Positions 1 through 64,000 of a stretch of 64,000 bases of DNA are shown piece after piece; positions within the stretch are counted from its first letter, which is position 1; every line of letters begins with the position of its first letter. The notes under the pieces are model-generated. The model made no database searches and was not told the origin of the DNA. It saw nothing but the letters and a program-made list of their open reading frames with translations. The translations under genes were made by a program, and so were the position numbers. Source of the stretch: Periplaneta americana. Its lineage: Eukaryota > Arthropoda > Insecta > Blattodea > Blattidae. The stretch is from contig NC_091128.1 in assembly GCF_040183065.1 (NCBI RefSeq), forward strand, positions 171,589,244 to 171,653,243, given 5' to 3'.

Positions 1-380
1 TATTTGTCAGTACTAATATTCGAAACAAAGTTAGCGAAAGAAAGTTCAACCTGACAACTAGAAAATCGCTGTAACTCACTAGCAGTAATAGGATGAAAAT
101 GGCTTGGTTTTACTGTGGTTTTACCGTTAGGGTATAAAGTAAAAAGACCAGGACTGGAGTAATTAATGCTTTAAAAAACGAATTTACTTTATATTATTAA
201 TGTTCACTTCTTATCCCCTATCGAGAACAGAATCACTGTATCGACAATTATAAATATAAATATAAAATGTCACTAGCCTTCTTTGAAGTCCTGTGTTGCA
301 CATCTATAGCAATTATAATAGTATCTATCCTACTGCAATTGTATAGGCCCTACGGTAGTGCGATTTTCTTTCATTCATAT
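1..380. other. AT-rich sequence with nothing recognised
   Basis: No open frame, tRNA-like box or terminal repeat was seen. It ends where the fold-back element begins. Confidence 0.4.
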
Positions 381-1105
381 CTACAGCAGTAAAATTTTGA
401 AATTATTCAACATTTTTTTCCTCCATTACTGTACCTTGTACAATAATGAAAATCAGTATGTCTAAAACACTGTCCTACTATATGAAAAAAAAAATATTTT
501 TACGATTTAAAAAATTATTTACATTCCCCCCCCCCCCCCCCAAATTCAGTTCACTGTGCAGTGATGAAGCATTTTGCACATGACTGAAAAACTATCCAAC
601 ATTCTGTGATGAAATTTTTTGTGTGTATTTATGCATGTCATATCTACAATATAATGCAAGATCACTTCTCTACCTTTGGCAGATTGTCTGATAAAAAAAT
701 AAATTCATAAAAACATTGTCAAAATATCAGTATTTTCTTCTAACACAAAATAAAAAAATATATATTTATTAAGGAATGTAGTTGAAAGAGCACGATATTG
801 TAAACATCAGTTTCAGCAATAAAAAAAAAGAGAGAGAACATGAAAAAGTTAACAAGTGAATGAGTATGAGGGAAACGCTTCATCACCATTATGAATTTTG
901 AAAAAAAAAAAAAAAAAAAAAAAAAAATTAACCGTAAACATATTTTTTCATATAGCAGAAGGACAGTGTTTTACACATACCCTAGATCATATATAGATCT
1001 AGGCACATACCAATTTTCATTATTGTACAAGATACAGTAATGGAGAAAAAAAATGTTGAATATTTCCAAACTTTTTACTGTTGTAAGCTGTACCTAACCC
1101 CTTAA
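381..1105. mobile_element. Fold-back (long inverted repeat) DNA element, copy A
   Basis: The left arm starts CAGCAGTAAAATTTTG and continues through CAACATTTTTTTCCTCCATT. The right arm carries the inverse, ending in a ...GTAAGCTGTACCTAACCCC-type terminus. The arms are long and AT-rich, with a poly-C run (about 525-540) and a poly-A run (about 901-926). A clearly related element lies at 49797-51190. No transposase is visible, so this is a non-autonomous element of unassigned superfamily. The outermost part of the left arm appears truncated relative to the other copy. Confidence 0.7.
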
Positions 1106-2386
1106 CAGCAACAGAGATCAAGGGGATTACAATTCAAACCTCTTTACGATATCGCTTAATAATAATAATACATATCACATCGTCATGATCTCTATGAAGT
1201 CTATGTTCTGTGGTAATGATTTGTGGAGGAATTAACATTTTTACATCGTTCCTCGGGACTTCTGACGAGATTTGGAAACATGCCAAAATATTTTCATAAT
1301 TATTTATGACGTTCACGACCCATGCTCTGTTCATGTTCATGACGTAAATGGCATAAGTTGCGTAAGTCGTTTTGAGTCTTCTTGAACGTCGTCATAAACT
1401 CGTAACTTCATAAGTAACATATCCTCCGCCTCCTTTAGCTTCAAGCTCATCGGTGTGCGGCCATGTGTCCTATATTTACAACATGCATAATATACCGAGC
1501 GGGGTGGGGTAAAGGCGGTAAAGGTGATCAAGTAGTTCGGTCAATTGATAGAGAAGGCCGAGGTTTCAAGTGCTGCGAAGTGGTGCGAGATAGTAATTCG
1601 TGTGCAGCTGGTTGTAGCTGATAACAAGTTCAAAGGTAAATCTGAAGTAAATAGAAGTTAAAACGATCGAAAGAAATACTATTCTTATATCGTTACATTT
1701 TGTAGATCGCAAATTTAAATGCACAGTAAGGCATTCAAGGAATAACATGAGCCAAAAGCCCAGCTTTATAATGTGAATGATTAAGAGTTATTTGAAGCAT
1801 TTTGAACAAATACATAAACGTGACGAACTGCAGAAACGATTAAGATATCGGAGATTTCTTTGCTTTCTTCCTCGTATAATTGCTTTTCAATTGATTGGAC
1901 TTTTGTACTCAAGCACAGCGTTTAGAAATGTCTCACTGTGAGAGTAACAGTGGGTAGTATTTCATAGATTGACCCATAAAATAAATGAAGTTACATGTTG
2001 TGAATAAACTTATACACTTTTAAAATACCTAATTGCTTATGCTTTTGTTCTTTATTTTGATTATCGTCTTGAGTAAGTAAAGGTTGATCAGCCTGCTTAT
2101 TTAAGTCAAATTTAGTGGTATTAGTAGTGCTAAGATTTATTTAGGCCCTATGTGTATTCCATTACATTCAATGCTTCATGACAAGTAAATGCATATGCAG
2201 TGTAGTAATACATTCAACAGCACTCAAATGAAACTGTATTTGTATTTAATTTATATTTGATTATTTCATTGGAGATTACAATGTAAAGAAAACGCATAGG
2301 CCTACACTTTGTTAAACGATGGAGGAAGTGTTAAAGCACCTGTAACACACATAGGCATATTATTACAATCAGTGCTTTTCTTCTGA
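1106..2386. other. Upstream region, possible promoter or 5' UTR exon
   Basis: A locally G-rich patch around 1495-1560 stands out from the AT-rich surroundings. A donor-like site follows at CAAAG|GTAAAT (1635/1636). This could be a promoter with a non-coding first exon for the carnitine acetyltransferase gene, but nothing in the sequence proves it. The rest is featureless. Confidence 0.2.
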
Positions 2387-2391
2387 AGAAA

Positions 2392-2742
2392 ATGGTGGTG
2401 GAACTCTGTATGTACATTATAGCTGTCAGGGACATATGCATGGGAATTTTGTTGTTCCTAACCTCATTTCGTAACTGGCCACCCTACCCCATTATCTTCT
2501 GGCCTAGTTGCCTCATAAGTGGTGCCTTCTTGGTATTACTTGTGAGGTTCGAACCTGTCTTCGGACAGTTGACTAAACAACAACTTCATTTTCGTCCAAC
2601 TTTAAGGCTTACCAGACCTAAGTGGAATTCAAAGAAAGATGATATTAAAAACATAATTATTAACACATTTCTCGGTTCCATGATGAAAAACACAAGAAAA
2701 AAGGTGCCGAAAAAAAGGACCGATTACAATGATTATCTGTAG
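2392..2742 (+). CDS. Possible small two-span membrane protein, unrecognised
   Basis: An uninterrupted 116-codon frame stands in otherwise stop-rich DNA. It has two hydrophobic stretches, roughly residues 5-24 and 33-51, followed by a basic tail rich in Lys and Arg. A polypyrimidine/AG acceptor-like sequence (TTTTCTTCTGAAG) lies immediately before AAAATGG, so it could be a terminal exon. I do not recognise the family and no downstream splice donor is needed because the frame ends in TAG. It lies on the same strand as, and about 0.5 kb before, the candidate first exon of the acetyltransferase gene. It could also be a chance ORF. Confidence 0.28.
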   Translation: MVVELCMYIIAVRDICMGILLFLTSFRNWPPYPIIFWPSCLISGAFLVLLVRFEPVFGQLTKQQLHFRPTLRLTRPKWNSKKDDIKNIIINTFLGSMMKNTRKKVPKKRTDYNDYL

Positions 2743-3277
2743 TTACTTAATAATAATATACAATTTAATCTTACAGAAATCCAAATAGTATGCAAATAGG
2801 CTATTATTTTCACTTAACCTCAAAGTTAGTGACATTGTTTCAGTTATAATTTCATTTTAAAATGTAGTTTGCTCTAATCAACATAATGTACCTTGTACAA
2901 CGGAATTTGTTCACACGTTTAAAGTCCAGCTTCGTTGGCAGGCCTACTAATCTGTATATGACACGTGGTTTTGTATATTTGCTTGTCATTCTATATTTAG
3001 CTCATAATCATTTTAAAAGTTACAGCATGGGTAAATATGTAATTATATAATTTATCCATGGTTACATTAATAGGCCTAAGCATCGTGTTGTATAAATTCG
3101 TATAAGTATAATTATCTATAAACTATTAGAACAGAGGACGAGCTTCCAAACTGAAGTTATGGATGTATGTATGTTTGCATAAGCTTGTAAATTAATATAC
3201 AGTACCTACCGTGATTTATATATTTTTTTCGGACATAACGAAATAAATTACCGTCTGATAAAAGTTTGTCATTGCAG

Positions 3278-3340
3278 GTGAAGAAGAAAGAGAAGTAAAT
3301 TAAAATGTTGAGGATACCAGGATCAACAGCTCATACCATG
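3278..3340 (+). CDS. Candidate exon 1 of CRAT-A, with start codon
   Basis: The exon is bounded by an acceptor (GTCATTGCAG before 3278) and a donor (ATG|GTAATA at 3340/3341). An in-frame TAA sits just upstream of the ATG at 3305. The 12 codons (MLRIPGSTAHTM) end in phase 0, exactly the phase at which exon 2 opens at 16974. Using it gives a CDS of 1926 nt, a multiple of three. The joined N-terminus is basic and Ser/Thr-rich like a mitochondrial presequence. The alternative is initiation at ATG 16995 inside exon 2. Evidence is splice signals and phase only; transcripts would decide. Confidence 0.42.
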
Positions 3341-5485
3341 GTAATACACAGTTATTTTCTTGTGAGCTTTCAAGTTAAAGGTTTCAAGTTAAGGCATTCG
3401 GAATAGGCCTGCATGTTAGCAGTAATCAATAGGTTTTTTTGTGTAAGCTTAAACATTGTATGTTTGTAATAAAAGCCTAAAGTAAGTATGATGAAATTTG
3501 TAATTTTCACATAGAGTAAGTTACTTTGAGACATGGCATATCTGAGAGGTAAAAATGAAATGTTCTATCTAGTCTAGTGTGTCATGTAGAGAAATTTTGG
3601 GGGGATGTATGTAATGAATTAATGAAAATACGTTTGTGACATCAGAATGGAAATTCCACTAGAGTCTTCTGATCAATTCTAACATTTCGTCATTGTCATA
3701 ATTATCTAGAGCTTCAATTGTTTTACAAATTATCTATTGGATATAATATGAGATATAAGTATGCAAAATAATGCATGGGGTTTGTGCTTGTTTGGATGGA
3801 AAATATATTTTGCATGTATATTCGTCTATCTCTAAAAAAAAACATGAATTAGTTTGTACGTAGTAATTTCTAATATTATTTTTCTGTATTACGAAGATCA
3901 TATTTAAAAAAATACCATATGTGATTATTTTATACAGACTGAGTAAAAAGCATGAAATATTGTTTATAACTGTCTTTTTAATGTTAATTTTATTGAAACA
4001 TGCTGTGTAAAAGAGTTGTTTAGAATAAATCAACAAATTCTGCACTTACTGTGGACTCCGGATAATTCGCGGTAATTAATGCACGAACTTGCGCCGCAAA
4101 ATCTCGAAAATCGCGAATTATCCGCAAAATTTTTTATTATTTAAAGTTCTGTAAAAGTTATTCTCACGAGTTTATAATTACTAAAATGAACTTCAAAATC
4201 AAGTGCATAATGTGAAACAGTGCTAAACATTTTGAAACATTATGATATTGTACAATAATTCAGTGGGATAGAATCTTAAAACAAAAAAACACAAGACACA
4301 AGCTTTACAAAATATCTTAAGATACTTTAGTATACCGTGCCATCCTTCACCCAAGTGCACATTTTATCAAGAAGATGCCATATTGAATAAATACCACCTG
4401 GAAAATTGTAAAGGACTGACGTGCAATGGTCTGACTTCATTATATTGGGAAGCTAGGGGGAAAATGATGCAGATCAAGTAATCCCCAGTGTCATTGGAGA
4501 ACAACAACTTTAGTATACCGTAACAAAAATAATCTGTAGGCCTAATCTTATTTTGTTTCTTAGAAGATTCTTATTTTTTCTGATTTTAGATTGAAAATTC
4601 CTTAAGGAGGAGGTAGAGAGTGTAAATAAAGTGAAAACGGAAATGACAACATTACTTTGCCCCCTCCCCCCATCAAAAAGAATCTCGAACTATCAGTAGT
4701 CGACTGTATTTGTAAAAGAGTAATTTATCATCTGGACAGAATGCACTGTTTTTAAATTACACTCTATTTTTATTCTTTTCATGTTCTTATTAGCCAAACT
4801 TAAAATTTCTTAAAATCATATACATTTTTATTTATTTACATGTTATTATCGTATGGACCCAATAAATAATTGAAAGGAATAATTAGTGTGTCTGAATATC
4901 AGTTTATCGATATTGAAAATAAGACCATGAATTCAATAATCATGAATAGAAGCCGATCAAAAACAGCTGAATAACAATGGTTTCTTCCTTTACAAGTTTT
5001 TATAAAGTTGATCAACACAGACAATCTTACAAAGGAAGAGAGTATTTAAAGTTTAACATAATTAAAGAGCGATGAAAGAGTAATGGAACGGAGAAAAATT
5101 CTCTCCGGCGCCGGGATTTGAACCCGGGTTTTCAGCTCTACGTGCTGATGCTTTATCCACATCCACATACATCTGAATTACCACAGGCTTACCAGAAGTC
5201 TGAACAGCATATCACATAGAGGCAGCAATTTATATAATAAACTTCCACAGAAAATCAAAGAACCTAACATAAGAAAATTAAAAAAAGAGGTAAAGAACAT
5301 TTTATTAACACATATGCCATTTTGCCAAATGAATACCTCAATTTAAAATTTTAGAATGTAACGTTTCTTGATACTGCCCTTGACCATTTATGTTTCAGGT
5401 AACTCAGAGTTGAAGAAAAGCAAAAAGAGAAGATACTAGATAGAACAGTGGAGACTGAAGATCAAGCTTGTCCTATATTTTTTTT

Positions 5486-5516
<31 letters not shown>

Positions 5517-5760
5517 GCATGTCACTTAATATTAAACTGTTAAATTTATTTAGAATTAAGTCTATTTTTGTATTATATTGTATGTTATGTCATTTTTCTT
5601 GTGTACTGACGATGCCATGAATGCTTGTAATTCTATTCGGCTAATAAAGATCTAATCTAATCTAATCTAATCTAAGCCACCCTGGCATCGGACGGAATTG
5701 TCTCAGATTAAGCTCCAACTCTTGGGTTCCCTCTAGTGGCCGCCCTCTGCACTACGTCAT

Positions 5761-5815
<55 letters not shown>

Positions 5816-8800
5816 GAGGTTCAATAATATTGACAGTGTTAAAAATAAGCTCAATTCCAAAGGCCAAAACAAGTTACAGTACTTATGGTGAAGAAACTTT
5901 CGATATTTTATTATCTGTGGAAGATAGTGCCTCTGCATAATTATTCTGAAGGACAGGTGACAAACTATTTGAATCAAGAGTTTCCAAGAAGGTGGAATGG
6001 CAGAAGAGGAAGAATTTGGATAAATAGAACAGTGGTACTGAAAGTAAAGAACAATTTTTGAGATAGATACATTCATTATTTTTAGTGAGTGGAAGCGAGA
6101 ATGGTATAAAAATAAATTGTATTAAATTCATTTCACTCCCAGTAATATTCATAATCCTTACGTAAATAAAAATCAAATCCTTAAAAATGTAAATATCACA
6201 TTAACACCCAACAAATAGTATAATCGTTCCTTGCAGTTACTGGAATCCTATGAATTCCCTGTCACTTTTTTCCGTGTATTGTAGTTTAAGAAAAACAAAA
6301 TACGATGTGAAGTGTTGAAACATAATATGAAATTATGTGTCATTTTCATGGCATTTTTTGTATTCTTGGGAGTGCCTGTACGGATGTATCTGAGCTGACA
6401 TTATTCTCCGTTGCTTTTCGTTCTTCATAAAAAAGAAAACTTACGCAATTTGAACACACATAAGTTACACATAACACTTCAGCACCATACTCTTGACCTT
6501 TCAAGTTTTAGTGTTACTTTTTACAGTCTTCGGACGAAAGTAATATTTACTCTTGAACTTCTCAGAAACATCTGGTATAGCACAATCAACAACTGGTGCA
6601 TAGAAATTTACTGCCGCTGCAGAACATTTTTTGTCTCTAATAAATTCAGTCTCGGAATTTTTCGGAAATAAGTTTAGACTAAATAATAATAATAATAATA
6701 ATAATAAAAGCGTACAGGTTTTAAATGTAAATACATATTTCTATATCCAGTTTTTATACATTTGAAATTCTCTTCTTTCATTCATTTTTGTCTTTTTAGC
6801 AATCAGTCAATAAATAATAATAGTTTAGCTGTCATTAAATGTTCATACAGGTTTCTGACATTGTCATAATTTTAAAATTACTCGAAACTTTAAAATTACA
6901 AATGAATAGACTGAAATTATACAAAATAACTGAGAATAATAATGATTACGATTAATTACATGAACTGGAAAAATGATATACTGCTAGTGACAGTTGTTTG
7001 CCTTTTGAAGTTCTATTTTAAGGATGTGAAGTCCCTCCCCATAATGCACTTGGTTCGTAAGGCTGTTAACACTCACATTATTCTCAGGCCTGAAAACACA
7101 GAAGCCTGTTTATGGAGGAACTATATTGTCGACTTCAACACTCTCTAGGAACAAAGGCAGACATTTTCGAACATTTTTTTTTTAATTACTTACCCTCGTT
7201 TATTACTCCACGATATTAGTTTGTCGAATTTTTCTGAGCTTATATGCACTTTATAACACAGTTTATTATACATTGAAATGTAACATGGGAAATCAATAAT
7301 TATTTCTAAATATTATCTTCCCTGTATGTTTCACAGGAAAGTGTTATATGGAAAAATGTCAGTGGACTAAAAATGCATCGAAATACATTAACAACTATTT
7401 TATTTTCGCAATTGATTCGCAAGAATTAATTAAATAAAATTCTAAAATGCAACTTCATTTCACATCTACCTTTGTTTCTTCTGCAGTCAATTTTTTTTTT
7501 ATTCATGTTGTAATAACATCGAGTTTCATGAGGCCATGGCAGAAATAACACAAAGTTTAATAAATAACATTGTTGATGTATTAGGAAAGACAAAATTCAG
7601 AAGCAACTGAAGTTACATTTTATTTAATTAATTTCTCTGAACCTATTAAGAAAATAAAATAGTTGTTAGTATATATTAATGTATTTTTAGTTCCTTCATA
7701 TTTTTTCCATACAATGTAAAATTTTCTCGTGAAAGATACAAGAAAGGCATTACTTACATATAATAAAATCGATTTCCCATACTTAATCCCTATGTATAAT
7801 AAGCTATGTTGCACGTACCATACAATTTATTTATTGAAAATACAGTTTGGATTCGCTCAGTTATTGGGATTGTATGTTGTTTGTATATGATTAGAACGTC
7901 ACACTGCACTGGCATTTCTGTTTGCATCCTTCACGAAAACACGCTATCCCAACACTTATGCATCACTATATACCTGTTATATTAAATTGTGCACTTAACA
8001 ATTTATCTATCAAGTTTCACAAAACTTCATGTTCACCTTTTTTTCGCGGTTGTCATGACCAACTGTCCACAGAAACATTTTTTTACAATCAGATGTCAAG
8101 TTGTATTTGTGACGTGAATAAACTTACCAGTAAGCAAAATTGTTAGCATTGATTTGCTAAACAGTTAGTCTTTAATTATGCATTAGTTGTGCGAAACTGT
8201 GTTAAGCGCACTTCTGCTCATTTATCCTTGGTGGCTGGCTGAATAGTTAACCATGCTATGGGTCAATAGGTCTGAGGTGCAAAAAGTCAGACAGGCTGAG
8301 GGCGATAAAAATCATCAACATAGCGTCCTTTAGAAGGGAAGTGAAGTCGGGAGTTTCCATTTCTTTGACTTAAAGCATGTAATTTAATTCTATCTTTGTA
8401 TCAAAAGTTTCCGGACCAGATTTATTTGCCAGTTGTTACTCGTCCACGTAAGATATTTACCTCTGCTAGATCAAAACACACAAAGACTAAAACTATTAAG
8501 TCTTGTTGTTTTGTGAGTTAATGGCCAATCAGCTTGATTCAGCCATAGCTCTTCCCTATGTTGGTTTCAGATTTTGCCTTTGAGTATTTCGATTCGATAT
8601 TGTGTTTATTTCTGCAGTGGCGTTAATTTTATTAATTATTGCTGTATCGAGTTCTCTTCAATTTTGCGAAAACGTTTCGTACTTTATTTGTAAGTCTGTA
8701 TAATTATACAGGAGCCACCAGCGTAGCTTAGGAGGTAGCACCAATAGCGCGTTTGCTTGCTGATCTGGAGCTGTGCTTGAGCGTGGGTTCGATTCCCGCT

Positions 8801-11800
8801 TGGGGTAATTATATAGTTATGGTTTTTCCGACGTTTTTCCCGACTGTAAGGCAAATGTCAGATAATTGCAGGAGATTCCTCGGCCTCATCTTGCTAAATA
8901 CAATCTCGCTATCACCAATCCCATCGACGCAAAATAACCTAGTAGTTGATACAGTGTCGTTAAATAGCCGACTAAAAAACATATAGAATCTAAATAGATT
9001 GAGTGGCTTTATTTGTTTAGTTGGTTATTTAACGAAGCTGTATCAACTAGTCGGTTATTTAACGCTGATGGGATTGGTGATATCGAGATGGTATTTGGCG
9101 AGATGAGGCCGAAGATTCGTCATAGATTACCTGATATTTGCCTTACGGTTAGAGAAAACCTCAGAAAAAACCCAATCAGGTAATCAGCCCAGGCGGGAAT
9201 CGAACCCACGCCCGAGCACACCTCCAGATCGGCAGAGCCTTTATTTTAAGGGGATAGACGGGAATGTATTTGAAACAAAAATGTTAATAAACTTGGTAAA
9301 GGTTGTCGCATTTAATTTCAGGAACAAAATTACCAGTGTTTTCATATTTTCTTTATATCAGCTAGTTTGTTTAGAGGAAACTCCATTAGAAAAATTACTA
9401 TACTGTTTCCTTTGACGTGCACTGATCACGTAGTTAATAACTGATTGAAATCAGCCCATCTTTAAGTTATTTGTCATTGTAACGTACACATCCCCCGCCC
9501 CCTCCCCAAAAAACGATGGGGTGACTAAGTTTCATTGCATATTTCGTTCTCTGATCGTGGGCAATGTCTTGTATCTGCGACTTGGAATATTCCACCACCC
9601 CATTCTTCTTTTTTTGTGTGGCAAGTGTACCTTTGCCAGGAGATGGGGTTGAGTCTGATCTACATATGTCAGCTGGAATTGTGAAATAGGCGGTAAGCGA
9701 TTGTTGTCGTGAAAATATACGAGTATACTATCTGAACTGAATGTCAGCAAAACCATTGGGTAAATAAAAATATATTAAACATTTTTTTTGCTCGAAGAGT
9801 ATCCTCTACTGGGTGTTCATTTCAAAGTGTGTCATGATGTCACTGTTGTGAGTCAGTGATTTGAAGCGAGTTTCAGCTTTTATGTCAGAGAAGTTGCCTA
9901 TTATTCAAGGCGTTCAATCTGAACTTGAGAACATGTATGGTACAACTTGAACGTCGTGGCAACAGATGGCGGTCTGTACGGTCTGTGTGCTACCATAACC
10001 TCTTTCGAACTGTGTTTTGCGCCGGCAAGTCGTACGCAGGGTATTTGTTATCATCGGTTGCGTATGGTAACATTCCACAACACAAATCAAATGCTCCGTG
10101 TCCATGTTGACCATCCAAATTAATGTCAACAAATACGTAAGTAATCGTCTTAACCCTCTCGCCATATCCCGACAGTAAGAAAAAAGCTCACCTCAGTACG
10201 TGTTTCCAAACAGTTCACATTCCTGCCACTACTGGCATTACCGTACATATCGGTACGTACCGGTACTCGTCAGAATGAACGCCGTACTTGCTAGGCAACT
10301 TCTCTGGCACATAGGTAATGCACCTTTGGGGAAGTGTAGGAAGATTGAATTCTCTAGGCTTATCGACTAGCCACATGACGGCATACGGCGAGCCATGACA
10401 CACTTTGAACTGAACACCCAGTATATCTCTTTGGTGATGCCTTTATACTGCGTATACAATGTGTAGTAGTAGGCCTACATACTTTCTGTCAGAAGTGTAG
10501 ACAAACAGTAATTGTAGTATGCAATTAGTGAAAGACAGTAGATGTCTGGATGTCGTCAAATCAAAGATTTCAAACTTCACAGAGAATAAGCAAAGGAAAA
10601 ACTTCCATAGACAAAGGGGATAATGTGACATAAAATTCATCACAAATCATAACCAAAACTAAGCGCTAGTGAGTAGTATTCATAACAGTAATAGCAGAAA
10701 GTTTTAATATATTGTATAATGTAAGTCTGGCAACATGGCAACGGAAACTGTATCTATCTGCCTTTCTCTCACTCTCCCCCATAATTATGCACTATTTTTC
10801 GCTTTTGTTGTGTAGTTTGGTTTAGTGACCATCCTCGTCTATCATGTAATTGCCAGGGATAATGAATTCCACCTTGTTTCCCTATTCAGAAATGATATTA
10901 ATTTTTTACAGTTCAATAAAATTCTAGTCTTACTGTTTACTACTACATCTGTAGGCGATGTAATACAACCAATCAGGCTGCTATTGCTCATGTGATTGTT
11001 ACATTACTGTTAATTGAAATTGTAACACAGTAGTATTACAAAGTTCATTTTGAATTTGTGATTTCAATTAATAGCAGCATGTAAAGTTCATAAGATAACA
11101 TAGGCTTTCTGTTTTCTGGGTGTGATACCTCTTGCCCTCTGAATTTAACTAAAACCATTTACCACCCATTCTATTTATCTGATATGCTTTGAATTTCTCT
11201 TTTCTTTGTCTTTTGCGTTTGAAACATTTGCTTGTAAATCTGATAAATTTGCGTGTCTTCACTGGCTTGCTTTTGGATGGGAATGCATGTGGGATTGCAT
11301 AGCCTTGTTATTGAAGGATGAGTACAGTCAGCATGACTTAGTAGGCCTATGTGTTGCATGACTTTCGTTTTTATCAGAGTTGTGTGGCTACAATGAATGC
11401 TCTTTGTGTTAGAGACATGTATTTCTTTTAGAAATAGTATGGACAGTGTAGATTATATATTTCTGATGGTGAATAGGCGGAAATTGTGAATTTTGAAAAT
11501 GTTATCACTAATATTCTTCTTAAAATTACAAATACAGTGAATTTGAAAGAATGTGAAATTCATAATTCACCAGTATGATTAGCAAAGGAACAGTTGCATT
11601 TTCTGATCCAATACAAAAGAAGTCATTACATGGACAATATTAGTAAATATGTACAGTGTTATTGAAGTTGTTAAAATTACAGAAATATAAGTTCAGTAAG
11701 AAGTGATGAGTTGCAAGCACAACACAGTAGCAGCTCGCCGTCAAGAAAATAAGTGAAATGCTGTTCACATACCGGTACACAAATGCATGAACAGTTTTAC

Positions 11801-14800
11801 CAATATAATGAGTAGGCCTACCATTCGTGAACTGCGTGCAATTTTAATAGTTCTAGAACACATGCAAACAGGAAAATTAATTTATTTCAGGACTCGCCCA
11901 ATTTCTTGCATACAAAGTCAATTCTCCTATCTTTTAAAGCAGCAAACCGTCGATGATGTCTTTATAAAATGTCTGAGTTTAACTGAGGGTGGACAGTATA
12001 TCTCTATGCAAAGCTATGGGGCTAATGATGAAAGTCCCTCCTGTGATGTAGCATTCTGAGTGAAATTTTCAATATTTTCAAACAGAAAAGCTTTCATCAG
12101 AAGAATTTTTAAAGTTATTTTATACAACTTCTCTATTTTCTTAGCACTTTTTAAAACAAAGAACAAATAGAACTGTAGATCGTCAAGGTCAAGAATTTAA
12201 AACATCTTTTTATCCTCATATTTCAGTCTACAAAACGACATTACTAATAAATTACAAACTGTGTCATTTTCGGGATAAATATTTCGCACTCATTTATCAA
12301 CATTTTCTATGTACTGGTACCTAAGTACTCGTATTTGTATAATAGCTATAGTGATTAAACATATAATATATACTTAGATGTAGGATTAATACACAATATA
12401 CACTTATCACTAATATACTCTAAATACATTAAATAAGTTAATATATACATACACAGTATTAAAGTACATGTGTACATTTACGCGCGCGTTAAACTTTCAA
12501 ATGCAAGAGCTCAAACAAAACTGGCGAGCTCATGAGAAGAAATAGTACATGCCGCGGAAAACAACTTTTAAACTTTGCTAATGTATGTGTGGTGTATTCC
12601 TGATAAAATAACATAAAGCCAGCTAAGTTACCACTGCAGGGTTGGCTGCTAAGACACAGAGAATGAGAATACTGTAAGATTTCACAGCCCTTGAACAATA
12701 GCCCCCTGCCTTGGAGACCATCTTCAACCCTTCTCTATTATTAGTACCGTTAAATCTGCAAACTGGTTACTCCGCCTACAAGAAGTCTGACAGTTCTCCG
12801 TAACTGAAAGACTCAGAAACGCACTTCACTCATACAATCTTTCTTTAGTGCGTGATGTCACGTTACCATGGAAACCAAGTGCTGTATGAGAATGGGAGCC
12901 CAAATAATTTCACCTCTACAGTATTGTAAGTTCCAATAGACACCGCTCGGCGCTCGTAACAGTTGACATTATTCTATTCAGCGGACGGTTACAGGTACTA
13001 TTTATACAACCAAACACTGTTCATAACGACTGAAAAGAAAACTTTTTTTTTTTTAATTTTAGAAATACGGTACCAGTAATAACTAGAATTAATTATTAAC
13101 AAGAAATAAAATTGTTTTTTACATGTAAATAGGTGAAGAAGTACTTCACCTACATCACCTGAATAACCGCCCCTGGCACAACATAATATTGCTTAACAGT
13201 TGTCTAGAAAGAGAAATAGCTCGAAGAGAAGAGGGATACGAGAAGAGCAGGAGATAAAGAGATCAAGGGGAATACAAGGCGATCAAAGGGAATACTATAA
13301 AACAAGGAGAACAAGGAAAATACGAGGGTAACAAGGGGAAGGAAAGGAAAACAATATAAGGAAAACAAGGGGAAGACATGGAGAATAAGGGGAACACAAC
13401 GAAAACAGACGAGAAGACAAAGAGAATAAGGGAAAAACAAAGAGAACAAGAGCAACACAAAGAAAACAAGGGGAATACAAAGAAAACAGAGAGAATATAA
13501 GGACAAGGCAAAAACAATGATAACAAGGGAAAAACAAGCATAACGAGAGTAATATATGAGCGCAAGGGAAAGACATGGAGAAAAAGGGGAAGATAGAAGA
13601 CAAGGAGAACAAGGAGAAAACAACAAGAGGAACACAAAAAGAACAAGGAAAATACATGGAAACAAGGGGAATACATCAGAACAAGAGGAAGACAAAGAGA
13701 ACAAAGGAAATACAAGGAGAACAAGGGGAATACATGATAACAAGAGAATTGCAAAGAGGGCGAGGGGAAGACAAGAAGAAGAAGGGGAATACATGATAAG
13801 GTGAAGACAAGAAGAAGAAGGGGAATACAAGGAGAAAAAGGGGAAGAACAAGGATGAAGTGAGTGGGGTTTGTAATTTTCTATGATGATCAATTTCCAAA
13901 TTTCCACACTTCGGACAAAAAAAAAGTAACTTCGTAAAAAGCTAAACATAATTAAAAGGTAAAATACCGGGATAGAGAACTGAATGAAAGGAAGATGTTG
14001 AATTAGTATAAATTGGAAACAGTGAATCATGACTGATTAGTCTTAAATAGATTTGATTTGACTTCATGAACAGTGTGGTTATTTCCTTGATGTCCCACTG
14101 TCAACAGGCCCTGTGTGGCTGATAGGTTGAAGCCACACTCCTAAGAGTGCTGATCATGTGTAATTATAGAAAATAAAACTATTATTTGAATACTTAAAAA
14201 TGACACACTGTCTGAATTTTACTTCCCTAGCGAATTCTTTTTACCTACTCATCACACACAAACACCTGTTGTTTTATTGTGTACTTACAATTTACCATTA
14301 TCATGTAAATAAACACTTCAGCTTAAGAGACGTAATGCAGTGTAATGATCTTTGAATATACTAAACACTCGCAAGCCCTAATAGCTGTGGTGTTCTTGGG
14401 AGTGTAGTTCTATCTGCTAGTCATGCAGGACCTGTTGGCTGTGAGTAGGGTTGCCACATTGTACACTTTTCCGTATTCTTACTTTTTCCTCCCCACAATA
14501 TAATAATTATTTCCAACATGGAGTCTGTTAACAGATCGACATGCAGAGATTTATTTTTTATAATGCTATGAAGTTTAAGTGGTCAGATGTTAGAAATAAG
14601 TGTTGATAAAGGCTGAACTACAGTATTTCTCAACTTCAGTCAGTCATGCAGAAAATTCATCTTGGAGAATAAAAGTAATACAAAATTACTTCAAGCTGCC
14701 AAATCATCTGTTATCTGTGAGTGATGTCAGCAGTGCTTCGTGTTTTCATAGGTATGAATGGTTATATTATACTTCTACTGGAAATATATACTTAGGCCTA

Positions 14801-17714
14801 ACATACAGGTTCTGTAAATGTATTTTATAATATTAAATGTCTGAAATGGAGTCAAGAATTGTAATTAACCTTACATTTTAAACAATTAAACAATCAGATA
14901 TAATTATGCTACTAAATCCCTGTGAAGTTTCATAATCTTATTTTTGTGAAAGTCTTTTTTTTTTCCTAAAACAAATCGAGTAGCTTTAGCTGTGAGGTAA
15001 CAAGGGAATAATAAATTAATACTTTATTTTAGAAAGTTTAACCAGAGATAGAAAAGATTAGGCAGTTTTATATTTTATACTTAGACTTCAACGAACAAAA
15101 TTTGATAACTCAATCCCAAGGGAAAAAATGGAACTCCCTGCATCAAAATCCACAGTTAATTCCCGATTTACCACGAAAATCGTCTGTAGCTGCATTTAGA
15201 TTGGCAACAGGCCATGATTGTTTGGCCAAACACCTGCATAGAATTGGAATATATCAGTCCCCTAACTGCCCATTGTGCAACTCAAACCAAGAAATGGATT
15301 CGGAACACCTCAAAATCTGTGCTTCAGTGGCTGGTCATGATAATATCTTTGAAAAATATTGGAGTGCAAGAGGTCAAATGACTTTATTGTCAAACGCCTG
15401 GCATTAGAAAACAACAACATATTGTAATGCCAGAAGACAAAATTGTTTAAAAGTACAAGCATGATACTAGTGGAGAAATTGAAGTCCACAAAAGAGGGAA
15501 AAGGAAAAACAGCAGCCTCTCACAGGTTTGCTTTGTGTACTTTCAGAAAAGAGACTGAAACAAGTGCTTCTGTTCTGTAGAAATGTAGCAGTGTTGGGGT
15601 TGCCAACATAACTATAAAAAGATAGGAAGATCAATAAAAGCAGGTATTGGTCCTGAAAAGAACAGATTTGATTATGAAGATATGAAGAACCTACTGATGG
15701 GATGATATATTCCTAGAGAACACGTGCATGGGAATGGGAATCTCTGTTGGAAATGAGTGCAGGCTTCTCTGGTTATAGGAAGATAATTGCCATGTGATCT
15801 TTCAGTGTTATTAAATAAGCCTTAGGAAATATAATTTTGTGGTAATAAATTCGGATCAGAGAATACCACCAAAAGAAACTTGTCAGTCAACTTGTCAGTC
15901 TTTTGATTTAAAAGAAACAGATACTATGGACTCATTGAGGCTGAAAACTGTTTTCCAGTCTCCAAATATATTATATTGTTTTATTTTAACTGCTGCAAAC
16001 TCTTGAGACATCATATTTTCATATGAACGTTTGTTAAAATATTTGGAAGAATAAGAAAAGACGAAAATGAATTAATTATTCTTCTTCTTCTTCTGCTTCA
16101 AGCTGTAGGCTTTAAGCCCGTTGCGGCTCCTTTATTTCTTGTATCCATCTTTTTGCTGGTCGGCCGATACTTCTTCTTCCAATGGGTACATAGTCAGCGA
16201 TTATTTTCAGGGTTCTATCTTGGCTCATGCGTTGTACGTGTTCCCACCATTTCTGTTTATACTCATCTACAGTTTCTAACAGACTGTTAACTTTTAGATT
16301 GTATCTTATTTCCTCATTCCTGATGTGATCCAGTCGAGTTACTCCTACTACACTTCGAAGAAATCGCATTTCAGCTGCCTGTAGTCGACTTCTATCTTTC
16401 TCTTTTAACGTCCAAGTTTCACTCACATATAAGCCCGTTGGTATTGCCATAACTTTATATAGTTTAATCTGTGTATCTTTCCTAGGTTTATTACGGAGTG
16501 TTCTTCTAATGGTCCCACGTATATTGTTAAATTTGGCAATTTTATAATCAATATCTTTTTCATGAGTATTAATTATTATTAAAGGAATTTTAAGTTACTG
16601 GAAAAGTTATGTAGTCCACTGCTGTGGCTGACCATGAAATGAGCGGGCCTGGGTTCAAATCCTGGTTGGGACAAGTTACCTGGTTGAAGTTTTTTCCGGG
16701 GCTTTCCCTCAACTCATTAAGAGTAAATGTTGCGTAACTTCCGGAGCTGGACCCTGGACTCACTTCGGCATTATCACCTTCATCTCATTCAGATGCTAGA
16801 TAACCTCAGCAGTTGATAATGATACAAAGATACAGAACGAACCTTTTCTACAACACATAGGTATCTTGGTTACTAAATGTATTTAAATTAATTTAAGAGG
16901 TCAGGTGTCCTTGGTGCTTATTCATTATTTGTGTATGCATATTTGTTATTTAAAAATTACGTTTTATTTTCAGCTGTATCGCACCTTTTGTGATATGATG
17001 AATAATCAGAAGAAAGGTTTGTCTCTTCTTCGGATGACAGCATGTTATCCTCAGCTTACAATGCATCCCATGTCGACACAGCAAAATTTACGTCGGCATC
17101 CTGTTCCACCTCTTAAGGAAACATTGTCCAAATTTGTAAGGTAGTTAGTAGTAGTTTACATTTTAATATTTCTTTAAATTTATCTCAAGTATTAAATTCT
17201 GCACAATTCTAGAGTTGTAGTAAAGTTTAAATATGAAATTATGCATCTTGTTTTTCACGTCTTTAATGTTCTGAAGCAATATTATTGCCATAAATAGAAA
17301 AAGATTTTAATTTTTCAGATCAGTGGAACCTCTTCTAACACCAACAGAACTGTCAACAACAGCACGTCTTGTGAAAGACTTCAGTGAAGGAGATGGACCG
17401 AAACTACAGGAAATTCTAGAGCAAAGAGCCAAAAATACAGAAAATTGGGTAGGATTTTATTTAAGTATTATAGAATCTGGATTGTAACCCTATTAGCATG
17501 GAATTAATTTGATGATGTATTACGAATTTCATTTCATAAATATTTTTTTAATGTTTTATACAATTGTAGGCCTACTATTGTTTCTATTCACTAGAAAGGA
17601 AGCTATTATCTGAATGGTTGTTTGGTACAGTATGTTGGTTTTTTGTGCCAACACTGCATTCAAATTCAAGGTAGAATTTATGGTGTACAAATTTCAGTTG
17701 CCTCCTCCTCTTCC

Positions 17715-17747
<33 letters not shown>

Positions 17748-20700
17748 TCCTCCTCCTCTTCCTCCTCCTCCTCTTCTTCTTCCTCCTCCTCCTCTTCCTC
17801 CTCCTCCTCTTATTCCTCCTCTTCCTCCTCCTCTTCCTCCTCCTCCTCCTCCTCCTATTGTCGAAATTTTTACAAGTCTGGATATGTTTTTCGTTTGGTA
17901 AGATTCATTTGGTATAGACTTTGTATTGTCTTCTTTTATTTTAAGTTGGTTATTTAACGACGCTGTATCAACAACTCGGTTATTTAGTATCGATGGTATT
18001 TGGCGAGATGAGGCCGAGAATTCGCCATAGATTATCTGACATTCGCCTTATAGTTGAGGAAAATCTTGAAACAACCCAGCCAGGAAATCAGCCCAAGTGG
18101 GAATCAAACTCGTGTCCAAGTGCAACTCCAGATTAACAGGCAAGTGCCTCAGCTAACTGAGCTGTACCAATGAGTTTGTCTTCTATATAAGAAATCTGTA
18201 TTAACATTCAGCTAGACAGACGAGGCCTCTCTAGGGAATGTACTATTTTGCTTCCATAGCAGTGTTACCAGTTGTAGCTGTCTTGCTATGTTTTGTTTCT
18301 TATATTTTTATTCTCTGAAACTCTTGGCTCTTTTCGAAAGTCTCACTTCTGTCATCCTCATCAAATGTGGTGTCTTAACAGAATTTGTCTTCATGTAATT
18401 TATCCTTTAAACTATTTATTGACAACCGAGTTCAAAAGGGAAACAACTCAAAATTTAAAATTTTGTGAAACCTGCATTTTAAAGCTTAATATTGCCGTGA
18501 AAAATAAAAAGGACCCTTGAATTAGAGTGTTGGAATTGAATTTTTCACAGTAACATGAAGCTTTAAAATTCAGGTTTCTCAAAACTTTAAATTTTGAGTT
18601 GTTTCCGTTTTGAACAGGGTTGTCGATATGTTAAGTATCATTTTGTACATCTTAATTTCTTACACGGATTACCTTATCTTCTGCATCCTTTCACTGAACT
18701 TGGATATATTTTCTTCTCTCTTTGTTTGTTAAGGGATGTTGCTTGAAGCTTTCAGATATTCCCTCTAACCTCTTCATGTTATTGTAATGAGTCTTCCTAC
18801 TACCTACACATTTACATGTTTATTCAATCAGCTGTGCTTATAGTAATGGGATTAATTTGATATAAACATGTGTTCACACTCAAGTCATCACACAAAGAGA
18901 TAATCCTTGAATATAAATTGGAATCAAACACCTGTCCACTTGGACAGGGGATCATCCTTCTTTGTTCACACCTGTAGCAATTTATTCATACTATATAAAT
19001 TGCTAGCCATGGTATATGCAGCTGTTAAGACACTAGTTGAACATTGCATGGATATGACTTACTTCTAGGATTTAGATATTTGCCTGTTGTTAGCAGTTAT
19101 TTGATATTAGCTGATAGATGCTTTGTATCCATTGTCATTGAATGTTTGTTTATTGTCAGCAATGTTTGTCCATTTTCATTAATTTTCTGAATGTTTATCT
19201 ATTTTCATTGATTGCTTGTTTTCAGTAAATCTTTGCCCATTGTCATTGAATATTTATCCATTATCAGTGAACATTTGTCCATTGTCATTGGTTGTTTGTC
19301 ATTGGGTATTTCTCCGTTGTTATTGGGTACTTGTCTGTTATATTCCTCTAATCCTCCTTATGTTCCTTTTGTCCTTGTATTCCCCTTGACGTCCTTGTAT
19401 TTCCCTTGTCCTTGTATTCCTCTTGTCTTCCTTACACTCCATTGTCCTCCTTACATATATCCCTTGACCTCCCTGTAGTCGCATTGTCCTCATATTTCCA
19501 ATTTCCTCTTGGCATTCCCCTTGTCCACCTTGTATTCCCCTTTCTTTCCTTGTATTTTTCTTGTTGTCATTGTATTTCCCTTGTCCTTGTATTCCCCTTA
19601 TCCTCTTTGTATTCGGCTTGTCTTTCTTGTAATCCCCTTGTTCTCCTTGTAGTCTTCTCTTTGTGTTCCCCTTGACCTGCTTGTATTCCCCTCGTTCTCC
19701 TTGCATTCCCTTGTCGTCCTTGAATTCCCTTGTCCTTCTTGTATTCCCTTTGTCTCCTTGTATTTCCCTTGTTCTCCTTGTCTTCACCCTGTTCTTCTCG
19801 TCTTCCCCTTATTCACCTTGTATTTTCTTTGTCGTCCTTGTCTTCCCCTTGTTGTTCTTGTTGTACCTTGACCTCGTATCCCCTTGTTCTCCTTGTCTGC
19901 TCCTTGTTTTCCCTCCATTCTTCTAGTTTTCCCCTTGTTCTCCTTGTCTTGGCCTTGTTCACTTTGTATTCCCTTTCTTCTTGTTTTTTACTTGTCCTTG
20001 TATTTCCCTTATTCTTCTTGTCTTCCGCTTGTAGCAGCAACAGGGTTGCATTTTTATGTGACACTCGATTCCCAAGTTACTCCTCAATACGTATCTAGTG
20101 ACGAGAAAGACGTAGTTCTACGTCAGAAGATACAGTAAGCATTTGCAACACATATCTCTACTACGACTGCTGTCACAATGAATCACGATGCTATGTTCTC
20201 AGCTATCTATGTATATAGACCTTACTATAAGGTCTCTCTGGTGTTGGCACTTATTGGAGTACGTCAATCTAAACAAGACCATGTGTTTTTTTCTCCTAGA
20301 CATTGAGAAACGTGTGTTTACAGAAGGCTAAATTTATCGAGAGTATCAGTGTTCATATTGTAAATATTCAGAACAGGGAACTTCGTTTGCAGAGAGAATA
20401 CACTAAATATTATATTCGGGGCATTGTAAAACTGTAATTTATACAGAAGTGTGATTTTTTTAAACCGTTAGATGTTTGTTCACTTAGCATAGTCTTCCCA
20501 CTCTCTCTTTCTGTCTCACTCACTTTCTCTCCTCCCTATCTTTTCCCCCTTTTCTCTCTCTCTCTGCCTCTCCAACTTTCTCCCCTCTCTAATTATCTCG
20601 TGTTTACACTTTCGTGTCTTTCACATTTAGTCTTTGCTTGTATAATTTTTATACACGCTTGAAAATTTGCTTCTGTTAATGTAATTTGTAAGGGTAAAGT

Positions 20701-23700
20701 TGACGGAAGTTTTAGACAGTTCAAATGATGAATGACATGAAATGTGTGTGCATAATAGTTGGAGTTGTCATTGTTAGTCGTTTTCAGCGAACAAATTAAT
20801 TTCATCTGTCAACGTTTTAGAGATCTTATTAAAACCTCATTTCCCTGGCAAAATTTTTAGAGATAGTCTGAATTTTTGATTACCGTATTGTAACATGTTG
20901 CATTTAGTTGTATGTATATTTTTTCGTTTTATCGAATATGGATGTGATTTCTAGAGATTTTTTTTTTTAGAATTTCGTAATTTTTTCTGCTCTGACAAAG
21001 TATATCTCAGTTGCTCTTTTGAGAAGTTTAAGTTCTTCTTTGTTTAGTCTCAATAAGTCTTATTCCTAAAGTGTCGTAATTTCGTCACTATTACATCTAG
21101 TGTGGAATGCTTGAAGTTTTATAGTTTTTAAACTTCACTAGGCTTGATAAGTGCATTTAACATTCCTAATATCTGTTGAAATTTAACTGTCATGATCTAA
21201 AAATCTTTTCACTTCACATCATAAGTGGTATCCCAAATAATTTAACATATTTATTTTACAGTTGGGAATTGAACAAAAATCTCATTGTTTTGTTGTAGTT
21301 AGCAGAATGGTGGCTTAAAAATGCCTACTTAGGATATCGACTACCTGTGGTAGTTCACTCGAGCCCAGGCCTTGTATTTCCACGCCAGCGCTTTGGAAGT
21401 GAAGACGAATACCTTCGCTATGCAGCTGACCTTACTTACGCAGCCTTGACCTACAAATCAGATATTGATAAGTAAGATTTTATTGTTTCTCTAATACTAA
21501 AACTTTATCAGCTCACAAGGGCATTGATTGATTGGTTTTAAGGCATATGTTATGTATACCACAGCATGAAAACTGCAGTGGCTTTTAAGCACACTTTTTT
21601 CCCTTAATTTTGTAGTTAAAATTCTGGTTGTTTCAAAAGCAAAAGCAACTTTGCCCACAGAGTTAAGAGTTTTTTTTTCTCAAGGATATAATCTCAAAAA
21701 GTGAATATGTTGTTCAGGACTTAACATTCCAGAAGGATATGTTCAGCGACCTTCTCAGGGTGTCCACATGAGTGGCATGAGTGGAAAAAGTCCTATAAAT
21801 AGCAGCGTTTATGCTTATTCTGCATGTAGACTCTGGTACAATGAAAAGAGTACCGGTACTAGCTTACATTTCAGTTTATCTGCTTCTTTACTCCTAATGT
21901 TATAATTTTCCCCCACCCAACCTGACTTTGCAAAGTTTATAGAAATGTCCAAAATTTTATTGAGTAGTTATGGCACGTGTTTATTACGTTTCAGGGATAA
22001 AATACCAATTGATATGATGGGTAAAGAACCATTGGACATGACACAATACAAGAGGATATATGGCACATGTCGAATTCCAGCACCGACATATGACACAATG
22101 CAGTACAGCGATCCTTCATGTCCTGTCAAGCACATTGCGGTTGTTCATAACAATAATGTATGTATAAACATATACTATATTAAAGATAATTAAATGTTAT
22201 CTCATATTAAATCCAATCAGGATTGAACAAGTAAAATACCTTTCACATACATATAGTAATTCATTAAAATGGATGTATCTAAACCATTTTTAGATATAAA
22301 TTCAAAATCTCTAACATTTTACTTCAAAAGCACATTCTTTAAAATGCCTGAAGCATAATTTTGATACCAGCCTTCAGAATTTCAAAATAAACGATTATAT
22401 TTTAAGAATGAATTTTAGAGGTACTTCTATAGAAATATGAAGGGATATTTTTCAAATGCAACAAAATAAAAATTTCTACTCCAGAGAAAAGTTTCCTACA
22501 AATGAGTTTCACAGATCATTTTCCATTAGATAGCATTAAACTGGTTAATTTTTAAGGATATATTTCTGTATTACACAGTTAGAACAATTATGGTTACAAC
22601 AATTTTCAATGAAATACTTGTTTGTCTTTGTAGTTCTTCAAGGTCCCTGCTTATGATAATAATGGCGAGATTTTAAAGCCCGAGAAGATATTTGGTCAAT
22701 TAAAAGCAGTGATAAATTCGTCTCCAAAAGTAGCAGAACCTGTTGGAATTTTGACTTCAGAACACAGAGATACATGGGCCCAAGTATATAAAGAATTGGT
22801 GAAAGGTATGTACCAGTGGACTCATTCTTCCTTTATTGTTGGTGACAAAATATCATGATGATAGATAGGTCTGTCCAAACCTGGAGTATACTTTCAATGT
22901 GTTTTTAGAAACTGTTTTGTAAACTATTTTTTATGTATGGTAAGTAGTTGTGATTTCAAATTGGTGTTTGTGTAGACTGCTGCATCTTTTCAAAGTAACC
23001 TGATGTAGTAAGCGTGAGACTCGTTTAAAATAGCGCCCCTGTGTTTGGTGAGGCCAAATTACGAGGCGCATCCAGAAAGTAAGTTTCCCGATTTTTTCCC
23101 CTTGAAAGTAAACGTAATTAGCCTTGTCAATTGCTCATGCGTAACAGATCTATGACGTATCAATCATATGCCAGCCAGACAGGTCCCGCCTGGTGCCAGT
23201 AGCATGGCAGCAGTGGTCCAAAATGGAAGCTCTTATTCCTTCTCCCACCGCCTGCGAGGTTCGGTCGGTGATAAAGTTCTTTAATGCACAAAGCATTGCG
23301 CCAATCGATATTCATCGGCAGCTCTGTCAGGTCTATGGGCCGAACATCATGAGTAAGCAGACGGTGCGTCGCTGGTGTAGGCAGTTTTGCGCAGTGGGCA
23401 ACCGTCCCTCATCAATGATGATTGTGTTGAGCTGGTGCAGCAGTGCATCATGGAGAACTGTCGCTTCACGATTACGAAGCTGAGCAGCCATTTTCCGCAG
23501 ATATCGCGATCCTTGTTGCATGAGATTGTCACTAAGCACCTGCTGTTCAAAAAAGTGTGTGCCAGGTGGGTGCCGAAAAACCTGACACCCGAACACAAAA
23601 TGCAACGTTTAGGAGCAGCACTGACATTTCTGCAACAGTATCACGATGACGGCGATGAGTTCCTCGACAGGATCGTCACGGGCGATGGGACTTGGATTTC

Positions 23701-26700
23701 GCACTTCACCCCGGAAACCAAGCAGCAGTCAATGCATTGGCGGCATAGTGGATCTCCGGTCAGGACGAAATTCAAACAGACGCTGTCGGTACAGAAAGTG
23801 ATGTGCACGGTGTTCTGGGACAAGAAGGGCATTCTGCTCATTGACTTCCTTCCAAGAGGTGAAGCAGTGAACGCTGACCGTTAATGTGAAAATTGCGACG
23901 TGCCATTCAAATCAGAGGCGTGGAATGCTTACTGCAGGTGTTGTGCTCCTCCATGACAATGCTCGTCCACATACGGTTCGGCGCACATCAGCTGTTTTGA
24001 CGGAATTTGGCTGGGAGTTGTTTCATCATCCACCCTAGAGTCCTGATCTTGCTCCCAGCGATTTTCACGTTTTCTTGCACCTCAAGAAATTCCTGTCCTC
24101 CGGTGAGCGTTTTGGCAACGACAAAGAGCTGAAGACGTCTGTCACACGCTGGTTCCATTCACAGGCGGCAGAGTTCTACGACAGAGGGATACAAAAGTTG
24201 ATCCCACGATACGACAAATGTCTCAATTCTGATGGTGGCTATGTTGAAAAATAGCTGAAACATTGCTGTACCTGTTGCCAATAAATGTTTTCCTGAAAGT
24301 GTGTGTTCTTTTTTTAAAAAAAATAGGGAAACTTACTTTCTGGATGCGCCTCGTACCTTACTTTGATTAATCTTCTGTAGTGATATTGTTGCTGATGTAA
24401 TTTCCCTCCTTTGGAATATGACAATCTAATCTATTTTATTGTTCATCAGTGCATCTCGATCTTCTTAATGTGATCGTAGTATTTCCTCGAATTCTCTGTA
24501 TTACAATTGTTCACACATCACGTAAGTATTTCGTATTTGTAGAATCATTATGTCAGCTCCTTTGCAGTTCTGCATAATGCCGCCCACACCAGCTCAATTG
24601 GATTTATATTTGCATGATACAGGGAAAGAAATAAGACATCAAGCCCTTTGTCTCTATGTAGGTTGTTTATTTATAATATTTTTCTTAGGTACACTTTCAG
24701 TATCAGTTCAGGCCTTAATATGTTTTCAAAGAAAGGTATTTTAGCTTCCTCCCTATTTTATATTTTGTGAACTCATCCACTGGAACTTTGTTATTGGATT
24801 TAGAATGAAAAGGCTAAATGAGCCGTTCAGAGCAGAAGTGGTGTAAGTCAAAATTGAGTAATGAGGTTTAAAGTAAAAATTCTGTAAAATACAGCGCAAA
24901 ATAGCAATTAATATGTCCTTCGTGCTATCCACTGACTACTAATAGTTTAAATGAATTGAATATTAATTCCTACTTTGCGCTGTATTTTACAGAATGTTTA
25001 CTTTAACCCTCATTACCCATTTTTGACTTACACTACTTTTATGCAAATCTGGCTTTCAGGTAGTAGCTCCCTGTAAAGCAGGTTTGAATAATTTCAAGGA
25101 AAAATTGTTCTGGGGCCGGGTGTCGATTCCGGGACCCTTCGCTTAGCGTGCAAACATTCTACTGACTGAGCTACCCCAGGAACCATACACGACACCGTCA
25201 CAATTTTTCCTTTATATCCACACAACTCAAATGAGCTGACAAGACGCCAGAACTCAACTATGAGTGCAGACAAATACTGTGTGACTTAAATTGTGGCTTT
25301 CTGTTAACGTACCTCCAGTAACGAATGTATTATACAAATCTGGCTTTCAGGTAGTAGCTCCCTGTAAAGCAGGTTTGAATAATTTCAAGGAAAAATTGTT
25401 CTGGGGCCAGGTGTCGATTCCGGGACCCTTTGCTTAGCGTGCAAACATTCTACTGACTGAGCTACCCCAGGAACCATACACGACACCATCACAATTTTTC
25501 CTTTATATCCACACAACTCAAATGAGCTGACAAGACGCCAGAACTCAACTAACTTATGAGTGCAGACAAATACTGTGTGACTTAAATTGTGGCTTTCTGT
25601 TAACGTACCTCCAGTAACGAATGTATTATGCAAATCTGGCTTTCAGGTAGTAGCTCCCTGTAAAGCAGGTTTGAATAATTTCAAGGAAAAATTGTTCTGG
25701 GGTCGGGTGTCGATTCCGGGACCCTTCGCTTAGCGTGCAAACATTCTACTGACTGAGCTACCCCAGGAACCATACACGACACCGTCACAATTTTTTCTTT
25801 ATATCCACACAACTCAAATGAGCTGACAAGACGCCAGAACTCAACTAACTTATGAGTGCAGACAAATACTGTGTGACTTAAATTGTGGCTTTCTGTTAAC
25901 GTACCCCCAGTAACGAATGTATTATGCAAATCTGGCTTTCAGGTAGTAGCTCCCTGTAAAGCAGGTTTGAATAATTTCAAGGAAAAATTGTTCCGGGGCC
26001 AGATTTGCATAATACATTCGTTACTGGAGGTACGTTAACAGAAAGCCACAGTTTAAGTCACACAGCATTTGTGTGCACTCATAGTTGAGTTTGGCATCTT
26101 GTCAGCTCATGTGAGTTGTGTGACATAAAGGAAAAAAAAATTGTGACGGTGTCGTGTATGATTCCTAGGGTAGCTCAGTCGCTAGAGCATTCGCGCGCTA
26201 AGCGAAGGGTCCCAGGATCGATACCCGACCCCGGAACAATTTTTCCTTGAAATTATTTACACCACTTCTGCTCTGAACTGCGCAAATTTCCAATAGCAGA
26301 CAATGATCTCGACTTGTTAAAATCAAAGGTAAAGAAAGAGACTGAGCAACATAATAGCATGTATAATAAATCATTTTTAAAGAAGAGAAATCATCATCTG
26401 AAGGAGAAATCTTATGTTGTTTAGGCTTATCTGTACATCTTTCATAAGTATTGGCAACTATGTTATATCTTCCGAATAACCGAAAATGTAATTAGTTCAG
26501 TATATACATTTTAAAACCTGTTGTACACTGTATGGGATGCCACTGCCAGATTACACCTGTGTGCATTGGTGGCTAGTTAACAGCACATGCAAAGGTTAGT
26601 ATGCTAGAGGCTGTGCTCCAAGCTGAATGTAAGCATAGTTGAACAGCAGAAAGGTCACGATCATTTTGGCGTATGACAGCAAGGTGTTCTGGAGTGTCAT

Positions 26701-29323
26701 TCTGTTCATGAGGGCCACACTATCAATGTCCAATACTACAGATCATTCCTGATGTACCATCTGCTCTGTACAATTGAGGAGCGTTTTTGCAAAAGTCGAT
26801 AGATGCAGAAATCAAGATTTTACAGAAATTACACTAAGTGAGAGGATCTATCGAGTTTTGAAAAAACCTGGAAGGTTTGGTAGTCTCTACATACGGTATG
26901 AATCAAGTTTTGGTAAATCTGATTTCATAGATCGATTCCGGAGGTAGAAGACATACGATATCCCTATGTAACTCACTATCGAAAATTTCTGCATCTATCG
27001 ACTTTTGCAAAAACGCTCCTCAATTTGGAGAACACGTCCAGCACTGCTGGACAATGCCGTAATTCTCCATGATACCGTAACAACCCACACTGCAGCTCCT
27101 TTCAGGATCCTTTTGCAGTGGTAGGGGTGGGAAATCTTGGAACATCCTCCCTACTCGCCTGATCTCAGTCTATGTGACTTTGATCTCATTACACAATTGA
27201 AGAAGCTGCTGTGTGGGAAGCGGTTTGCAAACAGGGAGGACATCTTAACAGCATTTCGACAAGAGATGGTACATATAAACAAATCACACACAGCCGATGG
27301 TATTCAACACCTGCATCATCGTTGGAAAAGATGTGTGGAAGCCTTGGGGGATTATTTTGAAGGGTGTTAGCTGAACTGTTTATTTTTGTGCATAATAAAA
27401 CAATGATTTCTATTTACGCATCTTTCATTTTCCCTTATCCATTGTCTCCTGTACCCAGACCCAATTTGGTACTAGCATTGCGAAGCACATTCCAGTGATG
27501 TTCAATTGCACATAGGGAATTTCTATTCCTGCAGCTTTATTGGCTGATATAGTTCCCATTGCTTATGAAATGACCCTCATATATGTCCTTAGCTAAGACA
27601 TACAATCCCTTCTGTTCTATACTCTTAACAATAAAACTGCCTTATTATGTTCAGAAAATTCTTTCAAGAACTGAACCTGAAATTATTATCTTCTATGGGT
27701 AATTTACTTAAAACCTAAAATTCGGTTGTTACAGGGGCATTTACGTATATCTTTATTTCACAGATCAAACAAATCGTAACAGTGTAGAAAATATTGAGAC
27801 CTCACTGTTTCTTCTTTGTCTGGATGGTCCGTCCTCTCACCTTAGTGCTCCGAATGTCGCCACTTTAGCTGCCCAGCAAATTGTACATGGAGGTGGCAGC
27901 AAAGGTAGTTCAGGAAATCGCTGGTTTGACAAAACTATTCAGGTAAGTGTAGATGTTAATTATAAACTTGAATTTTAGTTTTTATGTAGTTTCTTTTTAA
28001 TTATATATAAGAAATCAATTTTCGAATAATATAGAAAACATAGTCAAGACAAACTGCCAGTGACTCATTGCTACCATGATGGGCTTATAAGCCAGGGGCC
28101 CGGGTTCACATCCCAGTTCATCCACTCTGAATATAACTTGTATAGGGCAAGCATGTGGTCCAGACAACATGGGTTTTTTTCTAGGTATTCCAATTCCCCT
28201 GTGACATCCCAACAATTCTCCGTCATTGTTATTCATTTATGGTGTAACTCTGAAGAAGTAGTTGATGTCTGTATAATATAACATTAAAAGAAAATCAGGT
28301 GTAGAAAAAGAAGTTAATAGACCTTATTATTTCTAGCATTCTTATGGAATATTTGTATATGTAATTAGCATGATTATGGAAATATAATTTACTGTCAAGT
28401 AAAATGCCTATGTCTCTTATACAATCTTCTCTGTTTATTAGGACACTATTTAGGAAATGGTTACATTTTAGAGTAGTTTTATGAGTACAATGAAACCTCT
28501 CATTTACGGACATGGAAGGGACGTAACAATCTGTCCACATCTGGGAAGTGTCCTTTATTGGGAGGGAGGCTTCCCAATCTAACAGTAAATTTATAATGTG
28601 CATTATGTATCCCTTCACGCTTTAAATTAAATGGATTACTGTAGTTTAATTCTAAATACAGTCTACTGTACTACAGTAAATTCTTTGCAACTTTGAACTA
28701 CAGTAGAGAAGACCAAAAAAGGAAAATACAGTACTGTGCCATGCAATTTTATTCCAGGTCTACAGTTATGCAGTACTGTAATTTATAGTTTTCAACTTAA
28801 CCTTTGGGTTCAGGTGTCATGTCTCTTGAAACAGAACAATTTATTGAAGTGAAGAGAATAATCCTACTAATCCTGTAATGTATCGAATATAATTTCACGA
28901 TCGCGGAAACCTTGGACCCATCAGACAGGTTAAATTTTATGACTTTCTTTATCCACACACTTCCAGCTAACAAGGGGTAGCTGACTGGGCTAGTGGTAGC
29001 CTACGAGACCCCCTTATTGTCTTCTTTAATGTTTTAAGGAATTTCTGTACAGTTCTCAAAACTAAATTTTCCATTCTTGTAACACATTAGGTCTTGAAAG
29101 CCAAGTTCTGTCCACAGTCAGGAGGTAAAGCAAGCTTTAGGACTGTGAAACAGCTGTCCGTGTCCCTGTCTGAGAGTGTCCATAAACTAGAGTTAAATTT
29201 ATCATTATTTCTATATTATTTCAGTTGGGACATAAAAATCTGTCCGTATATGACGAGTGTCTGTAAGGAGAGATTTCACTGTACTTTATATTACATAAGT
29301 TAAGGTTTCATTAATTGTTATCC

Positions 29324-29371
<48 letters not shown>

Positions 29372-32300
29372 TAACAGGCAACATAAACGTTTTTCGCAGG
29401 TACAGGAATCCTATTAATCCCCTATCACATCTTTCTTCTCCTTTTTCACTCTACCTTTGAGACAGTCAAATGACACAACAGAAAGCAATGAAAAATATTG
29501 CCTAGCAGTATTCATTTCTGAATACAGTATTTTTGGTAATTAATTTTATGTTATATTGTCAAGGTCCAGCTGGTTCCCGTATATGTAAAGTTAACGGTCA
29601 TTGCTGTAGCGTTATATGAAAGCCATGATCAAATCCCACTTAGGGTATAAATATTCGTTTCAACAAACAAATGTTCAATGTAATGTTCAGTGCCCGGTGG
29701 GATTTCTGTTGTCCCCATATTACAGGAATCCACCATGTATCAAGTCAAATAAGCTTTATAGAAGAGGAAATCATTCTCGCCAGGTTTAATGTCTGTTACC
29801 TTCTGCTGTAGATTGTTGTTGGACGTGACGGAGAAGTGGGAATCACAGTAGAGCACAGCCCTGCTGAGGCAGTGCCCATCGCCATGCTCATGAACTTTGC
29901 CTTGGATTTCATGTAAGTTATCAACTCGCATATCTGAATTATTGGCCTTCTTAACACTATAGACTCTGATTGCCACAGCTGTGTTGTTTGCCGGACATTC
30001 TTTCATTGCTAAAAGAATACTTGACAGTTTACTAATAAGTTGCAAATACTAGTACTTTTGTGGAATACAGTCATGGAACTTCACTGGTAATGTGTAAGTA
30101 TGGAGTGGTAAAGTACAACGGCAGAAAACTCTTTTATGGAACAGAAACTCTAGCAATTTACACTCCTTATTACAGAATTAACTTGTAATGTACGCCATAC
30201 CTTTGTGGAATAGGCCTCAGATAATAGACAGATATGGGTATATTCCATGCTTTCACATTTACAGATCTAAGAAGTGAAAATCTTTACGAATTGTGATATT
30301 ACCTTTAAAATCCTTCATGGGTCCAAGTATTTTTGACACCTTTAATTTTTTCTTCTTCTTCTTTTTATTTATTTAATTATTTTTTATTTAATTTTTTGTT
30401 TTCGTATGGTCCATGTCTCCGATACACAATTATAAATTCGCAGTTTTAATTTTTTTTAAAGTAAGTATAGTTTTTAGTATGTATGTAATGTATTGTGTGG
30501 GTGTGTACACATTTGCACGCATGTATATACTTATGTCGCATACATGCAGTAGGTACCAGTACAAGAAGCCTGAAATTGCCAAGCTCTAATAGATAATAAA
30601 TAACATAAGTGAAAAAAAAAAAAAAAAAATTCCTGGCTTCCCAGTATTGTTCATACAACAAAGTTATCTTTAATGCCAAGAAGTTCTGCAGATTTTCCGG
30701 ATCTGTTACTTCGTGTTCGTTTGTTAGTTACAAAGTAAATTAGCATAATTTGAAAGTAAAAGGCAACACAATAGAGACTGGTGCACAATTGAAACAGAAC
30801 AATTTCTGTTTGAAAACCAACAGAAATCTGTTATAATATAACGAGTAGAATTACATGATGTTCTTTTATTTGCATAGTGCATTTCTTTTTAATTTCTTCC
30901 TTGATTGTGTTTTCATAGTTTATATAAATCATCCATAATTGGAAGTATTTTAAATAGAACTCTTTATTTGTTATTTCAGGGCGAAGCTGCCAAAAGGCAC
31001 ATCTGGAGACAGTTCTAAATTTCCAGAAATAGAAAAATTGGAATTCAATGTTAGTTCAAATATCAAGAAAGCTATCGAAGTTGCAAAAACCAATTTGGAT
31101 AAGTAAGTATCACACGGAAGTCAATTTCATATATTTTCTGTAATTACAGAATTAATTCTTCATTGTTCATGTCAGTGTAATGCAGAAGTGTGACTTTCAC
31201 TTGTCATTAGAGAAAATAATGTAATGCTACAATGTATAGACTTAGAATGCTCTTGGCCAAACCAAGAAATGGATTCGGAACACCTCAAAATCTGTGCTTC
31301 AGTGGCTGGTCATGATAATATCTTTGAAAAATATTGGAGTGCAAGAGGTCAAATGACTTTATTGTCAAACGCCTGGCATTAGAAACCAACCAACCAACCA
31401 GAATGCTCTTGGCAATGACACATAATTTATTTATTCTTGTAAAATTGTGTTTAATTTTCTTTGTAACATTTCTTTGTATAATATATCACCAATTAAGAAA
31501 AATTCTTCGTTTTTATTTTTATTTGTATCCTTTGTTTAACATTATAATATTAATTTACTTATTTTAAATTTGTTATTATTATCTGTAGTAATGTCACGAG
31601 AGGTCTGAGATCTGCCGATAAATTCACGAGCGAAGCGAGTGGATATCTGGGAAATCTCAGACCTCGAGTGACATTTATTAGGACTATTTCGTGAATAAAA
31701 TAAAAATTTAAAAAATATATCCCTAAAATTCGATCACAAAATGTTAATAATTGTATATTAACGAATACTTAACCTATTCAGGCATTGTGAAGTTGAAATA
31801 CTTGTAGATGAATATCGATTATTGCAATAAAGAAATTCGATGTTATTATTCAGTAATGCCAATTGCGAAAAGCGAAATACAGGTTTAACAATGTTAATTA
31901 CATGTACTGCACTTTTCTGTTATTATTATAACAAATACATTTTCATTATCTGCTGAAATCATAATTTAATTTAACAGTAACAGTGGGGACAGCTATATAT
32001 TAATGCTTATGTATTCACAGCGAGACATGTTGCTACACAGTGAAGCCATCTCGGTATAGATAGGCCTAATTAAAACACGAATTTTATTACGCCATACGAA
32101 AGGCAGTTTGATCAAAGACATTATTACTATGCAAGGTCTTTGAGTTTGATATGCGATGATGTTACATAAATTTGAACGTCTATTAATTGTTTAATTTCAA
32201 TACAAATGTTATAAGCTACAATTTTATAGGTTACGTTAGGCCTCCTGTGGAAGCAGGACCAATGTCAGCTGTGCCTTGTTTCGACCGTTACTTACAATGA

Positions 32301-35300
32301 GTGCTACACGAAAGCAATTTTTATAGCTTGACAAACGCATTCTCGCTGTAGTGTGTAACGGAACTAAAGCTGCATCTACACAGTTCAATATTCCAATCGC
32401 GTATGCGTGCAATCTGGGAAGAATATTGAAAGAATCAAGTTTAAAAGGTACGTTCAATTAAGATGCATAAAGATTTAGTGTCTACATAGTGCGCCGTTTT
32501 GAATGTGGTCTTCACTGCGTAAATATATTAATTAATATTAAATATCAATCTTGCATTCATTGCTTTAAAGTTGAAAGAAAAGTTTAACCGTGTAGTTGCT
32601 TCTTAATGTATTCATGATCATTAATTTACGGGGAAACAGTTGGCGACAACGACTAAACAAAAGAATGAACATGCGATAAATTGATAGCAATAAATCTAGC
32701 TGCAGAAATTATCGCAAAGTCTGACTATGATTGGTTGGAATTCAAAATTTCATTACACTTAATTGGTCGAAAATGGAATGACGTCATATAAACGAAATAG
32801 TCATTGTAAATATTGACTTCAATTTATATTATTGTATTATTAGTGTATCAATTGTCCTAGGCTATTATTGGCCAATGGCTGTTGTCTATAAAATTAATAT
32901 CATCATAAATGAATAAAAAATAAATAATTATTTGTTTTTTTTTTTTTAATTATTATTTCAGACTAGTTGAAGACACTGCTTTCTTGTCAAGTACATACCC
33001 AGGATATGGAAAAAATAAAATTAAAGAATTTAAATTAAGTCCCGACAGTTACGTCCAGATGGCACTTCAGTTGGCTTATTACAGGTAAATTACCTAAATG
33101 TAAGATTTCCATGGCTCCATTATCACTAATAGTGTTATGAACAATGCATATAGCAAAGGAGCAAAAAATTTAAACACAAATTATCAGTCACTATCAATTA
33201 GTAGGGGTCATGTATCTTTGAACATCAGAATACTGTAGAATTTCGATTATCCATCTCTCGAATTACTGACCATCTATTATCCAATGATCTCGCTTTTTCC
33301 CCCAAATTAATCACGAGAGCCTAGCTAAAATTCGATCTACATGTGAGTGACATTGACGATAGTGCGTGATTCTCGTGTTTCACTGTAAACTGCACTTGAA
33401 TCAGCAGAGAAACTCATGAGGTTTTGAGCAAGAAGATGACACTTCATTCCAGACATTGTTTTACTTCGGAGAATTAGAATGGAGATTAAAAAGAAATAAA
33501 ATTGCTGGTAGTAAAGTTCAGAAAAAAAGTGATGCAGACTTTTTTTATAAGGTAAGAACAAGCACAATGGGTTATTTGTCTTTTTCGATTAACTATTCCT
33601 CCCTTTTATTATGACAGATAATCGAGGTTCTACTGTATGTGTATATCTATCTGTTCGTGCATACACTTGCATGTGTTGTCTGCATGCAACCACTTGACCA
33701 CTGACAACGAACTTGGAGAAAAAGTTGTTGTTGCTGCATGTGAAATGAGTACCAGAGTGCTTTCAGACACTTAATACTGTATATTGTTTCAGACTCCACA
33801 ACGAACCGGCGGCACATTATGAATCAGCTGGTACTCGTCTGTTCTATTTGGGTCGTACAGAAACTATCCGTTCCTGTTCAAGAGAGTCTGTTGAATTTGC
33901 AAAGGCAATGCTGGATTCTGCATGTCCTACCGAGGAAAAGAAAAATGCTCTCTTGGCAGCTATCCAGTACCATAAGCAATATGCTACAGAGGTAAATAGA
34001 GGCGCTTATTGCATGTTTGAGAGACAACACTCTGTTTTATTGAGATATGAATAACTGTGCCATTATTAAGAAAGGACATGTCAATATTATTACTAGACCA
34101 CAGATTTTTAGACTGGAATAGGATAGGTTGTAACAATTTTATGTAGACAGAGACCCCAAAATGTTGGGTAGCTGCCCTTTTTTAAAGGGTAACCAGTAAA
34201 AGGTTCAGCCTACTGATCAGTCAATAAAAAGAAAATTTAATTTCTTAATTAAAGAGTTCCCCCCTCCCCTCCTCTGAATATTAATTTTTATTATTATAAT
34301 TTATTTATTTTAATCGAGGTGGCTATTAAAAATTAAGAGAGTAGCTATCTCTGACGGGGTCATTTTTTATTGTTCATTTATATGATTGTACAAATGATAA
34401 TTTACTATATGCAATGAATCTCTCAAAACATTCCTAAATGTATGCAACACGAGAAACTCTCGAGTGACGATATTGCCTAACACTAGGTGCATTAAAGAAC
34501 GTATGTTTGAAGACCTCAGATTTTTAGGATCGAATAGTATAAGTTGCAACAATTTTATGTAAAAATCCCTAAATGTATGCAACACGAGAAACTCTCGAGT
34601 GACGATATTGCCTAAAACTAGGTGCATTAAAGAACGTATGTTTGAAGACCTCAGATTTTTAGGATCAAATAGTATAAGTTGCAACAATTTTATGTAAAAA
34701 TCCCTAAATGTATGCAACACGAGAAACTCTCGAGTGACGATATTGCCTAAAACTAGGTGCATTAAAGAACGTATGTTTGAAGACCTCAGATTTTTAGGAT
34801 CAAATAGTATAAGTTGCAACAATTTTATGTAAAAATCCCTAAATGTATGCAACACGAGAAACTCTCGAGTGACGATATTACCTAAAACTAGGTGCATTAA
34901 AGAACGTATGTTTGAAGACCTCAGATTTTTAGGATCGAATAGTATAAGTTGCAACAATTTTATGTAAAAATCCCTAAATGTATGCAACACGAGAAACTCT
35001 CCAGTGACGATATTGCCTAAAACTAGGTGCATTAAAGAACATATGTTTGAAGACCTCAGATTTTTAGGATCGAATAGTATAAGTTGCAACAATTTTATGT
35101 AAAAATCCCTAAATGTATGCAACACGAGAAACTCTCGAGTGACGATATTGCCTAAAACTAGGTATGGAACACGAGAAACTCTCCAATGACGATATTGCCT
35201 AAAACTAGGTGCATTAAAGAACATATGTTTGAAGACCTCAGATTTTTAGGATCGAATAGTATAAGTTGCAACAATTTTATGTAAAAATCCCTAAATGTAT

Positions 35301-38111
35301 GCAACACGAGAAACTCTCGAGTGACGATATTGCCTAAAACTAGGTATGGAACGCGAGAAACTCTCCAATGACGATATTGCCTAAAACTAGGTGCATTAAA
35401 GAACATATGTTTGAAGACCTCAGATTTTTAGGATCGAATAGTATAAGTTGCAACAATTTTATGTAAAAATCCCTAAATGTATGCAACACGAGAAACTCTC
35501 GAGTGACGATATTGCCTAAAACTAGGTATGGAACACGAGAAACTCTCGAGTGACGATATTGCCTAAAACTAGGTGCATTAAAGAACATATGTTTGAAGAC
35601 CTCAGATTTTTAGGGTCGAATAGTATAAGTTGCAACAATTTTATGTAAAAATCCCAAAATGTATGCAACACGACAAACTCCCGAGTGACGATATTGCCTA
35701 AAACTAGGTGCATTGAAGAACGTAAGTTTCAACACCTCTGATTTTTAGGCTTGAATAGTATAAGTTGCTCATCTGAAGTTGCCCTTGGGTGCGGGTTCGA
35801 TCCCTGCTTGGGCTGATCACTTGGTTGGGTTTTTTCCGAGGTTTTCCCCAACCGTAAGGCAAATGCCAGTTAATCTATGGCGAATCCTCGGTCTCATCTC
35901 CCCAAATACCATCTCGCTATCGCCAGTCCCATTAATGCTAAATAACCTAGTAGTTAATACAGCGTTGTTAAATAACCATCTAAAAAATTCAAGTATAGAC
36001 GTTCCACAAAATCATTGGGATTTCCTTAAGTCCACTGTCAATATTTTATTTTTTGGGAGTGGAAGAGAAACAGGGACAGAGAGAAAATTCGGCACTTTGC
36101 AGAGAGAGATACAAGAGATACATAGGTAGAAGGATAAGGATAGTGGCAGATGTAAGTTTTTGTTTCTAAAATTAAATAGTTAATGTTTGACATTTCTTTT
36201 TCAGGCTGCACTGGGTCGCGGTGTTGACAGACATTTAATGGGATTGAAGCTTGCAGCTATTGAAAATGGGAAGGAGGTTCATCCTCTTTTCAAGGACCCG
36301 TCATATGTGCGCAGTACACACTTCAAAATTACTACCAGCCAGGTGAATTGCTGTTCTATTTTCTTCTTCTTAAGGGGAGACGCCACTGAAAACCATGAAA
36401 CATTTTCGAGAAATTTTTATTGCCTATTTCACTTCTTTAGAATGTATATTTTTATACGCCAAATGAATTTAGTTCAATCCTGATTACAAATATGTTTAAA
36501 AATGTTTTTTAATTAAGTCTCTAAAGGGGCGTGACATTTGAAAAGCTGTCAAAATTATTTTTTCAACAAAGAATTCTTTTTTACAAATTCCTGATTACAA
36601 ATCTAATAAATTTTTGTTCTAAGTTGACTCCATGAAGTTACTAGATGAATGTAGCAGAGGAGAATTTTAATAGGTACATAAATATTCATTTTACTTTCAA
36701 ATCCATTTTTCCATAAGTTTATTTTTTTTTTATTCAACACCAACTTTTTTATGCCATATATTAATCTATCTTAATGAAAATTTTACTGCAAGAATTTATG
36801 AGGTAGCTACATGTTTCTATGCATTTATTTTATAAGAAATGCTGCTAGTTTATTGTATTAATTTTTTTTCATGAATTATAGAAAAAATAACATATTAAAA
36901 ATTTCAGAATTTTTTTTGAAAGTGAATAAATGAGATATTTTATAAGATGAATGCATAGAAATGTTTCTCTATGTCTTGTGAATGTAACCAAAAAAAAAGA
37001 AAAGCTTAAAAATTTAGATCTTCTACTAAAAACTTGGGTTTTAAAATATTCCTAAAAAAATAAAAAACCAAAAATATTTGGGAGTTCAAAACTTTGGTTG
37101 AAAAAAATGATTAGGAATGCTAGTAAGCCTCTATTTTATACATGCATGTTTATTGCAAATTTTATTTCACTCTTTCAAGTTCTCTTTAGTTTTGATTATT
37201 TATTTATTTTTATTTATTATTAATATTAATTTGCTAGCCAACAACAGTTACCCAAAAATAGACTAGCACTAGTAGATACAGTAATGGTACAAGAGTAAAA
37301 CGAACAATAAAAAGTTACATTGATAATGTTGACAATTTTTTACAAGTAGGCGTACACAAAACTAAATCTATAGATTAAATTGCTAAAATTAAAAATATGT
37401 TAAAAATAACAGAACAATAATAATGAAATAGTAAAGACTAAATAACAATGATATTAGTGGTAAATATGGGTGCTATTCATAGACATTTCGCTAGCCCGCG
37501 CTACGAGTGTGCTAAACTAGCCCCGGCTATCGACTGATTACTTGTACGGGATTCATATGATATCGTATCGCTAACACTGGTTTATGAATACGAAAAACAT
37601 TAGTTCGCTGATCATCCACCGGAAGCCCGCGCTAAGAATGTCTATGAATACGGCCCTATAAGTTTAAAGAAGTAAGTCTTTCCTGTAGAAAAACAGTCTG
37701 TACAATGAATGGATCGAATTCACAGCTTGCATGTTGGAATTTTTAATGCATCTGGAGACTAGGGAAACATATTTTAAATTTATATCATAGGAACACGAAA
37801 ACTAATGTTGTTTATGAAAGAGTCACAGGTTATATCACCTTTAAAACCTTGCATAAGAATACATAATAGAGTTCATGACATCTAGCATATAAGCTTTGGA
37901 CAATTAAAGTAATCCCACATTATCTCTTAACTGTACGCAGAATCATTGGGCAAAAATCTGTTTGAACATAAGGATATGATTTTTTTTTCAGTTGTAATAA
38001 CATTCCAGACTAAGATACACAGTGAATTTCGTTCTCACTAATCTATACTAATAATAAAACTGTAACCAAAATTTTTCTGGTAATTTTCGCTTAAAAAAAA
38101 AAAAAAAAAAA

Positions 38112-38155
<44 letters not shown>

Positions 38156-39102
38156 TAATAATGGTTTATTTTAATTGGCAGAGTTAAGGCCATTCAGCCT
38201 TCTCTTCCACTCAACCAGTATGATAGAAAATTACTACATTGCTATGATTATAACATAATTAATACAATACAATACAATTCAAAGTAATACAATACTACAA
38301 TACAAGACAATATAATACATAATTAATATAATACAATGAAAATTCTTTTTATCTTCACAACACCAATAAAATAATTATGTAATAATAATAATAATAATAA
38401 TAATAATAGTAATAATAGTTATACCTAAATTAAATTAAATTATTAAACTCGATCACAATTATAACATCAATTTGACTGCGCCCGTAAGAAATCGTTTAGC
38501 CTTTTCTTGAAAGTGGTTATTGTCTGGCAGCCCCTAATCTTCTGAGGTAGAGAATTCCATTCACGGGGGACTGAGACAGTAAAAGAGGATGAATAGTGGG
38601 ATGTTCTGTGGGCAGGAATTGCTATGATTTGGCTCTCCTGTGACCTGGTGTTTAGATTGTGACTGGAGGATAAGTAGTTAAACCGGGAACGAAGATAATT
38701 TGGAATAGAAGTGTGGAGAACTCGAAACAGAAGAGACAGCAGTGTTAACATGTATAATTAATTATACTGAGACCAAAAAATTGACATTTTTATCTGTCTG
38801 TCTGTTTGGATGTTTACCTTTTCACGCGATAATGGCTGAACCAATTTCTTTGGAAGTACTAACCTGATGTTTACTTGCAGGTTGCAGGGAAAGGTAACTC
38901 GGTGATGTGTTACGGAGCAGTTGTGCCTGATGGGTACGCATGCTGTTACAACCCGTTGGGAAACACCATTAACTTCGGTTTGTCAGCATTCAAGTCATGT
39001 CGTACTAATGACATCAATGCTTTCCATGATGCCTTAGTTGATTCATTCGATGATATGGAGAAAGTATTGGCTGCAAGTCACAAAATTAAGGCCAAGCTGT
39101 AA
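3305..39102 (+). CDS. CRAT: CRAT-A: carnitine O-acetyltransferase, 13-exon gene
   Basis: Carnitine O-acetyltransferase reversibly moves acetyl groups between CoA and carnitine in mitochondria and peroxisomes. Coding joins: 3305-3340 (candidate), 16974-17140, 17319-17448, 21299-21471, 21995-22157, 22634-22805, 27764-27942, 29812-29912, 30980-31102, 32962-33084, 33793-33991, 36205-36342, 38881-39102. All junctions are GT-AG and in phase. The product is 641 aa (622 if started at ATG 16995), about the usual family length. Visible hallmarks: PVPPL N-terminal motif, EHSPAE with catalytic His355, HGGGSKGSSGNRWFDK, LSPDSYVQMALQLAYY, YES (Tyr465), GRTETIRS (Thr478), DRHLMGLK (Arg531), TTS at 565-567, VPDGYACCYNP and a C-terminal AKL (PTS1). 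Residue roles are transferred from mammalian CrAT (His343, Lys419, Tyr452, Thr465, Arg518). A tandem paralogue follows. Confidence 0.93.
3341..4048. other. Intron sequence, nothing recognised
   Basis: AT-rich, no coding similarity or repeat termini recognised. Confidence 0.35.
4049..4706. mobile_element. pogo/Tigger-like non-autonomous element
   Basis: It is flanked by TA on both sides. The right end, read inward, is CAGTCGACTACTGATAGTTC and the left end is CTGTGGACTCCGGATAATTC. These are diverged inverted ends of the CAGT-start, TA-target type typical of pogo/Tigger elements. No transposase frame remains. Confidence 0.5.
5084..5180 (-). mobile_element. tRNA-derived SINE fragment
   Basis: On the minus strand, CCCGGGTTCAAATCCCGGCG is a consensus RNA polymerase III B box in a tRNA-like T-arm context, preceded by a degenerate tRNA body. 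It lacks a convincing full cloverleaf, so I call it a SINE head rather than a tRNA gene. Confidence 0.55.
5190..5686 (+). mobile_element. LINE 3' end with (TAATC)n tail
   Basis: The + strand reads SISHRGSNLYNKLPQKIK and continues through a Lys-rich tail to a stop at about 5345. This is the usual C-terminal end of Jockey/CR1-type reverse transcriptase ORFs. A pyrimidine-rich 3' UTR follows (poly-T around 5480-5516), then a tandem (TAATC)n tail at about 5652-5686. It is 5'-truncated. A different LINE end at 55622-56010 carries the same pentamer tail on the opposite strand. Confidence 0.65.
5762..5810. repeat. (TA)n microsatellite
   Basis: Uninterrupted AT dinucleotide run. Confidence 0.95.
5811..8690. 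other. AT-rich intron sequence, no gene seen
   Basis: Several short open frames here (for example 6411-6671, 6942-7148 and 7922-8146) have no recognisable motif or exon-like boundaries. An (AAT)n run lies at about 6680-6708. A degenerate SINE-like stretch is possible near 8220-8330. Confidence 0.4.
8700..8985 (+). mobile_element. tRNA-derived SINE, + orientation
   Basis: A box-like GTAGCTTAGGAGGTAGCACC is followed by the B box GGGTTCGATTCCCGCTTGGG. The body includes TTTTTCCGACGTTTTTCCCG, AAGGCAAATGTCAGATAATTG and a tail segment ending GTTAAATAGCCGAC. The same body recurs at 9015-9240, 17940-18165 and 35765-35990. Confidence 0.75.
9012..9245 (-). mobile_element. tRNA-derived SINE, - orientation
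   Basis: An inverted copy of the family at 8700-8985: GTTGGTTATTTAACGAAGCT at the 3' end and a reverse B box, GGCGGGAATCGAACCCACG, near 9195. The two copies face each other about 30 bp apart and could fold into a long hairpin. Confidence 0.75.
9809..10421. mobile_element. 613-bp terminal-inverted-repeat element with TA target duplication
   Basis: It begins TA|CTGGGTGTTCATTTCAAAGT and ends with the inverse, ...TGAACACCCAG|TA. Inverted ends extend through GTGTGTCATG. Subterminal inverted segments (AGAAGTTGCCTA and its complement) are also present. TA duplication and 613 bp suggest a non-autonomous Tc1/mariner-type element. Short frames on the minus strand inside (9914-10165, 10215-10403) match nothing I know. 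Confidence 0.75.
10422..13195. other. Intron sequence, no gene recognised
   Basis: No convincing exon or transposon signature. The 90-codon frame at 11787-12059 (+) and the 69-codon frame at 12489-12698 (-) look like chance ORFs. A less AT-rich patch lies around 12700-12960. Confidence 0.35.
13200..13865. repeat. Purine-rich degenerate minisatellite (AAGGGGAATACAAGGAGAAC-like)
   Basis: About 660 bp of diverged units of roughly 20 bp built from AAGGGGAATAC and AAGGAGAAC. The + strand is almost pure A/G with a few C and T. Long open frames in all readings (such as a 255-codon minus frame) are low-complexity artefacts. The complementary, pyrimidine-rich form of the same repeat lies at 19340-20035. 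Confidence 0.9.
13866..15065. other. Intron sequence, nothing recognised
   Basis: AT-rich; no coding similarity or repeat termini seen. Confidence 0.35.
15070..15425 (+). pseudogene. LINE ORF2 C-terminal fragment (CCHC-like end)
   Basis: The frame reads SVAAFRLATGHDCLAKHLHR, then CPLC...E...EHLKIC, a zinc-knuckle-like C-terminus found after the RNase H region of Jockey/I-type LINE proteins. The frame ends at 15407 and is followed by an AAAACAACAACA-type tail. 5'-truncated. Near-identical fragments of the same family occur at 31257-31383 (+) and 45939-46205 (-). Confidence 0.75.
16080..16565 (-). pseudogene. LINE reverse-transcriptase ORF C-terminal fragment
   Basis: The minus frame 16450-16112 contains a YVSETWTLKEKDRSRLQAAE segment and ends in a GRRSIGRPAKRWIQEI segment. 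This is the conserved tail that follows the RT domain in many insect LINE ORFs. Reading upstream, coding-like sequence continues to about 16560 in a broken frame. A CTTCTTCTTCTTCT tract at 16081-16094 is probably the inverted 3' tail. Confidence 0.7.
16610..16830 (+). mobile_element. tRNA-derived SINE
   Basis: B box-like GGGTTCAAATCCTGGTTGGG is followed by the SINE body ACCTGGTTGAAGTTTTTTCC and GGGGCTTTCCCTCAACTCAT. An inverted relative, with the same body segment, is at 56690-56930. It ends about 145 bp before CRAT-A exon 2. Confidence 0.75.
16974..17140 (+). CDS. CRAT: CRAT-A exon 2 (N-terminal segment)
   Basis: The acceptor is TTATTTTCAG|CTG. The donor is GTAAG|GTAGTT, not the nearby TTT|GTAAGG. 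Only the later donor leaves two bases (AG) that combine with the A opening exon 3 to give Arg and keep the frame (KFVR then SVEPLL). The exon encodes about residues 13-68, including two Met codons (16995, 16998) that could serve as an alternative start, and the RHPVPPLKETLSKF segment typical of the family N-terminus. Confidence 0.9.
17319..17448 (+). CDS. CRAT: CRAT-A exon 3
   Basis: TTTTTCAG|A...TGG|GTAGGA. Encodes SVEPLLTPTELSTTARLVKD and the GPKLQEILEQRAKNTENW segment, which matches the helical region before the WW motif. It ends in phase 0, so exons 2 and 3 together are 297 nt and in frame. Confidence 0.93.
17700..17860. repeat. (CCT)n/(CTT) polypyrimidine microsatellite
   Basis: About 160 bp of almost pure pyrimidine on the + strand, mainly CCT and CTT triplets. 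The Pro-rich and Ser-rich frames over it are artefacts. Mirror-symmetric homopyrimidine tracts of this kind can form triplex (H-DNA). Confidence 0.95.
17940..18165 (-). mobile_element. tRNA-derived SINE, - orientation
   Basis: GTTGGTTATTTAACGACGCT at the left edge and reverse B box GTGGGAATCAAACTCGTG near 18097. Same family as 8700-8985 and 9012-9245. Confidence 0.75.
18420..18625. mobile_element. 206-bp palindromic MITE
   Basis: The left arm is TGACAACCGAGTTCAAAAGG, then GAAACAACTCAAAATTTAAA. The right arm is the inverse, ending CTGTTCAAAACGGAAACAAC on the opposite strand and GGGTTGTCG at the end. The arms pair over most of the element. There is no coding capacity. Confidence 0.8.
19340..20035. 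repeat. Pyrimidine-rich degenerate minisatellite, inverse of 13200-13865
   Basis: About 700 bp built from CCTTGTATTCCCCTTGT and CCTTGTTCTCCTTGTCTTCC-like units, the reverse complement of the minisatellite at 13200-13865. The long open frames on both strands are low-complexity artefacts. It lies in CRAT-A intron 3. Confidence 0.9.
21299..21471 (+). CDS. CRAT: CRAT-A exon 4
   Basis: TTGTTGTAG|TTA...GATAA|GTAAGA. 173 nt, phase 0 to 2. Encodes LAEWWLKNAYLGYRLPVVVH, SSPGLVFPRQ and YKSDIDK. The WW(L/I)...Y segment is a family signature. The paralogous exon at 51599-51771 has the identical length and phase; by hand I count about 27 identities over 58 residues. Confidence 0.96.
21995..22157 (+). CDS. 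CRAT: CRAT-A exon 5
   Basis: ACGTTTCAG|G...AATAAT|GTATGT. 163 nt. Encodes DKIPIDMMGKEPLDMTQYKR, IYGTCRIPAP and HIAVVHNNN. CRIP followed by a (I/T)VVHN strand is typical of the family. Confidence 0.96.
22634..22805 (+). CDS. CRAT: CRAT-A exon 6
   Basis: TGTCTTTGTAG|TTC...GAAAG|GTATGT. Encodes FFKVPAYDNNGEILKPEKIF and EPVGILTSEHRDTWAQVYKE. The (P)VGxLTSxxRxxWA motif is diagnostic of carnitine acyltransferases. Confidence 0.96.
23062..24353 (+). mobile_element. Full-length but decayed mariner element
   Basis: 1292 bp, with perfect 28-bp terminal inverted repeats beginning CGAGGCGCATCCAGAAAGTA, flanked by TA on both sides. Fragments of mariner transposase lie in order on the + strand. They run from an N-terminal helix-turn-helix region (23193-23400), through a frame change near 23390, to WVPKNLTPEHKM and GDGTW (first catalytic Asp). 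The next frame has LLHDNARPH (second Asp) and SPDLAPSDFH, whose preceding Tyr codon is TAG. The length and TA duplication fit the mariner family; it is inactive. Confidence 0.95.
23193..24254 (+). pseudogene. mariner transposase pseudogene
   Basis: At least three frame segments are needed: about 23220-23400, 23387-23880 and 23930-24254. DNA-binding part: MSKQTVRRWCRQF. Catalytic part: GDGTWISHF and HDNARPH, with the YSPDLAPSDF motif interrupted by TAG at about 24034. The C-terminus reads FYDRGIQKLIPRYDKCLNSD then GGYVEK and a stop, which is a normal mariner ending. Frameshifts at about 23390 and 23880 and the stop prevent expression of an intact enzyme. Confidence 0.9.
24819..26279. mobile_element. 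Fold-back MITE interrupted by a composite SINE
   Basis: The left terminus GTTCAGAGCAGAAGTGGTGT is matched by the inverse, ACACCACTTCTGCTCTGAAC, at 26260-26279. Internally, AAATTCTGTAAAATACAGCG at about 24876 pairs with its inverse at about 24975. Removing the insertion at 25041-26256 restores a compact palindromic element of roughly 230 bp. Confidence 0.8.
25041..26256. mobile_element. Composite SINE: about 3.2 tandem units plus one inverted unit
   Basis: Direct repeats begin CAAATCTGGCTTTCAGGTAG at 25044, 25335, 25631 and 25927 (periods 291, 296, 296). Each carries, on the minus strand, a tRNA-like head (GGGTAGCTCAGT...TAGA... and a GAATCGACACC B-box-like segment). The fourth unit is cut short and joins an inverted unit on the + strand (tRNA-like head at about 26166-26232). 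TTACACTACTTTT (25028-25040) and TTACACCACTTCT (26257-26269) flank the array as a 13-bp target duplication. Confidence 0.85.
26610..27370 (+). pseudogene. Second mariner transposase fossil
   Basis: The 3' portion reads HPPYSPDLSLCDFDLITQLK, GKRFANREDILTAF and HHRWKRCVEALGDYFEGC, the C-terminal third of a mariner transposase. It is different from the 23-kb copy. Upstream, HDTVTTH replaces the HDNAR.H motif, and a stop lies in the SPDL approach. The coding remnant is split by a MITE at 26774-27023. Confidence 0.88.
26774..27023. mobile_element. 250-bp MITE nested in the mariner fossil
   Basis: Inverted termini TTGAGGAGCGTTTTTGCAAA (left) and its inverse at about 27004-27023, continuing through AGTCGATAGATGCAGAAAT. 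It splits the transposase reading, so it inserted after the mariner. Confidence 0.85.
27764..27942 (+). CDS. CRAT: CRAT-A exon 7
   Basis: TATTTCACAG|AT...ATTCAG|GTAAGT. Encodes SVENIETSLFLLCLDG and HGGGSKGSSGNRWFDKTIQ. The HGGG...SGNRWFDK segment is strongly conserved in carnitine acetyltransferases. Confidence 0.96.
28040..28280 (+). mobile_element. tRNA-derived SINE, degenerate
   Basis: GGCCCGGGTTCACATCCCAG is a B box-like T-arm. It is followed by a SINE body with GGTATTCCAATTCCCCTGTG. It lies about 100 bp after CRAT-A exon 7. Confidence 0.55.
28488..29281. mobile_element. pogo/Tigger-like non-autonomous element
   Basis: TA-flanked. The left end is CAATGAAACCTCTCATTTAC; the right end read inward is CAGTGAAATCTCTCCTTACA. 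No transposase frame remains. Confidence 0.7.
29326..29368. repeat. (AAT)n microsatellite
   Basis: Tandem AAT triplets, becoming AAC near the end. Confidence 0.9.
29580..29745 (+). mobile_element. Possible degenerate SINE
   Basis: ATGATCAAATCCCACTTAGG is a weak B box-like segment preceded by a tRNA-like stretch. It ends about 65 bp before CRAT-A exon 8. Confidence 0.3.
29812..29912 (+). CDS. CRAT: CRAT-A exon 8, catalytic histidine
   Basis: TTCTGCTGTAG|ATT...TTCAT|GTAAGT. 101 nt. Encodes GEVGITVEHSPAEAVP. The codon CAC at 29854-29856 is the general-base His (mammalian CrAT His343), followed by the expected A-E. Confidence 0.97.
30980..31102 (+). CDS. CRAT: CRAT-A exon 9
   Basis: TTATTTCAG|G...GATAA|GTAAGT. 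Encodes AKLPKGTSGDSSKFPEIEKL and EFNVSSNIKKAIEVAKTNLD, the linker into the second half of the enzyme. Confidence 0.93.
31257..31390 (+). pseudogene. Short LINE ORF2 C-terminal fragment
   Basis: Matches 15290-15407 almost base for base (NQEMDSEHLKICASVAGHDN through LSNAWH and stop), then AAACCAACCAACCAACC as the tail. Strongly 5'-truncated and recent-looking. Confidence 0.85.
31607..31673. repeat. Hairpin with CGAGCGAAGCGAG core
   Basis: GTCACGAGAGGTCTGAGAT and ATCTCAGACCTCGAGTGAC are inverse arms. The loop contains CACGAGCGAAGCGAGTGG. A second hairpin with a closely related core lies at 61193-61291. Confidence 0.7.
31674..32805. mobile_element. Probable DNA element bounded by GACTATTTCGT repeats
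   Basis: GGACTATTTCGTGAATAAAA at about 31680 and the inverse, ATAAACGAAATAGTC, at about 32786-32800 bound roughly 1.1 kb with no coding similarity seen. Confidence 0.4.
32962..33084 (+). CDS. CRAT: CRAT-A exon 10
   Basis: TTATTTCAG|A...TACAG|GTAAAT. Encodes LVEDTAFLSSTYPGYGKNKI and KLSPDSYVQMALQLAYYR. Lys at 33011-33013 aligns with mammalian CrAT Lys419, a contact to the CoA 3'-phosphate. Confidence 0.95.
33233..33635. mobile_element. pogo/Tigger-like MITE
   Basis: TA-flanked. The right end read inward is CAGTAGAACCTCGATTATCT and the left end CTGTAGAATTTCGATTATCC, close to classic Tigger/pogo termini. 403 bp, no transposase. Confidence 0.8.
33793..33991 (+). CDS. CRAT: CRAT-A exon 11, carnitine-binding segment
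   Basis: TTGTTTCAG|A...ACAGAG|GTAAAT. Encodes HYESAGTRLFYLGRTETIRS. Tyr (33818-33820) and Thr of GRT align with the carnitine carboxylate ligands Tyr452 and Thr465 of mammalian CrAT. Confidence 0.96.
34433..35763. repeat. Tandem satellite: 135-bp units, then 182-bp units
   Basis: Five 135-bp steps (unit starts 34433, 34568, 34703, 34838, 34973, 35108) are followed by three 182-bp steps (to 35290, 35472, 35654). The 182-bp form is the 135-bp unit plus a 47-bp internal duplication carrying TATGGAACACGAGAAACTC. Because 135 is divisible by three, an artefactual 285-codon minus frame runs through the first block. It lies inside CRAT-A intron 11. Confidence 0.95.
35765..35990 (+). mobile_element. 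tRNA-derived SINE abutting the satellite
   Basis: GGGTGCGGGTTCGATCCCTG B box, TTTTTTCCGAGGTTTTCCCC and AAGGCAAATGCCAGTTAATC body, tail near GTTGTTAAATAACC. Same family as 8700-8985. The 5' part of the tRNA-like head is missing and the join to the satellite is direct. Confidence 0.75.
36205..36342 (+). CDS. CRAT: CRAT-A exon 12
   Basis: TTCTTTTTCAG|GCT...AGCCAG|GTGAAT. Encodes ALGRGVDRHLMGLKLAAIEN and FKITTSQ. Arg (AGA, 36229-36231) aligns with carnitine-binding Arg518. TTS (36331-36339) stands for the family STS motif. Confidence 0.96.
36343..37467. other. AT-rich intron, nothing recognised
   Basis: Poly-A/T-rich sequence without repeat termini I can name. Confidence 0.35.
37468..37656. mobile_element. 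189-bp MITE with TAT flanks
   Basis: GGGTGCTATTCATAGACATT and the inverse of GGGCCGTATTCATAGACATT form the ends, with a second inverted block (TAGCCCGCGCTA / TTAGCGCGGGCTT). Flanking TAT on both sides suggests a 3-bp target duplication, as in PIF/Harbinger-type elements. Confidence 0.75.
38090..38160. repeat. Poly-A and (AAT)n tract
   Basis: A run of A followed by about 14 AAT triplets. Confidence 0.9.
38160..38755 (-). pseudogene. LINE reverse transcriptase C-terminal fragment
   Basis: The minus frame 38751-38467 reads FRVLHTSIPNYLRSRFNYLS and SVPREWNSLPQKIRGCQTIT, ending in a FKKRLNDFL segment. This is the typical last part of CR1/Jockey-type RT ORFs. AT-rich 3' UTR with (AAT)n at 38377-38410 follows. 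5'-truncated. Confidence 0.8.
38881..39102 (+). CDS. CRAT: CRAT-A exon 13 (last), peroxisomal signal
   Basis: TTACTTGCAG|GTT... to TAA 39100-39102. Encodes GKGNSVMCYGAVVPDGYACC, YNPLGNTINFGLSAFKSC and the C-terminus KIKAKL. VPDGYxxCYNP is the family C-terminal signature. The final AKL is a PTS1 peroxisomal import signal as in vertebrate CrAT. Confidence 0.97.
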   Translation, partial: VAGKGNSVMCYGAVVPDGYACCYNPLGNTINFGLSAFKSCRTNDINAFHDALVDSFDDMEKVLAASHKIKAKL

Positions 39103-39867
39103 CATGTGGCCTTACAGTACATGTGATGACGTCAGGATCTTCTCTTCTCAGGGTCCTTGTGGACTTAGAAACATCTGCAGTGATCAGATGATCAATATAT
39201 GTTTGATGTATCCTCAGTATTTTATATAGATGCTTTGCTGTCATACATAACCAATATTCCACCAAAACAACATAAAAACCATCCATTAAAAGTCCGTTTT
39301 TAAGAAAGTCAATAGACTGAAGCTTTATCAGGAAAACCAGAATTTGCTTTGCTTATCAGTTTTATTTACAGTTTAATAGTAAAATATTAAATGGCAAGGG
39401 AAGGATATTTTGTTCCTGTAATAACCAACTTTTTTCATTGTACTGAAAAATTTTTTTTATTTGTTTATGTTTTTCAATTTCTTATTACCGAGATCCTTGA
39501 TAATGTATATAATTATATAGATATTATTTTTATTTAATTAATAATTTTCAGATTTTGTTGTACTGTAGTGCTTATGCATACGCCCGTCTACAACATGAAC
39601 TACTGTGCCTTACAGTATAAATTTGCCATAAACTGCTGTGATATTTAAAATAAGCATAACATGTTTTTTTGGTCGGAAAAATTGGGCAAGACGATTTGTG
39701 TATGATAATGTACGCATTTTTTAAAAGATTCTGTTTTAAGCAGAATTATATTCACGAATATGACGCATTTTGTTGGAATTTAATTAAAGGATATTTTATC
39801 AGGTAGTTCTTTACAAACGCCACTGGTCTCCATCTCTTCTCATATGATGATTTTATCTGCCGTTTGC

Positions 39868-39873
39868 AATAAA
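39868..39873 (+). terminator. Candidate CRAT-A polyadenylation signal
   Basis: First clear AATAAA after the stop codon (TTTGCAATAAATGC), about 770 bp downstream. Another AATAAA is at 40222. Which is used cannot be told from sequence. Confidence 0.4.
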
Positions 39874-40275
39874 TGCTTGAAATAGTGACCCTCTGTCGGT
39901 GTACACAGCTCGTATCTTTGGACTGTGTTTCTTAAATCCCAACAGAGTTCTTCTATGTGAAACATTGACTGTTTATACGATTTTAAGCAGCTTTGTGATG
40001 TGATGTGCTGAACATTATCATCTGCTGTGTTTAGCAGTGACTTTGAAGGATTAGCCTCTGGTCAAGATCCAGCTTTGTGTAACTTCTCAATTGAAACATG
40101 CTGCGAAAATTTTGTCACTGCTCAGTTATATGGCGGTTTTCCTAGAACTAGAGCATCCAGGAACTTAGTATGGGATTTTCTGTGACTGTTACACTCTTGC
40201 TACGTCATACTACTTTTGACCAATAAAACGGTACGAAAGGACGTATTTCAACCAATCATGGCTGCTTATCGCACA

Positions 40276-40360
40276 ATTTTATCGCGTCCCTAGCATTTGT
40301 TTAATTTTATTGCGTCCCTAGCATTTGTTTAATTTTATCACGTCCCTAGCATTTGTTTCT
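40276..40360. repeat. 28-bp tandem repeat, three copies
   Basis: GCGTCCCTAGCATTTGTTTA recurs at 28-bp spacing (40284, 40312, 40340). Confidence 0.9.
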
Positions 40361-40548
40361 TTGCCAACATTTGAAACTGCGCTGGTCTGGACGTCAAAAA
40401 TATATATAAAATTACAAACCACTCCAGTTGATGCACAGCAGTTTCAAATACGACTCGCATTGGCATTCAAGAACAAGAATTAATAAAAATCACTGATCAT
40501 ACCTATGCATCTTCTGAAATCCTATTTACAAATAAATGAAGAGCACCA

Positions 40549-40860
40549 TTCGGAAATCCTGAATAAGTTGAAATCCATGTAGGCCAAAATCAACGAGTTC
40601 CACTTCTATTATGCACACGTCCAATATAACATCAATTGAACCACCAACCACATTCAAATTTGAAAATTGTACATTCAATAATTATTCCTTTTAAAATTAT
40701 TCATTCGGAAATTCTGAATAAGTTGATACACCATGTAGGCCTAAATCAACGAGTTCCACTTCTATTACGCACACGTCCAATATAACATCAATTGAACCAC
40801 CAACCACATTCAAATTTGAAAATTGTACATTCAATAATTATTCCTTTTAAAATTATTCAT
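40549..40860. repeat. 155-bp tandem duplication
   Basis: ATTCGGAAATCCTGAATAAG (40549) recurs as ATTCGGAAATTCTGAATAAG 155 bp later. The two copies stay near-identical through ATTATTCCTTTTAAAATTAT. Confidence 0.9.
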
Positions 40861-41413
40861 GTTTATTTTTTATGTCATCGTCGTTAATTAAAACTTTTCT
40901 AACACTTGTGTATATTAGTTAGGTTATGTTATAGCTTCTGCTCTGAGAGGATAAAAAGAACTTCTGCTATATGATATTATGGATAGTCACGTATCAGAGA
41001 TTGTTTAATATTAAGATTTATTGAATAGTAATCATTACAGTGTCTGTATAAAGACACTACTGCCATCTAGCATGCATCTAGCATAATATTTGTAATGTTG
41101 AGATGGTACAATAATACATTTGAAGACAGTTGTATTTTCGTAAGTCAATTAATATTTTATTGTATTGGAGTACTTCGTTACTTCTAATCTTTATATACTT
41201 TGTTCTAATCGTGTAATAGTCAATTAAATCCCACTCGAGTTTTGATTTTCTCTAGATAAATCAAAACGTCTAGTGAGATTACTGTTGATAATTTCTCCAC
41301 AAACATAGGTATTGATTTGTCAAATTTATTATTTAGAAAAGGAAAACCACATTCAAGTTTAATATAATTTATCTTAAAACTATTGAAAATCCTTCATTAC
41401 AACAAACGACTTC

Positions 41414-41806
41414 CCGTGCGTTTTTTTTAAAGTGCTTCAGTAAAGCACTTCATGCCTTTGCTGCAGCAAAATGAGGGTCGAAAAAAAACGTAAGTAGATC
41501 AACTGACTGCAAAATGGTTGACAATTAATATTGGCTTCTATTACTGCAGTAATAAATGTAACCTTAAAAGAACCGAACATGTTAAATAATTTCGACTTCC
41601 ATGATAATGACATAGAATTATTATTACTAGATGATTTTAACAATAATAAACATTGCAAAAGACCAAAACATGCATTCCGCCATGATGGATTGTGCAGGAA
41701 ACTCGTAAAGTGATGTTTTGATTTGCTGCAGCGACGGTGAAGCAAATGTAATAAAAGAACGGTCTTGCTGCAACGCTTTACGTCTTGCTTTAAAAAAAAC
41801 GCACGG
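41414..41806. mobile_element. 393-bp terminal-inverted-repeat element
   Basis: CCGTGCGTTTTTTTTAAAG at the left and its exact inverse at the right. A 60-codon + frame (41531-41713) inside has an ELLLLDDFNNN segment that faintly resembles the start of PIF/Harbinger transposases. I cannot confirm this. Confidence 0.65.
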
Positions 41807-41946
41807 ATTCTTAATTGGTAAACATAAACACTCTGTTCAGAGTCTGTTTAATCAATAATTATTTCATTATTAACAACACTACCATTTTTCAAGAGGATTA
41901 ATAAAGTCTTAACATGTTGTACCACAGAAAGGTGCCCTTTTGTGAA

Positions 41947-42540
41947 TTACGTTTTCATAGCAAATGTCTGCCTGCGAATTCCATTTCTAGTGATGAACTC
42001 GTTTGCTATTTCATCCAAATCTAAATGGAGAGCTTCTTCTTTATGAGAATGAATGATAGCTACATCATTCATTTGCTGTTGAGCCATGGTAGACATAGTG
42101 TAGGATTTAAGTCTTTGGAGAGAGAAGAATGATCATTCAGCAGTAGAGGTAGACACTGGTATTGTAAGAACTAATCTCATGAACTTAACAAGTTCTGGTA
42201 ACATGTCATGAAGAAAAGGAGATCAAAAACATTCTTGAAATCTGTGATGTGGTACAGTTTTGATCTTGCAATATCTAATAACGTGTCCCTGTGTAAAAGT
42301 AGCCTCTCCTTGTTTGTCCAAGTCATCTCAATAAAATGAGAGAATTTCTTCCAGTTTCTTATCACTGTCATTCAAATCACCAATTATAAAATTCTCAATC
42401 TTAACAAGAAAATCTGCAGTAAAAAGTATCAGTGCAATCATCCGAACAGTTCACAATATTGTCAACAACTTCGTAAAACTCTTTACAGTACAAATCTTCA
42501 GAAGATAATAGAGTAATTATTTTGGGGGTGCTCAAACTAC
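41947..42540 (-). pseudogene. hAT transposase C-terminal fossil
   Basis: The minus strand reads FMRLVLTIPVSTSTAE, a TGA stop, then SFFSLQRLKSYTMSTMAQQQ and DLDEIANEF, ending at TAA (41947-41949). This is the hAT dimerisation domain, which normally reads ...TAERSFS.LRRIK...; the stop replaces the Arg codon (CGA to TGA, a CpG-type change). Upstream coding remnants extend to about 42540 in broken frames. Its closest flavour is the large hAT group behind many domesticated THAP/zinc-finger genes. Confidence 0.88.
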
Positions 42541-43450
42541 AAACACCCCCAAAGTCGACGCCTATGTCCACAAAGATTTCTTGACTTATGTGTTACAAGT
42601 AAAACTTCATTGTTTAAGACTGCATTATCTTCTCAAAACGAATATATAACAGATTGAACTGATTTTGTCTTCCGTCAGTGTTTACACCTGCCTAATATCT
42701 ATTTATGCCGTAACTGAGGAGAATGGAATGTCGGTAAAGAGAGGTCTTTGTCAGGGACACATATTTTGAAGTCCTGTGACGTTTGCAAAGAACTTAATAG
42801 TGTGTATATATATATTGAATTTGCTCACTTCTTTTTAAGTTTATGGTTTAACCATATTAAACGTTATTTAATTGTGTGCTTGGATTATAGAATTTGTTGG
42901 TACTCTGGTATCAGTGGCAGGATTGTACATTGAATAAACTAAGTGAGTTGAAAGTCTGATGATAGTGTAGGCGAGCAGTGTGAAAGTATTAAGTGGCCTG
43001 CACATGTACAGCTTGTTACTGGATGAATTCCTGTTCTCAGATTAATGTAACAAGATCCAAAGACCTCTGCATTACCCAGTTATGCATGGCATCATGTTCT
43101 CTATTTTTGACTCACTGTGGACAAGTTCTGTATTTTAATGACATCAATTATCAAATAATATTTTTGAGTCCAATTTAATTATGAGATTACTACACTCTCA
43201 TTATTCCATTTCATGGTTACATGTGCGCTATTCAGAATCTTGCAGGATTATACCATGGATGTGGTCATAAGTATTTTGTCTATAATGTATACGAAACGTG
43301 ATTTCAATTTTTGTAGTTGTGAAATAAAATTTGTATATACTTTACAATTTACGAGTACTTTCATTATTATGAATCATCTTCATTTCAGCCTTTTCCAAAC
43401 TTTCCTGCATCATTGTAAAATCTTAAATTTTTCCCTTAACTTGTACATTA
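42541..43450. other. Intergenic or 5' intron sequence, nothing recognised
   Basis: AT-rich with short unconvincing frames. Confidence 0.35.
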
Positions 43451-43451
43451 G

Positions 43452-44690
43452 AATACCTTACTTACTTACTTACAAATGGCTTTTAAGGAACCCGAAGGTT
43501 CATTGCCACCCTCACATAAGCCCGCCAGCGGTCCCTATCCTGTGCAAGATTAATCCAATCTCTATCATCATACCCCACCTCCCTCAAATCCATTTTAATA
43601 TTATCCTCCCATCTACGTCTCGGCCTCCCTAAAGGTCTTTCTCCCTCCGGTCTCCCAACTAACACTCTATATGCATTTCTGGATTCGCCCATACGTGCTA
43701 CATGCCCTGCCCATCTCAAACGTCTGGATTTAATGTTCCTAATTATGTCAGGTGAAGAATACAATGCGTGCAGTTCTGTGTTGTGTAACTTTCTCCATTC
43801 TCCTGTAACTTCATCCCGCTTAGCCCCAAATATTTTCCTAAGCACCTTATTCTCAAACACCCTGAACCTATGTTCCTCTCTCAGAGTGAGAGTCCAAGTT
43901 TCACAACCATACAGAACAACCGGTAATATAACTGTTTTATAAATTCTAACTTTCAGATTTTTGGACAGCAGACTGGATGATAAGAGCTTCTCAACCGAAT
44001 AATAACACGCATTTCCCATATTTATTCTGCGTTTAATTTCCTCCCGAGTGTCATTTATATTTGTTACTGTTGCTCCAAGATATTTGAATTTTTCCACCTC
44101 TTCGAAGGATAAATCTCCAATTTTTATATTTCCATTTCGTACAATATTCTGGTCACGAGACATAATCATATACTTTGTCTTTTCGGGATTTACTTCCAAA
44201 CCGATCGCTCTACTTGCTTCAAGTAAAATTTCCGTGTTTTCCCTAATCGTTTGTGTATTTTCTCCTAACATATTCACGTCATCCGCATAGACAAGAAGCT
44301 GATGTAACCCGTTCAATTCCAAACCCTGCCTGTTATCCTGAACTTTCCTAATGACATATTCTAGAGCGAAGTTAAAAAGTAAAGGTGATAGTGCATCTCC
44401 CTGCTTTAGCCCGCAGTGAATTGGAAAAGCATCAGATAGAATCTGACCTATACGGACTCTGCTGTATGTTTCACTGAGACACATTTTAATTAATCGAACT
44501 AGTTTCTTGGGAATACCAAATTCAATAAGAATATCATATAATACTTCCCTCTTAACCGAGTCATAAGCCTTTTTGAAATCTATGAATAACTGATGTACTG
44601 TACACTTATACTCCCATTTTTTCTCCATTATCTGTCGAATACAAAAAATCTTATCAATAGTCGATCTATTACGCCGAAACCAGATTTAAA
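43452..44690 (-). mobile_element. 5'-truncated LINE with intact RT frame and (TAAG)n tail
   Basis: The minus frame 44628-43483 (381 codons), extending in frame to about 44690 ([17 protein letters not shown]), has the RT signatures [26 protein letters not shown] and YADD (catalytic Asp pair). The C-terminal tail contains [20 protein letters not shown] and [20 protein letters not shown]. The 3' end on this strand is GCCATTTGTAAGTAAGTAAG, a TAAG repeat tail. Endonuclease and 5' part are absent. The open RT frame implies a young copy. The clade is not certain (RTE-like or a relative). Confidence 0.92.
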
Positions 44691-44825
44691 TAAAATGAAC
44701 ATATTTGTTTTTTTCTTTTTTCTAATAATTTGATATCATTTGCTGTCTCTGGAAGAAAAATATAAGTGCATTTCTTGCTTGAAACCTTTGTTATACTATG
44801 TAAAATTAAAACCTTGAAAACTAAA

Positions 44826-45533
44826 GGCCCACTCCCACTTAGTGAAATTGAATCAAACAGAATTTCTCTTCACAATGTATTTAAGTGGAAGGTAGCAGAA
44901 AATGGCGCATCGAATAGAATTCATGAGCTACAATATTTATTCCACTGCTGGAACAGAATTTCTTGTTTCAGGTATGATCGTATGTTCTCGTGAAGCTTTC
45001 ATGAAAAAACAAACGAACCATATTCATTTTTGGTAGCGTAATAAAATTCGTGTATTGAAATTTATTGCTGAAATAGTATGTAGACACTAGAGAAAATTTT
45101 AATAATATGAACGAAGGAAATTTAATCAATTTTGTTCAGAACTATCCTTTATTGTATGACAAAACAAAAGTACTTGTGTAATAATTATTTCCGCGATAAT
45201 GATTGGAGCAAAATAAGTAAATTCACAGATATATCAGGTAAAAATTAAAATCCAATGAAGCGCTACGGAATGAAATTTTGTTTCATCTCTCAGAATATAG
45301 TGGAAAATTCTCCACGTGGGCTATATCCCTAGTTAAAAATATGATCCAGTATTTTCCTTTCTTGTTTTGGATGTGTATTTCTTCACTTTCCATCTCATCA
45401 CATAATGTGTTAAAGTTTTATGTGATCCATTTTACACTGCAACATGCTTCGATTCTGTTCAGTTCGATTCGATTCTACTAGATGTGAGTGGCAGCAGACG
45501 ATTTGGTTCGATTCTGCTAAGTGGGAGCCGGCT
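44826..45533. mobile_element. Possible non-autonomous TIR element
   Basis: CCCACTCCCACTTAGTGAAA at the left edge matches the inverse of CTGCTAAGTGGGAGCCGG at the right edge, and further in GAATCAAACAG / GAACCAAATCG. About 0.7 kb, AT-rich, no transposase. Confidence 0.5.
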
Positions 45534-45924
45534 TACCACATTAGAAGAATCTCATGAAGCGGCAACATGGACATCGTCAAGGGGTGTGGAAGTGTGTGCA
45601 TGCACTCCCAAGTTTTCCTACATTGAGGAAAATCAAGTAAGGATAATTAACTAATAGAAAATTATTTTCATACTGATTTCAGTTTTCATTTTATGTGCAG
45701 TTAGTTATTGCAGGTATTTGCTTGCATGTTAGCGAATTGTTTCTACTATAGATATAGAAAGTCACTATATCCCTGCGCCTCTTTCATAGAAAGAATGTTT
45801 GCACCCTTTTCTCATTTAAATATACCTTCCTCGTCCAATACATATACATGATATATGACTGTCTTGCGAAATGTTTAAACAAAATTGGAAACACCTACTG
45901 AACTCTAAAGCTCTTAACTATATT

Positions 45925-46205
45925 AATGTTGTTGTTTTCTAATGCCAGACATTTGACATTAAAGTCATTTGACCTCTTGCACTCCAATATTTTTCAAAGA
46001 TATTGTCATGGTCAGCCATTGACGCACAGATTTTGAGGTGTTCCGAATCCATTTCTTGATTTGAGTTGCACAATGGACAGTTAGGAGACTGATATATTCC
46101 AATTCTATGCAGATGCTTGGCCAAACAATCATGGCCTGTTGCCAATCTAAATGCAGCTACAGACGATTTGTGTGGTAAATCGGGAATCAACTGTGGATTA
46201 TGATG
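45925..46205 (-). pseudogene. LINE ORF2 C-terminal fragment
   Basis: Minus-strand relative of 15070-15425: SVAAFRLATGHDCLAKHLHR, CPLC, EHLKIC, stop at 45939. The tail on this strand is AGAAAACAACAACAT. Confidence 0.85.
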
Positions 46206-47935
46206 CAGAGTTAACTATATTAATGTAACTCAGTGTTACAGGATTAGAAAATGCCAAAGAACTTCATTATCTTAATCATCAGTGGTCAGCATTGCAAACC
46301 ATAAACCATAATCAGAATTTTTTTTAATTACAAGTTCGGAATATTTTTTTCAACTAACAGTAAGCTACGAAATAAAATTTGTTTATTTTTTAGAAGTCGT
46401 CTAGCATTGTCATCAAGATATTCAAATATGAACCACTATATTGTGATTAAGAGGCGGATTTCTATGACATGTCATATTCTTTCCTATGGGCTTTCAGACT
46501 GATTTAAACTTGATTCCAAGTATTCTGAAGAAATTGGGAGGGGTTTGTTGGGCATATAAATACATAATTGGGCAGCTTTTAATTTTGTAGCATATTTAGT
46601 ACGAAACTATATATATTAATGTATTTTGGGAATAATTGTATGCATATTTAGGTTTTTTCAGTTTTATAATATATTTAGTAAAAATTGGCGTCATAATGTT
46701 ATATTTCTCATATTTAATGCATTCATTCAAACCATAATGAGCCGTGGCAAAATGTAATACTATGAAAGTTTTTCAGGAAAGCTCTAAAATACCTATATTT
46801 TCGTAGAAATGTAATACTGTGAAAGTTTTTCAGGATAGTTCTAAAATACCTATATTTTCGGAGAAATCATTTTTCAGGATAGCTCTAAAGTACTATATTT
46901 TCACAGAAATGCAAAGGAAAGAAAGTATGCATTGATTGTGGAATGTGGGGTTTCAAGTAGCAGGTAGGCTTCTATCGTTTGGCCTTGTAAGCGAAAAGAT
47001 GCTGTACACAACAAAACTGGGTTTCCTTACAATTTTCAACTTTCTCCTCCCTCTTGGTCACTCCTTGTTTCTTCAGTACCGATATCTTTCCAACATGCTA
47101 TTCTAAAGACAGTGGACATTTGAAGTAATGTGCTTAAATATAACATCCAGCTGGTTAGACATTGTATTTTAATCAATGTATAATGCCAAAATTTAAAAAA
47201 AATCTAACATACATGTGTTATTAATAAAGTCAAATTTCGAATTTTATTGGTCACAATTTTATGGTTTTAGGTCATAAATGCGTGCATATATCTTAGTTTT
47301 TTAGGTCAGAGAAATCCGCCCCCTAATTATGATATACACAACATACAATAATGAAAATGAATAAGGATTAGGGAGATCTCTTGTATTAATAAGTTAAATT
47401 CAAGTTTTGTCAGTTACTATATTATTAATTTGTTTGTTGAAGACACTGTGACAAATTAACTGTAGCTTAAATATGAATGTTTGATTGTGCAATATATTAT
47501 TTGCAGGTTAAAATATATGCAACTGTATATTTGCAATGTTTATTTCAAAGCCTTCCAACACTTAAAAACAAGGCCTATAAAAATAGTACCGTAAAGATAA
47601 TAGAATAAACAAGAGAGAAGAAAAAAAAAATGAAAATGTCCAACAATCACTTCATTTCTACAATACTTTAAACTAATTGGCGTTAATTAAGTTTAACATA
47701 TGGGCATTTATTATCTAGTCATCCCATAAATTGTACATATATTTTTGTAAGTGATGCGATGATGAATTTTTTATAGTTTTTTTTTTCTTTTTGTATGAAA
47801 GAATGTTCTTACAATGCTCAGATCACTGAGGACGTTTTATCAAATTAAAGTAATTGTAAGTATTGATTTATAACCTATCAGAAGTTATTTTGACGTTGTT
47901 ATTAATGTTATGACAAAATTTTCTTCTGTCCACAG
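46206..47935. other. Sequence before CRAT-B exon 2, nothing coding
   Basis: Apart from the tandem repeat at 46749 I recognise nothing. I looked for a CRAT-B start exon ending in phase 0 and found no convincing one. Confidence 0.4.
46749..46912. repeat. Imperfect tandem repeat of about 55-60 bp, three copies
   Basis: TTTTTCAGGAAAGCTCTAAA, TTTTTCAGGATAGTTCTAAA and TTTTTCAGGATAGCTCTAAA occur in succession, each followed by TATATTTTC and GAAAT. Confidence 0.85.
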
Positions 47936-48060
47936 GCAAGCAATAGAAAGTCTGCTTGTTTTCCATATCAGTTCTCTCTAATTGCAAGAAAGTCAACAAC
48001 ACAATTTTTACCATCATTGCCAGTGCCAAACCTGAAGAATACAATGGAGAAATATCTCAG
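47936..48060 (+). CDS. CRAT-B exon 2 (N-terminal)
   Basis: TCTGTCCACAG|GCA...CTCAG|GTTTCT (a non-optimal donor). Encodes IARKSTTQFLPSLPVPNLKN then TMEKYLR, matching the PVPPL N-terminal motif of the family. It opens in phase 0 and closes with AG, exactly like CRAT-A exon 2, so it joins SVKPTLTEEEY. No Met precedes the motif, so a start exon is required upstream. Confidence 0.82.
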
Positions 48061-49394
48061 GTTTCTTTAAATATCTCAAATGAAACGCAATTAAAATACT
48101 ATTTATTCCATTATAGTGGAAATAATATTTAGAGAAAATATTTTGGGCATACGTAACTTTTCTTTCAGATCTGAACAATAGTTCTTATCTTTTTCCTCGC
48201 TCTGCATTCCAGTGTGTCCTCTTGTATGCCTCAAAAACCGTATTGATCTTATTTAAGCGTTTATTTTGCAACTGGGAGGCACTTTAATGATTAAGAGAGA
48301 AAGTGCGCATAATGTAAAAATACTTATGTAGGGAGGTGCTAGGTTAGGACAAGGGGTAATTTCTCAGAATGTGTCACTGCACATAGACAAATTTTACATT
48401 AAACCTAAACTTAGTGTGCGTATACAGGTATACTAAAAACCGATTTAACAAACCTAACCTAACCTAACATAGTACCAGTATAGGGATTCAAAAAATAATT
48501 TGTTAAATTACGGCACATAATGTTATGCATAATTGGCTATAACTAGGCCTACCTAGTTTATTAATTTATAATATTATAATCATAAAATGAAAGTATGAAA
48601 CAACTTCTCAGTTCTCATACTACAATTATTAAATAATTTTTTAATGTCTGAACTGCTCCTATTTTCATCTTTTTTATAGTAGCCAAATTTTTTAAGATGC
48701 ACTTCTCTGCAAGCTTCATTGAAGAATCTCAGCCTGATCAAAAACTAACCAAACTTTCTGTACACAAAACATGAGAAACTAAAAACGATTTTTGAAGTCT
48801 GTAATGAGATAAATGACAATTTGTCAAAACGTTACATTATACTGGTACTTACACATTCATTTTCTTTTGCTAATTGATTATATATTAAGTATTTTAAAAA
48901 CGCAATAATGCCGTGCATTCCAAGATAATCATTTCTGTCAGAGGCAGAGGACGAGTTTGTACAATAGAATAATGAGTCAACATTGCTGACCACTTTAGCT
49001 CACGGTTTCGTTGATAATTTTGGTGGGTTTTATATTTCGCCCCTGTTCACATATATAATATCTGAGATTTCACTTAAATATTTCCTAATCTGTTCACCAT
49101 TGCTGAACAGCTAGAGTATCGACATTGGTAACCCGGGTTCGAATCCTGGTGAGATCAAGTGTAATTTATGGTGGGCAAACAGTGCTTAGTGGTAGATTTT
49201 TGCGGAATACTCCCGTTTCTCCTGCCAAAATTTCACCATTGCTTCATTAATCATTACAATCATGTCGTGTTACATAGTTCGAATCCCATGATGCACCTAG
49301 GACAGTGCCTATAATGACAATAAGGACTACAGCATCTTTGGATTGTTCATAGCTGAGGACCCTTAGGTGAATGATGCAAAACCAAGTATGCACT

Positions 49395-49459
<65 letters not shown>

Positions 49460-52400
49460 TGGAAGTAATATAACTCTGCAGATTTTAATAGCTTATTCTT
49501 TGAATAGAGCACAACACAAAATTATAATACCATATTAGTCCCAAATGAGTAATTTTACCCTAAATGTTAACACTATTTTACTCGATAAGTAGGCTACTAG
49601 CCATACATTTCTGAATTTTACTCTTATCAATAGACAAAAATAAAATGGACGGTTTTCTTGCAAATTAAATAAGAAGATTAACACGCATCATTATTTCCTA
49701 CCATTAGGAAGTCAATGAATCCTATTGTGGTAACCAAGGAATGGAATTATCCACTTAATTACAAAATGCATAATGGTTTTTTTTAGTTTATTTTAAGATG
49801 TTAGGTACAACTTACAGCAGTAAAATTTTTTAAAATATTCAACATTTTTTTCCTCCATTACAGCATCTTGTACATAATAAAAATTGGTAGGGCATATGTT
49901 TAAAACAATGTCCTTCTGCTATATGAAAAAAGTATTTTTACGATTTAAAAAAAATTATTTATATATATATATTTTTTTTTTTCAAAATTCAATATGGTGG
50001 CAGTTTACTGTGCAGTGATGAAGTTTTTTCCTCATAACTTATAAACTTGTTAACTTTTTCATGTTCTCTCTCTTTTATTTTATTGCTGAAACTCATGTTT
50101 ACAATATCATGCTCTTTGAACTACTTACTTACAAATGGCTTTTAAGGAACCTGAAGGTTCATTGCCACCCCACATAAGCCCGCCATTGGTTCCTATCCTG
50201 AGCAAGATTAATCCAGTCTCTACCATCATATCCCACCTCCCTCAAATCCATTTTAATATTATCCTCCCATCTACGTCTCGGCCTCCCCAAAGGTCTTTTC
50301 CCCTCTGGCCTCCCAACTAACACTCTATATGCATTTCTGGATTCGCCCATACGTGCTACAAGCCCTGCCAATCTCAAACGTCTGGATTTAATGTTCCTAA
50401 TTATGTCAGGTGAAGGATGCAATGCGTGCAGCTCTGCGTTGTGTAACTTTCTCCATTCTCCTGTAACTTCATCCCTCTTAGCCCCAAATATTTTCCTAAG
50501 AACCTAATTCTCAAAAACCCTCTTGTAAATAATAATAAAAATTGGTAGGGCATATGCTTAAAACACTGTCCTTCTGCTATATGAAAAAAGTATTTTTACG
50601 ATTTAAAAAAAATTATTTATATATATTTTTTTCAAAATTCAATATGGTGGCAGTTTACTGTGCAGTGATGAAGTTTTTCCCTCATAACTTATAAACTTGT
50701 TAACTTTTTCATGTTCTCTCTCTTTTATTTTATTGCTGAAACTCATGTTTACAATATCATGCTCTTTGAACTACATTCCTTAATAAATATTTTTTCTTTA
50801 TTTTGTGTTAGAAGAAAATACCGATATTTGACCATTTTTTAATTAATTTATTTTTTAACAAACAATCTATCAAAGGTAGAGAAATAATCTTGCATCGTAT
50901 TGTAGATATGACATGCATAAATACACACAAAAAATTTCATCACAGAATGTTGGATAGTTTTTTAGTTACGGTATGTGGGAAATGCTTCATCATTGCACAG
51001 TGAACTCAATTTTGAAAAATAAAATGTAAATAATTTTTTTAAGTCGTAAAAATATATATATTTTTTTCATATACCAGAAAGACAGTGTTTTATACCTACT
51101 AATTTTCATTATTGTACAAGATACAGTAATGCAGGAAAAAAATGTTGAATATTTCCAAAATTTTACTGCTGTAAGCTGTACCTAACCCCTTACTGTATTC
51201 TATTAGCCCCTTCAATCTACAGAGTTATATCACTCCCACTTTGTGTGTATGTATTATAATTTTAAACAAATCCAAGGAGCCTGTATACTTGTGACTGTTG
51301 GATCAGATTGTAATGTGTCATAAATAAACTCAGCCTGTTAACTGTTTCAGGTCAGTAAAACCTACGCTGACAGAAGAAGAATATTGCAGAGCCAAAGAAG
51401 CTGTTAAAACATTTCTTACATCGAAGAATGCCGTGGGACCTCAGTTGCAAATTATGTTGGAAGAAAGAGCAAAGAATACAAGTAACTGGGTACAGAATGT
51501 TTGAACATCAAAACACGACCAGCATCTCTGAATTGAAACCTTCTATTACATATCCAGTTTAAAGTTCCAATATTTTAACTTGCTATGCTTCTTTACAGTT
51601 ATATGAATGGTGGATCAATGACTTCTTCTTGAGTGATCGTTTGCCACTGGTTGTGCATTCAAATCCAGCCCTCATAATGCCCCGTCAGAAGTTCAAACAT
51701 CCAGAGATGTATATTGGATTTGCTGCCAAAGTCATTTCGGCTGTTCTTTGTTATAAAAGCCTAGTAGATGGGTAAGAATAATTTTAAATGTTGTAATACA
51801 AGTGGAATAAGTTGTTCTATTTACTCCAGATATGGTCTCAATGTAGATTTTCCTGGACTTTTGCTAGTAAGACGAAATTCATTATCTCCAGTCATAAGTA
51901 GAATGATGAACAAATAATAAATTGGTGAGAGAAATCGTTATGGTGTAAAAAACATTTAATTCCCTTTATGCATTATTTGGTTTAATTAGATGCATATACA
52001 GTAAAACCTGTTCAAGATGGAAGTGACATGGTCCTAATTTTTTTTTTTCCGTTTTGGACAGGTTTCCGTATTATTCATTTGTGAAATTAAAATGGAATAT
52101 TTTATCATTCATATACACGAAAAACAAAATGGCATGCCGCAAACTGCTGAAGTACAAAATATTCCATTTAACACTACTCACATTAAATCAGCTTTCTGTC
52201 GCTTATTCCGTTGGTGAATCATCTTGATGAAAATGTCATTTTCTGTATAAATGTTATCGTAACTCACTCATTAAACATTACTAAAGTTTACTAATCTCAT
52301 TCTATTTAATATCTAACACTATACTATAATACTGGACTGTATGTCATGTACATTATTAATTATTTGGACTAGGAGCCATCCATTAGAAGCCTTGAATTCT

Positions 52401-55400
52401 GATTTATCTAATTTCTTTGCCAGTTCAATGGCTTGCTTTGCAGAATAGATCCAGAAATTGACATGTTCTTTGAAAGGTCATGAAGAACCCACTCCCATAA
52501 CAGTTCATTATGATCTTTATTTTTTAAGTGTCACACTGTGTTTTCCACAACTGAACTTCAACATTTTTTCACATACACTTCGTTTCTAATTTTTCTTTAA
52601 CTCGATAACTTTTATTTCATACTTAATGTTAATGCCACATTTTACGCAACTTTTTTTTTTTTTACCAGGTAATCACTACACTTATGCTCTAGCTACGACA
52701 GTATACGAATGTGAAGCATTGAAAGAAAATCTTTGAAGGGACTCGTCTGCCTAGTCAATTTTGTAAAGCAAACTTGTTTTTATCTTAGTGACCTACATAT
52801 TTCGTATATTCCTTGAAATTATACGCTGTTTCAAAATAAAGTTTACATTAAAGCAGTGTGCCCAAAATATTATTTCTGTTTTGAACAGTAGCAGGCAGTT
52901 TCCGTTTCCGCATTGGACAGCTATTCAGGAAAAATTATACATAATACATACGAATTTTGCAGGGACCAATAAATTGTTCTGAAATAGACAGGATTCCGGA
53001 TTATTCAGGTTCCGATTTGAACAGGTTTCACTGTAATTGATATTGCATAAATTTACATAAAATAGCTGTATGTATATTATAATGATTTCTAGTATTACTT
53101 TTATATTTACATGAATCCAGAATTTTAAAGTGATATGGTTCAGTGATTCATTCAAGCATCAAAGAATGTTTATAGGAGAGGTGGATAGAGAAATCTCAGC
53201 TTTAGTCTAGGTACGGTACAGGGTCCTTAATATAATGGCTGCCTTGGTGACAGGTCGATTCCTTCATTCATTTAGTGTTCTGCCCAAGGGCAGGTCTTTC
53301 ATTGCAAACCTATCTTTCTCCAATCTTTCCTGGGCATATCATTTTTTTTTTCTTTTCAGCAATGATATTCCTGTGGACACAGCTAGAGGAGATCCTTTGG
53401 ATATGTCACAGAACTTCAACCTTTTTGGTACTTGTCGCATTCCAGCTGTTTCAAAGGATACTCTTCTTATTTTGGATCCATATAAACCACCAAATCACAT
53501 AATTGTAGCTCATAATAATCATGTAAGTTACCTTTTTTTCCCTGATAACTTTTATAATTGTATGTAGTGGATAATGTCAGCTCAGTAGCTGTACAATAAG
53601 AGTCCATCATTTCATTGCCTTTGATCGCAGTGTTTTGTTTATGTTCACTGTACGGATATCCCGGGGAAGGGAGGGAAGAGACATGAGAAAGAATTAGCAG
53701 GTGCAGTCACACCACAGGAACATATCGACATGTGACTCACTGGCAGAGTTAAATTGAAAGCTGATGAACTGTTGATCCTAATGAGTGCACCATTCCCTGT
53801 GGTGGCCATTGGAACTCGTACTCAAAAATAAATGTAGCTGGGTCTTGCACGACAAATGTTTAGGCACTGTCTTTGTTTCGTCAAGTTCTTGTTTTCAACC
53901 TATGGACCTCTGTCACGAAGTTTGGCTGCTACGGTGCATACATTTTATCTTTCCACACTCGCGAAGATAGGGCAGAATTGGCAGTGCACAGTGCAGCTGT
54001 TCACATGCGAGAGTGGAAAGATAAAATGTATGCATTGTACTAAAATCATGTGGGTACAGTTTTTCAGGGTCCCCGTACTTGATTCATGTGAAGAACCCAT
54101 AAGTGTGAATCAGATAGAAGCACAATTGCAAATAATTTTGCAAAATTCAAAGGATTATGTAAAACCTATAGGGATTCTGACATCAGAACACAGGGACAAA
54201 TGGGCGGTAATACATCAGGAGTTAATTCAAGATAAAGGTAAGTGTTCTAACTCATAATGTAGTCTCCTTTATGAAGAAATTTAAAGATATCCTTTGACTG
54301 CTAACATTGAGTAAAGAAAAATTCAACTGACAAATTTAATTAAGTAATCCAATACATGGGGTCAAATCAAGTACCCCTAAAATGTAATGGAACTTGGGTT
54401 ATCGTCAGTATACAAAACTTTAACTGTTGTCAAAATGACGATAAATAATTTTAACTCATGTTAAAGATATAATTCATTACGAAAATAAAATACTGTATAA
54501 GAATACAGGTATAAACATATTTTGTAGGTTACGATATAATTTTGAAGAAAATTATGTACTGGTATTACAAGAAATATCCCTTAACACTTAAGTGAATCAT
54601 TTGTAGGAGAAAATAGCGAATGCATGACTTCAGTATCAAAGAGTTGCCAACGCTAACCTTTTGTCTTTTGAGTGGGACGAGAATTAATTGGATCCCAGTT
54701 ATGTTGTCCCTCAAGACAAACCTGTCACAGGGACAAAATCATAGGTCTTCAAATCACACCCCACCACTTTCAGAGAAGGCTTCTTTTACGCGACGTAAAT
54801 TTCTGATACAGAACACACAGCTTTACTTTCGAAGGAGATTATGCTAAAAAGTTTTTATTTCCCTAAAAAGTCAATTACGTTTGAATTCACGAATCAGTGG
54901 CAAGCATGGTGCTACCACAGTCTACTATATACAGTCACGAAGCTTGGGTTTTGAGGGTGCTAGAAACAATAGACTGTGACGGTTCTATTTTGCATTGCCT
55001 GTAATGAGGCGATATTAGCGGTCCTAGTGGTGAGAAACTATCTAATGTTTGCATATTTTCTACGTATTGAGCTTCGCGACTGTATATACTAGACTGTGGT
55101 GCTACTCTAGACCACTGGTTCTGAACTATTTTATGATGATATTTTTGTTATCTCTCAAGACCCTAGTAATTTTTAACAGCAGATAACTGCAAATCTCAAA
55201 CATGATGCCCTTATGCTTGTAATGTTTAGAAAATCGAGAATGCCTGAAACAAATTGAAACGGCTTTATTCCTTGTGTGCCTGGATGGGAAGAGTTTTCAA
55301 CAAAATGCCTCCCAACCAATGAATCTACAATCGTTGCAAGCTATGAAAATTTTACATGGATGTGGTGCTCAAGATAGTTCCGGTAATCGTTGGTTTGACA

Positions 55401-56498
55401 AAACTCTTCAGGTAAGTTTGCCAACATTATTACACAATTGGGTTTGAAAAGTAAAAGTTTTTTTTTTGAATTTTTTTTGGCACTTTTCCAAATATTATGA
55501 TAATCATTGCATACATCTCTGAAATTCGATTTTTTTATTACACCTTATACTGTAAAGACGCAACAGACAAAACACAGGGTTTCCATTCTTAAGTTGCGCA
55601 TGATGTCATTCTTTCACACCCACAGATTAGATTAGATTAGATTAGAATGACTTGAAGCAGGAGTCGGGTTAGCTATACCTTAACACTGAAGCCTTTTGGC
55701 TTATTGTATTTCTCCTGTATTCATTATTCCTATGTAAAAAGTTTTGTTCCTCTGATGAGTTCCAAATAACTTGTTTACGAGGTTTTGCTTTTGGAGATTT
55801 TCTTCTTGATTGATGCAGTCAAAAAGATTGTCTCTCCTGTTGGCTAATGCATCACATTCGAAGATTATATGTGAGAATGATTCGTCCTCTTCATTACATA
55901 ATTTACATAGCGGTTCATCTTTAAAGATATCCATTGTGTGCAGATGTTCCCTCAGATGGCAGTGACCACATATAATTTTTTGTGGACTTACAATGGTATC
56001 CTTGACCAAAGTTGCACAGTATCTTCCAAGATAAATAATACTTACTACTTTTGGCTTTTAGAGAACCCAGAGGTTCATTGCCACCCTCCCTATCCTGAGC
56101 AAGATTAATCCAGTCTCTACAATCATAACCCACCTCCCTCAAATCCATTTTAATATTATCCTCCCATCTACGTCTTGGCCACCCCAAAGGTCTTTTCTTC
56201 CTTAGGTCTCCGAACTAACACTCTGTATGCATTTCTGGATTCGCCCATACGTGCTACATGCCCTGCCCATCTCAGACGTCTGGATTTAATGTTCCTAATT
56301 ATGTTAGGTGAAGAATACAATGAGTGCAGTTCTGCATTGTGTAACTTTCCCATTCTCCTGTAACTTCATCCCTCTTAGCCCCAAATATTTTCCTAAGCAC
56401 CTTATTCTCAAACACCCTTTGCCTCTGTTCTCTCTCAAAGTGGGAGTCCAAGTTTCGTAACCATACAGAACAATCAGTGACAGATAATTGGGATTTTG

Positions 56499-56558
<60 letters not shown>

Positions 56559-59500
56559 TTTTTTCTCTTTTATTTTGGCAATCTGGAATGAGGCCGAGGG
56601 TTTGCCATACATTACCTGACATTTGAGTAGAAGGTATGAGAATTTGATTTAATTCTTTTTTTATTTTTTATTTTAGTAGGTTATTTTACGACACTTTATC
56701 AACAGCTTAGGTTATTTAGCGTCTCAATGAGATGAAGATGATAATGGCGGTGAAATGAGTCTGGGGTCCAACACCGAAAGTTACCCACCATTTGCTCATA
56801 TTCGGTTGAGGGAAAACCCCGGAAAAAACCTCAACCAGGTAACTTTCCCCGACCGGGAATCGAACCCGGGCCACCTGGTTTCGCAGCTAGACGCGCTAAC
56901 CGTTACTCCACAGGTGTGGACGATTTAATTCTTCTCTGAACCTTTTGGTATATGGTAGACAACTCACTTCTCAGACAGTTTCCGCGTTAGATAATTTCCG
57001 TTTTATTCAGGAAAAATTACACATCATACATAACTTACGAATTTTGCAGGGACCAGTAAATTGTCCCGAAATAGACAGGATTCCGGATTATTCAGGTTCC
57101 GAGTTGAACAAGATTCACTGTATATGTTATAATATGTCATTCATTCATTTAGTGTTTTGCCCAAGGACAGGTCTTTCACTGCAAACCCAGCTTTCTCTAG
57201 TCTTTCCTATTTTCTGCCTTCCTCTTAGTCTCCTCACATGATCCATATATCTTAATGTCGTCTATCATCTGATATCTTCTTCTGTCCTGAACTCTTCTCC
57301 TGTTCATCTTATAATATGTATTCTGTCATTTTAGCTTGTGATTGGCTGTACAGGAGAATTTGGTTTGTTACTGGAACCAACTGCTATAGGCGTGCAGGTC
57401 ATTATGAACCTCCTGAACTATGTGATGGATTCCATGTAAGTTTATTTTTCTCGTATAAGCAATTATTACATACATTTGGTATTTATTTATTTAAAATACA
57501 TTATATAATATAAATATTTCCAAAGCATTTGTGCTAAGAACGAAATATATCATGAGCAGAGACAGAATGCTAATTCTGTTTTTTTTCTCCTTTTCATAGA
57601 GAGAAGAAGCAACACGATCTGATGCCACCAGAATCGGTGCAGTTCCCACAACCTGTAAGACTTAACTTCAAGTTAGGTTGCAAGTTTGATGACGCAATTA
57701 AGAATGCGGAAATCAAGCTCAAACAGTAAGAAATATTTCGTGAGTCTCTGTTTAAATTTGTGTTAAATTTGGTGTCAATTAACAGCACAGTTATTTATAT
57801 TCAGTGATACTTCATTTCATTTCAGATTGGTGGACGATACTGATGTACTGTTCTACACGTACACTGGATATGGAATGGACTTCATAAAATCCAACTGCTT
57901 GAGTCCTGATGCCTTTATACAGATGGCTATTCAACTCGCATTCTATAGGTTAATAAGTCATGATAAAATATCATTTAATTTTTATTGAGTACAGAATTAT
58001 ATTAGTAACAGTACTGCTAATGATTATACAAGTAGGCAGTTCCTCAATTCAAACTCTTTTCAACATTCTCAGTATATAAAGTATATAGGAAACGTGTTGT
58101 GAGGCAAAAAACATCTGAACACACAAGACGAACAAACAAATACAACGTGACAGGTGTTTACAAATTAATATGCGATAGCTATAATGACTTCTACACTGAA
58201 CACGGTCAAAGAGCTTTTCAAACATGATACAAGGAACAAATCATAGCCATAATCAAATTACATAATACTTTCATCTATGCAGAACACATCACCAACTCCA
58301 ACCACAACTACAGGAATATAGAAACAGACATGGAAATTCTACACATTGAATCGAAAAGCCAGAAACTAAACAGTAGTACGAAACTTAGACATACAGAAAC
58401 ACACGTGCAACACATCCTCAATACTCAGCTGAATTTCAGAACACACCCTTTTCGACACTACACTACCAATCATAAATGCTCTCTCCACCTGCATCTACAC
58501 ACCTCCCCCCTCAAGACACCAACAAGAAGAAACCAGAAGAAAGAACAACACCTCACTACGATCTGAAGAAGACATACATTACCACTGAAACCAGACATTA
58601 ACGTAAAATACCATAATAGTTTCAATATTAACACAGAAGAGTTAAAAAAGTTGTTAATTTAACAGATAATCAGCAAAAAATTACTTTTAGATTTTCACGA
58701 AAATACACATTTTCAGCATATCTGATATCCAGAAGTTGTTATGATGTAATGTACTGCTATTACCTAACTGGTTGCGTAATATGAACTACACATAAAATAA
58801 AATAAAATGGAATTGATTTTACTTATTATAAACATTAACAACAATAATATGTTCACTGTTTGTTATAAACATTCAATTGCAGAATTTACAGCATCCTCTT
58901 TTGAACTCATTTTAACAATGTTTGTTTATTTATCCTAGTACTGTTATTCTTCTGTTATACAGTAAACAAAAACCTATCGTGTTCAAAAGTAATAAAACAA
59001 ACATAAACGAATCGCCTCTAGCAGGAAGAAACTAATAATAATACAATCTCCTCTCCACAAAAGACATTTCCAAAACTTATAAAAATAATACAATTACTTT
59101 TATTTAAAAAATAATTTTTTATCAAAGTGGATAAAACTTTGTATGATATATTTGTCGTAACTTCATATTACAATACAAATCTGGCTTTCAGGTATAGCTC
59201 TCTGTGAAGCTGACTTGAATAATTTCAAGGGAAAAATTGTTCCAAGGCCGGGTATCAAACCCAGGATCTTTGGCTGAGCAGGCCAATGCTCTACCACTGA
59301 GCTACCCAGGAACTCTACCAGGCCCAGGCTCAATTATTGCCTTTTATCCACATATTTCAAATGGGCTGAAAAGAAATCAGAGGCCCAGCATTGAATGCAC
59401 ACTTTCTGTATGACTTAAATTTATGGTTTCCTGTTAACAAACAGCGACGTGCATTACCAAATCTGGCTTTCAGGTATAGCTCCCTGTATAGTCCTACTTG

Positions 59501-60711
59501 AATAATTTCGAGGGAAAAATTGTTCTGGGGCCAGGTATCGAACCCAGGATCTTTGGCTGAGCGTGCCAATGCTCTACCGACTGAGGAATAATTGAGCCTG
59601 GGCCTGGTAGAGTTCCTGAGTAGCTCAGTCGCTAGAGCATTGGTGCACTCAGCTAAAGGTCCCGGGTTTGACACCCAGCCCCGGAACAATTTTTCCCTTG
59701 ACATTATTCATATTACAATACTCGGCTGGTTATCAAACTCGTATTGTCATATGAAATGTTACAATACTCATATCATAAATAACTATTATATATTTTTTTA
59801 TAATTAAAATTAGCATATACTGTATTTTCTTGGGATTAAAGTTATTACAGCACCTTTGTTAATTAAAAATTGGACCAGTGTTCACATAAACTTTTGTACC
59901 AGTACCCAAAGTGATCTCTAGAATAAACTTCATTGCTGATGTTCGTGAATCTGTACATGCACAGAATTTCTTTTATATATCGTTAGAAAATCCCTTCAGA
60001 TTTTTTTTTTGTTTCCAGGGTGCACTTTGAAACAGTGCCAACACACGAATTTGCATCTATAAGAAAATTTTGTCATGGACGCACAGAAACTATAAGAACA
60101 CTTTCTTTTGAATCGGTTCACTTTGTGAATGTAATGATTGACAATTCTAAAACCACAAACATGGAAAAAATGCAGGCATTAAGAGCTGCTATTGACTGCC
60201 ATGTAAGAAATACAAAAGAGGTAAGTTTAAAGTTGCAAGACTTAAAAACATATACATGGAGGGCTGTAAACTAATTTTCTAACTTTTGATGTAGTAGTAG
60301 TAGTAACAATGGCGGTGATGGCAACAGTTTCTTAATGTATCCGGCAGGATGCTAACAGCATAAGGTCTACTTTAGTCTTCAGTTAGTGTTCCTTCTAACA
60401 CAGGAGGAATTATTTTGACCAGTTTTCATTACAGATGCCTGCTAGCCAGTACCTAGAGCTGAGGTGTTATCAGTATGTGTTGCAGAGTTGAGTCTTGTGT
60501 GACTGGCATTGATGACTAAAATATTTATTTTCCTTAGGAAATTCGTTTTGTAACTGCACTTTCACAATTACAGGCTAGTAGTGGTAAAGGTATAGACAAT
60601 CATCTGTTTGGACTTAAAATGGTGGCAATTCAAAACGGAATAGATGTACCTGATTTCCTAGTAAATGATGTATTTATTCGAAGCACAAGTTGGAGACTGT
60701 ACACAGGACAA
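47936..60711 (+). CDS. CRAT-B: tandem CRAT paralogue with lost active site (3' end outside window)
   Basis: Exons: 47936-48060, 51351-51489, 51599-51771, 53360-53522, 54060-54237, 55230-55411, 57335-57435, 57600-57725, 57826-57948, 60019-60220, 60574-60711. Joined they give 550 codons without stop or frameshift, and exon phases match CRAT-A throughout. Fold motifs persist (LPVPNLKNTMEKYL, EWWIND, CRIPAV, IGILTSEHRDKWA, SSGNRWFDKTLQ, LSPDAFIQMAIQLAFY, GRTETIRT). Yet the catalytic His is Pro (57377-57379), Lys419-equivalent is Met (57875-57877), Tyr452-equivalent is His (60044-60046), Arg518-equivalent is Asn (60598-60600) and the STS motif is YTG (60700-60708). It is probably enzymatically dead or altered. 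The start exon is unknown and the last exon (VPDGY region) lies beyond 64000. Confidence 0.88.
49105..49380 (+). mobile_element. tRNA-derived SINE
   Basis: AACCCGGGTTCGAATCCTGG is a near-perfect B box. The body with GGTGGGCAAACAGTGCTTAG and GCTGAGGACCCTTAGGTGAA precedes the (TA)n run. Confidence 0.65.
49397..49457. repeat. (TA)n microsatellite
   Basis: About 30 TA dinucleotides at the 3' side of the SINE. Confidence 0.95.
49870..50775. repeat. Direct repeat of about 250 bp flanking the LINE fragment
   Basis: The left copy (about 49870-50122) and right copy (about 50522-50774) both run from CTTGTA...ATAAAAATTGGTAGGGC to ATCATGCTCTTTGAACTAC with only a few differences. The LINE sits exactly between them. 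Confidence 0.88.
50123..50525 (-). pseudogene. LINE 3' fragment (same family as 43452-44690)
   Basis: The minus strand reads [20 protein letters not shown] and [20 protein letters not shown], ending in GCCATTTGTAAGTAAGTAG. About 400 bp, truncated at its 5' side and closed by a stop near 50500. Confidence 0.9.
51351..51489 (+). CDS. CRAT-B exon 3
   Basis: AACTGTTTCAG|G...AACTGG|GTACAG. Encodes SVKPTLTEEEYCRAKEAVKT and LQIMLEERAKNTSNW. Same boundaries and phase as CRAT-A exon 3, with three extra codons. Confidence 0.95.
51599..51771 (+). CDS. CRAT-B exon 4
   Basis: TTCTTTACAG|TTA...GATGG|GTAAGA. 173 nt as in CRAT-A. Encodes LYEWWINDFFLSDRLPLVVH and MPRQKF. WW and the RLP.VVHS.P strand are kept. 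Confidence 0.95.
51999..53033. mobile_element. pogo/Tigger-like element, about 1 kb
   Basis: TA-flanked. The left end is CAGTAAAACCTGTTCAAGAT; the right end read inward is CAGTGAAACCTGTTCAAATC. No transposase recognised. Its 3' part (GGGACCA..AAATTGT.C..GAAATAGACAGG) recurs at 56960-57123. Confidence 0.82.
53262..53335 (+). repeat. Dispersed repeat fragment close to CRAT-B exon 5 acceptor
   Basis: CATTCATTTAGTGTTCTGCC through CTCCAATCTTTCCT recurs at about 57136-57210, just upstream of another CRAT-B exon. Family not identified. Confidence 0.6.
53360..53522 (+). CDS. CRAT-B exon 5
   Basis: TTCTTTTCAG|C...AATCAT|GTAAGT. 163 nt as in CRAT-A. Encodes NDIPVDTARGDPLDMSQNFN, FGTCRIPAV and HIIVAHNNH. 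Confidence 0.95.
53935..54034. ncRNA. Near-perfect 28-bp-stem hairpin beside a splice acceptor
   Basis: Arms 53935-53962 (TGCATACATTTTATCTTTCC...) and 54007-54034 (inverse) match at all but one position of 28, with a 44-nt loop. It lies in CRAT-B intron 5 on the transcribed strand and ends 25 nt before exon 6. The shape fits a pre-miRNA-like hairpin, a MITE relic or a splicing structure; sequence alone cannot choose. Confidence 0.4.
54060..54237 (+). CDS. CRAT-B exon 6
   Basis: GTGGGTACAG|TTT...TAAAG|GTAAGT. Encodes FFRVPVLDSCEEPISVNQIE and KPIGILTSEHRDKWAVIHQE. The acceptor has almost no polypyrimidine tract; a TACTAAAAT branch-site-like sequence is at 54038. Two codons longer than CRAT-A exon 6. 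Confidence 0.92.
54238..55229. other. CRAT-B intron 6, nothing recognised
   Basis: No repeat termini or coding similarity seen. Confidence 0.35.
55230..55411 (+). CDS. CRAT-B exon 7
   Basis: TGTAATGTTTAG|AA...CTTCAG|GTAAGT. Encodes ENRECLKQIETALFLVCLDG and HGCGAQDSSGNRWFDKTLQ. HGGGSK of active enzymes is HGCGAQ here. Confidence 0.95.
55622..56010 (-). pseudogene. LINE ORF C-terminal fragment with (TAATC)n tail
   Basis: The minus frame 56009-55701 reads CGHCHLREHLHTMDIFKDEP, CKLCNEEDESFSHIIFEC, a zinc-knuckle-like LINE C-terminus. The tail CTAATCTAATCTAATCTAAT is at 55622-55645 on this strand. Confidence 0.8.
56030..56470 (-). pseudogene. LINE 3' fragment (43452-44690 family)
   Basis: [20 protein letters not shown] and [20 protein letters not shown] on the minus strand, with small indels breaking the frame. 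It abuts the previous LINE fragment tail to head. Confidence 0.88.
56498..56557. repeat. (TA)n microsatellite
   Basis: About 28 AT dinucleotides. Confidence 0.95.
56670..56930 (-). mobile_element. tRNA-derived SINE, - orientation
   Basis: Reverse B box GACCGGGAATCGAACCCGGG at about 56851. The body segment GAGGGAAAACCCCGGAAAAA is the inverse of that at 16690, and GTTATTTAGCGTCTC is at the 3' side. Same family as 16610-16830. Confidence 0.8.
56960..57123. mobile_element. Right-end fragment of a pogo/Tigger-like element
   Basis: Matches 52890-53033 (GAATTTTGCAGGGACCA, GGATTCCGGATTATTCAGGT) and ends at the TTCACTGTA terminus. Confidence 0.75.
57335..57435 (+). CDS. CRAT-B exon 8, catalytic His replaced by Pro
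   Basis: TGTCATTTTAG|CTT...TCCAT|GTAAGT. 101 nt, same length and phase as CRAT-A exon 8. Encodes LVIGCTGEFGLLLEPTAIGV. EHSPAE of CRAT-A aligns with EPTAIG: the general-base His codon is CCA at 57377-57379 and the following A-E pair is also lost. Confidence 0.94.
57600..57725 (+). CDS. CRAT-B exon 9
   Basis: TTTTCATAG|A...AAACA|GTAAGA. Encodes EKKQHDLMPPESVQFPQPVR and NFKLGCKFDDAIKNAEIKLK. One codon longer than CRAT-A exon 9. Confidence 0.92.
57826..57948 (+). CDS. CRAT-B exon 10
   Basis: TTCATTTCAG|A...CTATAG|GTTAAT. 123 nt. Encodes LVDDTDVLFYTYTGYGMDFI and CLSPDAFIQMAIQLAFYR. GYGM aligns with GYGK: the CoA-contacting Lys is Met. Confidence 0.95.
58100..58565 (+). pseudogene. Penelope-like element fragment, GIY-YIG endonuclease
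   Basis: The + strand from about 58146 reads GVYKLICDSYNDFYTEHGQR, AFQT, a TGA stop, then YKEQIIAIIKLHNTFIYAEH, ITNSNHNYRNIETDMEILHI and LNTQLNFRTHPF. This is the C-terminal GIY-YIG domain of Penelope-like retroelements (GVY for GIY, FYT for YIG, AEH and LNTQ.NF.TH signatures). No RT part is present. It sits in CRAT-B intron 10. Confidence 0.8.
58566..59163. other. AT-rich intron, nothing recognised
   Basis: No features seen. Confidence 0.35.
59177..59708. mobile_element. Composite SINE: two tandem units plus one inverted unit
   Basis: Units start AAATCTGGCTTTCAGGTATA at 59177 and 282 bp later at 59459, with minus-strand tRNA-like heads (GTATCGAACCCAGGATC reverse B box). The second unit is truncated and joins an inverted + strand unit (GAGTAGCTCAGTCGCTAGAG at about 59617, CCGGGTTTGACACCCAGC at about 59662). 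Flanked by a perfect 13-bp duplication CATATTACAATAC (59164-59176 and 59709-59721). Confidence 0.85.
60019..60220 (+). CDS. CRAT-B exon 11
   Basis: TTTGTTTCCAG|G...AAAGAG|GTAAGT. Encodes VHFETVPTHEFASIRKFCHG and RTETIRTLSFESVHFVNV. YES of CRAT-A is HEF; the GRT Thr is kept. Confidence 0.95.
60574..60711 (+). CDS. CRAT-B exon 12
   Basis: ACAATTACAG|GCT...GGACAA|GTAAGT. 138 nt. Encodes ASSGKGIDNHLFGLKMVAIQ and SWRLYTGQ. DRH is DNH and TTS is YTG. The next exon should open with the VPDGY-type C-terminus but is not found before 64000. Confidence 0.95.
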
Positions 60712-61192
60712 GTAAGTTCTAAGAATGTGTTGTAATCTTGTCATAAACATTTAATATAAAACTTGCTATAACTTTTTTATATGTCGGCTTAAAAATTCCT
60801 TCAAACGAGGCTACTTTTAGAAGTGCTGCTGCTTGTGAATAATGGATTTAAATGGAGGTCTTCAGACACAGCTGCAGCCACTGAATGGTGGTGCTGCAGA
60901 CGCTCTGAGTGGTTGGCTTTGCCGCTGGTAGCGGCCACTAAAAGTGGCACTTCCTATCGCGATACATAGAACTCAGGCCACTATGAGTAGCGCTGCTAAC
61001 CGACTGTTGGGCCACCAATTCCTTACCCTGCCACGACAGTGTATAGCCACGGTGTCGTCTTTTTCGAATTTCATGGTAATTCCTGCTAGAAGCTCTTGAA
61101 ATGATTTCTTAAACATGCGAAAATACAAATAAAAAAACAACTTTTTATCGTCCTGATGTAAGTCATCAAACAATAGTACATTATGCAACGAG

Positions 61193-61291
61193 CCTATAAT
61201 GATAGTAATTAAGAATCAAGTATGGATATTTATGAAACTCGCTTGCGCTCGTTTCATAATTTTCATACGAGGTTCTTAATTACCATTATAG
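61193..61291. repeat. About 100-bp imperfect hairpin, CGAGCGCAAGCGAG core
   Basis: CCTATAATGATAGTAATTAA and its inverse TTAATTACCATTATAGG bound an inverted repeat whose centre is GAAACTCGCTTGCGCTCGTTTC. Confidence 0.8.
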
Positions 61292-61299
61292 GCGAGTTT

Positions 61300-61875
61300 C
61301 ATACGACTTTTTATGCTCGACCATATTTCTAACTTGAAATTACCGGTATTCAGATGTATACATTTTATTTGTAACTGACAAGATCGGAAGTGACCTTGTT
61401 CTAGGTCGTGAATTGTGAGATGTGCGCAGACGCGAAAGTATTGATTTTTTCCGAGGAACAATAATGTCATTGACCTTGATGTAGTCCCGTTAAACTTGAT
61501 AATATTATAATATTATAACCTTGATTATTGAATTCGACATTAAAACACGAGATGACAAATTGAATTTATTTGAATATTATTTACAATTAACGCTAATTAT
61601 TATAGTAACAGAACATAACCTTCTGCGACAGTATTGGATTTCCAGCCTCCGTGACTTTTCACTAATTCTCTTTCGATTGCATATCTGAGAATAATCAATA
61701 CTTGCGGTTTTATAACGGTACAAAACTGACTTGTTATTGGCTGAACACATGTAAGCTGAGTTATCATTGGCTGAAGACCTGTACTTTAATGAGTAGGTGT
61801 ACTTTAATGACATGCATTAAAGGACTGCTACCGGGTGTATAATTAGAACATTTCGGCATGGTCGAGCATAAAATA
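61300..61875. mobile_element. Possible DNA element with ATGCTCGACCAT inverted ends
   Basis: TTTTTATGCTCGACCATATT at about 61307 and the inverse, ATGGTCGAGCATAAAAT, at about 61858. No coding capacity. Confidence 0.5.
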
Positions 61876-62654
61876 TGAAATAGTTCTCGATTCTGTCTTT
61901 CTAAAACCAATCTATGGATCCAGACTCTTCTATTTTTACGTCTGTTCTTTCTCCATATGAGCAAAGTTTACAAAAGTATATCTCTTTCTATGTCTATGTT
62001 CATTGAGACTGAATAATTCTCTACAAAAATTTAGTGTATTAAGCAGTGCCACTAACACGCCACTAGTGACATTGCTAAGTGACCTTGTCTGAAGGGGCCC
62101 TTAATGAACCTGCCAGAAACGTAATTCTAGTTATGGGCATTTTAATATAATTCTAACAAAGGTGGAACTCTCAAATTCCTGATATAACAGAAAGCAAGTC
62201 AGAAGAATGTATGAAAGACAATAACATATCCTGTTACCGCAAGCAACTAAACCAGGGAGCATCAAGTGACTACACTCTCGTGCGTACGTACAAACCCTCA
62301 AGCCCTGACGTACGGCTGAGGGCAAGGGTAGCTGCTTCCACAGTGGCGGAACTAAGAACTTGTATGTGAACTAAATATGTGATAAGAATATAAATTAATT
62401 TCAACTTTTAACTGAAGTACACTTTCACTGTTCAAAACATTACTCTACATAATTTGGTACAGTTAACTCTATATACGAAATAAATTTTTGCATGTTTGCA
62501 CAATAATGAAACAAAACAAAATATACACTTTTATACAGATCAATATACTACGAAATAAAACTGTTCACCGTTTGTCTTCTTCTCATTGCTATACAATTCA
62601 ATTAACAAAATAAAACAACAGTACAAACGTTATTATTCAAATACAATTCTCTAA

Positions 62655-63415
62655 TAATAGTACTTTTTCTTATACATCAGAGATCTGCGGCGATTTTTGC
62701 AGTTTTTTTTTTTAGTAAGCAACTTTTCAATTCGCGGAGGTTTTGTTTTAGTACCAGCCAATCGCAAACATGCTTTCAAGTGTTCATCACTTAATTGGCT
62801 TCTGTGACGTGACTTTGTAAACTTCATTAAAGAAAACAGTGTTTCGCATACATAGGTTGTCCCGAACATGCACAAGATCGTGCAGTTTAGGAAACCTTTC
62901 TCTTGGAAAACAAGTATAGAAATGTTTAATACTTTTTCTGTTTTGATACTTATCCTTTAGCTCAATATCACTTTGTAAATCAAGTATTTCTAATTGTGGT
63001 CCAGCAGGAATATCCAGGACACTCTCTGAAAAAGGTGTTGAAAATATCTTAAATTGTTGTTCAAGTTCTCTCGTATCCTGAAATCTACGTTCGAAGCCTT
63101 GGCACAATTGTTGCATTATTCTTATACCCTTATATTCTTTCAAGGCCTCTATCAAGTTTCCCATGTACATCCATAAATAAGGCAATTTCATTTCTAAGTG
63201 CGAGAAAACGCTCCAGAACTTTTCCTCGACTTAACCACCTTAGCTCGGTATGGTAGAGTAAATCCCCATACTCACTGTTAATATCATCAAGTACTGCACT
63301 GAACTCCATGTGATTAAGTCCTCTAGACTTTATGAAATTAATTGTTCGCACAACAACAACCATTACATTGCTAAGATTCATGTTTTTAGCACATCAATTT
63401 TCCTGGTGCAAAGTG
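62655..63415 (-). pseudogene. hAT transposase-like fossil (GTF2IRD2/ZBED-type group)
   Basis: The minus strand reads INFIKSRGLNHMEFSAVLDD, EYGDLLYHTELRWLSRGKVL, then after a frame change LPYLWMYMGNLIEAL, and finally VCETLFSLMKFTKSRHRSQL with DEHLKACLRLA. This is the catalytic-to-dimerisation part of the hAT-derived proteins related to GTF2IRD2 and EPM2AIP1. At least two frame changes show decay. Confidence 0.85.
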
Positions 63416-64000
63416 CAGTGCACTGGTGCCCCCAAGCGACCTCGATAGGTTCCACCACTGATAGACTGCAGTGTACAAGTGTACTGCCCGCAGTGGAAGC
63501 CGTAAGCAGGCCTGTATGCCCTCTCGCGATCTTGACTCGACCTGGCGGAGCCTGAGCTAAACCCACCTCTAGCACTAAGCAGGCGTCACATTGCTGCCAG
63601 AAAAACATGCGAACAAAAACCCCAAAAGAAAATTTCCGGCTTTTTCTTAAAGAAACAGTGAAGAACATTTAGATTTGATATTGCTGTCCCTACTGTATGC
63701 AGTATATGAACTTACTTTTATAAATACACGTGGTACTTTTATATACACAACTTAGGAGTTAGTTTATAACCTTTTAACTCCAAAAAGGGTAGACATTTGT
63801 TATCCGAAATTTTGTTTTTATGAAATGAGATCAACTCCATTTATTTCTGTTACCAGAGATCTTACTGTACATACATATTAATTAATATTCGTGTTGATAT
63901 AATAAAAAAAAATAACGAAACATGATCTTTTCTGTTATAATGATTGTATATTGACATCCACCTTGAGCACAAATTGATAGGTTAAAAATATGTAGGCTAA
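63416..64000. other. Unrecognised sequence at the window end
   Basis: A relatively GC-rich patch (63410-63600) with a 96-codon minus frame of no known family, then AT-rich DNA. The CRAT-B last exon was sought and not found. Confidence 0.35.

Follow-up and report, generated by a model that had tools for sequence, protein, structure and literature searches.

CRAT-B, a tandem carnitine acetyltransferase (CrAT) paralogue of Periplaneta americana, is likely to be a pseudoenzyme which retains the CrAT fold, is probably mitochondrial, has lost catalysis and has been kept for a binding role. It was found together with its neighbour CRAT-A, with which it shares intron positions, in a stretch of 64,000 nucleotides of contig NC_091128.1 (hereafter the window).

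Gene structure

The spliced model of CRAT-B has 11 exons over 47936-60711 (1650 nt, 550 codons, no stops). All 11 donors are GT and all 11 acceptors are AG, and the phases are consistent and equal to those of CRAT-A exons 2-12 (Table 1). Stops, broken splice sites and frameshifts, the marks of a pseudogene, were not observed across these 550 codons. A profile of C-terminal regions detected no recognisable counterpart of the CRAT-A C-terminal exon in 60712-64000 (best at most 4.9 bits) and nothing above 3.5 bits in 39103-47900, and it recovered the CRAT-A exon at 106.4 bits; the exon may lie beyond the window end, the window being too short to include it. Hence, the intact 550-codon frame in eleven exons with matching phases, as described in the first-pass annotation of this DNA, holds for 47936-60711 only, because the C-terminal exon was not recognised, and there is also likely to be an extra first exon.

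The start of CRAT-B is probably located one exon upstream of 47936. A simple ATG-to-donor scan of 39104-47900 gave four candidate rows with three donors, and the nearest of these, at 47814-47855, ends in phase 0 at the donor gtaagtat and is separated from the next exon by an intron of 80 nt. The joined start has eight Arg/Lys and no Asp/Glu in its first 49 residues; such an N-terminus is similar to a mitochondrial presequence and probably directs the protein to mitochondria.

Table 1. Features of CRAT-A and CRAT-B in the window
Feature	Position	Strand	Remarks
CRAT-A gene	3305..39102	+	13 exons, 641 aa, C-terminal -AKL
CRAT-A catalytic-His exon	29812..29912	+	VEHSPAEA
CRAT-A C-terminal exon	38881..39102	+	73 codons + stop; CRAT-B counterpart unrecognised within window
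CRAT-B probable first coding exon	47814..47855	+	MLRSLRTFYQIKVI; predicted by ATG-to-donor scan
CRAT-B exon (exon 1 of first-pass annotation)	47936..48060	+	Spliced model; corresponds to exon 2 of CRAT-A; entry phase 0
CRAT-B exon	51351..51489	+	Spliced model
CRAT-B exon	51599..51771	+	Spliced model
CRAT-B exon	53360..53522	+	Spliced model
CRAT-B exon	54060..54237	+	Spliced model
CRAT-B exon	55230..55411	+	Spliced model
CRAT-B exon, former catalytic site	57335..57435	+	E-P-T-A-I-G; H343 to Pro (CCA, 57377-57379), E347 to Gly
CRAT-B exon	57600..57725	+	Spliced model
CRAT-B exon	57826..57948	+	Spliced model; K419 to Met (ATG, 57875-57877); K423 and D430 retained
CRAT-B exon	60019..60220	+	Spliced model; Y452 to His (CAC, 60044-60046); E453 and T465 retained
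CRAT-B last exon found	60574..60711	+	R518 to Asn (AAT, 60598-60600), STS to YTG (TAC ACA GGA, 60700-60708); then donor gtaagt

Active site residues

In mammalian CrAT, the residues H343, K419, Y452, R518 and S552-T-S554 carry out catalysis and bind carnitine and CoA. The CRAT-B codons listed in Table 1 align with these positions. Equivalence was taken from alignments to human and mouse CrAT and to 120 relatives listed of 1146 matches, and together with the codons it bore out every residue call previously made in CRAT-B; beyond those calls, the Glu347-equivalent is found to be lost as well. His occupies the catalytic position in 118 of these 120 listed relatives; Diploptera has Gln there and lamprey has Arg. 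Tyr at 452 and Arg at 518 are each present in 119. The alignment with the listed relatives also agrees with the earlier statement that CRAT-A keeps the corresponding residues apart from STS: His, Glu, Lys, Tyr and Arg are retained, with TTS at the STS position. CRAT-A is identical to the database protein P0005 at 639 of 641 residues.

Within the ligand set (Lys419, Lys423, Tyr452, Arg518 and STS), CRAT-B retains K423 and the central Thr of STS and no other residue. Changes were found in 11 of the 78 columns which are 97% invariant, comprising the catalytic His and ten more. Losses were enriched in the active site (7 of 11 versus 20 of 126, P 0.001), a test which is not blind because the set of 11 contains residues named by the first-pass annotation; among the five sites named by review alone (H343, K419, K423, D430 and E453), two are lost in the window copy.

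In comparison to carnitine O-acetyltransferase (CRAT, PF00755; PDB 1nm8 and 1ndb), CRAT-B matches the carnitine/choline acyltransferase family profile with 522.9 bits against a gathering cut-off of 22.3 (profile positions 1-520 of 574), keeps the D430-E453 pair and has the exon structure common to the adjoining CRAT-A, and the structure model of its Diploptera orthologue has the same fold as CrAT. On the other hand, the catalytic His, Glu347, Lys419, Tyr452, Arg518 and two of the three STS residues are replaced. With the His absent and most of the CoA and carnitine residues replaced, CRAT-B does not have the residues of an active CrAT; acyl transfer by the known mechanism of the family would be impossible, and we infer from the sequence that activity has been lost.

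Choline acetyltransferase has the His, Asn518 and Val465. The Asn at the R518 position of CRAT-B is the ChAT-like state, and it also occurs, with GRVD, in the Trichogramma protein P0145, which keeps His. CRAT-B as a choline acetyltransferase was nevertheless rejected, as it has Thr465, no catalytic His and a better score with CrAT than with ChAT. A further member of the family, CPT1C, keeps its catalytic His, is placed in the CPT1 branch and sits in the ER. CRAT-B differs in all three respects, being a paralogue of CrAT, lacking this His and beginning with a mitochondrial-like N-terminus. As described in PMC9873675, CPT1C is an ER-located carnitine acyltransferase relative which has little catalytic activity, regulates other proteins and senses malonyl-CoA.

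Orthologues and relatives

CRAT-B orthologues are present in Diploptera punctata and Blattella germanica and form one clade with the window gene (support 98/98 to 100/100); the Blattella model is partial and apparently retains intron sequence. The catalytic position is occupied by Pro in the window and by Gln in both orthologues, and the Glu347 position by Gly in the window and by Asp in both orthologues. Since Gln replaces the catalytic His in both, the loss of His is probably ancestral; parallel loss in two cockroach lineages may be the explanation instead. Among the ligand residues, the window and Diploptera have both lost K419 (which is unread in Blattella) and both have an altered STS. 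K423 is gone in Diploptera, and Y452 and R518 are gone in the window only. In 19 of 253 shared columns, all three orthologues carry an identical residue that occurs in less than 2% of 118 relatives. The closest protein to CRAT-B among the matches listed has 55% identity, and none there is near-identical. CRAT-B evolves faster than CRAT-A: its branches to the blaberoid orthologues sum to about 1.1 changes per column and those from CRAT-A to Cryptotermes to about 0.42, two splits which may differ in age. A search of five relatives against NCBIfam, a bacterial and archaeal library, gave no matches.

The pentatomid CRAT-like proteins P0143 (Nezara) and P0144 (Halyomorpha) have Gly in place of the catalytic His. 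Like CRAT-B, they are also without Tyr452 (Phe), Arg518 (Asn) and STS (NTY); unlike CRAT-B, they keep Glu347 and lose E453 and T465. A tree groups them with CRAT-B at a support of 86/84, the stem of the pentatomid proteins being very long (1.78). Rare residues in common amount to 5/34 for CRAT-B and the bugs, 5/25 for CRAT-A and the bugs and 9/26 for CRAT-A and CRAT-B; those in common with lamprey are 4/22 for CRAT-A, 3/27 for CRAT-B and 2/29 for the bugs. CRAT-A and CRAT-B as sister clades were not rejected (p-AU 0.148), and a nonsense pairing of the two window genes alone, used as control, was rejected (p 4e-31). In a tree of 32 rows, the nine rows have a support of 84/96, with no fixed order among the CRAT-A, CRAT-B and bug groups. 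The grouping was set aside in view of this support, the long branches and the few rare residues in common. It is rather unlikely that the cockroach and stink-bug proteins represent one ancient dead-CrAT lineage that predates the Blattodea/Hemiptera split and has an undescribed, conserved, non-catalytic mitochondrial role.

Constraint and alternative explanations

Strongly conserved sites at which Diploptera keeps the family residue were changed on the window branch in 3 of 72 cases (P 1e-5 versus a uniform rate), and with Blattella as the reference in 2 of 49 (P 0.005). In Blattella since Diploptera, the change is seen in 1 of 41 (P 0.02), whereas the Diploptera end branch since Blattella has 6 of 46 such sites versus 14 of 110 overall (P 0.63), which suggests relaxed constraint there. 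In this site-class test the Diploptera residue was taken as ancestral if equal to the family consensus, an assumption that is weak at variable sites. Further, stops appeared in each of 300 neutral simulations run to a similar divergence. As the essential catalytic residues are lost in the orthologues too, the three genes form one clade and the window branch is constrained, the initial proposal of a maintained pseudoenzyme and not a simple pseudogene is largely supported for the lineage of the window.

A decaying pseudogene whose frame is still open by chance in this individual or species would fit the faster evolution of CRAT-B, the best identity of 55% among the database matches listed, beside the near-complete match of CRAT-A, the unrecognised C-terminal exon and the relaxed pattern in Diploptera. 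It is quite improbable, as the gene, if the His loss is shared, has outlived catalysis by the age of the split and yet has no stop. Even at 75% identity, taken to represent the window branch by itself, not one of the 300 simulated neutral sequences kept an open frame; the conserved sites are protected, and all splice sites are GT and AG. Decay that began very recently would still be compatible with this. Misassembly or missequencing of the Pro codon can hardly be the case, although the codon was read from one genome copy, because ten further columns of 97% invariance are altered and both orthologues are without the His.

A ligand sensor in analogy to CPT1C, which would bind acyl-CoA, CoA or acylcarnitine without turnover and relay a signal, has this precedent in the family, and the fold of the Diploptera model and the retained K423 and T465 of the window copy are in its favour. 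It appears rather improbable, as no full ligand set survives in the window or in Diploptera, and the erosion of ligand residues in differing combinations makes the sensing of CoA or carnitine less likely; the earlier suggestion of an acyl-CoA or lipid sensor is thereby weakened. The acyl-transfer fold could also serve an enzyme whose reaction is new or whose catalytic residue is another one, and the orthologue-specific columns suggest that something new may be selected; still, such an enzyme is very unlikely, with the catalytic and Glu positions differing among the three orthologues.

For the pseudoenzyme with a binding role, the following course can be proposed. CRAT-B would have been born by duplication, in tandem with CRAT-A, and the His-Glu pair would have been lost before the window lineage and the blaberoid cockroaches split, probably through His to Gln and then, in the window lineage, Gln to Pro, in one base step each. 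The CoA and carnitine residues would have been lost differently in each lineage, with the scaffold retained. Protein-protein binding as a regulator or scaffold would be the likeliest mode of action, and our best guess at the role of CRAT-B is binding or scaffolding in mitochondria.

Pseudoenzymes are well known, chiefly among peptidases, kinases and phosphatases according to PMC12869072, and the titles and abstracts searched gave no description of a maintained CrAT without the catalytic His. The Blattella copy and the Halyomorpha protein P0144 are both named 'Carnitine O-acetyltransferase' in the database, and metabolic models built on such active-enzyme names could be wrong. The role of a dead CrAT can be tested here because CRAT-B adjoins a sister copy which keeps the residues, and the cockroaches that carry it can be reared in the laboratory. 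By its looks, CRAT-B has been retained for a task which is not the original reaction.

Active site and gene structure of CRAT-B

Alignment with human and mouse carnitine acetyltransferase (CrAT) places the altered codons of CRAT-B, the second of the two CrAT paralogues in the window, at H343, K419, Y452, R518 and S552-T-S554 (mammalian numbering), and all the codons named by the first-pass annotation in its description of a dismantled active site were confirmed in the sequence. In the best 120 of 1146 relatives, His occupies the catalytic position in 118. Further, the E347 equivalent is Gly in CRAT-B and Glu in 118/118 relatives used for the count, and K423, D430, E453 and T465 are retained. 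The CrAT roles of Glu347, Y452, R518, T465 and STS are taken as general background or from the first-pass annotation. A review assigns catalysis to H343, contact with the CoA phosphate to K419 and K423, and site integrity to the D430-E453 pair (PMC11852590). On these assignments, the window's CRAT-B retains the structural pair, and catalysis would be lost with H343.

The eleven-exon open frame reported earlier was reproduced, with 550 codons free of stops, GT-AG at every junction and consistent phases. CRAT-A and CRAT-B lie in tandem on the same strand, and exons 2 to 12 of CRAT-A are the counterparts of the CRAT-B exons, with identical entry phase exon by exon. The database protein P0005 matches CRAT-A at 639/641 residues. 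A simple scan for an upstream CRAT-B exon yielded four candidate rows that use three donors between them, and the nearest was taken; the first 49 residues of the joined start so predicted include 8 Arg/Lys but none that is acidic, and would be like a mitochondrial presequence. No recognisable counterpart of the C-terminal exon was found for CRAT-B inside the window. CRAT-A ends in -AKL (exon 38881-39102), a tail of peroxisomal type, and the Diploptera orthologue of CRAT-B ends in -EKK.

Features located in the window
Feature	Position	Strand	Description
CRAT-A	3305-39102	+	13 exons, 641 residues
Mariner-like transposase fragments	23145-23881	+	sixth CRAT-A intron; by eye
Tandem array	34426-35768		CRAT-A intron; 135-base unit, 47-base unit, 182-base sum; copies 89-98% alike; 292-codon open frame on - strand
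Non-LTR retrotransposon reverse transcriptase-like part	43486-44685	-	400-codon open frame between CRAT-A and CRAT-B; by eye
CRAT-B candidate upstream exon MLRSLRTFYQIKVI	47814-47855		inferred; phase 0 end, gtaagt donor, 80 bases before the 47936 exon
CRAT-B	47936-60711	+	eleven exons
Fragments similar to the reverse transcriptase frame	50162-50503, 55924-56214, 56302-56667		by eye
tRNA-Ser (gct)	59239-59311	-	sole tRNA match in window; repeated sequence in CRAT-B intron
Overlapping open frames, transposase-derived look	62654-63393	-	downstream of CRAT-B; by eye

The tRNA-Ser match is possibly part of a SINE. If the last CRAT-B exon lies beyond 64000, the transposase-like frames downstream would be inside the last CRAT-B intron.

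Cockroach orthologues and constraint

Among the matches listed, the top database match to CRAT-B is P0001, a hypothetical protein of Diploptera punctata (55% identity over 83%). P0131 of Blattella germanica, named carnitine O-acetyltransferase, is one of 22 matches to the second half of CRAT-B, and its local alignments give 61% identity to P0001, 52% to CRAT-B and 37% to CRAT-A. These three proteins form a clade in each of three trees built from rows selected by us (support 98/98 with 30 rows, 100/100 with 32 and 100/100 with 23). Within this clade Diploptera and Blattella, both Blaberoidea in the NCBI taxonomy, are nested as a pair (100/99) with the window's CRAT-B outside. Both members of the pair carry Gln at the catalytic His site and Asp at the Glu347 site. 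Since a single base change turns Gln (CAA) into Pro (CCA), the simplest path would be His to Gln to Pro, and parallel loss of the His among cockroach lineages is possible. Two Cryptotermes copies of CRAT-A are present in the best 120 of 1146 relatives and no CRAT-B with a termite name was found there, a weak negative as many rows carry no species name.

Constraint was assessed by comparing low- and high-entropy sites as a substitute for dN/dS. Where Diploptera has the family consensus, the window's CRAT-B is changed at 3/72 low-entropy versus 21/36 high-entropy sites, and with Blattella as reference at 2/49 versus 6/13. Blattella since the split from Diploptera has changes at 1/41 and 9/19 sites, respectively (P 0.02). 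Diploptera since the split from Blattella gave no constraint signal (6/46 low-entropy and 2/12 high-entropy sites changed, P 0.63). This sparing of low-entropy sites in the window but not in Diploptera indicates protection of CRAT-B in the window's lineage, with constraint perhaps relaxed in Diploptera. When the CRAT-B coding sequence was evolved neutrally in simulation, 300 runs to 75% identity, taken as a proxy for the branch of the window's CRAT-B, averaged 9.8 stops and 300 runs to 57% identity averaged 17.0; no run in either set was stop-free. In a set of 118 relatives that excludes P0001 and the lamprey protein P0079, 88 columns are at least 97% invariant. CRAT-B covers 78 of them and keeps the residue in 67; P0001 keeps 58/76 and P0131 36/46, and the controls P0005, P0010, P0020 and P0116 keep 86/88, 87/88, 88/88 and 87/88.

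Possible function of CRAT-B

The best account of CRAT-B is a pseudoenzyme retained for a binding role. The first-pass annotation had proposed, among other roles, a lipid or acyl-CoA sensor. The window and Diploptera have lost different ligand residues, P0001 having retained Y452 and R518 and lost K419, K423 and STS, and this makes a sensor for CoA or carnitine less likely. The three cockroach proteins do not share one set of replacements at the catalytic positions, which makes an enzyme with a new reaction unlikely. In all three proteins 253 columns could be read, a comparison limited to mid-protein as P0131 spans the middle only; 139 are identical, and in 19 of these the shared residue is rare among the 118 relatives (under 2%). 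Positions 105 to 148 (CrAT numbering via a Xenopus row) hold nine of these 19, and this stretch would be the first candidate for a new surface.

The nearest described regulator precedent in the carnitine acyltransferase family is CPT1C (PMC9873675). Open-access titles and abstracts on carnitine acyltransferase, pseudoenzymes, cockroaches and insect duplication held nothing on CRAT-B among the matches listed, and the word "carnitine" is absent from the main text of a Drosophila enzyme survey (PMC12869072).

Other family members also lack the His. A query with a Nezara fragment returned four proteins, including the full-length stink-bug proteins P0143 (Nezara) and P0144 (Halyomorpha). In both, Gly replaces the catalytic His, Y452 is Phe, R518 is Asn and STS reads NTY; they keep 69/88 and 67/84 invariant columns, respectively. 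They are placed beside CRAT-B (86/84) on a very long branch, and shared rare residues back this placement little. In the Lampetra planeri protein P0079, His343, Tyr452 and Arg518 are replaced by Arg, Ser and Ala, and 80/88 invariant columns are kept. This protein clusters with vertebrates in the trees; the lamprey loss is therefore separate from that of the cockroaches, and P0079 is probably an independent pseudoenzyme. Thus, the catalytic His has been lost more than once in this family, perhaps with CRAT-B as one of several cases.
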